The translations under genes were made by a program, and so were the position numbers. Positions 1-64,000 of a stretch of DNA of 64,000 bases are shown piece by piece. This stretch comes from Porticoccaceae bacterium (GTDB lineage: Bacteria; Pseudomonadota; Gammaproteobacteria; Pseudomonadales; Porticoccaceae), in the NCBI GenBank assembly GCA_902557735.1, contig CACEBC010000001.1:1-64000 (forward strand), given 5' to 3'. Each line of letters opens with the position of its first letter. Position 1 is the stretch's first letter. A model generated the notes under the pieces. The model saw nothing but the letters and a program-made list of their open reading frames with translations, had not been told where the DNA came from and ran no database searches.

Positions 1-789
1 ATTACCATTGCCGGCCATAATCAAACAACATTTCAAATGCTTTTGGAATGTCCCAATTTTAGGCTTGATCAAATGTCATCTCTGCTATTGTTGATACACG
101 GGGGTTCGAAAACGCATACTGAAACATTGCGGAATTTTTTGCCGTTAGACACTAAAATTTCATCGGTTTATGCCCAAACAGAGACCTGCGGTTACGTTCT
201 CCGCTCAGACTTTAACGCGTCACTTGAAGAGATGGCAAATACAATTGGTAAACCAATTGAGGGTGTAGAAGCAAGGATATGTGCACCTGATAGCAATAAG
301 GATCTTGGTGAAGGGAAAATTGGTGAGCTGCAGTTGCGCTTCGATTGGGTTTTCTCAGGTTATTTAAACGACAGCCTTGGCACAAAAGCCGTCTTCACTA
401 ATGACCAATTCCTGAAAACAGGCGACTTATGCATAAGAAGAGCCAGCGGCAACTATGAGTTCATTGACCGCATTAACAACGCATTTAAATCTGGAGGTTA
501 CACAATCTATCCCGCGGAAATTGAAACAGTCATGTTAGAACACCCTGACGTTGGCACGGCTGCCGTTGTGGGCGTTGACGATGAAAAATTTGGTAAGATC
601 GGTTTCGGATTTTTAACAGCAAAAGGTGATAAGAGAATCAACTGCTGCGAAATGGATGCCTGGCTGAAGAGAGAACTCGCTAACTATAAGGTGCCAAAAA
701 GGCTTAAGGTTTTGGATTCTTTACCAAAATTATTGAACACTAAGATTGACCGACAACGACTTTTGGAGATTGCTAATGACAATGCCTGA
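1..789 (+). CDS. AMP-binding acyl-CoA synthetase, C-terminal part (5' end outside window)
   Basis: The reading frame is open from base 1, so the start and the N-terminal half lie outside the window. The visible part covers late adenylation motifs of the ANL superfamily: YAQTE (codons from base 169), TGDL (from 418), the hinge and C-terminal motif IDRINNAFKSGGY followed by IYPAEIE, and the catalytic lysine region TKIDRQRL near the end. Such enzymes activate a carboxylic acid with ATP and load it on CoA in the cytoplasm. The substrate cannot be told from this half. The stop overlaps the start of the following amidohydrolase gene by 14 bases, so the two are co-translated. Confidence 0.9.
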   Translation: MTIAGHNQTTFQMLLECPNFRLDQMSSLLLLIHGGSKTHTETLRNFLPLDTKISSVYAQTETCGYVLRSDFNASLEEMANTIGKPIEGVEARICAPDSNKDLGEGKIGELQLRFDWVFSGYLNDSLGTKAVFTNDQFLKTGDLCIRRASGNYEFIDRINNAFKSGGYTIYPAEIETVMLEHPDVGTAAVVGVDDEKFGKIGFGFLTAKGDKRINCCEMDAWLKRELANYKVPKRLKVLDSLPKLLNTKIDRQRLLEIANDNA

Positions 790-1648
790 GAACCTGCCCG
801 TCATTGATCTGTGTCTCAATATTCCCGGTATCGATGACAGTAGATGGTATGAATTCATCTCGCCACTATTGATGGATAGAGAAAGCCGCGAAGCTTTTAA
901 AATGCCCGCGCAATACATGTTCAAGGACATTCCGGAATCACCATCTACTTCAGACTACATTGATTACACTATCGCCCAAATGGACAAGCACAACATTAAA
1001 ATAGCCATGCTTGATATTGATGATGACAACGGTGTATCACAAGAGGCCATTAAACGATATCCCAACAGATTTTTTACCTCATTTAGTCTTGATCCGAATA
1101 ATGGGATTGATGAGGTCACGCGTTTGGTAAATGCCTATGAAAAATTTAATATAAGAGCCGCTACTAGTTTCCCAGCAGGAACTAATCCGCAGACCCCTAT
1201 CAACGACAAGAAATGGTATCCCCTCTACAGCAAACTGAATGAGCTAGAGATACCCATCTGCATCTGCGTTGGTGTGCCGGGACCAAGAATTCCCATGGCT
1301 ACCCAGAAAGTAGAATTCCTCGACGAAATATGTTGGTGGTTTCCTGATCTGAAAATAGTGATGCGGCATGGGGGCGAGCCATGGACAGAACTCGCTTGCA
1401 AGTTAATGTTGAAGTATCCCAACCTATATTATTCAACTAGTGCTTTTTCTCCAAAGCACTACCCAGAAGACATTATTAATTTTGCTAATAATCGCGGGTC
1501 AGAAAAGATAATGTATGCTGGATACTTTCCGATGGGTTTATCGCTGGAACGTATATTTTGCGAGCTTCAAAATGTGCCAATCAAAGAGTCGGTATGGCCC
1601 AAGTTTCTGTACAAAAATGCGGAGAAAGTGTTTGATATTCATCTTTAG
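776..1648 (+). CDS. Amidohydrolase-2 family (ACMSD-like TIM barrel) with degenerate metal site
   Basis: A 290-residue protein of the amidohydrolase/ACMSD-like fold. I chose the ATG at 776 because a GGAG lies seven bases upstream; a TTG at 746 would give ten more residues. Family features are the ICVGVPGPRIP segment, the RHGG motif after the WWFPDLK stretch, and the C-terminal KIMYAGYFP segment. The usual N-terminal HxH metal pair is replaced by DLCLN, and the usual FGSDYP aspartate is replaced by AGYFP. Hydrolytic metal chemistry as in the classical family is therefore doubtful. A subfamily lacking the HxH pair is known to me from other bacteria near acyl-CoA ligases; losing the aspartate as well is unusual. 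It is coupled to the upstream acyl-CoA ligase. Confidence 0.8.
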   Translation: MTMPENLPVIDLCLNIPGIDDSRWYEFISPLLMDRESREAFKMPAQYMFKDIPESPSTSDYIDYTIAQMDKHNIKIAMLDIDDDNGVSQEAIKRYPNRFFTSFSLDPNNGIDEVTRLVNAYEKFNIRAATSFPAGTNPQTPINDKKWYPLYSKLNELEIPICICVGVPGPRIPMATQKVEFLDEICWWFPDLKIVMRHGGEPWTELACKLMLKYPNLYYSTSAFSPKHYPEDIINFANNRGSEKIMYAGYFPMGLSLERIFCELQNVPIKESVWPKFLYKNAEKVFDIHL

Positions 1649-1703
1649 TGGTTAGCAAAGAAAATTAGCTAGCCTTTTCCGAGCCTAACTCAAATTTTAA
1701 AGT

Positions 1704-3785
1704 ATGGTAATGATTAGCGTGAGAAGATACCAAAAACAATACACATTGCTTGTGGCTTGTCTTATCGCTCTCTTCGCCAATAATTCAACAAGCGACGATT
1801 GGCCACTTCATGGCAGAGACTATAAGGACCAACGCTTCTCTCCACTGAAACAAATAAACGAAAATAATGTGAATCAACTTGGCCTGGCGTGGAGCTTCGA
1901 AATGAAAACTCACCGCGGATTGCAAGCCACCCCGATTATGGTTAATGGGGTTCTCTACGTTACCGGAACATGGGGTAAGGTGGCTGCACTGAATGCGCAA
2001 TCTGGAGAGAAGCTATGGGAATTCGATCCAGAGGTGCCAGGTAAATGGGGGCGCTATGGGTGCTGCGACGCTGTCAACCGAGGTGTGGCCTATTGGGAAG
2101 GTTCTGTTTATGTTGCCAGTTTTGACGGGAGATTATTTTCACTTAATGCAGAGACTGGGGATGTAATCTGGGAGGTGGATACAATAGATGGGACTGCTCC
2201 CTACACAATCACCGGTGCACCCCGAATAGTAAAAGATAAGATACTTATCGGTAATGCAGGGGCTGAATACGGTGTTCGAGGTTACATAAGCGCTTACCAA
2301 GCAAGAACCGGAAAACTAGAATGGCGATTCTTTACGGTTCCCGGCAACCCCGACAAACCATTCGAGCATCCCGAAATGGCAATTGCTGCAAAAACATGGA
2401 AAGGAAGCAAATGGTGGCGGATGGGAGGGGGTGGAACAGTTTGGGACTCTATGACTTATGACGAGGAATTCGATTTACTATACTTTGGCGTTGGCAACGG
2501 ATCCCCTTGGCCACAAGCCATTCGATCCCCAGGAGGAGGCGATAACCTCTTCCTTTCCTCAATCGTCGCCGTCGACCCAGACTCGGGCGCAATGTCTTGG
2601 TTCTATCAGACAACCCCCGGCGAAAGCCTGGATTTTACAGCAACACAGAATATGATACTTGCTGATTTGCCGATTGGAGGAAAACTTCGAAAGGTTCTGA
2701 TGCAAGCACCAAAAAACGGTTTTTTCTACATCATAGATCGGTCGACAGGAAAATTAATCTCCGCCGATAATTATGTCAAAGCCACGTGGGCCACTCACAT
2801 TGATCCATTGTCTGGTCGACCAGTCGGGCAGAAAGTTTACGGCGAAAATCTTGAAATCATGAGCCCTTCACCAGCTGGCGGCCACAATTGGCAACCCATG
2901 GCATACAATCCAGTTACTAAACTCGTCTACATTCCCGTCAGAGAAAGTTCAGGGGTATTCGCTCTCTCTCAAGACTGGATCAAGCATGGAGAAATTCCAA
3001 TCAGAGAAAACTGGTGGAATATAGGCGTGGACTGGGAGAAATACACTGAACTTACCGAGAACTCTGACCCCAATCATTCAAGCAATGACTTTGGATTCCT
3101 AGGAGCGTGGGATCCTCTGAAATCTCGCTATAATTGGACTTACCAGCACTCAAATCTTGTAAATGGCGGAGTGCTGACTACGGCAGGTAATCTTGTTATC
3201 CAGGGCGGTGGAGACGGCATCTTGAGAGCCCATCAAGCGGAGACAGGTGACATTTTATGGGCTCATGATCTCCAAATCGGTATGCTAGCGCCTCCGGTCT
3301 CTTATAAAATCGATGGCAAACAATACATTGCAATTCTAGCCGGCTGGGGTGGTGCGGCGATCGCTTCTGGAAATCCCGGTGCATTAGAGGCCGGGACATC
3401 CGATAATTTAGGCAAGCTATTTGTATTCCACTTGGGTGATAAAAAAAATCTACCATTCAAACCCAAAAAGGCAAAGACATTATCTTATCCCCCCGAAATC
3501 TATGGGACTCAAGCAAACATTAAGGGAGGAGCGTCAATATATATGCAATACTGCAGTCTTTGTCATGGCCCAAGAGCGGTGAGTTCCGGTGTGATTCCCG
3601 ATCTGCGGATGATCTCCGAGTCAACGCATCAAAGATTTCTACAAATCGTTTTAGAGGGAGAACTTGAAGGACTTGGCATGCCGAATTTCAGTGATCTCCT
3701 CAATACCAGACAGGTGAAGTCTGTGCATCAATACATTATTCAGAGAACAAGAGAGGATATGTCAGTCTATAATCACAGTAAATAA
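1704..3785 (+). CDS. PQQ-dependent quinohaemoprotein alcohol dehydrogenase (type II ADH)
   Basis: A 693-residue periplasmic dehydrogenase that oxidises alcohols with PQQ and passes electrons to its own haem c. There is an N-terminal signal peptide (hydrophobic residues about 14-25). The eight-bladed PQQ propeller follows, with the vicinal disulfide C120-C121, N265 in GVGNGSPW and catalytic D310 in the DFTATQ motif. The residue two after D310 is threonine, not aspartate, which points to calcium rather than a lanthanide as cofactor. The C-terminal cytochrome c domain has CSLCH at 617-621 and a probable distal ligand M659 in GLGMPNF. It starts 55 bases after the amidohydrolase. Length fits the family. 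Confidence 0.95.
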   Translation: MVMISVRRYQKQYTLLVACLIALFANNSTSDDWPLHGRDYKDQRFSPLKQINENNVNQLGLAWSFEMKTHRGLQATPIMVNGVLYVTGTWGKVAALNAQSGEKLWEFDPEVPGKWGRYGCCDAVNRGVAYWEGSVYVASFDGRLFSLNAETGDVIWEVDTIDGTAPYTITGAPRIVKDKILIGNAGAEYGVRGYISAYQARTGKLEWRFFTVPGNPDKPFEHPEMAIAAKTWKGSKWWRMGGGGTVWDSMTYDEEFDLLYFGVGNGSPWPQAIRSPGGGDNLFLSSIVAVDPDSGAMSWFYQTTPGESLDFTATQNMILADLPIGGKLRKVLMQAPKNGFFYIIDRSTGKLISADNYVKATWATHIDPLSGRPVGQKVYGENLEIMSPSPAGGHNWQPMAYNPVTKLVYIPVRESSGVFALSQDWIKHGEIPIRENWWNIGVDWEKYTELTENSDPNHSSNDFGFLGAWDPLKSRYNWTYQHSNLVNGGVLTTAGNLVIQGGGDGILRAHQAETGDILWAHDLQIGMLAPPVSYKIDGKQYIAILAGWGGAAIASGNPGALEAGTSDNLGKLFVFHLGDKKNLPFKPKKAKTLSYPPEIYGTQANIKGGASIYMQYCSLCHGPRAVSSGVIPDLRMISESTHQRFLQIVLEGELEGLGMPNFSDLLNTRQVKSVHQYIIQRTREDMSVYNHSK

Positions 3786-3792
3786 TTTCATG

Positions 3793-3821
3793 GCCCGATT
3801 AGAAATTTTTTGATTTCGGGC
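3793..3821 (+). terminator. Hairpin after the PQQ dehydrogenase gene
   Basis: GCCCG and CGGGC arms enclose a second pair, GAAAT and ATTTC, with a T-rich loop, eight bases after the stop codon. There is no T-tract after the hairpin, so intrinsic termination is only plausible. Confidence 0.4.
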
Positions 3822-3942
3822 TCTGACATTTAAGAGCAGCGCTCTCCAAAAATTATCAATCGGTAACCATACTGGATGCAAATTATGCACTTTTCCGAGC
3901 TCAAAATTAACTTTTAAATCAGCATTAAGGGGGTACAACGCT

Positions 3943-4899
3943 ATGACAGGAAAGCTAAATGACAAGGTGGCTATAATTACAGGGGCCGCCAGAGGGGTTG
4001 GTAGATGCAATGCTCACATGATGGCCAAGGAAGGAGCCCGGGTCGTTATAGCTGACAACGGAAGTTCCGTGGACGGCTCTGGATATTCCTCTGAACCTGC
4101 AGAAATGGTAGCGCATGAAATCACTCAACAAGGCGGCCAAGCAGTTGCGATTGACTGCGATGTCTCAGACTGGAACTCAGCTGAGCGACTAGTGCAGTCT
4201 GCCATTGATATTTTTGGCAAGCTGGACATCTTAGTTAACGGTGCTGGCAATTTCCGGGTAAACAATATCGCTGATGTAACAAAAGATGATTGGGATTCAC
4301 TGAGAAAAGTACATATGGACGGCATGATGCATACTAGTCACTTTGCTGTTCTTCATTGGAAAGAGCGCAAAGAGTATGGTCGGCTAATTAACTTCACATC
4401 CGATTCATTTATGTCAGGAGTACCCGATACCTTTGCTTATGCAGCTGCAAAAGGAGCGGTAGTGGGCCTGACAAGAGCTATTGCCAACGCAATGGTGAGC
4501 TACAATGTCACTGCCAATTGTATGACCCAAGCGTCAATGACGAGGATGGCAGATTCTTACTATCCTGATGCCGATGTTAAACCGAGTGAAGCCGCGCCGC
4601 CAGATCAGAGGGCGGACACGGTTCCGCCACTCGTGGTTTACCTTGCGTCACCCCAAGCCTCGCACATCAGCGGAAGAATTTTTGGATCGTATGGTTTCAA
4701 ATATATTCGGTGGAGCGAACCTCGACATGAAGCATCTTTAAATAGCAATTTAAAAGACAAATGGGACATCGACTACGTCTTCAGCGAGTTTTCCAAAACC
4801 CTTGGGGCTGGCCTGAGCTTAGAGAAAGATCTGCTATGGCCAATGGAAAGCCTTGATCAAACAGCAGGTACAGCAGGAATCGAAATGATCCAAGAATGA
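3943..4899 (+). CDS. Short-chain dehydrogenase/reductase (SDR), 318 residues
   Basis: An NAD(P)-dependent SDR with the cofactor motif TGAARGVG (residues 13-20), the NGAG turn (99-102), catalytic S153, and Y166 with K170 in YAAAK. At 318 residues it is longer than the usual 250. The N-terminal half resembles the dehydrogenase domain of bacterial relatives of peroxisomal multifunctional enzyme 2 (hydroxyacyl-CoA or hydroxysteroid oxidation). A strong ribosome site AAGGGGG precedes the ATG by about ten bases. With the convergent MaoC hydratase genes nearby it could complete a hydration/dehydrogenation pair, but that is inference. Confidence 0.9.
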   Translation: MTGKLNDKVAIITGAARGVGRCNAHMMAKEGARVVIADNGSSVDGSGYSSEPAEMVAHEITQQGGQAVAIDCDVSDWNSAERLVQSAIDIFGKLDILVNGAGNFRVNNIADVTKDDWDSLRKVHMDGMMHTSHFAVLHWKERKEYGRLINFTSDSFMSGVPDTFAYAAAKGAVVGLTRAIANAMVSYNVTANCMTQASMTRMADSYYPDADVKPSEAAPPDQRADTVPPLVVYLASPQASHISGRIFGSYGFKYIRWSEPRHEASLNSNLKDKWDIDYVFSEFSKTLGAGLSLEKDLLWPMESLDQTAGTAGIEMIQE

Positions 4900-5331
4900 G
4901 TTGGAAATTTGATCGCTCCAAAGGTGAGGCACAACTCGCGATTGGTGATTGGTGATTGTCCGTATGCTAGTTATGCTTTTATCGTTCATTGACCGACACA
5001 TAATCTCAATGGCCATTGAAACCAATGAAGGCAGATCTTAAACTGAAAGACGGTGACAAAGGTATGCTCTGAAGCGGCTTCTCGTTTTTTATGCCATTGC
5101 ATGCACCCCTCTGGCGTTGCTAATAGAGACAGGCAACAGAAAATTTGTCCTCTCGATGGGTCTAGCCCCTTGGACTATATTAACCATGGCAGCGGGGTGC
5201 TAAAACAAATTTGTCTATCTGTGCAACAAGTTTAGGCGTATTGGTCAGACTTCTATCACCCGCGCCGCGCGATCAATTATTGTTACTAATCATTTTTCGA
5301 GGCCGAGATATCTCGATTAGTCGCAGGAGTA
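4900..5331. other. Gap between convergent SDR and MaoC genes
   Basis: No convincing gene. A 60-codon frame at 5053-5235 has no ribosome site and no family I recognise. The only structure I see is the nested inverted repeat at 5285-5321. Confidence 0.5.
5285..5321. repeat. Nested inverted repeat, possible terminator of the MaoC operon
   Basis: ACTAATC (5285-5291) and GATTAGT (5315-5321) are perfect inverted copies. They partly contain the perfect 12-base palindrome CGAGATATCTCG (5304-5315). The repeat lies 11 bases beyond the stop of the last minus-strand MaoC gene. It lacks a clear T-tract, so it could be a terminator, mRNA end stabiliser or protein site. Confidence 0.4.
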
Positions 5332-5739
5332 TTAGTTCTCACCTAAAACATCACTCCTGATATAGAAAATACCCTTGATTACATGATCACCGTGCTGATT
5401 ATTTACCCAGACATCATAGCTTTGACAGTCGCTCCTGAGAACTCCTCCGGATATTATATCGTCACCCAAGTACGCTGGGAGTCTAAATCGGACCTCCAAC
5501 GAGGCACCTTTTAACCATTTACCGAGGAGACTTTTCTCTGCCGAATTCCAAATAAGGCCCATGGACAACGAACCATGCGCGATTATTTTCCCAAGGGACG
5601 ACTTTTTGGCGAAAACCGCATCCATATGAATGGGATTATAGTCACCCGCAAGATCAGCAAATTGGTTAATAAGCCCCTGAGAAATAGATAGAGAGCAATT
5701 TTGAAAGTTTGCAGGCAAGTTGGTCCTAGCAGTTTTCAT
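5332..5739 (-). CDS. MaoC-like (hot-dog) enoyl-CoA hydratase, active-site subunit
   Basis: A 135-residue single hot-dog protein. The hydratase-2 signature is visible at residues 32-56: D33, then N35-P36 and H38, followed by the GKIIAHG segment. D33 and H38 are the expected catalytic pair, so this member should be the active one of the three adjacent hot-dog genes. The start lies one base after the stop of the preceding gene (TGAAATG). Hydration of a 2-enoyl-CoA is the family reaction; the acyl group is unknown. Confidence 0.88.
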   Translation of the reverse strand: MKTARTNLPANFQNCSLSISQGLINQFADLAGDYNPIHMDAVFAKKSSLGKIIAHGSLSMGLIWNSAEKSLLGKWLKGASLEVRFRLPAYLGDDIISGGVLRSDCQSYDVWVNNQHGDHVIKGIFYIRSDVLGEN

Positions 5740-5740
5740 T

Positions 5741-6178
5741 TCAACCTGCCCAAGAGATAGTTAATCGGCCCGTAAATAGCAAGGCGTTCGTTGACATCAT
5801 CGCAACGTCTACTTCGAAGATCACTATCGACATACCTTTCTTCTTGAACTTGTCAACACAAACGACCTCACAGGACATTTGTTCGCCAACTTTGGGAACA
5901 CTATGCATTTTAATGTATTGTCCGATATGCAGATTGCCAGGAGGGCGCGGTTTCACTGCTCGGGTGTATGCAGACATTATGATCACCTGGGCCAAGCCAC
6001 GAGGCATCCCATCCTTTAAATGCTCCGAACCATAAATTAGCTTCCATAATCTGATCATTTCGGGGCTTAGCTCTATTAGCGTCGATCCAATGAGAGATCC
6101 AGAAATAAACCGATCAAACGTCCAGCGCTCCACATCACCCAAATCACAAGATTGCTGTTCAATTTTCCCTGAGGTCAT
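5741..6178 (-). CDS. MaoC-like hot-dog protein without obvious active site
   Basis: A 145-residue single hot-dog protein. It has the central helix region (ATG to about residue 60), then the strand segments RPPGNLHIGQYIKMHS and GEQMSCEVVCVDKF. I do not find the D-x4-H pair, so it is probably a structural partner of the active MaoC subunit encoded next. Heteromeric hydratases made of an active and an inactive hot-dog chain are known, for example in steroid side-chain degradation. Its ATG overlaps the stop of the upstream 363-residue gene (ATGA). Confidence 0.78.
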   Translation of the reverse strand: MTSGKIEQQSCDLGDVERWTFDRFISGSLIGSTLIELSPEMIRLWKLIYGSEHLKDGMPRGLAQVIIMSAYTRAVKPRPPGNLHIGQYIKMHSVPKVGEQMSCEVVCVDKFKKKGMSIVIFEVDVAMMSTNALLFTGRLTISWAG

Positions 6179-7266
6179 GGCAAAACCACCTCCGCAGTCG
6201 CTTTGGCGGTCTCTCTGCCACGATGGTCATTGACAGATAGCTCCATAACAATGACGTTTCCATCGTGTTTTTCCGTCACCGAACCACAAATCCAACTCGT
6301 GTCCCCAACAAAATTAGGCGCTGTGAGCTTGACGGTCAATCTTCTTAACCAGCCATCATCTCCAATCCATTCTGCGATTGCATGATCAATCCAAGCAATC
6401 CGCTGCGGTCCATAATCATAGGGACCGGGCATACCAACTGAGGCAGCAAGATTCTCGTCCCAGTGAACCCTTTCGGGAACGTCCCAAACGCCAAACTTGT
6501 CCTTGACCCCCACACCAGGGTGTCTCTGCCTAAATTCATGCCACTGCCTGTGCGCTCGGACAAAAACGGTCCCAAAACCAATCAAAAAGGCGACATTATC
6601 AGTGACCGTAAGCGGGCCTTTCACCATTGCCGGTAATTCATCCCCGATCGCCACATCGTTCCAAAACCGCTTTTTTTCCCCCCTGCGATGAATCCGCTCC
6701 TGATCATAAGCCTGAGCAATTTCTTGTATCTCTTCGTCCGAATAAATCTTTCTAGTTAAATCAGTGTATTTGCCTTTTCGGCCCGCCTTCTTTCTCTCCA
6801 TTCGGAAGGCATGAGAATATAAGGTTGCCAGCGGATGGCCTTGCTGCGAGGTATACTCTGTGCGGGTAGTCTGTTGAATTTGTCGACCCGCATACTTACC
6901 GACCCGTTCTGATAATTCATGAAGCGAAGAATTTGCATTAATGTGAGTCCCTACTCTTATTGGGTCATGAAAATAGAAGTCAATGCCGGTGAAGAGTGCG
7001 TGCACGCCGGGCAAACCTCGAGAGCGCGGGAAGCCGCAGGTAAGGAGAAACGTATTGGGCGCGATAATATCACCATACCTCGATGAAGCAGCATAACTCT
7101 CATTACAAAATAGAGGGTTATCATCACCTCGCCCATGCACATAGTGCCTAATCGCATCTCGCGAAGCGCAGGTATTAAACTGAGGCAGCGCAGATTCCCG
7201 GCCAATCTCTTCACGCAATCTTTCAAGCGCTTCGTCTGATATGGTCCCGACGTCGGTTTTCTCCAT
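6175..7266 (-). CDS. Double hot-dog MaoC/FAS1-like dehydratase, 363 residues
   Basis: First gene of the hot-dog trio. The N-terminal hot-dog (about residues 30-170) carries RGDDNPLF and YGDIIAPNTFLL, typical of the 'MaoC N-terminal / FAS1-like dehydratase' family, in which the histidine of the catalytic pair is missing. The second hot-dog (about 200-360) begins at FWNDVAIGDELPA. A GAGGAA ribosome site lies eight bases upstream of the ATG. The three genes form one unit with a 4-base overlap and a 1-base gap, so the products probably form one hydratase complex. Confidence 0.85.
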   Translation of the reverse strand: MEKTDVGTISDEALERLREEIGRESALPQFNTCASRDAIRHYVHGRGDDNPLFCNESYAASSRYGDIIAPNTFLLTCGFPRSRGLPGVHALFTGIDFYFHDPIRVGTHINANSSLHELSERVGKYAGRQIQQTTRTEYTSQQGHPLATLYSHAFRMERKKAGRKGKYTDLTRKIYSDEEIQEIAQAYDQERIHRRGEKKRFWNDVAIGDELPAMVKGPLTVTDNVAFLIGFGTVFVRAHRQWHEFRQRHPGVGVKDKFGVWDVPERVHWDENLAASVGMPGPYDYGPQRIAWIDHAIAEWIGDDGWLRRLTVKLTAPNFVGDTSWICGSVTEKHDGNVIVMELSVNDHRGRETAKATAEVVLP

Positions 7267-7434
7267 ACATTCAATTCCTCATAATAGTCGGACAATTTAA
7301 AATACAACACCAAACACATTTACTCAATGAAGAAAACCTATTCTGTATTTTGAAAATCTGCCTTTGCCTCTAAACTAGATCCACAGCATTTGTACACCAA
7401 AATGTCCTCGCCTGCGCTTTTTTTCTTAACACGC

Positions 7435-8127
7435 TTAGGAGACCTCCTTGCAGGAGTTGCATACTGTCCTTGCTTTTCGCTTAACCAATTCCCAGGTTTC
7501 GTCAAAGTAGCCCGCTCGCTCTACCAGCTGTCTGAGGCTTGAACACTGATCATGAGGCATGGTGGGAGCACTCGTCGGCAGGGTCACATCCATTCGAGCA
7601 GTATAATCAAAGACGACGTGCCTAGACACAGCTTCTCCTAAAGTTGTCCCCAATGTTATCGCACCATGCCAGGGAATGACGATAGCTACATCATCAGACC
7701 CCAGCGACTCAGAAATAGACGCAAAATCATCATTCCGACTCAACGCAGTTCGCTCATAGAATACTGTAGAAACATTGTTAAAAATGCGAGGGGGGCGAGC
7801 AAACGCCGCTTGAGCAGTGATCCAAAAGCCGTGAGAATGCACGATAGCTTGGATATCCTCTCGCTGCTTATAGATGCAATGATGAAATTCAATGCCTTGA
7901 CTTGGGGATCGATCTGAACTAACAGCTTTTCCGTCAAAATCGAATAGGATTATATCCTCAAGCTGCATCTCCTCGAATGTCCGCTCAAATACATGCATGT
8001 AGAAAAAAGGTTCATTTGGGTATCGCAGCGAAATATGGCCGCCAATTCCGGACCCCAACCCATAGGCCGCTAAGCCTCTACATGCCTCTAGGACCTGATT
8101 TCGTAAATTTATATTTTCCTCTACCAT
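7435..8127 (-). CDS. Class II aldolase/adducin family protein
   Basis: A 230-residue zinc-dependent class II aldolase-type protein. Zinc ligands H97 and H99 (HSH motif) and H154 (PWHG) are present, as is E80 in the position of the fuculose-aldolase catalytic glutamate. The family includes sugar-phosphate aldolases and decarboxylases of hydroxy acids; the substrate is not evident. I chose the ATG at 8127 because GGAG lies seven bases upstream; an ATG at 8154 would overlap the preceding MFS gene by 11 bases. Two cysteines near the C-terminus (CNSC) are unusual but not interpretable. Confidence 0.88.
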   Translation of the reverse strand: MVEENINLRNQVLEACRGLAAYGLGSGIGGHISLRYPNEPFFYMHVFERTFEEMQLEDIILFDFDGKAVSSDRSPSQGIEFHHCIYKQREDIQAIVHSHGFWITAQAAFARPPRIFNNVSTVFYERTALSRNDDFASISESLGSDDVAIVIPWHGAITLGTTLGEAVSRHVVFDYTARMDVTLPTSAPTMPHDQCSSLRQLVERAGYFDETWELVKRKARTVCNSCKEVS

Positions 8128-8143
8128 GATCTGTCTCCGTCCA

Positions 8144-9496
8144 TTAGGCTTCATGCAAGCTGGATTGGAACGTCTCGGTTAGCAACATGACCGAGGCAAT
8201 GGTGCCTATTGATGCAAATGCAATGTAGATGGACACCCCAAAAATACCAATCGTGCTCTCCCGCCATAAGGCTGTCGCAATAGTCGGCGCAAAGGCACCA
8301 CCAACTATGGCACCCAACTGGTAGCCAAGGGACACACCAGAATAGCGAACCTCAGTACCGAATAGCTCTGTGTAAAAAGCTGCCTGAGGTCCGTACATCA
8401 TGCCAACAAAAACCAATCCTCCAGAGATGCCAAAAACGGTTAGCCAAAAGTTCCCCGTGTCGATCAGCGGGAATAAAATGAAACCCCACAAACCTAACAA
8501 AGCCGCTCCAAAAATAAAAACACCGCGTCGACCATGCCTATCGGAGTAACCCGCGGCCAAAAATTGGGCTACTATTTGCATTGCGGATCCGATCAATACA
8601 GCCATCAATAAGTTTTCCCTAGTCATCGCTGCGCCATTTGGGTCGCTACCGTACGCCAGGACAAAACCAATCAAAATATAAAACGTTACCTGAACTGAGA
8701 GGAAAGCGCCCGCAGCAAGCAAAATTTGCCTGGGATATCTCGACATGGCATGAAGTATCGGAGACCTTTCTATGCTGACTTTAGGGCCCGATTCCTGATC
8801 AAGCTTGCTCTTGCGCTCTTCGAGCTCTTTAAAGGCTTCCGTGTCCTCCATGTGTAACTGCATATACATGCTAATAGCTATCAACACGACACTTGCCAGG
8901 AATGGGATCCTCCAACCCCACATAATGAAAAATTGCTCGGACACGAGAGAACTAATTAGTATGAACGATAGGTTAGCTAGAATGACGCCCACTGGAGCTC
9001 CCGCCTGTGCATAAGCGCCATAGTGCCCTCGTTTATTATCTGGTGCACTCTCCGTTACTAGTAACATGGCGCCCCCCCATTGACCTCCAATCGCGAGGCC
9101 CTGTGCAAAGCGCAATATACTGAGGAGAATTGGAGCCGCTATACCAATCGACGCATAGGTGGGCAATAGACCGATCAATGTGGAGGCCGTCCCCATAAGA
9201 ACCAGAGCTATCACCAAAGTCTTTTTTCGACCAACCTTATCGCCCCAATGACCGAAAATGATTCCACCCAGAGGACGAGCAATGAACCCAAAGGCAAAGG
9301 TGCCGAATGATAAAATCAGTCCCATGGTCGGGGTGCTTTCCGGAAAAAATGCAACAGGAAAAACAAGCGCAGCTGCTGTGGCATATAGAAAGAAGTCATA
9401 CCACTCCACACTTGTCCCAGCTAACGCTGTCAGAGCCACTTTCCGCATTGACTTGGAATGAGGATAGTCGTGGAGGTCAGGGGTTTGCGGTTTCAT
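8144..9496 (-). CDS. MFS transporter, metabolite:H+ symporter (MHS) type
   Basis: A 450-residue inner-membrane permease with about 12 hydrophobic segments. The N-terminal TSVEWYDFFLYATAA segment, ARPLGGIIFGHWGDKVGRKK between helices 2 and 3, and LAIGGQWGGA are typical of the MHS family, which imports organic acids such as shikimate, proline or ketoglutarate. It precedes the class II aldolase gene and is probably co-transcribed with it, so it may import the precursor of the aldolase substrate. Confidence 0.92.
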   Translation of the reverse strand: MKPQTPDLHDYPHSKSMRKVALTALAGTSVEWYDFFLYATAAALVFPVAFFPESTPTMGLILSFGTFAFGFIARPLGGIIFGHWGDKVGRKKTLVIALVLMGTASTLIGLLPTYASIGIAAPILLSILRFAQGLAIGGQWGGAMLLVTESAPDNKRGHYGAYAQAGAPVGVILANLSFILISSLVSEQFFIMWGWRIPFLASVVLIAISMYMQLHMEDTEAFKELEERKSKLDQESGPKVSIERSPILHAMSRYPRQILLAAGAFLSVQVTFYILIGFVLAYGSDPNGAAMTRENLLMAVLIGSAMQIVAQFLAAGYSDRHGRRGVFIFGAALLGLWGFILFPLIDTGNFWLTVFGISGGLVFVGMMYGPQAAFYTELFGTEVRYSGVSLGYQLGAIVGGAFAPTIATALWRESTIGIFGVSIYIAFASIGTIASVMLLTETFQSSLHEA

Positions 9497-9638
9497 TTTT
9501 AACGCGTCAAGTGGAGAACTAATTTAAAGGTTAGTTTACATGAAAAATTCAAGGTTACTCAGTGAATCCAGCAAATACTATAATATAAGCACGAGTCATT
9601 GGCCCAACGATTTTTGCCAAAAACGAATCTCCCATCAT

Positions 9639-9800
9639 TTACTTTTTAATATCCATTTTAAAAAATAAAAGCAGTCCGGTAATTGAGCTAATAAGAGCAA
9701 GGATTGAAAATAGTTTAAGGAGAGTATTATTAATGTTGTCTCTCTCTTGCCAGTCCATTATGTGCAACCCCCACATAAGATCCCATGGTCTTCAAGATGA
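9639..9800 (-). pseudogene. C-terminal remnant of a PepSY-type membrane protein
   Basis: Reading the minus strand gives RPWDLMWGLHIMDWQERDN and then a hydrophobic segment SILALISSITGLLLFFK before a stop at 9639. The W-x-LHIMD motif followed by R-x-x-x-NN-x-LL and one membrane helix matches, in my memory, the C-terminus of small PepSY-domain membrane proteins. Further upstream the same frame gives AYSGDIVAI and then stop codons, so no intact gene exists. A free-standing 39- to 45-residue membrane peptide starting at an ATG at 9758 or 9776 cannot be excluded. Confidence 0.55.
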
Positions 9801-9969
9801 AGATCTTATGGCGACGATGTCCCCGGAATATGCTGCGAATTATATTCAGCAATTGGACATCTATTCATGGCCGCCAGATTCATGACGCATCTATTATTCT
9901 AACATCAGGATCGTTTATGCGTTCATGCAGCCAACATGAGGAAACAATAACCTGAGGATCCTCATTCAT
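9800..9969 (-). pseudogene. N-terminal remnant of a 3-mercaptopyruvate/thiosulfate sulfurtransferase
   Basis: From an ATG at 9969 the minus strand reads MNEDPQVIVSSCWLHERI then NDPDVRIIDAS and a TGA. After a one-base frame change it continues NLAAMNRCPIAEYNSQHIPG. These join to the conserved start of SseA-type rhodaneses (V-S-x-x-W-L, DPDVRIIDASW, AEY-x-x-x-HIPG). One missing G in the tryptophan codon after DAS accounts for the break. Everything after HIPG, including both rhodanese domains and the active-site cysteine, is gone, so the gene is dead. Confidence 0.7.
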
Positions 9970-10055
9970 CTTGGGCCTTTTATTTTTCGCAAACTTTTAA
10001 CCGACAAGGAATAAAAGCTCTGTCAGCGTTCGTTTCGAAAACAATATCGAGGTCA
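9970..10055. other. Non-coding remainder between channel gene and sulfurtransferase remnant
   Basis: Together with 9497-9638 this completes the 559-base stretch without an intact gene. Apart from the two gene remnants I see no structure or regulatory site. Confidence 0.4.
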
Positions 10056-10970
10056 TCAACTAGAATCGTTCTGCGCTTGTTTCAGAAGTTGATCGGTTTG
10101 TTCCTCACTTAGGCCGAATTCAACTCTCATTTTTTCCAGCAAGCGCTGTTCATCCTCATCGATAACGCCATCTTCAAGGGCCTGTCGAACCTGATCCTCA
10201 AATATTATCTTCTTACGGGCCACCTGATTGGAAAACGCACTTGCCACTATACCAGTGAGCATCGCCACAATACTCACACCCAGAAAAGCAGTGAAAATTG
10301 AGATAATCTTTCCTATCGATGTTACGGGCGAAACATCACCATAGCCCACCGTTGTCAATGTGATTAAAGACCAATACATGGCGTTTGGTATCGATGAAAA
10401 GTTTTCAGGCTGATGCTCGTTCTCGGCATAGTACATCACTGAAGAAGTCAGAATAAGGGCCAGCAGCAGCAGATAGGACGCCGCGAAAAAGGACCTGCGT
10501 TCCTGATAAATTGCATTGAACAAGTCCTCCAGAGCTGAGGAATAATGAGACAACTTGAAAACCCTAAGCAAACGAAGAACTCTCAGAACCCTGAGATCAA
10601 GTCCAGGGAATAGTACCTGGAGGTAAAAAGGAAGAATAGCTACAATGTCAACGATACCATGGAAACTAAGTACGTAACTCATTCGGCCTTTTGAATTGCT
10701 GCCGTCCGTCATGTGCTTGTAAGCACCAGAAGCCCAGATCCTGAGGGCGTACTCCACAGAAAACAGAATAACGCTGACTAACTCAAATAAGGCAAACTGT
10801 GCCGCATATGTTGCGTTTAGGCTGGAAACTGACTCCAGTACCACGGCTACAATATTTAAAAAGACTAAGGCTAATATAAAAAAATCGCACAGTTTACTCG
10901 TCCAGTCGTCAGCTTCCCCTTTTTCCAATATCTCGAGCGTCCGAATTTGCGCTGCTTTATAATCACTCAT
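10056..10970 (-). CDS. Voltage-gated-type potassium channel (Kv-like, six TM)
   Basis: A 304-residue inner-membrane channel. Six hydrophobic segments are visible. The S4-like helix at 125-140 has regularly spaced arginines (RVLRVLRLLRVFK), and the selectivity filter TTVGYGD is at 206-212 between the last two helices. A charged cytoplasmic tail (250-304) is rich in glutamate and probably coiled. The length matches simple bacterial KvAP-type channels without an RCK domain. The ATG is followed by a normal soluble N-terminus of about 25 residues. Its neighbours do not suggest a specific role. Confidence 0.93.
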   Translation of the reverse strand: MSDYKAAQIRTLEILEKGEADDWTSKLCDFFILALVFLNIVAVVLESVSSLNATYAAQFALFELVSVILFSVEYALRIWASGAYKHMTDGSNSKGRMSYVLSFHGIVDIVAILPFYLQVLFPGLDLRVLRVLRLLRVFKLSHYSSALEDLFNAIYQERRSFFAASYLLLLALILTSSVMYYAENEHQPENFSSIPNAMYWSLITLTTVGYGDVSPVTSIGKIISIFTAFLGVSIVAMLTGIVASAFSNQVARKKIIFEDQVRQALEDGVIDEDEQRLLEKMRVEFGLSEEQTDQLLKQAQNDSS

Positions 10971-11172
10971 TTAAAGCTCCCTCTGTGGCATCTGAATCGA
11001 TTAGATTTGCCGCCCTGTAGATGACCTTTCCACTTCGATAGAGTCCTTAGATCTAATAATCTCTGCATTTTTTCTTTTTAAATAACGAGCCCCTCATCGC
11101 TTTTTTACAGGTTAAACGCCCTCTTTTAGCCTGATCGATGTGATGGTTAGATTATAGCCTAGGAAGGCCTTT

Positions 11173-11622
11173 TTAGGCCAACTGAAATAATGAAGACCCT
11201 AGGACCCTGCCGAAAGTTATCGCTGGAGTAACTAACATGCCATTTACATAACTTTTACCCGAAGTAGCGCCAGCCCCAATAACCTCACCCAGAGCAAATA
11301 GATTAGGAACAGCTTGACCAGCAATATCTATTACCTCTAATCGCTCATTCACTGCCAAAGCTGCAAATGAGACCAATGTCCAAACCTGCATTTGAATAGC
11401 ATAGAAAGGCGGCTTATGAATAGCAGCCGGCCGAAATTTTCGCCCGAACGGGTCCTCTAACTTTGAAGTTAGGTGGGCATTGTAAATCTCGACCGTTTTC
11501 TTAAGTTTTAGCGGATTCAACCCTGCTCTGAATGCCAAATTATCCAATTCCATGGCCGAAACGAACATTTTGCTTTTTTGTGCCTCTCTCAAAATTCTAT
11601 CGCTGCTCCAATCAGGAATCAT
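11173..11622 (-). CDS. FAD-binding dehydrogenase, C-terminal fragment (frameshifted gene)
   Basis: 149 residues that form the missing C-terminal part of the flavoprotein encoded just upstream. The FALGEVIGAGATSGKSY and NGMLVTPAITFGRVLG segments are the second FAD-contact region of the fumarate-reductase/3-ketosteroid-dehydrogenase superfamily. It has no dinucleotide-binding fold of its own. Its ATG overlaps the upstream stop as ATGA, so translational coupling of two half-proteins is formally possible. A one-base frameshift in a single gene of about 500 residues is the simpler reading. Confidence 0.75.
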   Translation of the reverse strand: MIPDWSSDRILREAQKSKMFVSAMELDNLAFRAGLNPLKLKKTVEIYNAHLTSKLEDPFGRKFRPAAIHKPPFYAIQMQVWTLVSFAALAVNERLEVIDIAGQAVPNLFALGEVIGAGATSGKSYVNGMLVTPAITFGRVLGSSLFQLA

Positions 11623-12674
11623 CGGCGGAGAATATTCGAGTCAAAAATAGCCCAGTGCCTATGGCCTTTTTGCCGCAAAAGCTCTAGCTCAAGGTGGTGA
11701 GCACTTGGGTGATCCTCTTGGACGAAACGCTCACCCTCAGAATTTACGAGCACCTCCCAGGGCTTCCTTTTTTTAGCATTGAGTGGCGCCCACGCCTGCA
11801 TAGGCGATGGATAATTGTTGTCCAACGCTACAAGACCCGGCAAGGCCGCATATTTTTCCCGGCCCCAAACGTACCCTCCAGCTGATAAGCCCAAGAGTAT
11901 CCCAGATCCTGTAGAAGCCGGATAGGCCGCTTGAGTGTACAAAGGTACATCGTGAAGCTCTTCAAACATGCGAGCATTAGCTGCGCACCCCCCAGAGGCG
12001 AGGACCGTGTTGCTTGCGCGGTACTCTTTGATTTTGTCAGACGCATCTTTGACCAAAACGCCGAGAACTTTCCCAGATTTCTCCTGAAGAAGTTCCACCA
12101 CCTCACTCTCCGTGAGCACCGTAATTTTTCCTTTGTTTACCAACGCTCGAAAGGTTGGCAGAAAAGCCTGAAGGATCGATATCCCATTGTTCACTCCCTG
12201 CAGGTATCGAGCTACCCTGAAGTGATCGTGCCCAATTCCTGTGACAGGATGACCTGGCAAAATCTCAAATCCATGATCTGCAAGCCAATTAATTGTAGCG
12301 CCAGCATTGTCAACAGTTAACCGAGTTAGTGATGGATCGGACGTGTTTTGATTAATTCGCATTACATCAGCGTAGTGCTCGTCAGGCGAGTCCGCTATTC
12401 CTGCTCTTTGTTGAAAGACAGTCTCACTCCCAGCTATTTGCCCAGTGGACAGAAGTAAAGTGCCTCCAAGGTTGGATGTTTTCTCGATAACGAGCACATC
12501 TGCACCACTCAATGCAGCAAAAATTGCAGTCGGCAGGCCCGCTGTCCCTCCACCCACAATAGCAGCATCAAAAATTCTGGCTTGCAAACCGGAAGCACCT
12601 AAAGACCCTATATGAAAACCGCCGGCTAGACTGCAACCCGCGCCAACTAGCAAATCTCGTCTTGATATCGCCAT
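11619..12674 (-). CDS. Tat-exported FAD-dependent dehydrogenase, N-terminal part (frameshifted gene)
   Basis: 351 residues starting with a twin-arginine signal (SRRDLLVGAGC), so export of a folded flavoprotein is expected. The FAD fold follows: AAIVGGGTAGLP at about 37-48 and the GGT motif after VIEK. It belongs to the fumarate reductase/ketosteroid dehydrogenase-like superfamily. The frame stops after WAIFDSNILRR, exactly where homologous proteins continue into the segment encoded by the next frame. The two parts together have the usual length of about 500. Either a real mutation, a sequencing error or a programmed shift could explain it. Confidence 0.78.
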   Translation of the reverse strand: MAISRRDLLVGAGCSLAGGFHIGSLGASGLQARIFDAAIVGGGTAGLPTAIFAALSGADVLVIEKTSNLGGTLLLSTGQIAGSETVFQQRAGIADSPDEHYADVMRINQNTSDPSLTRLTVDNAGATINWLADHGFEILPGHPVTGIGHDHFRVARYLQGVNNGISILQAFLPTFRALVNKGKITVLTESEVVELLQEKSGKVLGVLVKDASDKIKEYRASNTVLASGGCAANARMFEELHDVPLYTQAAYPASTGSGILLGLSAGGYVWGREKYAALPGLVALDNNYPSPMQAWAPLNAKKRKPWEVLVNSEGERFVQEDHPSAHHLELELLRQKGHRHWAIFDSNILRR

Positions 12675-12944
12675 AGAAAACCTTGCATTATTTCGTTAGA
12701 TAAACCCAGCAAGAAATATTAACATGCTTAACTTAACTAAATCTTTGGTTTTAAAACACTTAAATAATTTTGTCATTCCTCGGTCGGTCATACCCAAGAT
12801 TTTTAAATATTCGGAACGCAAGAATGGACGTGATCCACGCAGTAAAAAATCTCTTGAATCTGGAGTTTTCACAGACACCCTTGACTGCATGGGCCTCACG
12901 ATCGAACTGACTTCGCGATCCAACCCAACAGAAGGGGGTAAGAA

Positions 12945-13904
12945 GTGAGAATGAGAGAAGTTCTCTGTTTCGGGGAGTTATTGATCGATTTTTTGTGTAC
13001 GTCATTTTCCAAAGAGGGACCATTACAAACAAACCAATTCACTCAGTTCCCCGGGGGTGCCCCGGCAAATGCGGCTGTCGCAGTTGCCAAATTAGGTGGT
13101 GAGGCCTCATTTTTGGGGCAAATAGGTAATGACCACTTTGGCCTTTTCTTATTGAACGCAATCGAAACATACGGTGTCAATACAGATATGACGCTTATCC
13201 ATCCAACAGCCGAGACAGCGCTCACCTTTATCTTTCTTGATGAAAAAGGAGAAAGGCAGTTCAGCTTCAGAAGAAATGAAACAGCCGATCTGCTCATCCA
13301 GAAAACTCAAATCCGGGAAGATTATTTTTCACGGCGGCCCATTGTGCATTTCTGTAGTAACACTATGACACAGAAAGAAATAGCTGATGTGACTATCCAT
13401 CTTGTGCAGCTTGCGACCAAAAAAAACTCATTTATTAGCTTTGACGTTAATTTACGACATCAATTATGGAAAAGCGGCTCTGCAGATATCGATTTGGTGA
13501 ACAGTTTCGTCCGAAAATCAAACCTTGTGAAGTTCTCGAGAGAGGAGTTTTTATTCCTGGCGAGAAACGACGAGCAAGCCTACGTGTCGGAATGCATATC
13601 TGCAGGTGTAAAAGCCCTCATAGTAACCGATGGACCCAGAACCATAACAATTTATGGTCACGAGGGAACGGCTGCAATTGAGCCGCCACTTGTAGAGGCA
13701 ATTGATACGACAGGAGGAGGTGATGCCTTTATCGGCGCAATATTATTTCAGTTAAGTCAGCAGCCAAACCCTGATAAATATTGTAACGATTTGGGAAAAC
13801 TGGGCCTGCTGGTTGATTTCGCAGCCAGATGCGGTGCTATCGCAGTCACCAGACAAGGCGCATTCCCAGCTTTTCCGACCAAACAGGAGTTAGACTATGA
13901 ATGA
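12945..13904 (+). CDS. PfkB-family carbohydrate kinase (fructokinase-like)
   Basis: A 319-residue ribokinase-fold sugar kinase. The first signature GGAPANAAVAVAKLGG (about residues 37-52) binds the sugar. The second signature DTTGGGDAFIGAI has catalytic base D260 and the anion hole. PGGAPAN and the LxGxxGxDxFG-like start favour fructokinases, though specificity is inferred only. GTG at 12945 has GGGGG seven bases upstream; the ATG at 12951 is the alternative start. It stands alone on the plus strand, with no transporter or hydrolase beside it. Confidence 0.9.
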   Translation: MRMREVLCFGELLIDFLCTSFSKEGPLQTNQFTQFPGGAPANAAVAVAKLGGEASFLGQIGNDHFGLFLLNAIETYGVNTDMTLIHPTAETALTFIFLDEKGERQFSFRRNETADLLIQKTQIREDYFSRRPIVHFCSNTMTQKEIADVTIHLVQLATKKNSFISFDVNLRHQLWKSGSADIDLVNSFVRKSNLVKFSREEFLFLARNDEQAYVSECISAGVKALIVTDGPRTITIYGHEGTAAIEPPLVEAIDTTGGGDAFIGAILFQLSQQPNPDKYCNDLGKLGLLVDFAARCGAIAVTRQGAFPAFPTKQELDYE

Positions 13905-13993
13905 GGGCATGACCTGATCGCGCGCGCAAATGCTACGCATCGCCTCTAATTTTTTTAATGAAAACGGAGTGACTCTAAGCATTAAAATCAGCG

Positions 13994-15361
13994 TCATTCC
14001 CGAGTGCTTTTTGTTACAACGTCGATCGGCATGTTTTTGAGGAATATCGCGGCAGCCAACAAAAACGTGAGGCCCTCTGCAACTGGGAGAGCAACAACAA
14101 AACGAAAATCATTTACGACCGTATAGAACAACATCAATAATCCAGCGGGAAGTATCAAACTCCTGCAAACAGCAACCAAGCCAGATTGAAATGGTCTGTG
14201 AATGGCCGTCAAATAACCTGATATCAGCATATTAAAACCCGCAAATATAAACAAAGGCCAAACATAGAAAAGAAACTCGGTAGCCAGAAACACGGTTTTT
14301 TGATTTTCAGTGCCACCTATAAACAACAAGATGATTGATTCACTAAACGTCAAAAGTGTCGCAATGGATGCCAAACTCAGTAATGAAATTGTAAGCACTG
14401 CTGTTTTCAAAAAATCAATGATCCGATGTGCTTTCCGCGCTCCAAAGTTTTGAGATACCATCACCTGAATAGTGTCTGAAATGCCCCAAAACACCATAAA
14501 TCCAACCATCAAAGCATAATTGACAACGGTTATTGCGGCCACCCCCGAAACACCAGCACGCTGAATTAGCATCCAGTTGAAAATGAAAGTGATGATGCCT
14601 CCGGAAACTTCGTTTATAAATTCCGAAATACCGTTGTAAGCCGACTGCAATACCTCAATCCAATCGCTCTGCCATAATTTAAATTGAAGAGTTCGGTCAT
14701 GCCGAAAAAAGTAGCTTAAAAGTATGATCATAGAACATACCTCGGACAAACCGGTCGCTAAGGCCGCACCCTTGAGCCCCCAACCGTACTCTGCGATAAA
14801 CAGGTAGTCTAAAACAATATTTACGATTGCCCCTAATGCCAGTGAGAAGGCCGCGAGGCTGGGCATACCATCCAAACGAACAAAAAAATATAAAACAATG
14901 GTGATGAATTGAGCGAAGAGAAATGGCGTGACGATACGGTAATAGTCGCTCATTACTGGAAAAAGTTCTTCTCCAGCGCCAAGTAAAAAGAATAATTTTC
15001 GCTCAAATAGCAATGCAGTCCCGATTGCTACGAGCCCATAAAGCACCATGAAAGAAAGCGTTTTACTAAAGATTGAAGAAGCCGCCTCAATGTTGTTCTC
15101 TCCAAGATATTTACCTCCACGTACCGAGCCTCCAACCCCCACCATTATCGCAACACCAAAACTCAAAGCCATAATGGGAATAATCAAGTTAACTGCAGCT
15201 AGAGCGGGGACACCGACATAATTGCCAATAAAAATACCATCCACGAGGGAGGCTGAAGTCATGGCTATCAGTCCGGTCATCGAGGTCAGAAGATATCTGA
15301 AAAATGTCGGTGCGACCGCAGCTTCAAGCGCTTGTCTTTGTTGGGCGATTTCTTTAGCCAT
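13994..15361 (-). CDS. MATE family efflux transporter
   Basis: A 455-residue membrane protein with about 12 hydrophobic segments in two similar halves. ASLVDGIFIGNYVGVPALAA, GVGGSVRGGKYLGENN and GWGLKGAALATGLSE are typical MATE signatures (relatives of DinF/NorM and VmrA). These proteins export drugs or metabolites using Na+ or H+ gradients. It converges with the PfkB kinase gene and is preceded by a gene-poor 456-base stretch, so it is probably transcribed alone. Confidence 0.92.
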   Translation of the reverse strand: MAKEIAQQRQALEAAVAPTFFRYLLTSMTGLIAMTSASLVDGIFIGNYVGVPALAAVNLIIPIMALSFGVAIMVGVGGSVRGGKYLGENNIEAASSIFSKTLSFMVLYGLVAIGTALLFERKLFFLLGAGEELFPVMSDYYRIVTPFLFAQFITIVLYFFVRLDGMPSLAAFSLALGAIVNIVLDYLFIAEYGWGLKGAALATGLSEVCSMIILLSYFFRHDRTLQFKLWQSDWIEVLQSAYNGISEFINEVSGGIITFIFNWMLIQRAGVSGVAAITVVNYALMVGFMVFWGISDTIQVMVSQNFGARKAHRIIDFLKTAVLTISLLSLASIATLLTFSESIILLFIGGTENQKTVFLATEFLFYVWPLFIFAGFNMLISGYLTAIHRPFQSGLVAVCRSLILPAGLLMLFYTVVNDFRFVVALPVAEGLTFLLAAAIFLKNMPIDVVTKSTRE

Positions 15362-15817
15362 ACGAGATTCCGCTCAGGAGATGAATGTTATTAGAATTGG
15401 CGCTTTTTTGTGTGACCAAGAATACGTGTAAAGGAGATTTGCAATTTTCAACCTAATATAGCCGGTAAATTTTTCCCAAATTAGTTAACATCATTCCTAC
15501 TGGATTAATAAATCGGCTATCTCACCCCAACGGAAGCACCAATAAACAGAAGACATATTATTTAATAAACTCCAGATATGCGTTCCCAAATGTCAGTCCG
15601 AGCAGACATTCTTGGGATCCCCGCAAACCTGCTGGTTTGTGCAGCACTGCCTGAGAATTCCAATTTTTGAAACAGCTGCCGAAAAAAAAAAGCAAGGACT
15701 GATTAAAGGACCAAGGCGCCTCGTTCAAACAACCTTTGATCATGCTTCTTGAGCCGCCTACCTTCGATCACCAAAAAACTTTAATTTCTCAACTAGTCAA
15801 ACCCCTGGAAACTTTTC
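15362..15817. other. Gene-poor stretch between MATE and ElaA-like genes
   Basis: No convincing gene. A minus-strand frame of 61 codons (15558-15743) lacks a ribosome site and matches nothing I know. A perfect six-base hairpin with a four-base loop, CAAACC-TGCT-GGTTTG, lies at 15624-15639. No T-tract follows it. Confidence 0.4.
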
Positions 15818-16273
15818 CTAAGCAATAAACATCTCTATGTGCGGAATGCCATCCTCATCATAAATATCGCCAACCTCTTCAAAATTAAAAGATCGGTAGA
15901 AGGAAGCTAGGGGGTATTGCGCCGAGATTCTAATCCCAAAATCAGGATAAAGAGCCTTGGACTTTTGAATCGCTTTTCCTACTAGGATTCTGCTGAACCC
16001 TGTGCCCCGTGATGCTTGGCGCAAAACTATCCTTCCCATCGAGGGCTCGAGATATTTCACGCCCGGAGGGATCAATCTGGCATAACCTTGAAGACTTTTT
16101 CCACAATAAGCCAACAGGTGAACAGAGACTTGATCGACATTGTCTGCATCTAGGTATGGCGCCTGCTGTTCAACAATAAATACTTCCTGTCTTATATTCA
16201 TCATGTCATACAACTCTCCCGTAGTGAGCTCCACGAAATGTTTCTCTTTCCAGAGGTAGTTGTCGAAATTCAT
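15818..16273 (-). CDS. ElaA-like GNAT family acetyltransferase
   Basis: A 151-residue GNAT protein. The N-terminal NIRQEVFIVEQQAPYLDADNVD stretch (LRQ-VF-VEQ-CPY-D-D in relatives), the GYARLIPPG strand and GRIVLRQASRGTGFSRILV acetyl-CoA loop are those of the ElaA subfamily. The acceptor substrate of ElaA is not established. It is the last gene of a minus-strand series downstream of PhzF, separated by 73 bases. Confidence 0.85.
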   Translation of the reverse strand: MNFDNYLWKEKHFVELTTGELYDMMNIRQEVFIVEQQAPYLDADNVDQVSVHLLAYCGKSLQGYARLIPPGVKYLEPSMGRIVLRQASRGTGFSRILVGKAIQKSKALYPDFGIRISAQYPLASFYRSFNFEEVGDIYDEDGIPHIEMFIA

Positions 16274-16346
16274 AATTATGGGCTTGCAAGTTACAGCATT
16301 TGAATTTTAAAGATCTCTTGAGTTTTATCGCAATGGAAAACGTAGT

Positions 16347-17141
16347 TTAGTTATCACAATATATAGTCCCTTCTAAGAATATTCGACTGTTTCCACCAAT
16401 TAACACTCTATCAGTTTCAGAATGACAATATAGCGTTCCGCCTCGTGCCGACAATTGTCGGGCCACAAACTTGGTTTTATTTGTTTGCCCCGACCAATAA
16501 GGGGTTAGCATCGTGTGAGCTGATCCAGTTACGGGATCCTCGTCAACTCCCATTTTGGGAAAGAAACACCTCGACACAAAGTCAAACTCCTCCCCTCTGG
16601 CGGAGACCACCACGCCACGGCCATCAAAATCAGCAAGCTGCGGAAAATTTGGCCTAATGCGCTCTATCTGAGCTTGCGCATCATAAATGACTAGGTAGTC
16701 ATCTTTTCCTTTAAAAACGCAAGATGGCCTTTCTCCCAGAGCAATCTCGAAAGCATCGCTTTTATCAACACTTTTAAGCTGCCGGTCTGCCGGGAAGTCT
16801 AAAAAGATATGCGCTGATTTTCGATAAGCCTTTAGCAAACCGCTTTTTGACTGGAACAGGATCGGCTCCGACGGCGACCTTAAATGATTTTCAAAAAGTA
16901 CTTGCGCCGCAGCCAGGGTTGCATGTCCGCATAGCCGCACCTCAGCCAGAGGCGTAAACCACCTTATATTGATTGGGCTTTGGTTTATATTTACGAAAGC
17001 TGTCTCTGACAGATTGTTCTCCATGGCAATAGCTTGCATCAGATGATGGTCTATTTCTTCGTGAAGAATTACCACTGCGGCGGGGTTTCCAAAAAATAAT
17101 TTATCCGCAAATGCATCGACCTGAAACAGTTTGAACTGCAT
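16347..17141 (-). CDS. PhzF family isomerase
   Basis: A 264-residue PhzF-like (diaminopimelate-epimerase fold) protein. Catalytic E46 lies in NNLSETAFV; FGNPAAVV (17-24), the LCGHATLAA loop and DEDPVTGSAH are conserved. The ATG at 17141 has AGGGG eight bases upstream; a longer frame from 17222 would overlap the preceding hydrolase gene and add residues that do not fit the family. Most PhzF relatives outside phenazine clusters have unknown substrates, and there are no other phenazine genes here. Confidence 0.9.
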   Translation of the reverse strand: MQFKLFQVDAFADKLFFGNPAAVVILHEEIDHHLMQAIAMENNLSETAFVNINQSPINIRWFTPLAEVRLCGHATLAAAQVLFENHLRSPSEPILFQSKSGLLKAYRKSAHIFLDFPADRQLKSVDKSDAFEIALGERPSCVFKGKDDYLVIYDAQAQIERIRPNFPQLADFDGRGVVVSARGEEFDFVSRCFFPKMGVDEDPVTGSAHTMLTPYWSGQTNKTKFVARQLSARGGTLYCHSETDRVLIGGNSRIFLEGTIYCDN

Positions 17142-17208
17142 GAAATAGCCCCTTTCGGCCGCAAAGATTTTTACTGGGGAACCAGGACCTCGGTGATAAC
17201 GAGAAAGT

Positions 17209-17922
17209 TCATTGGATAGCAAAAACCTCCTCTAGGAAATCCGTCAGCAGAGCCCAAGATCTTCTATCTGCCTCTCTAGAATAGACGGTCCCGAAATCAG
17301 GATTGTCCGCCAAAGGGTTTGTAAACGAATGCATTGAGGTACCATAAATATGGAGCTGCCAGTCCACATTTTTCTCATCCATTTCTCTGTAAAACGACTC
17401 AAGCTGATCATCCCCTACCATCGGATCTTGCATTCCATGCATGGCCAAGATCTTGGCGCAAATCGGTTTCCTTTGCAGCTCGGCAGGACAATTCAAAAAT
17501 CCATGGAAGCTTGCACTCCCCTTCAAATCGACGCCCGTTCGTGCAAGGTCAAGAGAAACCAATCCGCCAAAACAATATCCGATAATGGCGATTCTTGATT
17601 GATCCACACCAGGAATTTCCTTCACGCACTCATATGCCGCTGAGACTCTCTGAGCTAGTTCCTCGCGATTATCGAGTAGGGGCTGCATTCTAGCGGAATT
17701 TTCCTCGTTACTAGACCCTGTAATTCCATCCCCATACATATCGAGGGCGAAACCCAGATAGCCCATCGATGCCAGCAACTCGGCCTTCTGTTCAACAAAT
17801 CTATCTCGACCAGCCCAAGTATGAGCCACGATTACGGCGGGAAACTTTGCTCCCTCTGGATGGGCTGCATAACCCAGATATGAAGAACCACGTGTATGAT
17901 AATCTATAACTTCAGTTTTCAT
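17209..17922 (-). CDS. Dienelactone hydrolase family protein
   Basis: A 237-residue alpha/beta hydrolase. The nucleophile is cysteine, C117 in IIGYCFGG, with D166 and H198 completing the triad, as in dienelactone hydrolases. AAAGGAAAATTT directly before the ATG at 17922 supports this start over an ATG nine codons upstream. It follows the HMG-CoA lyase gene in the same direction after 54 bases. No other dienelactone-pathway gene is present, so it may act on another ester or lactone. Confidence 0.88.
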   Translation of the reverse strand: MKTEVIDYHTRGSSYLGYAAHPEGAKFPAVIVAHTWAGRDRFVEQKAELLASMGYLGFALDMYGDGITGSSNEENSARMQPLLDNREELAQRVSAAYECVKEIPGVDQSRIAIIGYCFGGLVSLDLARTGVDLKGSASFHGFLNCPAELQRKPICAKILAMHGMQDPMVGDDQLESFYREMDEKNVDWQLHIYGTSMHSFTNPLADNPDFGTVYSREADRRSWALLTDFLEEVFAIQ

Positions 17923-17976
17923 AAATTTTCCTTTGCTCCCCTCGCCCAACTTTCATTTAATGGGTGGAATTAATTT

Positions 17977-18867
17977 TTAAACTAGTGCATGTCTGACCTT
18001 AGATGAATTTAGTCTATCCAATTTCTCGCAGATGTAATCTCCTGCCGCAATTAACTTAGGCAAATTAACACCGTGTTCGACACCTAGCCCATTTAGCATG
18101 TAAACGAGATCCTCCGTAGCTAAGTTTCCAGAGGCTCCTTTTGCATATGGGCAGCCACCCAAACCTGCCACTGCGCTGTCTACAACCGTAATGCCTTTCT
18201 GCAGTGACATCAAAACATTTGCTAGCGCTTGACCAAAAGTATCATGCATATGGACCGCCAGTTTGGTTGAAGGAATCTCGTCCAATAAAACCTCCAATAG
18301 CTTCTCCGTATCAGCGGGTGTTCCAACACCAATGGTATCTCCCAGTGAGATCTCATAGCAACCCATCTTCAAGAGATCTTTGGCCACGTTTAAGACTTTA
18401 TTGGGGTCTACCGCCCCCTGATAAGGGCAACCAAGCACACATGACACGTAACCCCTTACAGACATATCAAGGCCAAGACTCTTTTCCATAACAGGTTCAA
18501 ACCTTTTAAGACTCTCAGCGATGGAGCAATTTATATTTTTCTGACTAAACTCTTCAGAGGCTGCCGCAAACACAGCTACCTCTGAGACCCCGCAATCAAT
18601 CGCTCTCTCCAATCCTCGCATATTTGGTGTGAGGGCGGCATACGTGTTGGTATTATTCCTCGGCAACTGACTGAAAATTTCTTCGCTGCCTGCCATTTGA
18701 GGGACCCACTTGGGGCTAACAAAGCTACCCACCTCGATGTAACGTAAACCCGCCCCAGTCAGGCGATTCACCAGTTCTAACTTTGTCTCGATCGAGAGGG
18801 ACTTGCTCTCATTCTGCAAACCATCTCGAGGGCCAACCTCGACTATTCTGACCTTTTCGGGATACAT
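17977..18867 (-). CDS. liuE: Hydroxymethylglutaryl-CoA lyase
   Basis: A 296-residue lyase cleaving HMG-CoA to acetoacetate and acetyl-CoA, the last step of leucine degradation. GPRDGLQNE near the N-terminus (catalytic arginine and metal aspartate), HMHDTFGQALAN (metal histidines) and the C-terminal GLGGCPYAKGASGN loop with its cysteine are all present. A strong AGGAGGG ribosome site precedes the ATG. It follows liuC directly, without the liuD gene that normally sits between them. Also annotated mvaB in other species. Confidence 0.95.
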   Translation of the reverse strand: MYPEKVRIVEVGPRDGLQNESKSLSIETKLELVNRLTGAGLRYIEVGSFVSPKWVPQMAGSEEIFSQLPRNNTNTYAALTPNMRGLERAIDCGVSEVAVFAAASEEFSQKNINCSIAESLKRFEPVMEKSLGLDMSVRGYVSCVLGCPYQGAVDPNKVLNVAKDLLKMGCYEISLGDTIGVGTPADTEKLLEVLLDEIPSTKLAVHMHDTFGQALANVLMSLQKGITVVDSAVAGLGGCPYAKGASGNLATEDLVYMLNGLGVEHGVNLPKLIAAGDYICEKLDRLNSSKVRHALV

Positions 18868-18987
18868 AATTTGCCCTCCTAAAATTAATTGTTCCTCAAA
18901 TACTGATCTTGGGGAAGTAAAAAGGTGAGAAAAATAAAAAACAACTGAATCATTGTTTTTTCAGAACAAGCCACAAATGAACAAAAG

Positions 18988-19773
18988 TTATCGCATTAAC
19001 CAATTTGGTTTTCGCTTCTCTAAAAAGGCGCTAAGGCCCTCCTGCCCCTGCTCACTCACTCTTATATCAGCTATGAGCTTACATGTTTCTTCAATCAAGT
19101 CTCTGTCGAGCGCTCTGGACTCGACCAAAGAGACTAACGCTTTTGCCTTTTTTGTTGCTTGGGGACTATTGGCCAGTAAAGCAGCAACCATGTTCTCTAG
19201 GCAACAATCGAGTTCTTCTCTGTCTAACACCTCGCTGACTAAACCGAGCTCTTTTGCTTTATGTGCTGAAAATCGTTCCCCTGTAACGAAGTACCTCCTC
19301 GCTGCTCGGGGGCCTATTGCCGGGACCACATAAGGGCTTATCGTAGCAGGAATTAATCCAAGCTTGACTTCACTCAAGGCAAAACTCGAGTCAGCCTCGG
19401 CTAGGGCTATATCACAGCAGCTTATCAATCCGAGTGCTCCTCCCATGGCAGCACCTTGAATTCTCACTATTGTGGGCTGAGGCATTTCATGCAGCGACTG
19501 AAACATCTCGCTCAGAACTTTTGCGTCACTCAGATTCTTCTCATGGGAGTATGATGCCATCTTTTTCATCCACGCAAGATCTGCGCCGGCAGAAAAGTTT
19601 TTCCCGCTCGAACTCAGAATCATTAGTCGCACATCTGGATTAAATGCAATGCCACAGAAAGCATTCGTCAGCTCCCTAATAATCGCGTCATTGAATGCAT
19701 TTTGCTTCTCGGGATTGTTCAATGTTACCCGAGCTACTCCATTATGTTCTACTTCTACTATTACTTTGCTCAT
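18988..19773 (-). CDS. liuC: Methylglutaconyl-CoA hydratase (enoyl-CoA hydratase family)
   Basis: A 261-residue crotonase-fold protein. The oxyanion-hole segments KNFSAGADLAWMKKM and IQGAAMGGALGLISCCDIALAE, and the FALSEVKLGLIPATISPYV stretch, are typical of LiuC/AUH-type hydratases, which convert 3-methylglutaconyl-CoA to HMG-CoA. Position between the MCC beta subunit and HMG-CoA lyase supports the assignment over general fatty-acid hydratases. Confidence 0.92.
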   Translation of the reverse strand: MSKVIVEVEHNGVARVTLNNPEKQNAFNDAIIRELTNAFCGIAFNPDVRLMILSSSGKNFSAGADLAWMKKMASYSHEKNLSDAKVLSEMFQSLHEMPQPTIVRIQGAAMGGALGLISCCDIALAEADSSFALSEVKLGLIPATISPYVVPAIGPRAARRYFVTGERFSAHKAKELGLVSEVLDREELDCCLENMVAALLANSPQATKKAKALVSLVESRALDRDLIEETCKLIADIRVSEQGQEGLSAFLEKRKPNWLMR

Positions 19774-19898
19774 GGCGCATCAAATCACCTTTGCTTTTAT
19801 CTATGCTGAGGCAAAATCCAGTCACAAAGATCTGCCAAAGAGGTTACTTTTTGATTTATGTTTAATTTGTGCAATTATCAAAGGAAAGGTGCTCTTAA

Positions 19899-21506
19899 TC
19901 ACATCCGGAACACACCGAATTTGGTCTCTTCGATGATCTGATTGTGGCAGATAGAAAGTGTGTGACCGAGAATATTACGACTATGAGCAGGATCAATAAC
20001 CCCATCGTCCCATAATCGAGCAGACGCATAGTAAGGATGTCCTTGATACTCATAATCATCAATTATGGGTTGTTTAAGTTTTGATTCGATTTCCTTCGTC
20101 CACTTCTTACCTTCACGTTCATATTTATCCCGCGTCACCTGGGTCAGCACGCTTGCTGCCTGTTCTCCACCCATGACAGAGATTCTCGCATTGGGCCACA
20201 TAAACAGAAATCTCGGATCATAGGCACGCCCGCACATCCCGTAATTACCCGCCCCATAGGAGCCACCTATAACCAAAGTGAATTTCGGTACCTTAGCTGA
20301 AGCAACCGCAGTAACCATTTTCGCTCCGTTCTTTGCAATCCCGGTATTCTCAAAGTGTTTTCCCACCATGAAACCAACGATATTTTGAAGAAAAAGAATC
20401 GGAATTTTTCTCTGCGCGCAAAGCTCGATGAAGTGCGTACCTTTGATCGCTGACTCACTGAATAAAATACCATTGTTAGCTACGATCCCGATCGGATAAC
20501 CACAAATTCTCGCGAAACCACATACCAAAGTGGCGCCATAAAGTGCTTTGAATTCGTCGAAATCGGAGCCATCCACTACGCGGGCTATAATCTCTCTAAC
20601 ATCAAAAGGAGTCCTCGAATCGTTTGGAATAATCCCATAGATTTCTTTGGCATCGAATCCAGGTTCTACTGAATCTCGGATATCCCCGTTAGTCGGCTTG
20701 ACTCGATTCAATCGTGTTATGGCCTTTCTAACTAGTTCGAGTGCATGCTGATCGTTCTCGGCATAATGATCCGTCACACCAGACTTTCGGCAGTGCACAT
20801 CCGCCCCACCAAGATCCTCAGCATTGACGATCTCGCCTGTAGCTGCCTTCACCAAGGGCGGCCCCCCTAAGAAGATTGTTCCTTGATTCTTCACGATAAT
20901 CGATTCATCTGCCATCGCAGGGACATAAGCCCCTCCAGCAGTGCACGAACCCATTACTGCAGCAATCTGGGGAATATTCTTTGCCGACATGTTCGCTTGG
21001 TTGAAAAAAATCCTTCCGAAGTGCTCGCGATCAGCAAAAATTTCATCTTGTCGCGGTAAATTGCCTCCTCCAGAGTCGACCAAATAAATGCACGGTAGAT
21101 TGTTCTGCTCAGCAATTGCCTGTGCTCGAAGATGTTTTTTTACAGTCAGCGGGAAGTACGTTCCTCCTTTCACTGTCGCATCGTTGGCTACTAGAACGCA
21201 GTCTTGGCCGCTGACCTGCCCAATCCCGGTAATGATTCCAGCAGCAGGTACGTATTCGCTGTATACCTTGTGAGCGGCCAACGGAGACAACTCAATGAAA
21301 GGAGTATCTGGATCAAGCAAGCCCAGGATTCGGTCTCGGGCCAACAGTTTTCCGCGACTCACATGCCTTTCGCATGACTCGGCACCACCGCCTTTGGCGA
21401 TGCTATCAAGTGTCTGATTCAAGTCATCAACTTTGGCCTGCATTGCCTTGGCATTAGCGGCAAACTGAGTACTTTTAACTTTTATCTTAGTCTTTAAAAT
21501 CGCCAT
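19899..21506 (-). CDS. liuB: Methylcrotonyl-CoA carboxylase, carboxyltransferase (beta) subunit
   Basis: A 535-residue carboxyltransferase of the MCC beta type. The N-terminal half binds the acyl-CoA ([21 protein letters not shown] region) and the C-terminal half the carboxybiotin ([50 protein letters not shown] stretches, seen from about residue 370). It transfers CO2 from carboxybiotin to 3-methylcrotonyl-CoA. Its partner, the biotin-carrying alpha subunit LiuD, is not encoded in this operon or elsewhere in the window. Confidence 0.95.
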
Positions 21507-21517
21507 TTAATCTCTCT

Positions 21518-22687
21518 CTAAGATGTTTGAGAAAAAAGTTCTCGGCCTATCAGCATTCTTCTAATCTCGGAAGTACCAGCCCCAATCTCATAGAGTTTCG
21601 CATCGCGCAATAATCGACCGGTTACATAATCATTTGTGTAACCATTACCACCCAGAGCTTGAATAGCTTGCAACGCCATTTGCGTTGCCTTCTCGGCTGT
21701 GTAGAGAATTACTGCAGCAGCATCTTTCCTTGACTCATGACCCAAATCGCAGGCTCTAGCAACTGCATAGAGATATGCGCGCGAAGCGTTTAACTCAGCA
21801 TACATATCCGCAATTTTTCCCTGCATTAACTGAAACTCCCCAATAGGCCGACCAAACTGTTTTCGCTCATGAATGTAAGGTAGCACTGCATCGAGACAAG
21901 CCTGCATAATACCAACTGGGCCGCCAGAGAGAACGGTTCGTTCAAGATCCAGCCCGGACATGAGAACTGCGATACCACGGCCTTTCCCGCCTAGAATATT
22001 CTCCGCTGGCACTTCACAATCTTCGAAAACAAGTTCGCAAGTATTTGAGCCCCGCATACCAAGCTTGTCTAATTTCTGATGCCGCGAAAATCCTTTATAA
22101 TTGCGCTCAATAATAAAGGCGGTAATCCCCTTAGAACCGGCTTTTGCATCGGTTTTAGCATAGATTACAAAGGTGTCGGCGTCAGGTCCATTGGTGATCC
22201 ACATCTTGTTCCCATTTAGGAGGTAATAATCTCCCCGAGCCTCTGCGTTGAGTTGCATACTAACGACATCACTACCTGCGTTTGGCTCACTCATTGCAAG
22301 AGCACCTATATGCTCCCCCGAGCACAATTTGGGGAGATAAGTTCGCTTTTGGTTTGCGTTACCATTTCTATAGATCTGATTAACACATAAATTCGAATGA
22401 GCCCCATATGATAAGCCGACCGACGCAGACGCACGCGAAATTTCCTCCATGGCCACACTATGAGCAAGGTAACTCATATTTGAGCCGCCATATTCTTCGC
22501 TCACAGTAATACCCAACAACCCCAAATTTCCGAACTTTCGCCAAAGATCCATTGGAAAATCATTAGTGCGGTCAACATCTGCTGCTCGAGGAAAGAGTTC
22601 GTCGCGACAAAACCTAAAAACAGTGTCGCGAAGCATGTCTATATCTTCACCAAGATTAAAATTTAATGAGGGGTAGCCAGTGCCCAT
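21518..22687 (-). CDS. liuA: Isovaleryl-CoA dehydrogenase
   Basis: A 389-residue acyl-CoA dehydrogenase, first enzyme of the liu pathway. The substrate loop [17 protein letters not shown] contains the glutamate that is the catalytic base in isovaleryl-CoA dehydrogenases, rather than the C-terminal glutamate of medium-chain enzymes. [10 protein letters not shown] and KMWITNG are FAD-binding signatures, and IQALGGNGY is in the usual place. Eleven bases separate it from liuB. No MerR-type LiuR regulator gene is adjacent. Confidence 0.95.
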
Positions 22688-22916
22688 ATACTTTCTATGC
22701 CTCCGAGAGTGTATCTTTCTATGTTATTAATATCGTCTAACAATCCCAAGCAAAAATCGGAGACAAGTCGAAAAACCGGATTGGAACTAAAATACTTGAC
22801 CGGATAGAATACACGAAAAAAAAAAATTAAAAAATACGGATCGTTAATGTTGTAAAAACAAAAGCATTTGAAATGCCACGAGAATCCGGAAATAAGACAA
22901 AAAAACAGGTGTTTTT

Positions 22917-24155
22917 ATGCCCAACGTAACTGCAACTAAAGTGCTGAATTCAAAAACCGAGAACTCGATTTTACCGGTATACAAAGGTCCGTCGGCGCTC
23001 TTAGATGCGCTGCAAGACTTGCATGACGAGATAATCAAAGCGTCAAGTCAAATGGAAAATTCGAAGGCGATGGAAAAATCAGTTTTCCAGAAGATTGTGG
23101 ACACTGGCTTATTAAGGGCATTGCATCCGAAGGACTTAGGTGGCGCCGAGTACTCGGCACCTGAAATGCTACCCCTAATTGAGGAAATCGCTAAGGCGGA
23201 CGGGTCAACGGCGTGGTCTTTCATGGTTGCCGCAGAGATGCCAGCAATCTTTCAGCGGTTTTCAAAACTGGTTCAATCGGAAATTTTTAAAGACAGTTGT
23301 GACGTGCTTGCGCGGGCGCCGCTTACGCCGCAACCTGGCACCAAAAAAGTTGATGGAGGTTTTTTAGTCAACGGTACCTGGCCATTAGCCAGCGGCTCAT
23401 ATGTCGCAGACTGGTTTATTGTTGCCGGTTTAGTGACCGATGAAAGAGAAGTCAGCGATAACCACCTGATTGATCTACCAGAATTGAGGATCTTTCTGAT
23501 CCCAGGAAACGAGGTTAAAAAGCTAGATAACTGGTCTTCAATTGGATTGAGAGCAACCGAAAGCCATGATGTAAAGGTAGAAAATATCTTTGTACCAGAT
23601 CCATATAGTGCAGTTTTTACAGCGAATTCGCCGCATTCGGAAGAGGAAGGGGTTTCAACGATCGGTCGCGTTTCTTTCTACACGTCAATGGGGCCTCTCC
23701 ATCTCGGCGTCATATTAGGAATAACCAGAGCAATGCTCGACGAGCTTATCCAACTAGGTCAAACCAAGCGGCCCTTCTTGGAGCCTTCCATCGTCTACAA
23801 GGACCATGCCGATTTCCAACGAAAAATCGGCTCTATGGAAATACGTTTAGCTGCAGCCAGAAATTTCGCTATGCACGAGAGTGATCAAATTTGGGCAGCA
23901 GGCGGAAAGGCAACAGCCATTGAGCGAACCCGATACAGGGCAGCAACTGCTTACGTGCACGACGAGTGCTCCAAAATCGGTTCGGAGATATTCCGCCTTG
24001 GCGGCACGGGGGCGCTATATAACCACTCAACTCTTCAGCGCAGGTTTCGTGATCTCACAACCGCTTGCCAACATATAATGGGGAACCAAGAAATCGGAGC
24101 GTCCTTCGGTGCACTTGCGCTCGGCGCAGATCTCGCCAACGCAGAAGCGCTGTGA
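22917..24155 (+). CDS. Acyl-CoA dehydrogenase-fold flavin monooxygenase (group D, HsaA/DszC-like)
   Basis: A 412-residue protein of the acyl-CoA dehydrogenase superfamily. The N-terminal domain (VDTGLLRALHPKDLGG), the ADGSTAWSFMVA helix, SGSYVADWFIVAG and the C-terminal RRFRDLTTACQHIMGN motif match the two-component flavin monooxygenase branch rather than true dehydrogenases. Such enzymes use reduced FMN or FAD supplied by a separate reductase to hydroxylate aromatics or oxidise S or N. No reductase gene is next to it. It diverges from liuA across 229 bases and stands alone. Confidence 0.85.
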   Translation: MPNVTATKVLNSKTENSILPVYKGPSALLDALQDLHDEIIKASSQMENSKAMEKSVFQKIVDTGLLRALHPKDLGGAEYSAPEMLPLIEEIAKADGSTAWSFMVAAEMPAIFQRFSKLVQSEIFKDSCDVLARAPLTPQPGTKKVDGGFLVNGTWPLASGSYVADWFIVAGLVTDEREVSDNHLIDLPELRIFLIPGNEVKKLDNWSSIGLRATESHDVKVENIFVPDPYSAVFTANSPHSEEEGVSTIGRVSFYTSMGPLHLGVILGITRAMLDELIQLGQTKRPFLEPSIVYKDHADFQRKIGSMEIRLAAARNFAMHESDQIWAAGGKATAIERTRYRAATAYVHDECSKIGSEIFRLGGTGALYNHSTLQRRFRDLTTACQHIMGNQEIGASFGALALGADLANAEAL

Positions 24156-24584
24156 GTCCCTCTACTCTGTCTTTAAATATCGGACACCGAGGTGTTCAGT
24201 TGCATGAGGCCTTAAGCCTTTTAATGGGGATAATGGGCATTACTTATAAAAGCTGCAATATTTACTGAGGCTCTTGCAATAGTGGTTAAACTAATGACTT
24301 TATGGCCCGCAAACAGAGTGCGAGAGGCTGCAACTGCTCTGATAAGAATATATTATTTAGAAGCTGCCCCAATTTGCAAAGAAGATGCATGCAGATCGGC
24401 AACCTAAATTGTCCTCAGCGCAATTGGATTCAGAGAGACCAGCTCTCATGTGCGAAGACGCTTCCAACACCAACTAATTGATTGTCACGATATTATTTAA
24501 AATCTTGGCAACGAAGCTCTTCTGGTATGCCAATATTTGGAGCGGAATTCGCCGAAGCAGCCATTTAATACTCGGAACTGGGAA
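24156..24584. other. Gap between convergent monooxygenase and amidohydrolase genes
   Basis: No gene recognised on either strand. A weak hairpin AGGC-CTTAA-GCCT followed by TTT lies near 24209-24224 and could end the monooxygenase transcript. Nothing else stands out. Confidence 0.35.
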
Positions 24585-26297
24585 TCATCGCTCGAATACC
24601 ACATCGCCATTAAACATCGTCAATTGGATCTGAGTGTCACTTATCTGTGAGACTGGAATTTGAAACAAATTTCGATCTAGCACCGCAAGATCTGCTAGTT
24701 TGCCAACCTCGATACTACCCAACTCGTTCTCTAGACCCATAGCATATGCGACGTTTAAGGTGTACGCCTTGAGGACAGAGGCAAGATCAATGCGCTGACT
24801 CGGGTTATGCGCGGGACCTTGATTAGAATAGGGATCTTTTCGAGTAATGGCTACTTCTATTGCCGGAAAAGGATTCATGTCTGTTATCGGCCAGTCACTC
24901 CCGATTACTATTCGTGCACCAGATTCCATTATGCTGGCGATTGGATAGAACCTGTTAACTCGCTCGAACCCAATCAAACGAGGGTATATCGTGAGATTAT
25001 ATGATTCTGGGTAAGCCCAGAGCGTGGAGAAACTCGCTATGATATGCAACTCTGCAAACCTTTCTAGATCTTTCTTATCCACTAGTTGCAAATGTGTCAT
25101 GACATGCCGTCTATCTGATCGCCCATTGGTTTTTCTCATGGCAGCAAAAGCATCGAGCGTTTTCCTAATCCCGAGATCTCCAATCGCATGCACATGAATA
25201 CTGATCCCAGTTTTGTCAAACGCAATAAAAAAATCTGTCAACTCCTCGACCGAATAGAATGTATTAAGCGGAACAATTGAATTTTGAAGGTAGGGAGCTA
25301 GCAGCGGTGCAGTGCCATTATCTATGACACCATCGACGAAAACCTTCACCGAATTAGGTTTGAAATTTGGAGTTTCTAGGTCCGGCCTTTTTGATAAGGT
25401 AAGGTAAACGTTTTCATCAAAAGAGCCAAGAGTCAAACCCAAAGGTGTCAACGCTGCCAGCACGCGCATATTCAACTCACCCAATTGATCCAATTCCTTG
25501 AATAACTCTGCTTGCTCGAGATTAAGACCTGGCTCTATTGCTGATGTTATGCCGAATTCCAGCGCCCGTTTTGTGGCCTTTAGAATATATCGAAGTCGTT
25601 CCTCCCTTGAGCTGGAGGGCTCTGCAAACTCAACAAGTTGAATAGCTCTCTCATGCAACAATCCCGTGGGTTTTCCCGTGATCGGGTGTCGTTCTATCTT
25701 GCCATTTTCTGGATCTTCAGAATTTTCATCGATTCCTACAATATCCAGTACCACTTGATTAACCCAAATCGAATGCACATCGCTTGATTTCACTACTACG
25801 GGTAGATTTGGAAAGAGATGATTGAGGAATTCAGGGGGTGGACTGCCCTCAGGGAAGGCTGCTCGCGCCCAGTCTGTCGCGATTAGCCAATCCCCTTCTG
25901 AGACATTCAACGTCTCGGCACATTGCAGAAGAATTCGTCTAATTTCGGCCGATTCCTCCACGTAATTTAAGTCACATCGTGAAATTGAATCCCCGCCATA
26001 TAACAAGTGTATGTGAGAATCACCGAAACTTGGCATCAGCATGCGATTTTTCAGATCAATTACAACCGTTTGAGGGCCTATTAGCTTCTCGACTTCAGCA
26101 TTTCCACCTACCATATGAACTCGTTTTTCAACTATTGCAACGGCTTGAGCCCACGGCTCTGCTGGATTTAAAGTATAAACACCGCCGTTAATAAACACAT
26201 GATCAGCTATTTCAGTAGGTCCAGATTCATGACCAGAGGAGCACCCAAATAGACATAAAAGATAAGCTGCCAGGACAGTCCTTTCAGCAGCAGACAT
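24585..26297 (-). CDS. Lipoprotein amidohydrolase, YtcJ-like (amidohydrolase family 3)
   Basis: A 570-residue metal-dependent hydrolase with the HxH pair H95-H97 in GDSHIHLL, a VVKSS lysine, the HAIGD and THLQLV histidine motifs and the final aspartate in IGSDWPI. Starting at 26297 gives a lipoprotein signal with lipobox LFGC and C19 as the lipidation site, so the enzyme is probably anchored in the periplasm. An upstream start at 26369 would overlap the preceding gene and spoil the signal. Family members hydrolyse N-acyl or amide bonds. It is the last gene of operon I and might release the amine that the operon degrades; that is inference. Confidence 0.87.
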   Translation of the reverse strand: MSAAERTVLAAYLLCLFGCSSGHESGPTEIADHVFINGGVYTLNPAEPWAQAVAIVEKRVHMVGGNAEVEKLIGPQTVVIDLKNRMLMPSFGDSHIHLLYGGDSISRCDLNYVEESAEIRRILLQCAETLNVSEGDWLIATDWARAAFPEGSPPPEFLNHLFPNLPVVVKSSDVHSIWVNQVVLDIVGIDENSEDPENGKIERHPITGKPTGLLHERAIQLVEFAEPSSSREERLRYILKATKRALEFGITSAIEPGLNLEQAELFKELDQLGELNMRVLAALTPLGLTLGSFDENVYLTLSKRPDLETPNFKPNSVKVFVDGVIDNGTAPLLAPYLQNSIVPLNTFYSVEELTDFFIAFDKTGISIHVHAIGDLGIRKTLDAFAAMRKTNGRSDRRHVMTHLQLVDKKDLERFAELHIIASFSTLWAYPESYNLTIYPRLIGFERVNRFYPIASIMESGARIVIGSDWPITDMNPFPAIEVAITRKDPYSNQGPAHNPSQRIDLASVLKAYTLNVAYAMGLENELGSIEVGKLADLAVLDRNLFQIPVSQISDTQIQLTMFNGDVVFER

Positions 26298-26334
26298 TTC
26301 GAAAATATTCCGACTTTGGCATCTCAAACCCCTT

Positions 26335-27168
26335 CTAGCCTGTTGTTTTATCGCGATAATCAAACACATTGAGCTCTATAAAAGCAAAAGCCACGATCCA
26401 TAAAAATGCATCCCAGAAATCAAGAAAAACACCACTAAAACCCCAAAAGATGGCACAACCCAGCAAGAATGAATAAAGCGTTACCTTGGCGAAATTTAAG
26501 GCCATTGCCAATCTAACATCTGTCTCAAATCTTGACTTTATCCAATCATCGGCTTCCAAAATTATGACAATCAGAATCCATGTGCTTGCGTTAATCACGT
26601 CCGTCAGTGCAAGATCTTGTGAAGCCGATAAAGTGTTGATATCGGCAATCCGATTTTTCGCAGGATCGCGGTAAAGGTTATCGCCGCTCACCAAGCTTGC
26701 GCAGTTTTCAGTATCAACCGTGGAAAATAAATCGAGACTATTCATAAAGACTAGGTCATCGCTCAAGTGAGCACATAAGTCCAGAATCTCAGATGGCTCA
26801 AATGCAAGAATGCCCAATAACCTAATAATATAACCATACAGAGCATAGACTATGAATCCGTAACACAGAGCCTTTATACCGCCAATAATCCAAGTTATTT
26901 CAGGTTTTTTTGAGACGTCACGGGAAAGTACTGAAGTCTCTAGATCAAACATAAATAAAAGCATGATCCACGACAAAGTATCAATTGTAACAGCATAGGC
27001 CTCAACGACCTGCGACCACTGCAGTTCCGCACCAAACACTTGCTGTGATGCCGCGTAGTCTTGCAGAAAATATTGCACTGCGTTAAACCCGAGGAGGGCA
27101 AAGACACTGTACTTGAAAATATTAAACCATAGCGATGAACGCGCTTCTGCCGGCGCCTGGTTCATCAT
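26335..27168 (-). CDS. Membrane protein of unknown function (paralogue of the 54144-54989 product)
   Basis: A 277-residue protein with about six hydrophobic segments. I do not recognise the family. Motifs shared with the protein encoded at 54144-54989 are TIDTLSWIMLLFMFDLETSVLS in the first half, a central loop with LCAHL and TENCASL (possible disulfide pair), STWILIVIILEADDW, and near the end FLWIVAFAFIELNV. Acidic residues inside or at the ends of membrane helices are conserved (DLET, IELN). Its ATG overlaps the stop of the upstream aminotransferase (ATGA), so it is a true operon member. Confidence 0.8.
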   Translation of the reverse strand: MMNQAPAEARSSLWFNIFKYSVFALLGFNAVQYFLQDYAASQQVFGAELQWSQVVEAYAVTIDTLSWIMLLFMFDLETSVLSRDVSKKPEITWIIGGIKALCYGFIVYALYGYIIRLLGILAFEPSEILDLCAHLSDDLVFMNSLDLFSTVDTENCASLVSGDNLYRDPAKNRIADINTLSASQDLALTDVINASTWILIVIILEADDWIKSRFETDVRLAMALNFAKVTLYSFLLGCAIFWGFSGVFLDFWDAFLWIVAFAFIELNVFDYRDKTTG

Positions 27169-28538
27169 GCCTCTATCGCGCCATCAGATATCGCAACTAG
27201 CGTGTCATCGAGAGACTTCCTGGCCTTGCCAATTAACTCATCAATCTGTTCGTTATTTATCACCAAGGGAGGTGATATGAGCATGGTGTCCCCGGTGGCG
27301 CGCATAACCAGTCCGTTGGCAGTGCAAAAATCTCTACATAACGAGCCAGCCTTTCCGCCCTCGGCTATTCTCGTTCGGGCCTTTTTATCGGCGACCAGCT
27401 CAAGCGCGCCGATTAAACCAAGACCTCTTACCTCCCCAACCAATGGGTGACTTGCAAGTTCCCTCCAACGTGATTGGAGGTATGGTCCCGTCTCCTGCGC
27501 AACTTTTTCAACTAATTTTTCTTGCTCAATAATTTCTAAGTTCTTCAGAGCAACTGCGGCTGCCGCAGGATGCCCAGAATAGGTATAACCATGATTAATT
27601 TCTCCGCCTAATTCCTTCAAAACTTTCGCGACGCGATCACTGACAATCACAGCGCCTATTGGCAAATACCCTGACGATAGCGCCTTGGCTACAGACATAA
27701 AATCAGGTTCTATCTCGAATGTTTGAGAGCCAAACCAGTTGCCTGTTCGACCAAAGCCACAAATAACCTCATCAACGATCAATAAGATATCGTATTTTTT
27801 GCAGATTCGTCGAATCTCGGGCCAGTAACTATCTGGAGGAATGATTACACCACCAGCTCCCTGGATCGGTTCTGCAATAAAAGCGGCGACTTTCTCTGTC
27901 CCGACCTCGACAATTTTTTTCTCCAATTGCTGTGCTCGACGCATGCCAAATTCTTCCAATGGTGAATCACCGCCCTCATCAAACCAGTATGGCTGGTCAA
28001 TGTGCTCAATCCCTGGGATAGGAAGATCCCCTTGTTTGTGCATATATGCCATCCCCCCGAGACTCGCTCCTGCAACCGTGGAACCATGGTAAGCGTTTTT
28101 ACGGCTAATGATTACCGACCTTTCTGGTTGTCCTTGAACCGACCAAAAGTGACGAACTAAACGCAGAGCCGTGTCGTTCGATTCTGAACCAGAACCAGTA
28201 AAAAACACATTATTGAGATGTGAGGGCGCCAAATCTGCTAATTTTTCTGCGAGCTTAATTGCAGGGGGCGTTGTGCACTGGAAAAAACTGTTATAATAGG
28301 GCAACTCCATCATTTGTTGATGAGCAGCGTCGGCAAGCTCTTTGCGGCCGTAACCAACTGCAACGCACCATAACCCAGCCATGCCATCTAAAATCTTATT
28401 ACCTTCATTATCCCAAAGATAAACGCCATCCGCCCTGCTGATTATCCGCGTGCCGCGCTTGTTTAGATCGCCTTGATCAGTAAACGGATGAAAGTGATGT
28501 TTTCTATCCAGGGCTTGGAGTTGGAGTGTGTTGGACAT
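27165..28538 (-). CDS. spuC: Class III aminotransferase, SpuC-like (polyamine/omega-amino acid:pyruvate)
   Basis: A 457-residue PLP enzyme of fold type I. FFTGSGSESNDTA holds the phosphate, D256 (IVDEVICGFGR) contacts the pyridine nitrogen and K285 in SVAKALSSG is the PLP lysine. Overall length and the HPFTDQ, DGMAGLWCV and NHGYTYSGHPAAAA segments match putrescine/spermidine:pyruvate aminotransferases of pseudomonads. Its operon also encodes a gamma-glutamylpolyamine synthetase, PuuD-like hydrolase and aldehyde dehydrogenase, which supports a polyamine role. AGGAG lies upstream of the ATG. Confidence 0.88.
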   Translation of the reverse strand: MSNTLQLQALDRKHHFHPFTDQGDLNKRGTRIISRADGVYLWDNEGNKILDGMAGLWCVAVGYGRKELADAAHQQMMELPYYNSFFQCTTPPAIKLAEKLADLAPSHLNNVFFTGSGSESNDTALRLVRHFWSVQGQPERSVIISRKNAYHGSTVAGASLGGMAYMHKQGDLPIPGIEHIDQPYWFDEGGDSPLEEFGMRRAQQLEKKIVEVGTEKVAAFIAEPIQGAGGVIIPPDSYWPEIRRICKKYDILLIVDEVICGFGRTGNWFGSQTFEIEPDFMSVAKALSSGYLPIGAVIVSDRVAKVLKELGGEINHGYTYSGHPAAAAVALKNLEIIEQEKLVEKVAQETGPYLQSRWRELASHPLVGEVRGLGLIGALELVADKKARTRIAEGGKAGSLCRDFCTANGLVMRATGDTMLISPPLVINNEQIDELIGKARKSLDDTLVAISDGAIEA

Positions 28539-28631
28539 AGCAAATTTCTCCTAGATGAGCAATATATTAAACAGAAAATTGAACATTACCAACTTGCTGA
28601 GACTTAATTTAGCAGTAGCAAACAACATTGA

Positions 28632-30020
28632 TCAAATATTGAGAAGTAAGTGCTCACGCTCCCACGGACTGATCAAACAATTTGATTGCGGAAAAATCAT
28701 TGAGTAAAACCGGGACATCAGGCCCATTGAGCTACTAAACTCGTCATACTCAAAACCCTTGACAGCCAAAAATGCCTCAACAAAATCATTTCCTAAGACT
28801 TTACGGACCTCCTCGGACTCATCTAAAAGTTGCAACGCTTGCTCAAGTGATAGAGGCAAACTCACTTCCTCATCATAAGAACTTCCGTAAAGCGGTGCCG
28901 TCGGCTCAATCGCCATTTTCATTCCCAGATAACCGCTAGCCAGTGTTGCTGCCATCACGAGGTATGGATTAGCATCGACTCCGGCAAAGCGATTCTCCAC
29001 CCTTTTGGAATCTGCTGAGCCAGCAGGAATTCGAATACCCACAGTACGGTTATCATAGCCCCAATTTACGTTAACTGGGGCGGCAGAACCTTTTTTAAAA
29101 CGGCGATATGAATTTGGGTTGGGCGCATATAATGCCATCATAGCATTTGTGTATTTTTGCAGCCCACCGATATAATGACGAAAGAATTTATTTTCATTCC
29201 CGTGTTCATCAATAAAAATGTTCTTACCATCTTCGCTGCGAACAATACTTTGATGGATATGAATAGAACTGCCTGGTTGCCGGTCCATTGGCTTGGCCAT
29301 GAATGTTGCGAAGATGCCATATTTCATTGCCGTTTCATGCAACAGCCTTTTGAACGAGAACACTTGATCCGCAAGATTTACAGGATCACCATGAAGAAAA
29401 TTCATCTCCATCTGCGCTGCTCCCGATTCGTCAACGATTGAGTCCACATCAATCGCCATCGACTCACAATAAAGAAACACCTCTCGCACCAAGGCGTCAA
29501 ACTCTTTTATTGCCTCAATTGTGTATGACTTACGCACTTTTTCCGCCCGACCTGATCGTCCAGTGGCAGGTTGGAGTTTGGAGTCCGAATTAAGACTCTG
29601 GCGAATCAAGTAAAACTCGACCTCCGGAGCAACAACTGGTCGCCAACCCTTTTTCTCGAAAAGACCTATTACTCGCTTTAGCACACCTCGACTGGATAGC
29701 GGATGCATCTTTCCATCATGAGTATGGCAGTCATGAACAATTTGCGCGGTCGGTTTCTCGGCCCAAGGAACCACGCATGCAGATTCGGGATCAGCAGTTA
29801 AAATCATGTCACTGTCGGTAACACCGAGAATATCCTCGAAATCTTCGGGGTAGCCTCCGGTGATCGATTGCAACAATACAGCTTCAGGCAGACGAATATC
29901 TCCCTTTAATAATTTTTCTGTATAAACCAACTTGCCCAAAGAATTACCGTTGATACCTGGAATCAAACATTCGATCTCTTCGAAGTTATGTCGGTTCAAC
30001 CAATCTCTGATGGCGCACAT
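28632..30020 (-). CDS. puuA: Glutamine synthetase-like gamma-glutamylpolyamine synthetase
   Basis: A glutamine-synthetase-fold ligase of about 462 residues. VAPEVEFYLI, the QMEMNFLHGD metal segment, GSSIHIHQS and NSYRRFKKGSAAPVNVNWGYDNRT are intact. Sequence class and neighbours (PuuD-like hydrolase, aldehyde dehydrogenase, SpuC) indicate gamma-glutamylation of putrescine or another polyamine rather than glutamine synthesis. I prefer the ATG at 30020; a TTG at 30026 adds two residues. A second, different ligase of this fold is encoded at 43969-45342. Confidence 0.87.
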   Translation of the reverse strand: MCAIRDWLNRHNFEEIECLIPGINGNSLGKLVYTEKLLKGDIRLPEAVLLQSITGGYPEDFEDILGVTDSDMILTADPESACVVPWAEKPTAQIVHDCHTHDGKMHPLSSRGVLKRVIGLFEKKGWRPVVAPEVEFYLIRQSLNSDSKLQPATGRSGRAEKVRKSYTIEAIKEFDALVREVFLYCESMAIDVDSIVDESGAAQMEMNFLHGDPVNLADQVFSFKRLLHETAMKYGIFATFMAKPMDRQPGSSIHIHQSIVRSEDGKNIFIDEHGNENKFFRHYIGGLQKYTNAMMALYAPNPNSYRRFKKGSAAPVNVNWGYDNRTVGIRIPAGSADSKRVENRFAGVDANPYLVMAATLASGYLGMKMAIEPTAPLYGSSYDEEVSLPLSLEQALQLLDESEEVRKVLGNDFVEAFLAVKGFEYDEFSSSMGLMSRFYSMIFPQSNCLISPWEREHLLLNI

Positions 30021-30078
30021 GGTCAACCCAATAGTACCAAAGTCAGGTTGCTTGCATTATTCTTAAAAAGATAAGGAT

Positions 30079-30837
30079 TCATTCTCGACGAGTTATGCAT
30101 GCACGTTTGAATATATTAAAAATACGCAAATTAAATGGATTTCTAGTAACCTCCCACTCGGGATGCCACTGAACCCCCAGAACAAAACGATCTTTTCCTC
30201 TGAAACGGAAGGCTTCGATCAACCCATCGGTTGCCCGCGCTTCAACCACTAAATCTCCTGCAAGTCTGGATACACCTTGCTGATGGAGACTATTGACTGC
30301 CTGTTTGTCAGAATTACTAATTGACCTCAGCAAACCATCACTTTCTAATTGCACCTCATGCCTCGGGCCATACTGCTTAGCGGGAGGTTCACTAGAATCT
30401 TCACGATGATCCAACAGTCCCTCAACAACTTGGACTTTCTGGTGGAGACTGCCGCCCAAAGCAACATTAATTTCTTGGAATCCGCGACAAATACCGAAAA
30501 CTGGGATGTCCATATCGAGCGCCATTTCAATTAACAGGAAAGCGCTTGAATCTCGCGCCGGATCATGAAACGGTTCTGTAGAGAGCTGATCTCCGTAATG
30601 GTGCGGTTCAATATTGCTATGAGAACCCGTCAAAAGAAGACCCTGTACGCCGCGTAGGTAAGAGTGAAGAAGATCGCGTTCAGCCCATGCAGGAATTAGC
30701 GTAGGAAATGCTTCCATACCCTCCGTAATGGCACGCAAATACTTGTCACCAAGTGAATGGTATGTATGAGCCCCAACCATTTTAGAGTCCGCTAGCACGC
30801 CAATCCTTAATGGCTTTTTGTCGATCGAGTCCTGCAC
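30079..30837 (-). CDS. puuD: Gamma-glutamyl-gamma-aminobutyrate hydrolase (peptidase C26)
   Basis: A 252-residue class I glutamine-amidotransferase-fold hydrolase. C117 in FGICRGFQEIN is the nucleophile; H225 and E227 in GVQWHPEWE complete the triad. LLLTGSHSNIEPHHY and ALGGSLHQ are typical of PuuD. It removes the glutamate from gamma-glutamyl-GABA or a similar product. The start codon is GTG with AAGGG upstream. It lies 27 bases after the aldehyde dehydrogenase gene in operon I. Confidence 0.92.
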   Translation of the reverse strand: MQDSIDKKPLRIGVLADSKMVGAHTYHSLGDKYLRAITEGMEAFPTLIPAWAERDLLHSYLRGVQGLLLTGSHSNIEPHHYGDQLSTEPFHDPARDSSAFLLIEMALDMDIPVFGICRGFQEINVALGGSLHQKVQVVEGLLDHREDSSEPPAKQYGPRHEVQLESDGLLRSISNSDKQAVNSLHQQGVSRLAGDLVVEARATDGLIEAFRFRGKDRFVLGVQWHPEWEVTRNPFNLRIFNIFKRACITRRE

Positions 30838-30863
30838 CTTAAATAAAACCCTTGAGGATAATT

Positions 30864-32297
30864 TTAACCATTACTTAAAGGACGGCTAATAGCTTTAGTT
30901 TCAAGAAAATCCTCTAAACCAAACTCGCCCCACTCGCGACCGTTGCCGGATTGTTTATAACCACCAAAAGGGGAGGTATACACGTGAGGTGCACCATTAA
31001 CGCGTACCATCCCAGCACGAAGTCGACGCGTGACTCGATCTATTCGCTTCTCGTCGTAAGTCTGAACATAGGCCGCCAAACCATAAGCCGTGTCATTGGC
31101 CACATTGATTGCCTCCTCTTCGGTTTCGAAAGGAATTAGTACCAACACGGGTCCAAAGATTTCCTCGCGAGCTATAGTCATTTGATTGTTAACATCGCCA
31201 AAAATTGTTGGCTTAACAAAATAACCCTTTGCAAGTCCGTCAGGCTTCCCAGCGCCACCAGCAACGACTCTTGCACCCTCGTCAATGCCTGTCTGAATCA
31301 GACGTTGAACTTTATCAAAGTGAACGCGACTTACCAGAGGCCCGATGTGTTTGCCATGCTCATGTGATTTTGAGACATCGATAGAATCGGCTGCTTTTCT
31401 GGCGTACTCCATTGCCTCTTGGTAACGATCAGCTGGCACCAACATTCTCGTTGGCGCGTTACATGACTGGCCCACATTTTCCATGCATGCCATGACCCCG
31501 CTGATAACTGCTGTCTCGAGATCGGCATCATCAAAAATGATATTAGGCGACTTCCCTCCTAATTCCAAAGTCACCCGCTTTATGTTCTTAGCGGCAGCTG
31601 TCGAAACGGCGATCCCGGCGCGCGTTGACCCTGTGAAAGAAACCATATCGATATCATCATGGTTAGAAATTGCTGTCCCCACACCAGGACCATCCCCATG
31701 AACCATGTTGTAAACCCCGGCGGGTATGCCAGCCTGATGTACTATTTTGCTGAATAATTGAGCCGACAGAGGTGCAATCTCGCTCGGCTTTAAAACCATG
31801 GTACAACCAGTAGCCAAGGCTGGTGCCACCTTGCAAGCTATTTGATTGATGGGCCAATTCCACGGTGTAATAAATCCACAAACTCCAATGGGTTCTTTCA
31901 CTATCGTGGCGTTGCTTTTTTCAGAATGAAATTCATATTTTTTTAGGGCCTTAAGAGTGGCGGCTATGTGGCCTCGTCCACAATCTGCTTGATCTTCCAT
32001 CGCGAAGTCGATCGGAGCACCCATCTCAATACTTATCGCCTCAGCCATCTCTTCATAATGGCTTTTATAGACCTCCAATAATTTTTCTAATAACGAAATC
32101 CTTTCTTCCGACGTAGAGAAACCAAATTTGCAAAATGCTGTTCGAGCGGCCTTTACCGCAAGATCTACGTCTTCAACGCTTCCAAGACTGACCAAACCTA
32201 CATTTTCCTCAGTGGATGGATTTTCAATAGGGTAATCATTTTCTTTGATCGGACTTACCCATTTACCATCAATATAAAAAGATCGACAATCTCTCAT
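30864..32297 (-). CDS. NAD(P)-dependent aldehyde dehydrogenase (PuuC position)
   Basis: A 477-residue aldehyde dehydrogenase with E245 in LELGGKSPN and catalytic C279 in ENVGQSCNAP, and the FTGSTRAG cofactor loop. First gene of operon I, where it takes the place of PuuC (gamma-glutamylaminobutyraldehyde dehydrogenase). The protein is not especially close to PuuC by eye, so the substrate is inferred from context. A direct repeat of TTAGGCAAT lies 106-136 bases upstream of its ATG. Confidence 0.9.
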   Translation of the reverse strand: MRDCRSFYIDGKWVSPIKENDYPIENPSTEENVGLVSLGSVEDVDLAVKAARTAFCKFGFSTSEERISLLEKLLEVYKSHYEEMAEAISIEMGAPIDFAMEDQADCGRGHIAATLKALKKYEFHSEKSNATIVKEPIGVCGFITPWNWPINQIACKVAPALATGCTMVLKPSEIAPLSAQLFSKIVHQAGIPAGVYNMVHGDGPGVGTAISNHDDIDMVSFTGSTRAGIAVSTAAAKNIKRVTLELGGKSPNIIFDDADLETAVISGVMACMENVGQSCNAPTRMLVPADRYQEAMEYARKAADSIDVSKSHEHGKHIGPLVSRVHFDKVQRLIQTGIDEGARVVAGGAGKPDGLAKGYFVKPTIFGDVNNQMTIAREEIFGPVLVLIPFETEEEAINVANDTAYGLAAYVQTYDEKRIDRVTRRLRAGMVRVNGAPHVYTSPFGGYKQSGNGREWGEFGLEDFLETKAISRPLSNG

Positions 32298-32665
32298 GAT
32301 TTTATCCGTTTTAAGAGAATTATATTCATGTTAACTCAAATCAGGTTTCTACTTTGTCTTTATAACAATGACATCCCAGTGTTCCTGGTAATTTTTTAAG
32401 CCTTAGGCAATCTATTGTTGGTTTTTAGGCAATATATATCTGCTTCGGTAATGCTCACCAACCGTGTATTTTCGTCAATCAAACACGGATTTTAGCTTGA
32501 GCAGAATTCAAGATTTCTTTTGCATCACCTTATGACTTAGCCAGAACAGTAATGCGGGTCTCGCCTGATCAATCAGCAAATAGAGTATCTTTAAAGCGAA
32601 ACCAAAAGTTAGGTGCCCAACCAATAGCCTGACTGATTTCATCAGCTTGATTGGCAAGAGAATAA
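32298..32665. other. Upstream region of operon I (and downstream of MFS gene)
   Basis: No gene. It should hold the promoter of the minus-strand operon beginning with the aldehyde dehydrogenase. The one notable structure is the direct repeat at 32403-32433. Confidence 0.5.
32403..32433 (-). promoter_or_regulatory. Two direct repeats TTAGGCAAT, 22 bases apart
   Basis: Identical nonamers start at 32403 and 32425, so they lie on the same DNA face about two helical turns apart. They sit upstream of the aldehyde dehydrogenase start and look like paired half-sites for an activator or repressor. No companion copies were noticed elsewhere. Confidence 0.4.
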
Positions 32666-34003
32666 CTATTTGTCACTTTGATACCAGATTTTTTCTTTTG
32701 GGAAACGCCGCCAAATAATCAAAATTAAGACTCCAAGCACCGCTAGCATGAGCATTCCAATCAAATCCATTGCTTGTCCTACATCTCCGCTCCGATACTC
32801 TACTTGATTTTTGATGGCGCCTCCAAGTCCTGCTGCGAGCCCTATACAAAGGCTTCCCATCAAACCTGAAGCCCCAGCCGTTGCTCCCTCATGACCAGTT
32901 TGTGTAGCCAGCATCGCTGAAGTGACAAGTGTATTGTAAGTGAGACCCATGGCAAACCCCATTAGACCCCAAGCCGAATAAATGAATCCAATTGGTATAG
33001 AATTTACCGAGACAAGAGCCATCATAAAAAATGCCACTAAAAAAACTAAAGCCCCACTTAATAACGAGTGGCGATGGCTAAAATATCGATCTAAGGTTGA
33101 TTGCAAGAAAGACGCCAAAACCCAAGTGAATGCGGCGCAGGTGAACACCAAGCCGGTTTCAGTAACACCCATTCCCCTGTATTCAATCAAATAAAGCGGA
33201 GTGTATGATTCGACCCCATAAAATACAAAAAACAAACCTCCAAGCAAAATAATGCTCAGGGCAAGCGGTGTTTGTAGCTTCCACCATTTATCAGGTAAGA
33301 CAATGCCAAGAGGTCGCCAAATCAACCAGATAATAGGCGCCAAAAATAACCATGATTGATTCAAAGGTGTCGATGTCAATGCGACCACTAGCGCGCAGCA
33401 AATACCTATACGAAGCGCAGTCCAAAGACCAGAAAAATCAAGGCTGCTCGGTTTTAATCGAAGCAACTTAAGTGGTTTCAATAATATTAGGACTATAGCA
33501 AATAACACTGGCAATTGCAGCCAGAAGAGTCCCCGCCAACTCCAATGCTCTACCAGCAAACCTCCTAGTGCGGGTGCCAACAGAGAAGGGAGAAGCCAAG
33601 CGCTATCGAGCCAAGCAACCATGCGAGATTTCAGATCTATCGGACACAAACGATTGGTGACCGCATATGCCAAAGTAAAGACAATACCACCACCGATGCC
33701 TTGCAAGACCCTAGCAATGATGAACTTGAAAATAGTGTCCGCCATTATTGCCATTAAAAGTCCTACAAAAAAGCATGTGATTGCTATCTGGAATGCTCCG
33801 AACGGTCCGTGACGGTCTATCCAATCTCCGCTCCATGCGGTTGCAACCATTGCAGCCAAAACATAAGAAGAAAGTGTAACTCCATATAGAAGCTCGCCTC
33901 CCAATTCTGAGCTGATAGAGGGGAGGGCGATTACCAAGGCCATTTCATCAAAGGCATGCAGAGAGACAGCCAGTATTAGGCCAATTTGCAGAAGTCGGTT
34001 CAA
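32666..34003 (-). CDS. MFS transporter
   Basis: A 445-residue permease with about 12 hydrophobic segments. The motif between helices 2 and 3 (SGDWIDRHGPFGAF) and ARVLQGIGGGIVFTLAYAVTN with a W-S-W-R-G-L-F-W segment are those of drug:H+ antiporter-like MFS proteins. The start is TTG at 34003, since the first membrane helix begins immediately after it and no ATG lies upstream in frame. It is the third gene of operon II behind two aminotransferases, so import or export of an amine compound is possible. Confidence 0.87.
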   Translation of the reverse strand: MNRLLQIGLILAVSLHAFDEMALVIALPSISSELGGELLYGVTLSSYVLAAMVATAWSGDWIDRHGPFGAFQIAITCFFVGLLMAIMADTIFKFIIARVLQGIGGGIVFTLAYAVTNRLCPIDLKSRMVAWLDSAWLLPSLLAPALGGLLVEHWSWRGLFWLQLPVLFAIVLILLKPLKLLRLKPSSLDFSGLWTALRIGICCALVVALTSTPLNQSWLFLAPIIWLIWRPLGIVLPDKWWKLQTPLALSIILLGGLFFVFYGVESYTPLYLIEYRGMGVTETGLVFTCAAFTWVLASFLQSTLDRYFSHRHSLLSGALVFLVAFFMMALVSVNSIPIGFIYSAWGLMGFAMGLTYNTLVTSAMLATQTGHEGATAGASGLMGSLCIGLAAGLGGAIKNQVEYRSGDVGQAMDLIGMLMLAVLGVLILIIWRRFPKEKIWYQSDK

Positions 34004-34104
34004 TTGTCTTCTCTCAAGAATAATCTATTGCTTTAACCACTGCATTTTTTTCACCGGCCCGACCACCAGACCAAGAATCATCAAGAGTTAATCATATCTA
34101 ATAA

Positions 34105-35427
34105 CTATGCTAAGGCGTCTAGCACGCGCTTCACTGCTCCAAACATACTGCGGATATCCTGTGGTTTTGCATTTAGGAATGGGCAGAATTGCAAAATATC
34201 CATTGTATTTCGAATCACCAAATCTTCGTCCCAAAATAGCCGCTTGTGGACCTCAAGCCCTCTGGTCCCCGGAGCGCTCTCACGGGGTTCTAACTCAATA
34301 GCGGCCATCAAACCAAAGTTTCGGACATCGATCACCCTCGGATGGTCATCAAATTGGTGGGCTTCGTCAGCGAACGTTTCTTCCAATTCTCGCGACTGCT
34401 GAAAACTACCCTCCTCCTCGTATACCTCCAGCGCTGCTATTCCGGCCGCAGCTGCAACCGGATGACCAGAGTATGTGTAACCATGGAATAATTCTGGCAT
34501 ATGTTCAGGGCCACTCATGAAAGTATCATAGATTTCATCCTTTACAAGAACTGCACCCATGGGTATAACGCCGTTCGTGAGTCCCTTCGCACAGGTGATA
34601 ATGTCAGGTGTAACGCCAAATCTCTCGGCCGCAAACGGGGCCCCCACTCGACCAAAGCCTGTGATAACCTCATCGAATATCAGTAAAATACCATGATCGG
34701 TACAAATCTCTCTCAGTCGTTCAAGATAACCTAGCGGCGGCGGAAGAATACCCGTTGCTCCTGCCACCGGCTCGACGATCACTGCTGCAATGCTACCCGC
34801 TTGGTCGTCAGAAACAATTAATTCCTCTAATTCCTCGGCTAAGTGCCCACCCCACTTGGGTTGGCCACGGCTGAAGCCAGCCTCGGTTATATTATGTGTA
34901 TGAGACATATGATCGACTCCACTGATGAGATTGGAGGCAAACATTTTACGATTAGGAGGAATCCCGCCGACCGATATACCACCGAAGTTAACACCGTGGT
35001 ACCCTCGGTGCCTGCCTATCAACCGGGTGCGGTTTTCATGACCCTGCAATCGCTGGAAGGCGAGCGCAATTTTCAGTGCCGTATCAACAGATTCAGAGCC
35101 CGAGTTGGTAAAAAAGCAACGGCCAAAACCCCTCGGCGTGAACTTGGTGAGCTTCTCAGCTAATTCAAAAGCCCTATCGTTACCAAATTGAAACGTAAGG
35201 CATAAATCCAAATTAGCCACCTGTTGCTGCACAGCATCAACAATCTTGGGATGGCAATGCCCTAAACCCGAGGTCCATAAACCGGAAAAACCATCATAGA
35301 GTTTTCTACCATCACTGCTTGTATAGTGGTGACCGTCTGCCGATACAACCATCCGAGGATTTTTTTTGTAGTCTCGATTGCCTGTAAACGGCATCCAGTA
35401 AGCATCTACAGCAGACGAATTCTTCAT
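34105..35427 (-). CDS. Class III aminotransferase (beta-alanine/omega-amino acid:pyruvate-like)
   Basis: A 440-residue PLP enzyme. FFTNSGSESVDTALK, the IFDEVITGFGR aspartate and K281 in CAKGLTNG are present. The N-terminal AYWMPFTGNRDYKKNPRM and DGFSGLWTSGLGHCHP segments match beta-alanine:pyruvate and related omega-transaminases. I prefer the second ATG, at 35427: GGGGAA lies seven bases before it and overlaps the ATG at 35439. Twenty-one bases separate it from the upstream aminotransferase. Confidence 0.88.
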   Translation of the reverse strand: MKNSSAVDAYWMPFTGNRDYKKNPRMVVSADGHHYTSSDGRKLYDGFSGLWTSGLGHCHPKIVDAVQQQVANLDLCLTFQFGNDRAFELAEKLTKFTPRGFGRCFFTNSGSESVDTALKIALAFQRLQGHENRTRLIGRHRGYHGVNFGGISVGGIPPNRKMFASNLISGVDHMSHTHNITEAGFSRGQPKWGGHLAEELEELIVSDDQAGSIAAVIVEPVAGATGILPPPLGYLERLREICTDHGILLIFDEVITGFGRVGAPFAAERFGVTPDIITCAKGLTNGVIPMGAVLVKDEIYDTFMSGPEHMPELFHGYTYSGHPVAAAAGIAALEVYEEEGSFQQSRELEETFADEAHQFDDHPRVIDVRNFGLMAAIELEPRESAPGTRGLEVHKRLFWDEDLVIRNTMDILQFCPFLNAKPQDIRSMFGAVKRVLDALA

Positions 35428-35448
35428 AACGTTCCCCATTTATTAAAA

Positions 35449-36864
35449 CTAGAATCCCGTGACCCCGCTTGGCATAGCCGGGAAGTCACCAACCAATTGT
35501 GCTCCATTCTCAACCTCCTGAATCGCAAATTCCACGATCTCTAGAGCTCGCAACAGGTTTTCCTGACTCATATTCAAGGCCGGGTACATTCGAACAGTCG
35601 GTTCCGTATCGCATATTGCCCAAACTCCATTGATCAGCATCTCGTTCCTGACTGTCCGAGCAATCCAACTATCCTCATAACCCTCATCCAAGTTAGCGGG
35701 ATCCGGATGAGAAAAAGAGATTCCCATTAACAGCCCCAGACACCGAACTTCCCTAACAATAGCATAAGTCTGAGTCCAAGAGGCCATGCGTTCCGCTGCA
35801 AGGCCGGCAAGATCCGCTGCGGAGCTGACAATTCCATCGCGTTGATATATTTCCAACGTCTTCAATCCGGCGGCACACCCTCCGGGCGTACCAGCAAAAG
35901 TACTTCCACTTGATGCGCGAGGATTGTCCCCAAGTATATCATCGCGCGTCGCCACACCAGCGCATGCCTCGATACCTCCCGATAGATTTTTTCCTACGAC
36001 AATCATATCGGGAAGTACTGAGTAGTGATCAATGCCCCACATTCGGCCAGTGCGCCCTAAGCCAGTAAGTACCTCATCAGCGATCATCAACCAACCGAAC
36101 TTGTCACAGATTTTTCGGATTCCCGCAAGAAATGCCTTAGATGGAATCCAGTTACCACCCTCCGCCAGGCCCGGCTCAATTATCACGGCCGCCACGTTGT
36201 CTGCCGGTGCGATGTAATTCGGTATATGTGTCTCCAAATACCACAAACAGTAATCTACGTACTGATCGGGCGACATACCAGCAGGGATATTTTCAGAGTA
36301 TGGGAATGGTGCTTTTAGAACGCCTCCGGCCCAAGGCTCCATGTAAAGGTTATTCTCGCTGCCATATCCGCTCAACATTTTTGTTCCAAGCGACTCCCCG
36401 TGAAAAGCTGAGGTAAAACTTATTATGTAACGGCGTTGAGTATGGCACAGCGCTAGATGAATGGCTGCTTCGACTGCCTCCGTGCCGGACACCTCAAAAC
36501 TAAATCGAGGAAAATGTCTTCTTGGCATGACGTCAGCCAATTGCTCGGCCAATTCGAAGCGCAACGGATGTTCCCAATGATAACCGTATCGGATATGTGC
36601 CTGGTGCACAGCTTCAACCACTTCGGGGTGGCAATTCCCCAGCGGATTTGTCGCCCAACCATTTTGTAGATCGATGTAGCGATTGCCGTCAAGATCCCAA
36701 ACATAATCTCCCTGCGCCCGATCAATTATTATCTGAGCTGGTGGCTTAAACCCTCTTGCCGCCGATTTTTGAGCACTTTTCATGTAGCGCGCGCCATGGC
36801 GAAAAAACGCTTGCCCAGATTCTAGTCGAGATTTCGTTATTGGTCCTGGTAGATCGTACGTCAA
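35449..36864 (-). CDS. Class III aminotransferase, divergent (glutamate-semialdehyde aminomutase-like)
   Basis: A 471-residue PLP enzyme, first gene of operon II. FEVSGTEAVEAAIHLA, MIADEVLTGLGRTG and K292 in VVGKNLSGGIEACAG are the PLP-site motifs. Unlike the other aminotransferases here, it has VSGTEAVE rather than SGSES, as in aminomutases and acetylornithine-type enzymes. The start is TTG at 36864: AGGAGG lies six bases upstream, while an in-frame ATG at 36906 has no ribosome site. It diverges from the TetR-GNAT regulator gene, which probably controls it. Confidence 0.85.
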   Translation of the reverse strand: MTYDLPGPITKSRLESGQAFFRHGARYMKSAQKSAARGFKPPAQIIIDRAQGDYVWDLDGNRYIDLQNGWATNPLGNCHPEVVEAVHQAHIRYGYHWEHPLRFELAEQLADVMPRRHFPRFSFEVSGTEAVEAAIHLALCHTQRRYIISFTSAFHGESLGTKMLSGYGSENNLYMEPWAGGVLKAPFPYSENIPAGMSPDQYVDYCLWYLETHIPNYIAPADNVAAVIIEPGLAEGGNWIPSKAFLAGIRKICDKFGWLMIADEVLTGLGRTGRMWGIDHYSVLPDMIVVGKNLSGGIEACAGVATRDDILGDNPRASSGSTFAGTPGGCAAGLKTLEIYQRDGIVSSAADLAGLAAERMASWTQTYAIVREVRCLGLLMGISFSHPDPANLDEGYEDSWIARTVRNEMLINGVWAICDTEPTVRMYPALNMSQENLLRALEIVEFAIQEVENGAQLVGDFPAMPSGVTGF

Positions 36865-36870
36865 ACATAA

Positions 36871-36876
36871 CCTCCT
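36871..36876 (-). promoter_or_regulatory. Consensus ribosome binding site deciding a TTG start
   Basis: AGGAGG on the minus strand, six bases before the TTG at 36864. It is the best Shine-Dalgarno match nearby and argues against the ATG 42 bases upstream. Confidence 0.65.
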
Positions 36877-36952
36877 GCTTCGACAATTACCCTTTCGCCC
36901 AATCACTTGCCAACGGTTTCACTAAGAGTCATTATACAATCATTCAAAAAAT

Positions 36953-36966
36953 TAAACAGTCATTTA
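36953..36966. promoter_or_regulatory. Candidate operator TAAACAGTCATTTA before the TetR-GNAT gene
   Basis: This 14-mer matches 11 of 14 positions of the palindrome TAAATGTTCATTTA found in the shared element upstream of the Rieske gene. It lies in the 154-base divergent region, 53 bases before the regulator start. Autoregulation by the TetR domain is the inference. Confidence 0.45.
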
Positions 36967-37018
36967 GCGGCGCATACTCGTTCCAGTCTTGCCCGCCTTG
37001 CATAGGAAGAAAAGTAGA

Positions 37019-38128
37019 ATGTCTACAACCAATCCTGCAATCCATCAAGAAAGACGAAAATTGCTAATCGACGCCACAATAACGGCGGTTGCCGAATATG
37101 GATTGTCAAAAGTGACATTGGCAAAGATTAGTTCAATCGCCGGACTCACTGCAGGTACAGTGAATTTCCATTTTGACAGCAAAGAAGCGCTGTTATTGGA
37201 TACTCTCCGCTTTGTCTCTGAGGAGTTTGATCGGAGTATTGCCAATGCCCTAAAAAAAGCCGGAACCGACCCGTCAAAGCGATTAGCCGCGATCATTGAT
37301 GCCTCTCTGGACCCAGATATAACCGAGCACAGAAAAATGGCAGTTTGGCACGCTTTTGATTCAGAAAGCAGGGGGCGACAAGACTATCAGAGAATCCGTG
37401 GATCACTTGACAAACAAAATTTTAAACTGATTCTCAACCTCTGCGAACAAATCATTAAACAAGCAGGCAAACAATCAGACATCGATGCCAGAGCCATTGC
37501 GAATGCAATCTCAGGAATAACAGAAGAAGTTTGGAAGGAAATCCTATTTGCAGGGGAAGATTATGATCGGGATGACGCCAGATATGTATGTTTATGCTTT
37601 TTGGCAAGCATATTTCCTTGGTGCTATGAGATGCCAAGCAAGATAGACAAAAATTGCAACCTATCAACCAAACCAACCACGATTACAAAAGCCACCACAA
37701 ATGACATCAACCAAGTCGCTCGGCTATTTGACCTGTACCGGCAGTTTTATGAACAGGACCCTGATCTTTCCCTGGCTCAACGCTACATACGTGAGCAAAT
37801 TACGAACGACAGTTCAGTGATCTTTATCGCTTGGAGCGGCGAAAGCGAGGACCGTCATGCCGTGGGGTTTACGCAACTGTATAGTTCCTTTTGCAGTGTA
37901 GAGGCAAGCCCGATCTGGGTTCTTTACGATCTATACGTTGAGGAAGATCGCAGAGGGAAAGGAATAGGTAAATCACTCATGCAGCAGGCCCATCAAATGG
38001 CAGCGAAGAGCGATGCGTCTCGCATAGATCTTGAGACAGCCTTCGACAACGTCAACGCTCAAGCGCTATATGAGTCACTCGGTTACCAAAAGGATAATGA
38101 ATTTTATAAGTATTCCCTCGAGCTATGA
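37019..38128 (+). CDS. Fusion of TetR-family regulator (BetI-like) and GNAT acetyltransferase
   Basis: A 369-residue two-domain protein. Residues 10-55 are a TetR DNA-binding domain (helix-turn-helix about 31-52: TLAKISSIAGLTAGTVNFHF), and the ligand-binding domain to about 205 resembles BetI. After a short polar linker (KPTTITKATTND), residues 220-369 form a GNAT domain with acetyl-CoA loop RRGKGIG (311-317) and the NVNAQALYESLGY end. AGGAAG precedes the ATG at 37019; an ATG at 36989 lacks a site. The GNAT domain may acetylate or sense the amine whose catabolic genes surround it. The two domains are in one uninterrupted frame. Confidence 0.9.
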   Translation: MSTTNPAIHQERRKLLIDATITAVAEYGLSKVTLAKISSIAGLTAGTVNFHFDSKEALLLDTLRFVSEEFDRSIANALKKAGTDPSKRLAAIIDASLDPDITEHRKMAVWHAFDSESRGRQDYQRIRGSLDKQNFKLILNLCEQIIKQAGKQSDIDARAIANAISGITEEVWKEILFAGEDYDRDDARYVCLCFLASIFPWCYEMPSKIDKNCNLSTKPTTITKATTNDINQVARLFDLYRQFYEQDPDLSLAQRYIREQITNDSSVIFIAWSGESEDRHAVGFTQLYSSFCSVEASPIWVLYDLYVEEDRRGKGIGKSLMQQAHQMAAKSDASRIDLETAFDNVNAQALYESLGYQKDNEFYKYSLEL

Positions 38129-38137
38129 GCTATTTGG

Positions 38138-39052
38138 TCAGCCGGAGCCCATTAAATGGATTAATTCGAGCCCTATGGTGGCCGCAGCGAGGGCGGTGAT
38201 CTCAGCATGATCATAGGCGGGAGCAACTTCAACAACGTCTGCTCCGACAACGTTCGATCCTTTCAAGCTGCGAATCATCTTTAACGCCCTATCAGAGCTT
38301 ATGCCACCTACGACAGGAGTTCCGGTTCCCGGAGCATAAGCGGGATCTAGGCAATCAATATCAAAAGTTAAATAAATAGGCATATTACCAACACATTCCA
38401 TGACCTCTGATTGAATATCACTGATTGTCATGTCATTAAGTTTATCAGCAGGGATAACCTTGAATTCATGACTATCGCGGTCATAAGCAGTTCTGATACC
38501 TAATTGGATAGAGCACTCTGGTTCTATAAGTCGCTCTTTCGGCGCCGTATGAAACATACCGCCATGGTCGTATTTGTCGCTTTCCTCGTAGGTATCGGTA
38601 TGCGCGTCAAACTGAATAAGAGCTAGGGTGCCACGATGCTTATGAACTGCCCTTAAAAGCGGCAGTGTGATAAAATGATCTCCGCCTATACAAAGAGTTT
38701 TCTTGCCTAAGGCATGAATACTTTCAACATTATCAATGACTCGATTTACCATATCTTCAGATTCACCCGGGGGAAACTCCAAATCACCAAAATCCAAGAT
38801 CTTTAATCTCTCAAAAGCACTATAACCCCAGGGATGACGCTTCTCTCTCATCTCCCAACGCAAGTTTGCGGAAGCGAGCCGCACAGCCTGAGGACCATGA
38901 CGGGTCCCGGCGCGTCCCGTAGTACCCAAATCATATGGAATTCCCATCACGACCAGGTCTGCATTTTCGACATCTCGAGAAACTGGCACACCCATGAAGC
39001 TTCGCAAATTTGCGAACATGGACTCACTGTTACTCGGTTCATCTCCCGGCAT
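38138..39052 (-). CDS. speB: Agmatinase / guanidino-compound ureohydrolase
   Basis: A 304-residue arginase-fold enzyme. The binuclear manganese ligands are H126 (GGDH), D149, H151 and D153 (DAHTD), and D231 and D233 (DIDCLDPA). Length and motifs fit agmatinase, which splits agmatine to putrescine and urea; guanidinobutyrase is the main alternative. AAGGAG lies directly upstream. It is the last gene of operon III and converges on the TetR-GNAT gene with only nine bases between the stops. Confidence 0.9.
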   Translation of the reverse strand: MPGDEPSNSESMFANLRSFMGVPVSRDVENADLVVMGIPYDLGTTGRAGTRHGPQAVRLASANLRWEMREKRHPWGYSAFERLKILDFGDLEFPPGESEDMVNRVIDNVESIHALGKKTLCIGGDHFITLPLLRAVHKHRGTLALIQFDAHTDTYEESDKYDHGGMFHTAPKERLIEPECSIQLGIRTAYDRDSHEFKVIPADKLNDMTISDIQSEVMECVGNMPIYLTFDIDCLDPAYAPGTGTPVVGGISSDRALKMIRSLKGSNVVGADVVEVAPAYDHAEITALAAATIGLELIHLMGSG

Positions 39053-39094
39053 TATCGCTCCTTAAAACTTGAGAACATTCTTCTAGCGAAAGTT

Positions 39095-40522
39095 TCAGTC
39101 TATCCATATCTCTGTGTCCCGGAGTTCTTCAAGCGTCCGCTGCAACCCAATACGCAAAGCGCCGACAAGGTCATTAATTTGTCCTTTATTTATGATTAGT
39201 GGTGGAGAGATTATACAGATGTTGATAAAGGGTCTTACGAGCAAACCGAGCTCTTGACAGTGCTTATCAACCATATCTCCAATCGCATAGTCTTTTTCCA
39301 GCAAATCCGCTTCATCTTTGCCGCGAATGGTCATCTCCACAGCGGCCATTAGCCCCATACCTCTTACATCACCCACTAGCGGATTATCTCGCAAGGTTTG
39401 AAGTTGTGCTTGAAAGTATGGTCCCAACGTTTGCACATTCTCAAACAGTGCTTCCCTCTCAAGTATGTCCCAACTAGCAAGTGCGGCCGCACAAGCAACG
39501 GGGTTGCCTGACCATGTGTAGCCATTCGAGTAGAGACAGCCATCCGAATTCTCCCCACTAATTTTTTCCATGAAACTGTCCGAAACAGCATACCCACCGA
39601 GAGGCACATAACCGGAAGTGAGCCCTTTGGCAAAAATAATAATATCAGGAATTATTCCAAAAACAGCCTCCGACGCGAACCAATGTCCAAGCCTGCCGAA
39701 TCCCGTTACAACTTCATCCGAAATATAGGTGATGCCATGACTCTTGATCATTTCCCAACACCTTTTATGGTAGTCAGCAGGAGGCACAATTACCCCTCCA
39801 CTGGCGAGAATGGGCTCGGCAATAAAACACATGATATTGTTGGCTCCAACTTCTGCTATTTTCTCCTCCAACTCGCGAATTAGAAAGTCGCAAAATGATG
39901 CCTCTGTCTCATATTGGGAATGATAGTAAAAACACGGCGCCGACAGGAAATGAACGTTTTCGGAAATAGTGTCCATAGCTGTCTTGTCTCTCTCTTTACC
40001 GGTCACAGAGGCCGACAGATACGTACTCCCGTGATAAGCTTTTTCACGAGTAAGAATGTGTTTTCTGTCGGGCTCGCCTCTGATATTTCTTGCTAGCTGA
40101 CACAATCGCAAAGCAGAATCGACGGCAGTTGAACCACCGGTAGTGAAAAAGACACGATTCAGATCTCCAGGTGTTTGACTCGCAATGCGTTCCGCCAGCT
40201 CTACTTCTCTTCTGTTAACCAACGAAAAAGAAGTGGAGTAACTGAGATTCAATATTTGAGCTGCAACAGCCTCAGCTATCTCCGTGCGACCATACCCGGT
40301 TTGCATGCACCACATACCGGCAGGACCATCAAGAAGACGATTACCCTCAGAATCATACACATATACTCCCTCCCCTTTATCGATAATCGAGGAAGAATCA
40401 TCGTGCCCAAGCGAAGATAAATCTCCCCAAGGATGCAATAGATGTTGATTATATTTTTCTCTGTAACTATCGCTTTTCAAATTCACGACCTCTGGACTCA
40501 CAGAGCGAGTGTTGAGACCCAT
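39095..40522 (-). CDS. Class III aminotransferase (polyamine or omega-amino acid type)
   Basis: A 475-residue PLP enzyme with FFTTGGSTAVDSALRL at the phosphate site, the SDEVVTGFGRLG aspartate and K299 in FAKGLTSGYVPLGG. HPWGDLSSLGHDDSSSIID at the N-terminus and DGPAGMWCMQTGYGR are typical of omega-transaminases related to SpuC. It overlaps the upstream amidotransferase gene by 25 bases, so translation is coupled. It is the fourth class III aminotransferase in 14 kb. Confidence 0.88.
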   Translation of the reverse strand: MGLNTRSVSPEVVNLKSDSYREKYNQHLLHPWGDLSSLGHDDSSSIIDKGEGVYVYDSEGNRLLDGPAGMWCMQTGYGRTEIAEAVAAQILNLSYSTSFSLVNRREVELAERIASQTPGDLNRVFFTTGGSTAVDSALRLCQLARNIRGEPDRKHILTREKAYHGSTYLSASVTGKERDKTAMDTISENVHFLSAPCFYYHSQYETEASFCDFLIRELEEKIAEVGANNIMCFIAEPILASGGVIVPPADYHKRCWEMIKSHGITYISDEVVTGFGRLGHWFASEAVFGIIPDIIIFAKGLTSGYVPLGGYAVSDSFMEKISGENSDGCLYSNGYTWSGNPVACAAALASWDILEREALFENVQTLGPYFQAQLQTLRDNPLVGDVRGMGLMAAVEMTIRGKDEADLLEKDYAIGDMVDKHCQELGLLVRPFINICIISPPLIINKGQINDLVGALRIGLQRTLEELRDTEIWID

Positions 40523-41208
40523 CGCCCATATAACTGGTCAGCCACAAACCTTAAGTCTGCAATGTTTTCTTTAAAATCTTTATCGATACTCTTGTAACTC
40601 TGAACACTCTGACTGTCTTCGCTCAAATCCTCTCGCCAATGATCTATCCAATCTCTGAGTAAAGGCTCGGTCATTTCCACATGGCATTGCATTGCAAGCA
40701 CATTGTTGCCTATAGTGAAGGCTTGATTTCGACAATGTTGGGAGGAAAACAAAAGTTTGGAGTTTTCTGGCAATGAAAACGTTTCTTTGTGCCAGTGAAA
40801 CATAGTGAAAGGATCAGAAACCTCCCCCAGCCAATCTTGTGCTGCCAAATCATCCTCCCGCGAGCAAGCATGCCACCCTATTTCCACACGTGGATTAGGT
40901 GAAATTGTTCCGCCAAACGCTTTAGCTATCATCTGCCCCCCGAGACAATGTCCCAAAAGGGGAATTCTCTTTGTCGCTGCAAGTTTGATGAACTCGATCT
41001 CTTGATCCAGCCAAGGGATCCGATCATTTACACTCATTGTACCGCCCATGAAAACGAGCCCAGCAATCGTATCGTCTATGCAAGGTGCTGGCTCCCCTTC
41101 GTATGCCCTGACGAGTCGGACTTGAATATTTCGCTGCCAGAGGAAGTCGGCGATGTAACCTGGATTCTCATCATCCATATGCATAAAAACGATAATTTGC
41201 CGTGTCAT
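40498..41208 (-). CDS. Class I glutamine amidotransferase-like protein
   Basis: A 236-residue protein with the class I amidotransferase triad: C88 in LLGHCLGGQ, H176 and E178 in QCHVEMT. There is no synthase domain. Free-standing members of this group hydrolyse gamma-glutamyl amides or serve as glutaminase subunits. Here it sits directly after the PuuB-like oxidase, so removal of glutamate from a gamma-glutamylated intermediate is a good guess, parallel to PuuD of operon I. Confidence 0.85.
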   Translation of the reverse strand: MTRQIIVFMHMDDENPGYIADFLWQRNIQVRLVRAYEGEPAPCIDDTIAGLVFMGGTMSVNDRIPWLDQEIEFIKLAATKRIPLLGHCLGGQMIAKAFGGTISPNPRVEIGWHACSREDDLAAQDWLGEVSDPFTMFHWHKETFSLPENSKLLFSSQHCRNQAFTIGNNVLAMQCHVEMTEPLLRDWIDHWREDLSEDSQSVQSYKSIDKDFKENIADLRFVADQLYGRWVSTLAL

Positions 41209-41216
41209 ATCAACCG

Positions 41217-42500
41217 CTACACCATATCAAGGATTTTGTAGAACATCATGCCAGCTGCCATAAGAGGTCTTCGGAAAATCTTGCCACCAGGCCAAGATAG
41301 ATGCAGCATCTTACTCAGAATATCCATCCGATAAGTGTTACCATCGATAGCTTCAGCAAGCACGCGACCAGACATATGAGTTGGCGCCAACCCATGGCCT
41401 GAGTAGCCAGTCGCATAGAGTACATTACTATCTTGTATACGCCCCAATTGCGGCATGCGACGGATACTAACCCCAATCTTTCCAGACCAGGCATAATCGA
41501 TACCCACTGATTTGAGAGTGGGAAACACCTTGGCCATATGACTTCTCATCACGTCACTTACATTTGGAGGTTCAAGACCAGTGTAGTTTGAGAGGCCACC
41601 CATTAATAGCCTTTTGTCCGCGGTCAAACGGTAATAATCAAGTGCTGTCCTAGAATCACATACAGCGACATCACGGGACATAGTCCGATTAATTTGGTCA
41701 TCAGATAGCTGTTCCGTCGCGATTATACAACTCACTGTAGGCAACACTCTTGCATCAAGATAGGGCACTAACTTGGTCATATAAGCGTTTCCGCAAAGTA
41801 TGGCAAAACGAGCTTGAACTGAGCCATTTTCTGTCGAAATCACGGGGTTGTTAGAGTATTTTATTGCCGTGACTTTGGATTTCTCAAATATTTTCGCTCC
41901 GAGTCCCTCTGCAGCCTTGGCCTCGCCAAGGCAGAGATTCAGCGGGTGCAGGTGCCCCCAATCCTCTCGATAATATCCTCCTAAATATAGTTCAGAATTT
42001 ACAAATTGTCTCATTTCCTCTCGATTAAGCAATTGAATAGCTGGTTCATCAGATGACCAATTTTTATAGGCCTTTAAATGCCTTTTTTTTAGGGCAACTT
42101 CGCACCATCCCCATTTTAAGTCACAGTCTATTTTATACTTTTCAATACGCTCGCTTACGATATCAACGCACTCAACACCCATGTGTTCAACTACATCAAC
42201 GCCCTCTGGGCCAATTGTGCGTCTGAAAGCAGATGGATTATTACCAAATCCACCAATCAACTGCCCTCCATTTCGTCCCGAGGCTCCCCAACCAATTCGA
42301 TTGGCTTCGAGCAAAATAACCTCATAACCACGCTCGCTCAGCTCCAAAGCTGCGGCGACACCACTGAAACCGCCACCGACTATCACAACATCTGCATTCA
42401 AGTCATTTTGCAATTTGGGATAGTTAGTTTGCCAGTTCGCAGAGGCTGCGTAGTAGGAGGCTGTGTGTTCGGTCGAATCTTGAGAGCGTCTAAGAAGCAT
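41217..42500 (-). CDS. puuB: Gamma-glutamylputrescine oxidase-like FAD oxidoreductase (DAO family)
   Basis: A 427-residue flavoprotein. The Rossmann motif ADVVIVGGGFSGVAAALEL starts at about residue 36, ending in the LLEA acidic residue, and RIGWGASGRNGGQLIGGF is the covalent-flavin-region signature of PuuB/PauB-type oxidases. LYATGYSGHGLAPTHMSG near the C-terminus contacts the flavin. The family oxidises the free amine of gamma-glutamylated polyamines to an aldehyde. It lies 44 bases behind the Rieske oxygenase gene and 8 bases before the amidotransferase gene. Confidence 0.88.
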   Translation of the reverse strand: MLLRRSQDSTEHTASYYAASANWQTNYPKLQNDLNADVVIVGGGFSGVAAALELSERGYEVILLEANRIGWGASGRNGGQLIGGFGNNPSAFRRTIGPEGVDVVEHMGVECVDIVSERIEKYKIDCDLKWGWCEVALKKRHLKAYKNWSSDEPAIQLLNREEMRQFVNSELYLGGYYREDWGHLHPLNLCLGEAKAAEGLGAKIFEKSKVTAIKYSNNPVISTENGSVQARFAILCGNAYMTKLVPYLDARVLPTVSCIIATEQLSDDQINRTMSRDVAVCDSRTALDYYRLTADKRLLMGGLSNYTGLEPPNVSDVMRSHMAKVFPTLKSVGIDYAWSGKIGVSIRRMPQLGRIQDSNVLYATGYSGHGLAPTHMSGRVLAEAIDGNTYRMDILSKMLHLSWPGGKIFRRPLMAAGMMFYKILDMV

Positions 42501-42544
42501 AGTTATCTTTAAGCCCTTGAAGTTGGATTGAATATTGAGTTTGA

Positions 42545-43855
42545 CTATGTTGATATTAAGGAAACGTTATCCTTCTTAGGACGTGCCTCAGAGCCAGCCA
42601 AACTCCAGCGCTTTAGCGCCAACAGGTACCACTGAACAAATTCTGAGCAAAGAGCCTCATACTCGGGATGATAAGGACCAGGCTCAAAAAAGTTTGAGTT
42701 CACCCCTTCGCTATTCCGCAAAATGATATATTCATCCTCCAAGGTCGTCTGATGCCAGAGCCAAGTCAAATCGTCTTTCGCGTAATCCACCCCCTCCTTT
42801 GCATCGCCATTCACATACCAAACCACTTCCATATCGGTTTCGGTGATGCCTCGCGGTGTGAACCGATAAAGGACACAGTGATCGGGATAGTTGAGCATAA
42901 AGGCTAGCGGTCCCATCTGAAAGTCACCGGCACCCCCATCGTAACCTCTAAATTTACCCATTAATGGTGCCACCGGCTCACCATCTTTGCTGCCTGTTTT
43001 GAAACCATCATAAAGTGCATAGCGACTATGGTAAGAGCATGCTCCAAAGGCGGATGAATCATTATAATAAGCGTAATGATCATCTGTGATTCCTTTGACA
43101 CCAGTGAGTTCCTCCGCCCTCGCCAACATAGCTTCGTTTATCGGCTTAACTTTTTCGTCTGGGGCAGCAAGCGTATGCATCCGTGCATATTGGCGATGTG
43201 AACTCGAACAATGATAACACTCAAGATAATTCTCAAGACACAATTTCCAGTTTGCACTAACCCTATATGTCCTGCTGTCCGCAATTCTAGCACTCGCCAA
43301 ACCGTAGGCTCCCAAGGGCTTTGCGATATGACTGAGGGGTACTGAAAAGTCAGGCGCATCAGGGTCACAATTAATAAATATCATTCCCTCGAACACGACA
43401 AGGCGTACCTTCTTTAAGCCATAGTCAGCACAATCGAACCCATTCAGACGTTCCATCTCTCTGGCTCTTTTGAGCGAACCGTCTGTGTTATAAGTCCAGC
43501 CATGATAAGGGCAAACGAACGCTTTTTTGTTACCACTGCTCTCCTCACAAACCCGAGCGCCTCGATGCCGACAGATATTGTGCATTGCACCAATCTGCCC
43601 AAGATCGTCACGGCTAATAATTAACGAATCTTCGCCAATTTCAAAAAGGAAAAAATCCCCGCTATGACGAACTTGGCTAACGTGTCCCGCGTAGAGCCAA
43701 CTCTTGAAAATAACGCTCTCCAGTTCAGCCTGGTAAGTGAAATGGGACCGGTAGAAATAGCGATCCATGGCAAATCCGGGTTTCTGTAACTGGACAGCGA
43801 TCATGTCAAGCATCTTTTTTTTGCTGTCCGCAACATCCGTAGCTATGAATTTCAT
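42545..43855 (-). CDS. Rieske-type oxygenase alpha subunit (choline/betaine-monooxygenase-like)
   Basis: A 436-residue ring-hydroxylating-oxygenase-type subunit. The Rieske 2Fe-2S ligands are C95, H97, C115 and H118 (CRH, then CPYH). The catalytic iron region is NYLECYHCSSSH, with E212, H215 and H220. A glutamate in ECYHC is seen in the choline, betaine and carnitine monooxygenase branch that attacks methylammonium groups. No reductase gene is adjacent, so the electron partner is encoded elsewhere. First gene of operon III, directly behind the shared 40-bp element. Confidence 0.9.
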   Translation of the reverse strand: MKFIATDVADSKKKMLDMIAVQLQKPGFAMDRYFYRSHFTYQAELESVIFKSWLYAGHVSQVRHSGDFFLFEIGEDSLIISRDDLGQIGAMHNICRHRGARVCEESSGNKKAFVCPYHGWTYNTDGSLKRAREMERLNGFDCADYGLKKVRLVVFEGMIFINCDPDAPDFSVPLSHIAKPLGAYGLASARIADSRTYRVSANWKLCLENYLECYHCSSSHRQYARMHTLAAPDEKVKPINEAMLARAEELTGVKGITDDHYAYYNDSSAFGACSYHSRYALYDGFKTGSKDGEPVAPLMGKFRGYDGGAGDFQMGPLAFMLNYPDHCVLYRFTPRGITETDMEVVWYVNGDAKEGVDYAKDDLTWLWHQTTLEDEYIILRNSEGVNSNFFEPGPYHPEYEALCSEFVQWYLLALKRWSLAGSEARPKKDNVSLIST

Positions 43856-43883
43856 TTGGCAAGCATCCTGAGTGACGGTTTAA

Positions 43884-43897
43884 ATGCGTGAACGCAT
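43884..43897. promoter_or_regulatory. Perfect inverted repeat ATGCGT-GA-ACGCAT
   Basis: A 14-base inverted repeat 28 bases upstream of the Rieske gene start, between it and the shared 40-bp element. It could be a second operator or lie in the 5' leader. It is not present in the equivalent region before operon IV. Confidence 0.45.
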
Positions 43898-43910
43898 AAT
43901 ACATCAATTA

Positions 43911-43950
43911 TCTAAATGGTAATATAGATTACTAAATGTTCATTTAATTT
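43911..43950 (-). promoter_or_regulatory. Shared 40-bp element, copy A (upstream of Rieske operon III)
   Basis: It begins TCTAAATGGT, contains the perfect palindrome TAAATG-TT-CATTTA (43933-43946) and a further TAAATG exactly 20 bases before the first half-site. It aligns without gaps to 51994-52033, with 30 of 40 positions equal by my count. It lies 56-95 bases upstream of the Rieske start codon, where an operator or promoter is expected. A TetR-type binding site is inferred. Confidence 0.7.
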
Positions 43951-43968
43951 ATTCATGTTAAGAAAGGT

Positions 43969-45342
43969 TCAAATCGAACGCAAATACCACTCATAATCGA
44001 CATTTGAAACTTTAGCTGCAAACATATCACACTCACTTCTCCGCACTGCACTAAAGATTCGGTGATATTCAGCTCCAATGTAACGTGACAAGTTGTTGCC
44101 AGATTCGAAAACTTCGAGCGCTTTGTCCCAGGTTCGAGGCAAAGTCAGGTTATGCTCCATCTCTACTCCCTCTCCAATCATCTCACCAGGGTCAGATTGA
44201 GAGATAATTCCATGGTGGATTCCTGCTGCCACAGCCGCCATAACCAAATATGGATTAGCATCAGCTCCAGCCACGCGATGCTCTAAACGGCGATTCTTGT
44301 GACCGGAAACAGGGATTCGCAAGGACACGTCTCGATGGTTATAACCCCAGTTAGGTGCTAAAGGGGCATAGTTTCCCGGGACCAGGCGTCGGTAAGAGTT
44401 TGCGTTTGGCGCAAAAATGGCCATAGCCTCGGGCATAGTGGCGATCAGACCTCCTATGGCGCAACGCAATTTTTCCGATATCGCTGGTGCCACTGTGGAA
44501 GATAAATCAGCAAAAATATTTTCTCCTTGCTGGTCATAAAGGCTAAAATGTATATGCAAACCACAGCCAGCTATTCTCTCAAACGGCTTGGCCATGAAAC
44601 TTGCTGCCATCCCGTGTTGCCTGGCGACCCCCTTTATAATCCTTTTGAGCAAAACAGTTTGATCGCACGCCACAATCGGATCTCTAACGTGATGAAGGTT
44701 AATTTCATACTGACCTGGAGAATATTCCGAATGCACCGTTGTCATTGGCACGTCTTGCTCAGCACAAGCAGCCCTGACGGCCTCAAGGAACTCATCGTTG
44801 TCCCAGAGGTCTTCCGGCATAGCATATTGAATGCCACCTTGATCTATGCCGGTACCGGGAACCTTGGCCAGTTTCAGGTTAGGCATCGAACCATCCCCGG
44901 CTTCAATTAAATAAAATTCTAGTTCGGTTGCAACCATTGGCGACAAACCCAAGTCATAAAGCGGTTCAAGCGCGCTTTTAAGCACGTTGCGGGGATCAAA
45001 AAGGATCGGCTTTCCATCGAGATCATTGAAGGTAGAAATTACCTGCCCAGTCTCAGATCCCAGCCAGGTAATTGGCGCCAAAGTGTTTGGGACAGGGGAA
45101 ATAATCCTATCCGGGTCCCCTTCCAGATTTAAAAAATCAAGGTCACCCGTCATCTCCCCAAGCACATTAAGCAAAAGTGTCGTCGCAGGACCATTGACCC
45201 CTGTTTCGAAAAAGCCTTCAAACTCTTGTCTAGGTATCCGCTTGCAGCGAAAGATCCCGTTGATATCAGGAATCAATAACTCAAGCGAGTTGGTTTTTGG
45301 ATATTGACGCAAAAAATCTTGCAACTCATTTTTCTTACCCAT
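43969..45342 (-). CDS. Glutamine synthetase-like ligase (gamma-glutamylamide synthetase type)
   Basis: A 457-residue glutamine-synthetase-fold protein. ATELEFYLIEAG, GQYEINLHHV, CGLHIHFSL and NSYRRLVPGNYAPLAPNWGYNHRD are the expected ATP, metal and substrate regions. It is clearly different in sequence from the ligase at 28632-30020. It is the last gene of operon IV and overlaps the upstream acyl-CoA synthetase gene by eight bases. Gamma-glutamylation of an amine, with the PuuB-like oxidase of operon III acting next, is the natural hypothesis. Confidence 0.88.
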   Translation of the reverse strand: MGKKNELQDFLRQYPKTNSLELLIPDINGIFRCKRIPRQEFEGFFETGVNGPATTLLLNVLGEMTGDLDFLNLEGDPDRIISPVPNTLAPITWLGSETGQVISTFNDLDGKPILFDPRNVLKSALEPLYDLGLSPMVATELEFYLIEAGDGSMPNLKLAKVPGTGIDQGGIQYAMPEDLWDNDEFLEAVRAACAEQDVPMTTVHSEYSPGQYEINLHHVRDPIVACDQTVLLKRIIKGVARQHGMAASFMAKPFERIAGCGLHIHFSLYDQQGENIFADLSSTVAPAISEKLRCAIGGLIATMPEAMAIFAPNANSYRRLVPGNYAPLAPNWGYNHRDVSLRIPVSGHKNRRLEHRVAGADANPYLVMAAVAAGIHHGIISQSDPGEMIGEGVEMEHNLTLPRTWDKALEVFESGNNLSRYIGAEYHRIFSAVRRSECDMFAAKVSNVDYEWYLRSI

Positions 45343-47461
45343 ACTGGCTAGTGCCTCCCGAAGTGTCCTTTACAGAGGTAATATTTTTCAGAACAATCAG
45401 CGCATCCAGACCGACACATCCATGCTCAGTGATCAAGACTGGATTTATATCAATCTCACCTATTAAGCAGGAAAACTCAGCCACGAAAACAGAAAATCTG
45501 GCTGCAGTTTCACAATAGCATTGTATATCTAACGCAGGCTTTCCACGAAAGTCAGTCAGAATCGTTCGCATGGATAGCTGATCAAGAGCGCAAGCCACCG
45601 TGTCGGCATCGAATGGCGGATATAATACGCGCGTTTCATTCAAAGCTTCCGCATAAATACCCCCGAAACCGACAATTACAAACGGACCGAATTGACTGTC
45701 ATTCATCATGCCTAGAATCATTTCCACACCATAAGAACTCACCATCGGCGAGACGATAGCGGCCTTTCCGAGACGCTCGCTGAGAGCCAAGTAAGCCTCT
45801 CTAAGTTCTTCTTCAGAAGTTAAATTTAGCACAACGCCATCGCGTTCAGTTTTGTGTTTTATATTAGGCGCGGCAGTTTTAAGTGCGAGAGGGTATCCGA
45901 AAATTTTAGCAGCGAAGAGTAAGGTCTGCTCATCATGCACCAACTTGCTGGGATTCATTGGTATCCCAAAGTCAGAGAGGAGTTGACCCGCAATTGTTTC
46001 ATTTATATCAATTTCTTTTGAAAGTCTCTGACGCCAGCTCACAATCAGTTCACTATCCGCTGCAACTGGCACTGACATCTTGCGAAGATGAAAATCTCGA
46101 TATTGTAGTAGACATTTCGTGCCTATAAGGAACTGGCTCACCCCGTCAATAACCGGTAACCCTTTGTGGGTTGAATCTATGGCCAGTTGGTCGCTTCCGC
46201 TTCCCTGCCTGTTGGCTACAAGAAACATTGGCTTCCTAGTCACTGACCGGGCTTCATTTAAGTATTCCACATAATTGGGATACACCAGGCTGTCGGGTCC
46301 ACGATCATGCACCACAGCGCCTAGCGCTGCCGACTTGTCCTCCATTAAGGCTGAAAAACAGGCTGACATTTTCTCGTCAGCTCCAGGGCCACCGGCCCAA
46401 GCATCCAGTGGATTTATAGCTGGCAAACTTGGATGAAGATTATGCAAAAGTTTTGCCTTGGTTTTTTTGGACAGCTCGGCTATTGGCACATCATACTTAT
46501 CAGCCAAGTCCACGAGAAGTTGGCGCTCACCCCCCGAATCATGTAGACAAACAAGGGCACCCGACCGAACAGACTCTGGCTGCGCAAACATAATCAAAGC
46601 AGTTGCCAACTGATCCATATCCTCCACCCTTTGAACACCAAATGCCTCAAAAACCGCGGAGTAACACCTATCGCTACCAGTTAGAGCCCCAGAATGAGAT
46701 ACCGCTAGCTCAGCAGCAAAAGGGGAGCGCCCAACTTTCACAACCACAATGGGGATTTTTTTTTCCTGCGCTTTTTCAAGAGCCCTTAAAAATTTTGCTG
46801 GCTCCCGACTAGTTTCCAGAAATAAACCAACAGCCAAAGTTTCTGGAAGATCGAGCGCGTAGTCCAGATAATCCTCCATGGTCACCGAAAACTCATAACC
46901 AGTTGATACCGCAAGGTTAAATTGTAATCGCTGTTCACAATCAACTATACCCTGCATCCCTGCGCCCGACTGGCTGATTAGACTTACACTACCGGGAGGA
47001 GGATGATCCCTAGTATCGAATGCTCCGGCCAGCACATGATCTCGGACATTAAAAAAGCCCAAACAGTTGGGCCCAGCAACAAGTAAACCGGAGTCCAAGA
47101 TTTTCGATTTTAGTCTTTCCTTAAGAGGAGGTTTTGTGTCATCTCTCAATATAAGTGATGAGAAGATCGAGCATGCTTTGACGCCCAAATCAATGATCTC
47201 ATTTACCGCATCCTCCAATCGGTGATCGCCGACGGCCAGGATCACGTGGTCTGGGACCTCAGGCAGATCAGCCAGGCTAGCGTAGCAGGTCAAATCATTG
47301 ACCTGTTCATAGGACGGGTTGACGGGATATAGTCTCCCGGGAAAGCTCCCTCTAGCGAGATTAACAAATATTTCGTTCCCAACGGAACCAAGTGTCCTCG
47401 AGGCCCCCAAAACTGCTATTGATGTTGGCTTCAGTAACGGGTTTAGCCGGTGCTCAGTCAT
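45335..47461 (-). CDS. NDP-forming acyl-CoA synthetase (acetate--CoA ligase family)
   Basis: A 708-residue fusion of alpha and beta parts. Residues 1 to about 460 hold the CoA-binding Rossmann domain (SIAVLGASRTLGSVGNEIF) and succinyl-CoA-ligase-like domains with GPNCLGFFN, SQSGAGMQG and the phosphohistidine-type VSHSGALTGSD. From about 475 an ATP-grasp domain follows (SDFGIPMNPSKLV, KIFGYPLALK, IGEIDINPVL). There is no GNAT domain as in Pat. It interconverts acyl-CoA and acid with ADP/ATP. Its ATG shares one base with the stop of the GcvT-like gene (TAATG). Confidence 0.88.
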   Translation of the reverse strand: MTEHRLNPLLKPTSIAVLGASRTLGSVGNEIFVNLARGSFPGRLYPVNPSYEQVNDLTCYASLADLPEVPDHVILAVGDHRLEDAVNEIIDLGVKACSIFSSLILRDDTKPPLKERLKSKILDSGLLVAGPNCLGFFNVRDHVLAGAFDTRDHPPPGSVSLISQSGAGMQGIVDCEQRLQFNLAVSTGYEFSVTMEDYLDYALDLPETLAVGLFLETSREPAKFLRALEKAQEKKIPIVVVKVGRSPFAAELAVSHSGALTGSDRCYSAVFEAFGVQRVEDMDQLATALIMFAQPESVRSGALVCLHDSGGERQLLVDLADKYDVPIAELSKKTKAKLLHNLHPSLPAINPLDAWAGGPGADEKMSACFSALMEDKSAALGAVVHDRGPDSLVYPNYVEYLNEARSVTRKPMFLVANRQGSGSDQLAIDSTHKGLPVIDGVSQFLIGTKCLLQYRDFHLRKMSVPVAADSELIVSWRQRLSKEIDINETIAGQLLSDFGIPMNPSKLVHDEQTLLFAAKIFGYPLALKTAAPNIKHKTERDGVVLNLTSEEELREAYLALSERLGKAAIVSPMVSSYGVEMILGMMNDSQFGPFVIVGFGGIYAEALNETRVLYPPFDADTVACALDQLSMRTILTDFRGKPALDIQCYCETAARFSVFVAEFSCLIGEIDINPVLITEHGCVGLDALIVLKNITSVKDTSGGTSQYG

Positions 47462-48642
47462 TAAAAATTTGGGGCTGGTGTCTGTCTTCTTCTGGCAGGT
47501 GCGAAGACGGGTCCATCAATGACCTTGCAGGACGCCATAACCCTAGTCCATTTTAGCTCCCGCTCATAGTAGATTTCTGCAATCAGAGATTGTCCTTTTG
47601 AACCATATCGAGCATCTACTTGAGCAAAAGCAATATTTGTCTTTGCCGTGGGACACCAAGCTGCAGATGTAATCGTACCAACCTCTATGTCCGCATGGTA
47701 AACGAAAGCATGCTCAGCCGGCTTGTTGCCCTCGACATCTAAATAAACGAATGCATAACGAGAACCCTGCGCGCGTTCTTTCAAGAGTGCCTTTCGACCA
47801 TTAAAAACGGGCTTATCAAACGAAACCAACCATCCCAATCCCAGTTCGAAAGGAGAGCGCGAACGACCACTCCTGATGGCTTCGTCGGCCGGAACAAAAT
47901 CCACGCCAGCCTGCAGAAAACCAGCTTCAATTCGAAGCATATCCAGCGCACTACTCCCGATAGCGCGGATACCATATAGCTTCCCGGCATCAAAAAGAGC
48001 GTCCCAAAAAATCTCCCCCAGATTCGGTTCCATCCATACTTCATAACCTAGGTCACCTGTGAAACCCGTCCTGCTGACCATTAATTGTGAGCCAGAAAAA
48101 TTAAAATAAGCCATGCCAAACGGTTTCAATAATTCTATTCCCGAGAAGCCCATGGCCTTTAGCACCGCGCAAGAGGTGGGCCCCTGAACGGCCAAAGCAG
48201 CCACCTCTGCGGTTTCCTCGCAAATGGTTACATCGAATCCCTCAGCAGTCCACATCAGCCAATCAAGCGCTCGCGTGTAACAGCACAAACGATAATCATT
48301 TTCGGATAGACGGAATATAGTGCCATCGTCCATTACTTTTCCTTCACCATCGCACCATAAGACATAGGATACTCTGCCAACAGCTAGCTTTCTGATATCT
48401 CTTGTGATTAATTTGTTGATAAAGGCACCGGAATCGGAACCCGATATGCGGTATTTAGTCATCGGTGAAAGATCAAAAACACCAGTGCTGTTGCGAACAG
48501 CAAAGTACTCCATATCAATCTCAGTGAACACCTGTGGCGTGGTATAACCTTTCCAGTCTTCCCAGAGATTAACTTCACAAGCCGCTTCGCAACGCGAGTG
48601 AAATGGAGTATGCAATATCATGGACTCATTATGTGGAATCAT
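47461..48642 (-). CDS. GcvT-like aminomethyltransferase (tetrahydrofolate-dependent)
   Basis: A 393-residue protein of the GcvT/DmdA/YgfZ fold. RNSTGVFDLSPMTKYRISG, VQGPTSCAVLKAMG, SRTGFTGDLGYEVWMEP and GSSALDMLRIEAGF are the family landmarks. Members transfer a methyl or methylene group from an amine or sulfonium donor to tetrahydrofolate. No glycine-cleavage P, H or L genes are near, so a free-standing demethylase is likely. It overlaps the upstream oxidoreductase gene by 14 bases. Confidence 0.88.
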   Translation of the reverse strand: MIPHNESMILHTPFHSRCEAACEVNLWEDWKGYTTPQVFTEIDMEYFAVRNSTGVFDLSPMTKYRISGSDSGAFINKLITRDIRKLAVGRVSYVLWCDGEGKVMDDGTIFRLSENDYRLCCYTRALDWLMWTAEGFDVTICEETAEVAALAVQGPTSCAVLKAMGFSGIELLKPFGMAYFNFSGSQLMVSRTGFTGDLGYEVWMEPNLGEIFWDALFDAGKLYGIRAIGSSALDMLRIEAGFLQAGVDFVPADEAIRSGRSRSPFELGLGWLVSFDKPVFNGRKALLKERAQGSRYAFVYLDVEGNKPAEHAFVYHADIEVGTITSAAWCPTAKTNIAFAQVDARYGSKGQSLIAEIYYERELKWTRVMASCKVIDGPVFAPARRRQTPAPNF

Positions 48643-50242
48643 AGAAATTTGGCCTTTTCAGTTTTTTTTTTTGCGAAAGAATCTCTTTTGCAGTGTTCAA
48701 ACCCGCTAGCCCCATTACACCCCCACCGGGATGAGTTCCTGCGCCACTCAAATATAGGCCATCAATCGGAGTCCTATATTGGGAAACACCCGGAAAAGGT
48801 CTCATCATCAAAACCTGATCCAAACTTATTTCTCCATGATGCCAATGTCCACCATGCATCAAATGACGTTGTTCGATATCTAGAGGCGTTAACAATTCCA
48901 CCGATAGCGTTTGTTGCTTAATGTCAGGATAGTATTGCGATAGACAATCTATGAGCAGGTCCTGAAAAGGTTGCTTGCCTGCTTCCCAACCACCTTCTAG
49001 GTCATAAGGAGCATATTGCACAATTGCCGATAAAACATGCTTGCCATCTGGCGCCAGACCTGAGTCATGAATACTAGGAATACTTATGTCCATAATGGGT
49101 GACTTGGAGAATTGACCATATTTGGAAGGATTGAATGCTCGTTCTATGTATTCCATATTGGGAGCTATTAATAATCTATCACCAGTCCGAGATTCCGCTA
49201 GTCCTCTGAACTTGGGCAAGCCGTCCAAAGCAATATGCAGCTTGGCTGCATCACCCTTCATCCGCACGTTCTTTACCCTACGCACGGTATCAGTCTCCAA
49301 GTTAACTGGGCCAACAAATTTCTCAAACGTCGTTTTCGGATCAGAGCTGGAAACAACGATCCCGGCTTTTAATTCACGTCCGTCTCTCAGAATTACTCCG
49401 GTTACCTTATCAACGTCAATGCTGATTCGATCGACAACGGCATTGAGTTCAATATCTACACCAAGTGCCTTCACAGCTTTTGCCATCGATTGGCCCAGTT
49501 GGCCCATCCCGCCCCTTACCAATGAGACACCGGGACGACCATACCCAAAAATGTCACCCATGTGCCGATAGAGGTACCCAAAGACAGTGTTCGGCGATCT
49601 TGGACCCATATGAGATCCGAGCACTGAATCAACACTAATCGCCGCCTTTAAAAGATCATTATCAAAATTTTCTTCCATTACGTCATATATATTGATCAAC
49701 CCTAAACGCATCAAATCGCGCATGTCTGACTTACCGAGCATCTTTATCTTCATACCTAAACCCAGGAGCGCGAGGACGTCTCCAAAGCTTCTCTCGATCA
49801 AGCTCGGCGGCCGACGCTTGAATGCCTTACTTAAAACATCACAAAATTTCATCATCTGCTTGTTAAATGATTTAAATGCCATCTTGTCTTTTTCGGAGAT
49901 TCCAGCACCTGCAAGCCTATCTCCAAAAATGGTTAAATGATTACCAGTCTCGCTAAGAATAGTGGTGGGAATGTTACGTGCCGATAACTCAAAACCATTC
50001 TGCTTGAGGGACATTTGGGAAATCACGCTTTCATCCAATTGGTACAACCACTGCGCGCAAGAGGAAACTGAAAATTGTTCGAAAAACTCGGTGGTTGCGC
50101 AAGCCCCGCCCGGGGAATGAAGCGCTTCGAGCACAATTACCTTTTTACCGGCCTTAGCAAGCGATGCAGCGCACGCCAAACCATTGTGTCCGCCGCCAAT
50201 CACAACGACATCATATGCTGATTTGAGGTCAGTCATCATCAT
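48629..50242 (-). CDS. PYROXD2/phytoene-desaturase-like FAD oxidoreductase, copy 2
   Basis: A 537-residue flavoprotein. The dinucleotide motif YDVVVIGGGHNGLACAA is at about 9-25 and the C-terminal flavin contact is YLSGAGTHPGGGVMGLAG. It has the overall layout of CrtI-like amine-oxidase-superfamily proteins (PYROXD2 group), whose bacterial substrates are largely unknown. It is a tandem paralogue of the next upstream gene; both have RPFPG-x-x-QYR before the C-terminal motif. Three ATGs in a row make the exact start uncertain. It overlaps both neighbours by 14 bases. Confidence 0.85.
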   Translation of the reverse strand: MMMTDLKSAYDVVVIGGGHNGLACAASLAKAGKKVIVLEALHSPGGACATTEFFEQFSVSSCAQWLYQLDESVISQMSLKQNGFELSARNIPTTILSETGNHLTIFGDRLAGAGISEKDKMAFKSFNKQMMKFCDVLSKAFKRRPPSLIERSFGDVLALLGLGMKIKMLGKSDMRDLMRLGLINIYDVMEENFDNDLLKAAISVDSVLGSHMGPRSPNTVFGYLYRHMGDIFGYGRPGVSLVRGGMGQLGQSMAKAVKALGVDIELNAVVDRISIDVDKVTGVILRDGRELKAGIVVSSSDPKTTFEKFVGPVNLETDTVRRVKNVRMKGDAAKLHIALDGLPKFRGLAESRTGDRLLIAPNMEYIERAFNPSKYGQFSKSPIMDISIPSIHDSGLAPDGKHVLSAIVQYAPYDLEGGWEAGKQPFQDLLIDCLSQYYPDIKQQTLSVELLTPLDIEQRHLMHGGHWHHGEISLDQVLMMRPFPGVSQYRTPIDGLYLSGAGTHPGGGVMGLAGLNTAKEILSQKKKLKRPNFYDST

Positions 50243-51851
50243 ATCCCCGCGGGACGAGGGATGCCCTGTTTAGATCCATGAGTATTTCCCTCGCAGCGTT
50301 TGCTCCGGGCGCTGCCATAACTCCGCCGCCCGGGTGCGTGCCTGAACCACACATATACATTCCCTTCACGGCCGGCACCCGATATTGCGCATACCCGGGG
50401 AATGGACGATTGAAAAGCAACTGATCGAAGGTCAACTCGCCCATGAATATATTGCCCTCAGTGAGCCCCACTTCATTTTCAATATCTTGTGGTGACCTAA
50501 CCTCGCAGTGAAGAATCAGGTCTTTAAAATTAGGGCTGTAACTAGATATCTGGTCTATGACCGTTTTCCCAAACGCGTCTCGATCCTCGCTTGTCCAGTC
50601 ACGACCATCTATCTTGGGCGGCGCGTACTGAACGAAAACCGACATCATATGCTTGCCTGGGGGCGCCATGGTAGGATCCACCTGAGTAGGGATAAGCATG
50701 TCCACATAAGGGTCTTTTGACCAAGTCCCGCTCTTCCAATCATCGTAGGCCCGCTCCATTCTCGGGAGCGAGTCAATAAAATGTTTCTCACCCAGGCAAA
50801 GAGGACTTTCTTTGGGTAATCCATTGAACGTAGGCAAACCATCCAACGCAATATTGAGTTTGCCCGAAGATCCCCGAATCTTAAAGTTTTTCGCCTTACT
50901 GACCAAATCTTTGGGCAAGTCTGTCTCTTGCATTATTTTTAAAAAGGTTCGCTTTGGATCCAAATTTGAAACGACAATCCTCCCGTGAATCTCATCACCA
51001 TTTGTCAGCGCAACACCGACAGTTTTGCCATTCTTGACGATTATCTGCGCGACTTCCGAATCACATTGAACTGTTCCGCCGAAAGATTTAAACGCACCAG
51101 CCAAAGCATTTGATACAGCTCCCATTCCACCGCGGGCCAAGCCCCATGAGCCGATTGATCCGTCAACGTCTCCCATATAATGATGTAACAGCACATAAGC
51201 GGTGCCGGGAGAATACACGCCCAACGCTGTTCCAATAATACCGCTCCCGGCCAAGTGGGCTTTAACGACATCTGACTCGAAATATTCCTCAAGGAAGTCA
51301 CCAATACTCATGGTCCAAAAACGCATGGTATCGGCTAAACCAACTTCACCCATGCCACCGAATGCTTTAGCCATGCCAATGAGCTCGCGGATATCTCTCG
51401 GTTTTAACGAAGTCGGGTCTGGTGGGGTTCGCATAAGAAAAGGGCGAATGATCCTAGTCTGCTTCATGACGTCTGCTTCGTAGCGGCTGTAGGCATCAGC
51501 GTCTCGCTTGGAATGACGTGCCAACTCTCTGTGATGACGTTCATGATCGGTATGATTGCCGAAGTAATCACCATTTTGCATGAAGGTCACGCCGCCACCA
51601 TAAGGCACCACCTGCAACCCTTGACTCGGAAGCCGCAAGTCGCGAATGATTTCGGGTCGCAACAAACTGCATACATATGAGCAATTGGTGTACTTCCAAT
51701 TTGGGTAAAGCTCTCTGCTAACAGCGGCACCACCGATGTAGCCATTGCGCTCTAGCACGACCACCTTGAGCCCAGCTTTTGCCAGATATGCGGCATTCGT
51801 AAGCCCGTTGTGTCCTGCTCCGACTACAATTGCATCGTATTTTTCAGCCAC
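50229..51851 (-). CDS. PYROXD2/phytoene-desaturase-like FAD oxidoreductase, copy 1
   Basis: A 540-residue flavoprotein and first gene of operon IV. YDAIVVGAGHNGLTNAAYL binds the ADP part of FAD, YIGGAAVSRE follows, and MYMCGSGTHPGGGVMAAPG is the C-terminal flavin motif. There are no carotenoid synthesis genes nearby, so carotene desaturation is unlikely; oxidation of an amine or ring substrate is more in line with the neighbours. The start is GTG with GGAG nine bases upstream. The two tandem copies may form a heterodimer. Confidence 0.86.
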   Translation of the reverse strand: MAEKYDAIVVGAGHNGLTNAAYLAKAGLKVVVLERNGYIGGAAVSRELYPNWKYTNCSYVCSLLRPEIIRDLRLPSQGLQVVPYGGGVTFMQNGDYFGNHTDHERHHRELARHSKRDADAYSRYEADVMKQTRIIRPFLMRTPPDPTSLKPRDIRELIGMAKAFGGMGEVGLADTMRFWTMSIGDFLEEYFESDVVKAHLAGSGIIGTALGVYSPGTAYVLLHHYMGDVDGSIGSWGLARGGMGAVSNALAGAFKSFGGTVQCDSEVAQIIVKNGKTVGVALTNGDEIHGRIVVSNLDPKRTFLKIMQETDLPKDLVSKAKNFKIRGSSGKLNIALDGLPTFNGLPKESPLCLGEKHFIDSLPRMERAYDDWKSGTWSKDPYVDMLIPTQVDPTMAPPGKHMMSVFVQYAPPKIDGRDWTSEDRDAFGKTVIDQISSYSPNFKDLILHCEVRSPQDIENEVGLTEGNIFMGELTFDQLLFNRPFPGYAQYRVPAVKGMYMCGSGTHPGGGVMAAPGANAAREILMDLNRASLVPRGYDDD

Positions 51852-52185
51852 CTACGCAGCTCCAAAAAGAGAGGAAGAATTAATCAAAATTTCAACCCAA
51901 ACTGTCTCGGCAGAATGCCCAATCACCTAACTGCTGTCAAACACAAAGCCGAAGTTTTACCTTACATCGATCGAGGCGAGTATACAATAATTTTCTAAAT
52001 GGTGGTACAGGGTATTAAATGGGTATTTAATTGACAAAGTCGCCGGTTTTGGGAGGCGCTGATGGCAACGCTCAGTGACTCGTTTTTAGTGACTGGGACC
52101 ATTTTTCTTTTTACTATGAGAGCTGAATCAAACTAAACTATTACCCCCTTCTTAGAGCGTTCAGTTTTCATCATCAGGAGTAGTC
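51852..52185. other. Divergent promoter region of operon IV and acyl-CoA dehydrogenase
   Basis: No gene. It holds the shared 40-bp element (51994-52033) near the middle, so one regulator could act on both directions. I see nothing else I can support. Confidence 0.55.
51994..52033 (-). promoter_or_regulatory. Shared 40-bp element, copy B (upstream of operon IV)
   Basis: It begins TCTAAATGGT like copy A and carries TAAATG-GG-TATTTA (52016-52029), one mismatch from a perfect palindrome, with another TAAATG 20 bases before. It lies 143 bases upstream of the GTG of operon IV and 152 bases before the divergent acyl-CoA dehydrogenase. Conservation in two otherwise unrelated intergenic regions implies a common regulator. 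Confidence 0.7.
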
Positions 52186-53346
52186 ATGGAAATTCAGCAC
52201 AGCGACAAGACCTTAGCCTGGCAAAAAATAGTTAGAGAGTTTGTGGAATCTCTCCTGATTCCCTGGGAAATAGAAGCCGAGCTTAATAAGGGCATTATCC
52301 CTGATGATGTTGCTCAAAACATGCAAACCCGTGCAATCGAGTTAGGCCTCTCTCGGATGGATGCCCCAAAAGCGTTTGGAGGGTTAGGCATGAGCATGGT
52401 TGATCAATTGGTAGCTTGGGAGGAACTTGGAACAGTAACCAACGCTCTTTGTTGGTGCTTTCCTGAGGCCCAAGAATGGATGTTCGAAGCCTGTGGGAAC
52501 AGTGATCATCAAATCAAAAATTACCTTCAACCATTGATGGATGGGCATCTTCGAGAATGTTATGCGATAACTGAATCTGAATCAGGGTCTCATGAAGTTG
52601 TGGAAACCAAGGCAGAACGTTGCAAAGGTGGTTATGAAATTTCTGGCGAAAAATGGTTTGTTACTACAGCTAATTTGGCCGATTTTTTCTTCCTTCAAGC
52701 CAGGTTGGAAAGCGGGGAAGATGCATTGTTCTTTATAGATAAAGATTCACCCGGCATTTCAATGATTGAAAACCCACTATTTTCGCATACCTTTCCATCG
52801 CATCATCCAACATATAAGTTTGAACGCGTGTTTGTGCCAGAGGTAAACCGTATCGGAGAGGAAGGCGAGGGCATGACTTACAGTCGGAATTGGTTCCGGC
52901 ATGAACGATTAACGATAGCAGCGAGAATGCTGGGTGCCGCGAGAAGAATGATCGAGGAGGCAACAGAATGGGCGTCGCAACGAAGGATTCAGGAAGAGTA
53001 TCTAATCGACAAACAAGCAACGCAGTTTGCCCTAGCTGACTGTGTCACCGAGCTCTGGGCATCTAGGCTCATGGTTTATGAGGCAGCAGCAGCGCATGAT
53101 CGAGGCGATGACCCTAAGGGTCTCCATATTCAGTGCTCAATGGTAAAACTTTATGCCACGGAAATGGCCAATCGCGTAGCTGACCGCTGCCTCCAAATAT
53201 GGGGCGGGCGCGGTTACCGCAGAGACAATGCAGTGGAACGTTTTTATAGGGAAGTTAGAGTTGACAGAATTTGGGAGGGTAGCAGCGAGATCCAGCGAAT
53301 AGTAATTGCCAAGGCCCTGCAGAAACGAGGTCTAAAAGGTATGTGA
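52186..53346 (+). CDS. Acyl-CoA dehydrogenase
   Basis: A 386-residue acyl-CoA dehydrogenase. YAITESESGSHEVVETKA is the FAD/substrate region (a variant of TEP-AGSD), GEKWFVTTANLADFF follows, and the catalytic glutamate lies in RIWEGSSEIQR near the C-terminus, as in most family members. ICQ-type WGGRGYRRDNAVERFYR is a standard segment. AGGAG lies six bases before the ATG. It diverges from operon IV and shares its regulatory region, so it may act on a CoA ester arising from the amine pathway. Confidence 0.9.
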   Translation: MEIQHSDKTLAWQKIVREFVESLLIPWEIEAELNKGIIPDDVAQNMQTRAIELGLSRMDAPKAFGGLGMSMVDQLVAWEELGTVTNALCWCFPEAQEWMFEACGNSDHQIKNYLQPLMDGHLRECYAITESESGSHEVVETKAERCKGGYEISGEKWFVTTANLADFFFLQARLESGEDALFFIDKDSPGISMIENPLFSHTFPSHHPTYKFERVFVPEVNRIGEEGEGMTYSRNWFRHERLTIAARMLGAARRMIEEATEWASQRRIQEEYLIDKQATQFALADCVTELWASRLMVYEAAAAHDRGDDPKGLHIQCSMVKLYATEMANRVADRCLQIWGGRGYRRDNAVERFYREVRVDRIWEGSSEIQRIVIAKALQKRGLKGM

Positions 53347-53453
53347 TACCTCGCCCAACAGAACACTGGAAATCAACCGTTTGTTATCACCGCGTTTTAA
53401 TAGCACCGAGTCATTCTTCCCGCTGTTTGTAATAACAGGCGATTACAGTCTCA

Positions 53454-54059
53454 TCAGGCCATGTATGGGTTTTCGTGACTTTGCATCCAGTCTGGCGGTC
53501 TATAAATGAAAACCTCGACCTCATCACCGACTTTAATTAGTCCTGGCACCTCCACCACTCCGACAAGGCCTCGACTATATTGAGCGGCTTTCGCAAACGC
53601 AGTGTCGTGAATAGGTTTGCCAGAACTTGTGAGGTATTTTGATGCCAATTCCTTTCCCATATCGAGGCAAGGAGGGTTATATTCTTCTACAAGTAGCTCC
53701 GCACCAGAGGGAAATTTAAAGGTGCTGCCCTTGGGGATTAAAGAAAAACTGGGCAACCCTGCAAAACATAAATTCGCGCCAATGCTCCCAGCCGTGATTA
53801 CCTCAGAGAGATCCATTTCCTGAGATATGGATTCCAACTCCGCTTGAGAAATAGCGGACCACTGACGCTCATTTCTGCGGATGGTACCTTTTTGCTGTTT
53901 GTCACCGGCGCCCCAAGCCTTCCTCTGCAGGGAGGCGTGGCGATCACCTAAAAACCCGTCCATCTCTGCCTGCAGAGAGTCTCTCTCCTGCTTAACAAGA
54001 TTCTCTCCCGGGATACCTAAAAAAGCCGCTTTGACAAAACCTTTAAATGACTTTGACAT
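53454..54059 (-). CDS. MOSC domain protein
   Basis: A 201-residue MOSC-domain protein (molybdenum cofactor sulfurase C-terminal-like). GFLGDRHAS, ERQWSAISQAELESI, GANLCFAGL and the conserved cysteine in EYNPPCLDMG are the family landmarks, related to YiiM-type N-hydroxylated-base reductases. AGGAG precedes the ATG. It is followed in the same direction, after 84 bases upstream, by the unknown membrane protein gene. Confidence 0.88.
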   Translation of the reverse strand: MSKSFKGFVKAAFLGIPGENLVKQERDSLQAEMDGFLGDRHASLQRKAWGAGDKQQKGTIRRNERQWSAISQAELESISQEMDLSEVITAGSIGANLCFAGLPSFSLIPKGSTFKFPSGAELLVEEYNPPCLDMGKELASKYLTSSGKPIHDTAFAKAAQYSRGLVGVVEVPGLIKVGDEVEVFIYRPPDWMQSHENPYMA

Positions 54060-54143
54060 AACCTATGCTCCTAAAAATCCATTACCTAACTAAATTTATC
54101 TAAGTATAAACAGTTTGCAAAACGAAGAGTTTCGACCCTTGCC

Positions 54144-54989
54144 TCAAGAAGGTTCCTCAATATCTCTGCGCCTCTCAACAACATTCATTTCTATTGCTAC
54201 AAACCCCACAATCCAAACAAATTCGTCCCAGGCAAACATATAATGACCTAAATAAATCCAATAGCCTATCGCGAGCCATAAAAGGGAGTAGAGAAGCACC
54301 TTCACCGTGTTTGCAACTCGAATAAATAGACCGCTTGTAACATCCCTATCCTGAAGCCAGACCACAACTTCAATGCTGAATAGGATTAGCAACCAAGTGA
54401 TTGATTCAGCTAAATCAACCCACGATGATCTTAGTTCCAGTGCTAAGGCAGCTTTGTCCTGAACGATGAGATGATCAGGTGGATCATTGAAAAAAAATTC
54501 TGTCGCACTAGAGAGTTGACTGCAATTTTCACTGGTAATTTTTGTATAAACTAGGTTGTATGCGTAAGATAGGTTTTGATCAGCGAGTTGACATAATTCA
54601 GCCACCCCTTCAATTATGGGTGCCTGCGTTAAATCATAAACAGTATTTGCATATGCGTAAGGAGTATGAGCTAAAACAACGTAACAACAAAGCCGAACGA
54701 TAAGGGATAGGCTCTCATATGTTCGAGACAGATCTCGTCCCGATAACACGTGCGTTTCCATCTCAAACAACAACAACAAGAGTAACCACGCCGTCTCATC
54801 AATCGTCGTATTATAGGCACTTGTCCATTGCAAAAATGTGCTCCCAGCATGCAAGGTATGCCCTGCAATCACCCAGTCATCCCTGAAATAAAACACAAAG
54901 TTAATTAATAGAAGCGAGTACACCACCAATTTAATCCAGGTGAGGGCACTAATGGCTGTTAAGGGCGCTTTGGCAGTCGCTAACTTCAT
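54144..54989 (-). CDS. Membrane protein of unknown function (paralogue of the 26335-27168 product)
   Basis: A 281-residue protein with about six hydrophobic segments and no family I know. TIDETAWLLLLLLFEMETHVLS, a middle loop with LCQLAD and SENCSQL, TWLLILFSIEVVVW and FVWIVGFVAIEMNV correspond one to one to motifs of the protein at 26335-27168, in the same order. Both middle loops keep two cysteines and are probably outside the membrane. It lies upstream of the MOSC gene and diverges from the TonB receptor gene. Confidence 0.8.
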   Translation of the reverse strand: MKLATAKAPLTAISALTWIKLVVYSLLLINFVFYFRDDWVIAGHTLHAGSTFLQWTSAYNTTIDETAWLLLLLLFEMETHVLSGRDLSRTYESLSLIVRLCCYVVLAHTPYAYANTVYDLTQAPIIEGVAELCQLADQNLSYAYNLVYTKITSENCSQLSSATEFFFNDPPDHLIVQDKAALALELRSSWVDLAESITWLLILFSIEVVVWLQDRDVTSGLFIRVANTVKVLLYSLLWLAIGYWIYLGHYMFAWDEFVWIVGFVAIEMNVVERRRDIEEPS

Positions 54990-55228
54990 CTCGTCTATAC
55001 TTTGGCGATTGAATCCAACTCAGCTGGTTCGCCTTTAATTGTAGAAATGTAACTTTGGCTTTCACTATATACTAAACGCGCAATAAATCCGAAATGCTGC
55101 TTCGCTCTATTAAAGCTAAAAGCTTATTTTTGGGGCATAGCAACACCGAAACTATGGAGTAGCAAACCCTAATTTCCTGCCTGAACGAAAATTTGGATAG
55201 CGATTTTTGCAGTTTTAGTTTTCTGACG

Positions 55229-55257
55229 TTTACGTACAGAAAAAAATAGCTTATCCT
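55229..55257 (+). promoter_or_regulatory. Possible sigma-70 promoter for the TonB receptor gene
   Basis: TTTACG and TATCCT are separated by 17 bases, about 90 bases upstream of the receptor ATG. Each hexamer matches four of six consensus positions. Weak but correctly spaced. Confidence 0.3.
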
Positions 55258-55348
55258 GTCCTGATGGGATCAGTAAAATCAGTTTCACAGTATTGCTAGG
55301 GCATTAGAAATTGAGAAGACTTATTTTGTTTTTTTAAGGGGAGAATAC

Positions 55349-57730
55349 ATGGGCAACTTGGATCAAATACAAACTGACGATTTGTTCAAGAGAAAGTTAA
55401 TCGTGACTTCAATTGCAGCCGCTCTCGGCATGACCGGGACACCTCTGGCCATTGGCCAAGAGACAGCTCTAGAGGAAATCATCGTGACGGCACGTCAACG
55501 AGCGGAATCTTCGCAAGATGTGCCTATGATGATTCAAAGTCTCTCGGGTGAAGACGTGCAGAAACAGGGTATTACGACCCTCGAGGACTTTTCCAGGTTT
55601 GTCGGTAGTTTGAACGTCCAAACCACCACTGCTGGGCAGAATACAATTGTTTTTCGCGGCGTTAGTGACGGGGGCGGATTCCTCGTAGACCCTACGGCAG
55701 CGATATACCTTGACGAACAAGCCATGTCGATGACATCGATGGCACCCGATATCTACCCGGTAGATATTGCGCGCGTAGAGGCTCTGGCAGGGCCGCAGTC
55801 AACTTTGTTTGGGGCAACATCGCAAACGGGAACAATACGGGTAATCACAAATAAGCCAGACCCATCAGAATTTTCGGGTAACGTCGGCTTCGGTCTCAGT
55901 AGCGTAAGTGACGGTGACACTGGACATGATTTTGATGCGACCATCAATATACCTCTAGTGGAAGACAAAGTGGCCTTACGAATGTCTGCATTTAGCGCTG
56001 AGGATGGCGGCTTTATCGACAGTGTCCTTGGTACCACTGTGGTTGATCCCTCCTCGGGTTCGGGAGGCCTTTTGACCAATGCAAGAGACGTGGAGGATGA
56101 TCTCAACAGCGTCGAGTGGGCTGGAGCTAGAGCCCAAGTGCGTTGGTTAATGTCGGATAACTGGACCACAACCCTGAGCGCAAACTACCAAGACATTGAT
56201 TCCAAAGGGTTTAACGACATGGATGAAAATGTTGGAGACCTTAAGACGGTTAAGTTCTACGATGAGTTTCGAACTGATGAGTGGTTACAAACAAGTCTTG
56301 TAATAGAAGGGGATCTCGGGTTTGCTCAACTTACCGTGGTTGGTTCCTATTATGATCGGGAAACTTTATATCAGCATGATACCCAAACATATGCTGCCTA
56401 CTTCATGTATGTTATTGGCGCATATTATGCTACCTACGACTTTGGCGCAGATCCAATGGGCGCCCTAACCAATGATCAAAAGAACGAATCAAAGTCCTTG
56501 GAAGTTCGTCTAACCGGGAGCGGAGAGCGCGTCAGCTGGACTGCAGGCATGTTTTACATGGACTCTGATGAACAGTGGGATTTCACTACTTGGGTTGATG
56601 GTTATGCTTCATCAACGGCTTTCGCCACATGGTCTGCATATGCAGCTTATTATGGTTTCACTGTCCCAGAGTCAGATGTATGGTGGTTCTCCGCGCAAAC
56701 GACGACTCGTGAGGACAAGGCGGTGTTCGGCGAGTTTGATGTCAAGCTGACCGAACAGCTTTCGTTCCTTGTTGGGGGGCGGTATTATGAAGTCGATAGG
56801 GGCATTAATTGGTGGAACGAGAAGCCCAAGGGTAACCCTTATGGAGGGAGCGGTTTCGAAAGGAATCCACGTTCCATGAAAGACGATGGGTTCTTACCCA
56901 AATATGGACTCCAATATAACTTCAACGATGATGTAATGGTCTATGCGCTCTACTCAGAGGGCTACAGGGTTGGCGGTACTAACCGAGGCAGAGGTATACC
57001 GACGCTTCCCGTTGACTATGAGTCTGACGTTATTGAAAACACAGAATTTGGTTTGAAATCGACATGGATGGATGGAAAACTGCAGGTTAATACGACCATT
57101 TACGACATGAAGTGGAAGGATATGCAGCTGGAAGTCACGGACCCTAGCTTTGCTATTGGTCAACCTTGGCAAGCAGTGGTAGCTAACCTTGGAGATGCTG
57201 AAGTCAGCGGCTATGACATAGACGTTACTGGACTGATTAGTGAAAACGTTCAATTTGGCTTTAACATCACTAAAATAAGGGATGCCTATGTAATTCCTAA
57301 CAGCCTTACCTACCCGGATGATCGTTTCGAAGGTGGGGAAGCCACACTAGGCCTCACTCCCAAATCAAATCTTCCGTTTTTCGCCGACACTTCATACTCA
57401 ATGTATCTTGAGTACTCTGGTCGAATGTCTTTATTCGGAGGTGGAGATGGCTTTGTGAGGGTGCAGCATAGCCATAATGGAGACTCACTAAACCAACTTG
57501 ATGATGGCGCCAATGCCCCGCGACAGACGCAAGGGGACTACAGCGTGACCGATTTGATTTTGGGATATGAGTTTGGAGATTGGAAAGCGCAACTGAGTTT
57601 CAATAATATTAGTGATGAGCGCGGTATTTCCTACAAAGACTCTACGGATTTTGACCCTTATTTTGGCAGAAACAGTAACAACGTGATTCGACCAAGAAAC
57701 TACAGCCTATCGTTCAGGCGCTATTTCTGA
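55349..57730 (+). CDS. TonB-dependent outer-membrane receptor
   Basis: A 793-residue receptor. A signal peptide ends near residue 36 (IGQ). It is followed by the TonB box LEEIIVTARQR, a plug domain (about 50-170: VPMMIQSLSG, IVFRGVSDGG, ARVEALAGPQSTLFG, GTIRVITNKP) and a beta-barrel ending in a terminal aromatic (FRRYF). AAGGGGAG is the ribosome site. Extracellular loops rich in alanine and tyrosine (around 350-450) are typical of receptors in marine proteobacteria. The substrate is unknown; neighbours do not specify it. Confidence 0.95.
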   Translation: MGNLDQIQTDDLFKRKLIVTSIAAALGMTGTPLAIGQETALEEIIVTARQRAESSQDVPMMIQSLSGEDVQKQGITTLEDFSRFVGSLNVQTTTAGQNTIVFRGVSDGGGFLVDPTAAIYLDEQAMSMTSMAPDIYPVDIARVEALAGPQSTLFGATSQTGTIRVITNKPDPSEFSGNVGFGLSSVSDGDTGHDFDATINIPLVEDKVALRMSAFSAEDGGFIDSVLGTTVVDPSSGSGGLLTNARDVEDDLNSVEWAGARAQVRWLMSDNWTTTLSANYQDIDSKGFNDMDENVGDLKTVKFYDEFRTDEWLQTSLVIEGDLGFAQLTVVGSYYDRETLYQHDTQTYAAYFMYVIGAYYATYDFGADPMGALTNDQKNESKSLEVRLTGSGERVSWTAGMFYMDSDEQWDFTTWVDGYASSTAFATWSAYAAYYGFTVPESDVWWFSAQTTTREDKAVFGEFDVKLTEQLSFLVGGRYYEVDRGINWWNEKPKGNPYGGSGFERNPRSMKDDGFLPKYGLQYNFNDDVMVYALYSEGYRVGGTNRGRGIPTLPVDYESDVIENTEFGLKSTWMDGKLQVNTTIYDMKWKDMQLEVTDPSFAIGQPWQAVVANLGDAEVSGYDIDVTGLISENVQFGFNITKIRDAYVIPNSLTYPDDRFEGGEATLGLTPKSNLPFFADTSYSMYLEYSGRMSLFGGGDGFVRVQHSHNGDSLNQLDDGANAPRQTQGDYSVTDLILGYEFGDWKAQLSFNNISDERGISYKDSTDFDPYFGRNSNNVIRPRNYSLSFRRYF

Positions 57731-57772
57731 ACCTGACCTAAAGTCTCAAGGGATCGAAACTACCTTACGCAT

Positions 57773-57797
57773 ACGGCATGCAAAGCGTGCCGTTTTT
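57773..57797 (+). terminator. Rho-independent terminator after the TonB receptor gene
   Basis: Arms ACGGCATGC and GCGTGCCGT with loop AAA, one G-T pair, followed by a run of T. It lies 43 bases after the receptor stop codon and is the clearest intrinsic terminator in the window. Confidence 0.85.
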
Positions 57798-57815
57798 GCG
57801 TTGGCCATCCTCAGA

Positions 57816-58751
57816 TCAGCCATATGGCCATACCTCCAATCCATGGACCGCGTTTCGAATATCCATTGTCAAATTGACCATTGCTACGCGTTTCTGTGAT
57901 TTAATGTCGTAAAGACTAATTGTCGAAGGGGATGAACCCGCGGCAATTAATCGATCGTTTATAACGCAAAGTCCGCGCCCGAATGCCTGTCTTGCAATGC
58001 GACTGCTGTCTACCCCATTAAATTCGAGCTCTGTGGAATCATAAGTCGGCACTTTAAAAGCCAGTGACTCATCATCTCTTCCGACATATCGGATCGCGTC
58101 ACTTCTAGTATCATTAAATATCACTCCACTAAGAAAAGGCCTCGCATTGTGCACACCCTCTGGCAAGCTACACAGCGGTGAGATGCTAATATCTGAGGCC
58201 AATCGAAGCAAAGCGCGCGTGTGCAGTCCGCTAAAATAAACGCCGCTCTGTTCCACATGGATCATATTAATATGATAGTTGTTAGAAAACGGGGGTCCCC
58301 CTCCCATTAACGGATCAAAGCGCTGACCCACCCATTGCTCACCGTTTTTAGAAATGTATAAACCCCAGGTAAAAGCTTTTTTCTTGAAATTAAAGACTAG
58401 TAGACTGTCATATCCAGTTGATGTAAGGAATAGCAGATGATCGCGTCGACTAATCTCGTGACAATGTTTCAAGTAGGGATTCTTGAAAGACTCGAGCAAC
58501 TTGAAGTCTGGACTGTAGCAAAATAATTCATCACTGGCCGCGATCCAAACCTTTTCATCATAGAATTCTATCCCACGCAATCCTCGATCCCATCCACGAC
58601 CTGCGAAGTCAATTTCCCCTGTATTCCAGTCGATATGTTGGTTTACCTCCCGATTATTGAAATCGATCAGGTACACACCCCCATGGCTTTGTCCCTTCTC
58701 ACTGCCTCGTACCACAGAAGTGACGATCAGATCTGGGAGCCTAGCAGTCAT
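57816..58751 (-). CDS. Conserved beta-propeller-like protein of unknown function (DUF4915/TIGR03032-like)
   Basis: A 311-residue protein with repeated strand-rich units (LIDFNNREVN, YSPDFKLLESF, VFNFKKKAFTW, LYDIKSQKRV) suggesting a propeller. HGLEVWPYG at the end and the RGIEFYDEKVWIAASDELF region recall, by memory, the TIGR03032 family found beside TPR proteins. No signal peptide. The ATG shares a base with the stop of the TPR-sulfotransferase gene (TAATG), so the two are translationally coupled and probably work together. Confidence 0.65.
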   Translation of the reverse strand: MTARLPDLIVTSVVRGSEKGQSHGGVYLIDFNNREVNQHIDWNTGEIDFAGRGWDRGLRGIEFYDEKVWIAASDELFCYSPDFKLLESFKNPYLKHCHEISRRDHLLFLTSTGYDSLLVFNFKKKAFTWGLYISKNGEQWVGQRFDPLMGGGPPFSNNYHINMIHVEQSGVYFSGLHTRALLRLASDISISPLCSLPEGVHNARPFLSGVIFNDTRSDAIRYVGRDDESLAFKVPTYDSTELEFNGVDSSRIARQAFGRGLCVINDRLIAAGSSPSTISLYDIKSQKRVAMVNLTMDIRNAVHGLEVWPYG

Positions 58752-60772
58752 TAGCGCACGATGATCGTGGGATCATTTGAATCAAGTAAGGGGTCCAAGA
58801 TCTCTTTGAGGCTCTGGATATGGGCATCAAATTTCTTCCAGGTATTAATGGATTGACTATAAATAGGCTGTCTCACCTGCTCGGAGCTGGCCGTCCGGAC
58901 GGCACGCTTAGTCTCATGAAAGTTTACGCACTCCTCTTCAAAGGGTAGATTACAATAATCTAGAATCCGTTTTACCTCGTTTTCAAGATCTGAAACCACA
59001 TCCTCATACTGGACTCGCAGAACTTTTCCGGGCAACAAATTATCCCAATGTTTCATAAGTTTATCGTACTCAAGATAAAATTCTCCCAACTCAAAAAGGT
59101 CATATGTAAAAGTCTGCCCTTTTGCAAAATGTTGCTTGAAACAGCCCACGCAACTATCAAGCGGGTGCCGGCGAGCATCTATTATCTTTGCGTTTGGTAA
59201 AATTGCATGCAAAAGCCCCACATGAGCAAAATTATTTGGCATCTTGTCTGTAAAATAGGGGGTGCCCCGCCTATGGCGATTTGTTCGATCTAGATATAGT
59301 TGACCTAGTTCTGTAATTTCGCTATCACTCATCTCCAGAATACCGCCAGGGAAGATCCTACCTTTTTGTTTGTTTGACACCATCTGTGAGACGATGCCTA
59401 AGTCGGGTAACTCGCTGGTACCCTCCACAAGACTGTGACTGGCGAGTATTTGTTCAATGAGAGTCGAGCCGGATCTAGGTAACCCGACAATAAAAATCGG
59501 ATCCGGATCCTTAACACCTGTTTGCGATTTATTGACGCGGTCAAAAAAGTCAGCGTTAAAAGTTTCTTTTAGCTTCATATGGGCAAGCTCTGTCTGCACC
59601 GGATCATAAGTTATTGACTTTCGGTTTTCCTCATTGCCCTGAGTATAATACTCGAAGGCCCGATCGTAGTCCTCACTGTCCTCAAAGGCTTTACCCAAGG
59701 TAAACGCAAAGTGAACGACAGACGTGCTCGCCAATGATTGTTGTCCGATGCGCCTCACCATGTCGTCAATCTCTTTAGCGGAAAAACGAAACGTCTTCAG
59801 GTTCGACAAGCTAAAGTATATCTCCCCCAAATTAGGCCTGAGATCTATAGCTGCTCGGTAGGCAGCAATACCCCCGGCCTGATCACCGAGAGTTTTTAAA
59901 ACATGGCCTAGTCCCAAGTGAGCACCGGCTTGATTGGCGTCAATTTCTATTGATCGCTGATAGGCTTTCGCAGCCTCCTCGGTTCGACCTGCCATCGCTA
60001 GGGCTGCACCGTAGTGATAGTGAGTGGTCGAATCGTTAGGGTCCATCTTAAGCGCGGCCTCCATTGCTTCAGCGGCCTCCTGATCTTTATGCTGCTCCCG
60101 CAAAGCCGCCCCCAACTCATGCCATGCAAGGATAAACCGAGGTGCATATTCGACTACCTTTCTTAACAATTTTTCGGCCTCTTTATAGGCTCGAGCATGA
60201 ATGGCGATTCGCGCCAGCAACAAGCCGGCATTAACATCCTTTGGATTATCGGCGAGAACCGCTTTCGCGGCTATTTCTGACTCTCGGTACTTTTCTTCGG
60301 CAAAAAGTTTAGTAGCTTTCTCCAAATTAGCCTGCATTGGCGAGAGATCAGCTGCATGCGATAGGGCAGCGTCTCCCGCTTCGTGCCGTCCGAGGTTTTT
60401 AAGTGCCCCTCCGAGCTTAAAGAATGCGCCGGCATTCTTTGGCTTTAATTTGATAGCCTCTTGCAAAAAAGGTAGGGCGTCTTCCCATCTCTTCAAATTT
60501 AGCAGCACTGTCCCAAGATCCTCCTGTGCGTTGGGATATTCAGGCGCTATCTGAACAACGGTTCGCAGAATTTTTTCGCTTCCCTCGAAATCGTTTTTGC
60601 GCAGCAAAATAGAGCCGAGAACCGATAAAAAATTTACCTCTCGAGGATCCTCAAGTAACTGCTCTCTGCAAAGCGATTCCGCTCTCTCAAGATCACCACT
60701 CTTCAGAAGCGTTATCACGCGTTCGAATGTTCGCTTTTGCTCATGTCCTGACAAAACTCTTACCACACTCAA
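58751..60772 (-). CDS. TPR-repeat sulfotransferase
   Basis: A 673-residue protein. Residues 15 to about 330 hold roughly eight tetratricopeptide repeats. From about 395 a sulfotransferase domain follows, with the PAPS-binding loop PIFIVGLPRSGSTLIEQIL, GTSELPDLG, and the 3'-phosphate motif DARRHPLDSCVGCFKQHF. TPR-sulfotransferases of this layout are common in marine bacteria and are thought to sulfate proteins, peptides or glycans. The start is uncertain: TTG at 60772 has no good ribosome site. Coupled to the downstream propeller protein. Confidence 0.9.
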   Translation of the reverse strand: MSVVRVLSGHEQKRTFERVITLLKSGDLERAESLCREQLLEDPREVNFLSVLGSILLRKNDFEGSEKILRTVVQIAPEYPNAQEDLGTVLLNLKRWEDALPFLQEAIKLKPKNAGAFFKLGGALKNLGRHEAGDAALSHAADLSPMQANLEKATKLFAEEKYRESEIAAKAVLADNPKDVNAGLLLARIAIHARAYKEAEKLLRKVVEYAPRFILAWHELGAALREQHKDQEAAEAMEAALKMDPNDSTTHYHYGAALAMAGRTEEAAKAYQRSIEIDANQAGAHLGLGHVLKTLGDQAGGIAAYRAAIDLRPNLGEIYFSLSNLKTFRFSAKEIDDMVRRIGQQSLASTSVVHFAFTLGKAFEDSEDYDRAFEYYTQGNEENRKSITYDPVQTELAHMKLKETFNADFFDRVNKSQTGVKDPDPIFIVGLPRSGSTLIEQILASHSLVEGTSELPDLGIVSQMVSNKQKGRIFPGGILEMSDSEITELGQLYLDRTNRHRRGTPYFTDKMPNNFAHVGLLHAILPNAKIIDARRHPLDSCVGCFKQHFAKGQTFTYDLFELGEFYLEYDKLMKHWDNLLPGKVLRVQYEDVVSDLENEVKRILDYCNLPFEEECVNFHETKRAVRTASSEQVRQPIYSQSINTWKKFDAHIQSLKEILDPLLDSNDPTIIVR

Positions 60773-61005
60773 TGATCATTTTTTAACCCCGACCGTTTCC
60801 GTCGATATTTTGCCACAAATTAAAGATGCAGTTGTATCTTAATACTCGGCGTGTGTGACTTGCTCTGAGACAGAATTTTCTGTAGGTTGCAAACAAGTGC
60901 ATAAGTGCAGGCATTTATGCAAATCTCGGTAAAACAATGCTTCTTTTTGTCTTGGTGAGAATTAGTAAAAATACCTTCGCCACCTCAAACTATTAAAGAG
61001 TCGCT

Positions 61006-62325
61006 ATGAAGGATATATCACTCAAACAAGGGCTGATCTCAATTGGTGTAGCGCTAGCTATTTTCTGGATAAGTCCGCTACTTTTTTCCGAACCAGTAGA
61101 CACTTATGCGTTAGTGTCAGATACACTCATTGATGGGATATCGGAAAATGGTCTCAATAATAAAGTTGTGCTCGTAAAAAAAAATGTCATATCTGATATT
61201 GTCCCTGTTACCGAAATTCCCCCAAATGCTATCAGAATTGACCTACCAGGTACCACGCTTATGCCGGGCATGATTAACGCCCATGAGCACCCTATGATCT
61301 TCAGACATGATTACCAAAATGCTCACCTGGAAGCTTCTTCGGCATATAAAGCTCTTCTCGGTTTATCCAATCTCCAGAACCTACTGCTTGCGGGTTGGAC
61401 CACCATTCGAGTAATGGGTGACGCAGACGTCTATTATGCTGTTCAAGATCTAAAGCGCATTATTGAGGAGGGGGTATTTTGGGGTCCGCGTTTAACTGGA
61501 GCCGCCCATTACATTTCAGTAACTGGCGGGGGGGGTGACATTAATTATCTATCGCTCGAACAAAATGTGATTGCAGATGGGTTAATCGTTGACGGGGTAG
61601 ACGAAATTCGCAAAGCAATTCGACAAGAAATTAAATATGGGTCCGACTGGATTAAGATTATGGTCACTGGGGCCTTCATGTCAGTGGGCGATCATCCTAA
61701 AAATGTCTCGTTCAGCCCTGAGGAGCTTGCAGCTGCGGTGACAGAAGCTAAACGACAAAACGTTCCAGTAGCTGCCCACGCTCACGCAACAGAAGGCATA
61801 AATCAGGCGATTATTTCTGGGGTTCGATCGATTGAGCACGGCAGCTTTATGAACCAAAAATCGATCGATTTGATGGTCAAGCACGGCACATTTTTAGTCC
61901 CGACAATCTATGTCGGAGATTATTATGCGCTCAGCGGCAAGTTACGAGAACAAACGAAGAATGATGATTTTTATCTATCATTCAGAGACTCGTGGTTACA
62001 ACTGATCGGCAAAGCACATCGATCGGGAGTCAAGATCGCGGTAGGCTCGGACCTTTGCGGTCCTATGGTCGAATCAACCATTTGTGCTCGCGAATTCGCA
62101 ACGCTGATCGAGGCAGGATTGACCCCCATGGCCACCATCAAAGCTGGTACCATTGTAGGTGCCGAGCTACTGCAGTGGGATGATCGAATCGGTAGTATAG
62201 AAGTCGGTAAACTCGCTGATATAATTGCGGTGCTAGGCAACCCCCTTGAAACCATTGAAGCACTTGAGAATCCTGTGTTCGTCATGAAAGACGGACAGAT
62301 CATAAAAAACAACTTGGGGCGATAA
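61006..62325 (+). CDS. Exported/anchored amidohydrolase (imidazolonepropionase-like, AHS2 branch)
   Basis: A 439-residue binuclear metal hydrolase. H93 and H95 (NAHEHP), carbamylated-lysine candidate K217 (DWIKIM), H258 or H260 (AHAHA), H278 (EHGS) and D349 (VGSDLCG) are in place. The layout matches Xaa-Pro/Xaa-Arg dipeptidase-like and imidazolonepropionase-like amidohydrolases. An N-terminal hydrophobic stretch at residues 10-28 suggests a signal anchor or signal peptide, so it probably acts in the periplasm. It is followed eight bases later by an SDR gene. Confidence 0.88.
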   Translation: MKDISLKQGLISIGVALAIFWISPLLFSEPVDTYALVSDTLIDGISENGLNNKVVLVKKNVISDIVPVTEIPPNAIRIDLPGTTLMPGMINAHEHPMIFRHDYQNAHLEASSAYKALLGLSNLQNLLLAGWTTIRVMGDADVYYAVQDLKRIIEEGVFWGPRLTGAAHYISVTGGGGDINYLSLEQNVIADGLIVDGVDEIRKAIRQEIKYGSDWIKIMVTGAFMSVGDHPKNVSFSPEELAAAVTEAKRQNVPVAAHAHATEGINQAIISGVRSIEHGSFMNQKSIDLMVKHGTFLVPTIYVGDYYALSGKLREQTKNDDFYLSFRDSWLQLIGKAHRSGVKIAVGSDLCGPMVESTICAREFATLIEAGLTPMATIKAGTIVGAELLQWDDRIGSIEVGKLADIIAVLGNPLETIEALENPVFVMKDGQIIKNNLGR

Positions 62326-62332
62326 ACTTATT

Positions 62333-63136
62333 ATGGACCTATCTGATAAAACTGTGCTGGTAACGGCCGGAGCATCCGGAATTGGGTGGGCAATTTCTCA
62401 GGCATTTGTCTCCGCAGGCGCCCACGTTCATATTTGTGATGTCTCTAAGGACGCTTTGAAGTCAGCAGAAAATGAGACGCCCAAAATAAGTTCAACACTG
62501 GCGGATGTCTCTAATCTAAATCACGTTGATAAAGTTTATGAGGATATAGAGACGTTGTATGGGCGGCTTGATGTGGTGGTCAACAATGTCGGAATTGCAG
62601 GCCCGACGGCAGCGCTTGAGGATATTGATCCAGAAGACTGGACACATACACTGAATGTGGATCTCAATGGTTTTTTTTATGTGTCCAGGAGAGCTGCCCC
62701 TTTTCTAAAAACCTCTAGTGGCTCTATGGTAAACATAGCGTCCACGGCTGCATTATTCGGTTTTCCCCTTCGATCCCCTTACGTAGCGTCAAAATGGGCC
62801 ATGATTGGCCTAACCAAAACCTGGGCAATGGAGCTAGGGCCATTTGGAGTGAGAGTAAATGCGATATGTCCCGGCAGCGTAAATGGTCCTAGAATAGAGA
62901 ATGTGATTGCTAATGACGCCAAACAAAGAGATACAACTATAGACAATATTCGCGAGGTATATCTCAGGCAAAATTCATTGAGGGTTTTTGTCGAGGCTGA
63001 GGATGTCGCACAAATGGCCTTATTTCTGTGTTCAAGAGCGGGTAGGCATATATCAGGGCAAGCAATCTCGCTTGACGGCCACACTGAGGGGTTGTCCAAT
63101 TGGTTTGACTATAAAGCAGAAAAATTTTCTGGATAG
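62333..63136 (+). CDS. Short-chain dehydrogenase/reductase
   Basis: A 267-residue SDR with TAGASGIG at 11-18, NNVG at 84-87, S137, and Y150 with K154 in YVASK. The CDVSKD acidic residue at the end of the second strand favours NAD over NADP. ICPGSVNGPRIE is the usual loop after the active site. It lies seven bases after the amidohydrolase and nine before the next oxidoreductase gene, so the three form one operon. Substrate unknown. Confidence 0.92.
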   Translation: MDLSDKTVLVTAGASGIGWAISQAFVSAGAHVHICDVSKDALKSAENETPKISSTLADVSNLNHVDKVYEDIETLYGRLDVVVNNVGIAGPTAALEDIDPEDWTHTLNVDLNGFFYVSRRAAPFLKTSSGSMVNIASTAALFGFPLRSPYVASKWAMIGLTKTWAMELGPFGVRVNAICPGSVNGPRIENVIANDAKQRDTTIDNIREVYLRQNSLRVFVEAEDVAQMALFLCSRAGRHISGQAISLDGHTEGLSNWFDYKAEKFSG

Positions 63137-63145
63137 GAGAAAAAC

Positions 63146-64000
63146 ATGAAAGCGGGATGGTTCGAAACATTTGGAGATGCCAAAGATGTGATTCAAATCG
63201 GTGAACAGGCGAAGCCCAAGGCGGGACCCGGAGAGGTTCTGGTGAAGCTAAAAACAAGCGGCGTAAACCCTTCTGACGTTAAAAAACGGGCTGGCGCGTT
63301 TCCTAATCTCCTAGACGATGGCCTCGTCATACCCCATAGTGATGGAGCGGGCGTCATTGAAGCAGTGGGTGAAGGGGTTTCGCGCAATAGGATCGGGGAG
63401 AGGGTCTGGGTCTATCAGGCCCAGTTTGCACGTTCTTTGGGCACGGCGGCAGAATACGTCGCCTTGGATTCTAAACGAGCCCCAACTCTTTCCGACAAAG
63501 CCGACTTTAATGTGGGAGCTTGCCTTGGAATACCAGTTATGACCGCACATAGATGTGTCCATTCGGATGGAGATATCCATGGGCAGTTGGTTTTGGTAAC
63601 CGGCGGTGCGGGTCGCGTCGGCTACTACGCAATTCAATGGGCAAAAATGGCGGGAGCAAAGATAATTGCTACAGCCAGCAATGAAGCAGATGAGAAACTA
63701 TGTTATGAACTTGGCGCATTTGCTGTCGTCAACCATAAAGTACCAGGATGGGGTAATGAAATTTTGAATTTGACGGACAACAAAAAGGTTCAGCGAGTGA
63801 TTGATGTTGAGTTTGGCGCCAACTTGCCGGAGATACTAAAATGTATCGGAGTCAATGGAACCATTGCCACCTACTCATCGACCGCCATTAAACAGCCTGA
63901 AATCCCGTTTTTACAGATGATGTACATGGATCTTACAGTACGGATGATTATCGTTTACGCGATGCCTGAGTCAGCTAAGGAGAAGGCAATAAATGACACC
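63146..64000 (+). CDS. Quinone oxidoreductase-like MDR protein (3' end outside window)
   Basis: An open frame of 285 codons that runs off the window. AGGAG lies seven bases before the ATG. It is a medium-chain dehydrogenase/reductase: SGVNPSDVKKRAG and HSDGAGVIEAVGEGV in the catalytic domain, and VTGGAGRVGYYAIQWAK for NADPH binding. The cysteine and histidine zinc ligands of alcohol dehydrogenases are missing, so it belongs with zeta-crystallin-type quinone oxidoreductases or enoyl reductases. The third gene of the operon starting at 61006. Confidence 0.9.
   Translation, partial: MKAGWFETFGDAKDVIQIGEQAKPKAGPGEVLVKLKTSGVNPSDVKKRAGAFPNLLDDGLVIPHSDGAGVIEAVGEGVSRNRIGERVWVYQAQFARSLGTAAEYVALDSKRAPTLSDKADFNVGACLGIPVMTAHRCVHSDGDIHGQLVLVTGGAGRVGYYAIQWAKMAGAKIIATASNEADEKLCYELGAFAVVNHKVPGWGNEILNLTDNKKVQRVIDVEFGANLPEILKCIGVNGTIATYSSTAIKQPEIPFLQMMYMDLTVRMIIVYAMPESAKEKAINDT

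Follow-up and report, generated by a model that had tools for sequence, protein, structure and literature searches.

A predicted double operator linked to a TetR-acetyltransferase fusion in an amine-catabolic gene cluster of a Porticoccaceae bacterium

We identified three copies of a double palindromic element in the promoter regions of an amine-catabolic gene cluster of a Porticoccaceae bacterium (GCA_902557735.1, contig CACEBC010000001.1, positions 1-64,000; this whole 64,000-nt stretch is referred to as the window). The element is, with high probability, best explained as the autoregulated operator of TetR-GNAT, a protein that joins a BetI-type TetR domain to an acetyltransferase domain, with probably two dimers per site. 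A single TetR-GNAT regulator would then control the Rieske, AO1 and aminotransferase promoters as well as its own gene (Table 1).

Three copies of a double palindrome

Each copy consists of two 14-bp inverted repeats with a centre-to-centre distance of 20 bp and a half-site of approximately TRWAYR. An earlier note on this DNA had placed such an element upstream of two operons, and both placements were confirmed, the copies at 43911-43950 and 51994-52033 aligning without gaps with 30 of 40 positions identical. A third copy (36933-36966) had been missed; a matrix from whose training it was withheld gives it a score of 26.4, whereas the full matrix reaches at most 16.2 in 100 simulated 64-kb sequences. 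The flanks had been called dissimilar, which is true further out (identity 0.24-0.33) but not of the ~10-13 bp on the gene side, where the likeness runs through the -10 box (identity 0.80). The R element ends 57 bp before the start codon of the Rieske operon, the -35 position of which lies within the palindrome nearer the gene, and the Rieske promoters of several relatives carry TTGTATAGT-like boxes at a similar distance.

Table 1. Predicted regulatory features and the genes that they may serve, in window coordinates.
Feature	Position	Strand	Remarks
R element, double operator (predicted)	43913..43946	-	upstream of Rieske/DAO/GATase/aminotransferase/agmatinase operon
A element, double operator (predicted)	51996..52029	-	upstream of AO1 operon and divergent acyl-CoA dehydrogenase gene
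T element, third double operator (predicted)	36933..36966	-	between TetR-GNAT (+) and aminotransferase (-)
Putative -10 box TATTAT, Rieske operon	43896..43901	-	by eye
Putative -10 box TATACT of A element	51979..51984	-	by eye
Putative -10 box TATAAT, aminotransferase operon	36931..36936	-	by eye; overlapped by T element
Old AO1 promoter TTGACA-17-CATTCT	51912..51940	-	retained though the relatives' adjoining palindrome is gone
TetR-GNAT regulator (candidate binder)	37019..38128	+	Pfam TetR_N, TetR_C_6, Acetyltransf_1; start from alignment
Rieske operon	38138..43855	-	Rieske oxygenase, FAD oxidoreductase (DAO), GATase, class-III aminotransferase, agmatinase family
AO1 operon	43969..51851	-	AO1 and AO2 (FAD amine-oxidase-like), GcvT-like, NDP-forming acyl-CoA synthetase, glutamine-synthetase-like
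Two class-III aminotransferases	34105..36906	-	divergent from TetR-GNAT; probably under T element
Acyl-CoA dehydrogenase	52186..53346	+	divergent from AO1; possibly also under A element

The rare feature is the double arrangement, not the single palindrome. The joint 39-base pattern, at up to 3 mismatches, has 2 matches in the window versus 0 in 100 dinucleotide shuffles, and a 34-base version built from the R and A copies matches only those two places in the assembly (1.95 Mb, 69% complete), with 0 control matches. The lone 14-bp palindrome shows no enrichment when up to 1 mismatch is allowed (14+14 sites versus 15+16 in the reversed control), so that an isolated TAAATGNNYATTTA is uninformative. 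The genome-wide matrix scan suggested in the earlier note, run with a 12-site model, gave three full-length matches in the window's own genome, each of them intergenic and within this cluster (E 1e-8 to 8e-7), among the 150 of 1298 candidates that were scored; the other match at E ≤ 10 among these is only a partial reverse match inside the R copy. Three related genomes of the window's clade (G003, G006 and G007) likewise have three full-length sites each, again confined to this cluster (E 1e-9 to 8e-7 for the four genomes together), and the other matches at E ≤ 10 in the four are all partial among the 150 candidates scored per genome, of 163 to 2085 found at first look. When only the Rieske and AO1 sites served for training, the model missed the T element at E ≤ 10 among the same number of scored candidates, probably because the weak half-site of that element sits elsewhere than in the Rieske and AO1 copies; a symmetric half-site matrix was used instead. 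With matrices that left out one promoter class at a time, the held-out site was among the window's top three (24.6, 22.0 and 26.4; next best 7-10). Chance similarity or a dispersed repeat could draw on the background frequency of the single palindrome, but is scarcely credible beside the empty shuffles, the three full-length sites at the same genes in each of four species, the absence of Rfam matches at gathering scores in the region 30000-60000, and the conservation in orthologous promoters described below.

The candidate regulator and the double site in related genomes

The third copy is the divergent promoter of TetR-GNAT itself, which makes this protein the best candidate for the regulator and agrees with the guess of the earlier note. 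Its TetR_N helix-turn-helix domain exceeds the Pfam cut-off (PF00440, 36.7 bits versus 24), and the N-domain is all-helical in a structure model (pLDDT 85), while the protein falls below the NCBIfam cut-offs for BetI (TIGR03384, 94 versus 201.3 bits; NF001978, 92.3 versus 118). By structure, the nearest solved relatives of the C-terminal GNAT domain include Dpa, a diaminopropane acetyltransferase of Acinetobacter (8a9n, Z 21.7 over 142 residues, 35% identity), and, tied with it, the probable acetyltransferase 2eui (Z 21.3), with SSAT, and also aminoglycoside acetyltransferases, at Z about 19; by sequence, 2eui comes first (E 2e-25) and Dpa second (8a9o, E 1.9e-21). Dpa is a stand-alone enzyme (PMC10267138), whereas the predicted acetyltransferase domain in the window lies behind a TetR domain within an amine catabolic cluster. 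Elsewhere in the window, a BTAD match below threshold occurs in a TPR protein (58751-60772).

The half-site matrix, trained on the window's clade only, was then applied to related genomes. A double site precedes TetR-GNAT in 26 of 30 related promoters (25 at 20 bp, 1 at 21 bp; these regions were lengthened by 45 nt past the assumed starts, and the 20-bp spacing in six promoters relies on the added stretch), and 20 bp is the best spacing in 17 of 20 Rieske promoters versus 4% of shuffles. Both the R and T elements are kept in G003, G006 and G007, and the R element has diverged but keeps its register in G011 as well as in 16 of the 19 Rieske promoters from named loci; conservation of the palindromes in promoters of orthologous operons, the lack of which would by the earlier note have refuted its reading, was thus found. 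A scan of 32 complete loci, 573,551 bases in all, with spacing 20 and scores above 14 placed sites solely at TetR-GNAT and Rieske promoters. Another 30 loci, collected for AO1, yielded a single site, which had not been looked for and precedes a Rieske gene in the Dasania genome (L207, 27.1). The Rieske and TetR-GNAT sites, both widespread, appear to be the older ones. Left out of the counts were L140, L141 and L168 (the training genomes G003, G007 and G006), L174, L175, L176 and L177 (the last with only 41 matched residues); L145 and L165 are the G011 and G056 records, L166 and L171 are near-copies, and, the loci being related, the counts are not of independent events.

Where a genome has no such TetR domain, the Rieske promoter has no double site either (0 of 5 genomes; Fisher p 0.001, relatedness ignored); 3 of these genomes keep the GNAT part as a stand-alone protein. 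In four distant relatives (L169, L172, L173 and L175), the same TetR domain is instead fused to a Rieske oxygenase, again behind a double site (score 16.7 in L175 and 22.9 in L172, the latter outside the counts because at 45% identity it failed the filter), so the site goes with the TetR domain. The upstream region of L174 was masked, and no double site was found upstream of L176, of a TetR with another C-terminal part (G057), or of the TetR-GNAT relatives L160, L163, L164 and L165 (48-51% identity); the recognition helix, compared in L160, L163 and G056, is little different, which speaks against TetR-GNAT as the binder. An unlinked transcription factor, such as an AraC- or LysR-type activator on a 20-bp direct repeat next to the -35, might instead bind the double site and co-regulate the three promoters, and in the Rieske and AO1 promoters the strong half-sites do make up a direct repeat of 20 bp whose end is close to the -35 position, where an activator could sit. 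We consider this improbable, as the units are inverted repeats, the weak half-site is differently placed at the aminotransferase promoter, the double site travels with the TetR-domain gene, and a Pfam scan of 39 window proteins found a DNA-binding regulator domain in TetR-GNAT alone. A direct repeat read by an AraC-type protein was accordingly set aside. Less probable still is that the element is mainly core promoter architecture, made common by promoter copying and not an operator. It does overlap -35 positions, its likeness continues through the -10 box, and the AO1 copy resembles a duplicate of the Rieske promoter, but the 14-6-14 inverted-repeat layout is kept at promoters with the -10 in differing places and on either strand, and among 167 regions upstream of the cluster's other genes 148 are without a double site, the other 19 containing the TetR-GNAT site viewed from the divergent gene.

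From the computed sites, their spacing and conservation, their restriction to this cluster within the sequence searched and their tie to the TetR domain, we infer binding by TetR-GNAT, its dimer number, repression and an inducer. The 20-bp centre distance, about two helix turns, would set the two inverted repeats on the same face of the helix, so that two dimers probably lie side by side. At the Rieske and AO1 promoters the elements cover the -35, and at the aminotransferase promoter they cover the -10, which suggests repression, and TetR-GNAT would repress its own gene as well; release would probably be by an amine metabolite, perhaps polyamine-like. Conservation and cluster restriction support the shared regulator of the earlier note, although its phrase "direct evidence" is too strong for a case made from sequence. 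Its ten genes would indeed be grouped by the site, but the unit is probably larger, since TetR-GNAT and the aminotransferases at 34105-36906 are included, and the AO1 site is clade-specific.

A probable change of control at the AO1 operon

The A element is a recent, clade-specific gain. It is present in the window's clade (own genome, G003, G006 and G007), a single nested branch (100/100), and the double site occurs in 0 of 25 other AO1 promoters, where the best score at spacing 20 is 10.6 (L196, whose match begins at residue 67, was dropped from this set). These promoters have a different palindrome in 22 of 25 cases, a second-type TetR gene in the locus in 23 and both in 22; this second TetR beside AO1 (TetR-A) is accompanied by a palindrome of the type TGAATNNNNRTTCATT. 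The best pair in 10 of the 25 stands at spacing 30, with scores up to 20.4, and is the neighbouring palindrome with a weaker partner. TetR-A is of the same BetI-like kind and would control the orthologous AO1 operon, but shares 29-37% identity with the TetR portion of TetR-GNAT and has a different palindrome.

Neither TetR-A nor the AO1-type palindrome was found in the window's clade. A -35/-10 pair like that of the old AO1 promoter is present in 19 of the 25 other AO1 promoters and in all 4 genomes of the clade, where a Rieske-type operator-promoter lies upstream of it. The loss of palindrome and TetR, the retention of the -35/-10 and the Rieske-type module upstream together point to a regulatory takeover of the AO1 operon in this clade. 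The new site would most likely have arisen there when the Rieske promoter module was copied, a duplication that may have coincided with the operon's loss of its dedicated TetR repressor.

Known systems and biological meaning

QacR and other TetR-family repressors bind as two dimers, and the likeness to QacR, two dimers per operator region, is suggested here by the two separate palindromes. TetR-GNAT also resembles BetI of choline/betaine catabolism as a predicted BetI-type TetR repressor in a predicted autoregulated divergon. In the two-BetI system of Ruegeria pomeroyi, according to the part of the published account drawn on here (PMC12442346), two palindromes in one intergenic region overlap the -35/-10 boxes of divergent genes, and a similar box lets BetI1 control a second promoter. 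By eye, however, the betI box of that species (ATTGACG*CGTCAAT) does not match the TRWAYR-NN-YRTWYA of the elements here; its BetI2 palindromes overlap, whereas ours are separate with centres 20 bp apart; and the same part of the account describes no GNAT or Rieske fusion, whereas TetR-GNAT is fused (PMC12442346). Among the papers found in literature searches, no title or abstract opening names a comparable TetR-GNAT or TetR-Rieske regulator, although one may still have been published.

More tentatively, and as a possibility that we rate below an even chance, the BetI-like TetR lineage may represent a repressor that has been joined, more than once, to an enzyme from its own pathway while keeping a fixed two-dimer operator, so that the amine sensor may also consume or modify the amine, with the takeover of a second operon in the window's clade by a copied 50-bp operator-promoter module. 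The fusion partners in such repeated fusion would be a polyamine-type acetyltransferase (in SAR92/OM182/Halieaceae-type bacteria) and a Rieske oxygenase (in others).

The hosts of this large amine-catabolic cluster are common marine Gammaproteobacteria. The analysis provides a predicted operator motif, a predicted regulator and a predicted target set for it, and with these given, the substrate of the cluster could be found via the inducer. The apparent switch of AO1 between repressors retains traces of both states, the old promoter being kept, the old operator and repressor gone, and the new operator present. More generally, repressor-enzyme fusions with an unchanged operator raise the question of whether the inducer is tuned by the enzyme domain.

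Anatomy and occurrence of the double site

The two elements described in the earlier note, upstream of the Rieske operon and of the operon headed by the oxidoreductase gene AO1, lie where it had placed them and are identical at 30 of 40 positions. Both read on the minus strand, which carries the coding sequence of the two operons, and each is a pair of 14-base inverted repeats with 6 bases between them, giving a centre-to-centre distance of 20 bases. Of the two repeats, the one farther from the gene is nearly perfect (TAAATG-NN-CATTTA and variants); in the gene-proximal one, a single half is weak (TATATT or TGTACC). The joint pattern occurred twice in the window versus never in 100 shuffles, and a 34-base version built from both copies matched only those two places in the 1.95-Mb, 69% complete assembly. 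A single 14-base palindrome was no commoner than its control; the information therefore sits in the arrangement.

A third copy (Table) lies beside the gene for TetR-GNAT, a protein with a BetI-type TetR domain and an acetyltransferase (GNAT) domain, whose start was placed at 37019 by alignment. A model built from only the Rieske and AO1 sites missed this third kind. When matrices were trained with one promoter class left out at a time, each held-out site still came among the three best of the window (24.6, 22.0, and 26.4; next best 7 to 10), and the full matrix reached at most 16.2 in simulated 64-kb sequences (n = 100). The genome scan proposed in the earlier note, run with a model of twelve sites (three promoters in each of the window clade's four genomes, G000, G003, G006, and G007), confined full-length matches to this cluster: three per genome, all of them training sites, with no additional full-length site and only partial matches remaining at E <= 10. 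We also found an adjoining operon with a second glutamine-synthetase-like gene, in which a half-site matrix scan detected no double operator.

Table. Coordinates of sites and genes discussed in the text (numbers without a locus prefix refer to the window)
Feature	Position	Remarks
Third copy of the double site	36933-36966	between TetR-GNAT gene and divergent aminotransferase; same 14-6-14 layout
Adjoining operon	24585-34003	second glutamine-synthetase-like, peptidase C26 (PuuD-like), aldehyde dehydrogenase, aminotransferase, MFS genes
281-aa protein	54144-54989	no Pfam or NCBIfam match
Stand-alone GNAT, related to GNAT half of TetR-GNAT	L098:5619-6068, L080:17901-18389, L209	genomes G025/G035/G042
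BetI-like TetR + Rieske oxygenase alpha subunit	L169:1823-3733, L172:9869-11848, L173:9866-11848, L175:9947-11791	behind double operator
Double operator	L207:4297-4330	directly before Rieske gene (start near 4401), Dasania genome, beside AO1 paralogue
TetR-domain relative (42%)	L085:8751-9956	C-terminal extension of ~190 residues, no Pfam family match at E 0.001

Conservation and association with the TetR domain

An alignment of four TetR-GNAT proteins, used as query, retrieved 38 named loci: 14 titled Porticoccaceae or SAR92, two alphaproteobacterial, and others OM182, Pseudohongiella, Haliea, Halioglobus, Dasania, HTCC2148, or plain Gammaproteobacteria. Gene positions were worked out for 34 of the loci. 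One record (L165, CAMAXE010000001.1) is titled a Klebsiella pneumoniae MAG, a label that is probably wrong; its genome, G056, falls in the window's order.

When promoters of orthologous genes were compared, as the earlier note had proposed for the operons, the double site proved to be kept at most TetR-GNAT and Rieske promoters. With a half-site matrix trained on the window's clade only, spacing 20 was best in 25 of 30 TetR-GNAT promoters and 17 of 20 Rieske promoters (G011 included), and was chosen in 4% of shuffled promoters. One further TetR-GNAT promoter (L162) preferred 21 and four had no site. The three Rieske promoters lacking it (L160, L164, and L165) belong to the same diverged locus type. 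Upstream of other cluster genes, 21 of 167 regions scored above 12, of which 19 are the TetR-GNAT site viewed from the divergent gene and two have spacing 26. Across 32 whole loci (573,551 bases, training genome L168 among them; spacing 20, score over 14), sites were confined to TetR-GNAT and Rieske promoters. In 30 loci collected for AO1 and paralogous genes, one site exceeded 14; it precedes a Rieske gene in L207 (27.1), an unsought confirmation.

As judged from sequence, the double site accompanies the TetR domain. Three genomes carry the GNAT part alone (54% identity), whether through domain loss or as an unfused state, and G013 (88% complete) and G051 have no close TetR-GNAT; none of these five genomes' Rieske promoters has the double site (17/20 versus 0/5, Fisher p 0.001, relatedness ignored). 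Conversely, four loci encode a TetR domain and a Rieske oxygenase in a single frame (636, 659, 660, and 614 aa as opened frames in L169, L172, L173, and L175; Pfam was run on all but L173), with the double site upstream. Counting against this link, the site is lacking in four TetR-GNAT loci at 48-51% identity. Another TetR-domain relative occurs in L085 (Table).

The AO1 promoter

The AO1 copy is, from these comparisons, a derived one. In relatives, 25 AO1 promoters were compared, and at spacing 20 the double site is missing from all of them (best score 10.6). A second-type TetR gene lies in the locus in 23 cases, a palindrome of type TGAATNNNNRTTCATT is present in 22 (all but L163, L164, and L165), and a -35/-10 pair spaced 16-18 in 19. 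That palindrome is also present at AO1 in G025, G035, G042, and G051 and is absent from the AO1 promoters of the window's clade (four genomes), where an acyl-CoA dehydrogenase adjoins AO1, the place of the TetR gene in many relatives. When the second-type TetR was used as query in six genomes, the best match was TetR-GNAT in five (29-35% identity), and G013 gave a weak match only. The old AO1 -35/-10 is retained in all four clade genomes (spacing 17). In the AO1 protein tree the clade forms one branch (100/100) nested in an 18-row group (100/99) whose remaining members carry the second-type TetR; the identity of the clade's closest sister is less certain (87/74).

Within the clade, Rieske and AO1 sites are alike over the element and for ~10 bases more, up to and including the -10 (0.55-0.88 per 10-base bin); farther out, similarity falls to 0.12-0.33. 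We read the AO1 site as a copied Rieske promoter module that sits upstream of the old -35 at a distance of ~55 bases, though the two may instead have become alike through convergence.

In 10 of 25 AO1 promoters (L178-L183, L185-L187, and L190), the second-type palindrome is accompanied by a weaker one at a distance of 30 bp, and the second-type TetR may likewise depend on a double site, but one spaced differently. Further AO1-AO2-GcvT modules, with AO1 ~60% identical to the window's, occur in L086 (own genome, C7), L089, L090, and L093, where the double-site matrix gives no match above 4. Relatives of the window's 281-aa protein recur near AO1-type modules.

Known relatives and predicted function

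TetR-GNAT is predicted to be a regulator of the TetR family. Its domain is of BetI type, yet it is not BetI, because BetI models score under their cut-offs and its putative operator does not match the betI box. Among the systems compared, the closest layout is the two-palindrome divergon of Ruegeria BetI2.

By eye, the gene-proximal repeat would lie over the -35 of both the Rieske and the AO1 promoter and over the -10 of the aminotransferase promoter, so that predicted binding should repress them; the two repeats share one face, suggesting two dimers. A good model was obtained for the acetyltransferase domain, which falls near the diaminopropane acetyltransferase Dpa, tied with an uncharacterised acetyltransferase; this proximity suggests that the ligand is an amine. 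The genes of the pathway (agmatinase family, class-III aminotransferases, gamma-glutamyl-synthetase-like, GATase, Rieske, and GcvT proteins) would fit the breakdown of a putative amine substrate with demethylation.
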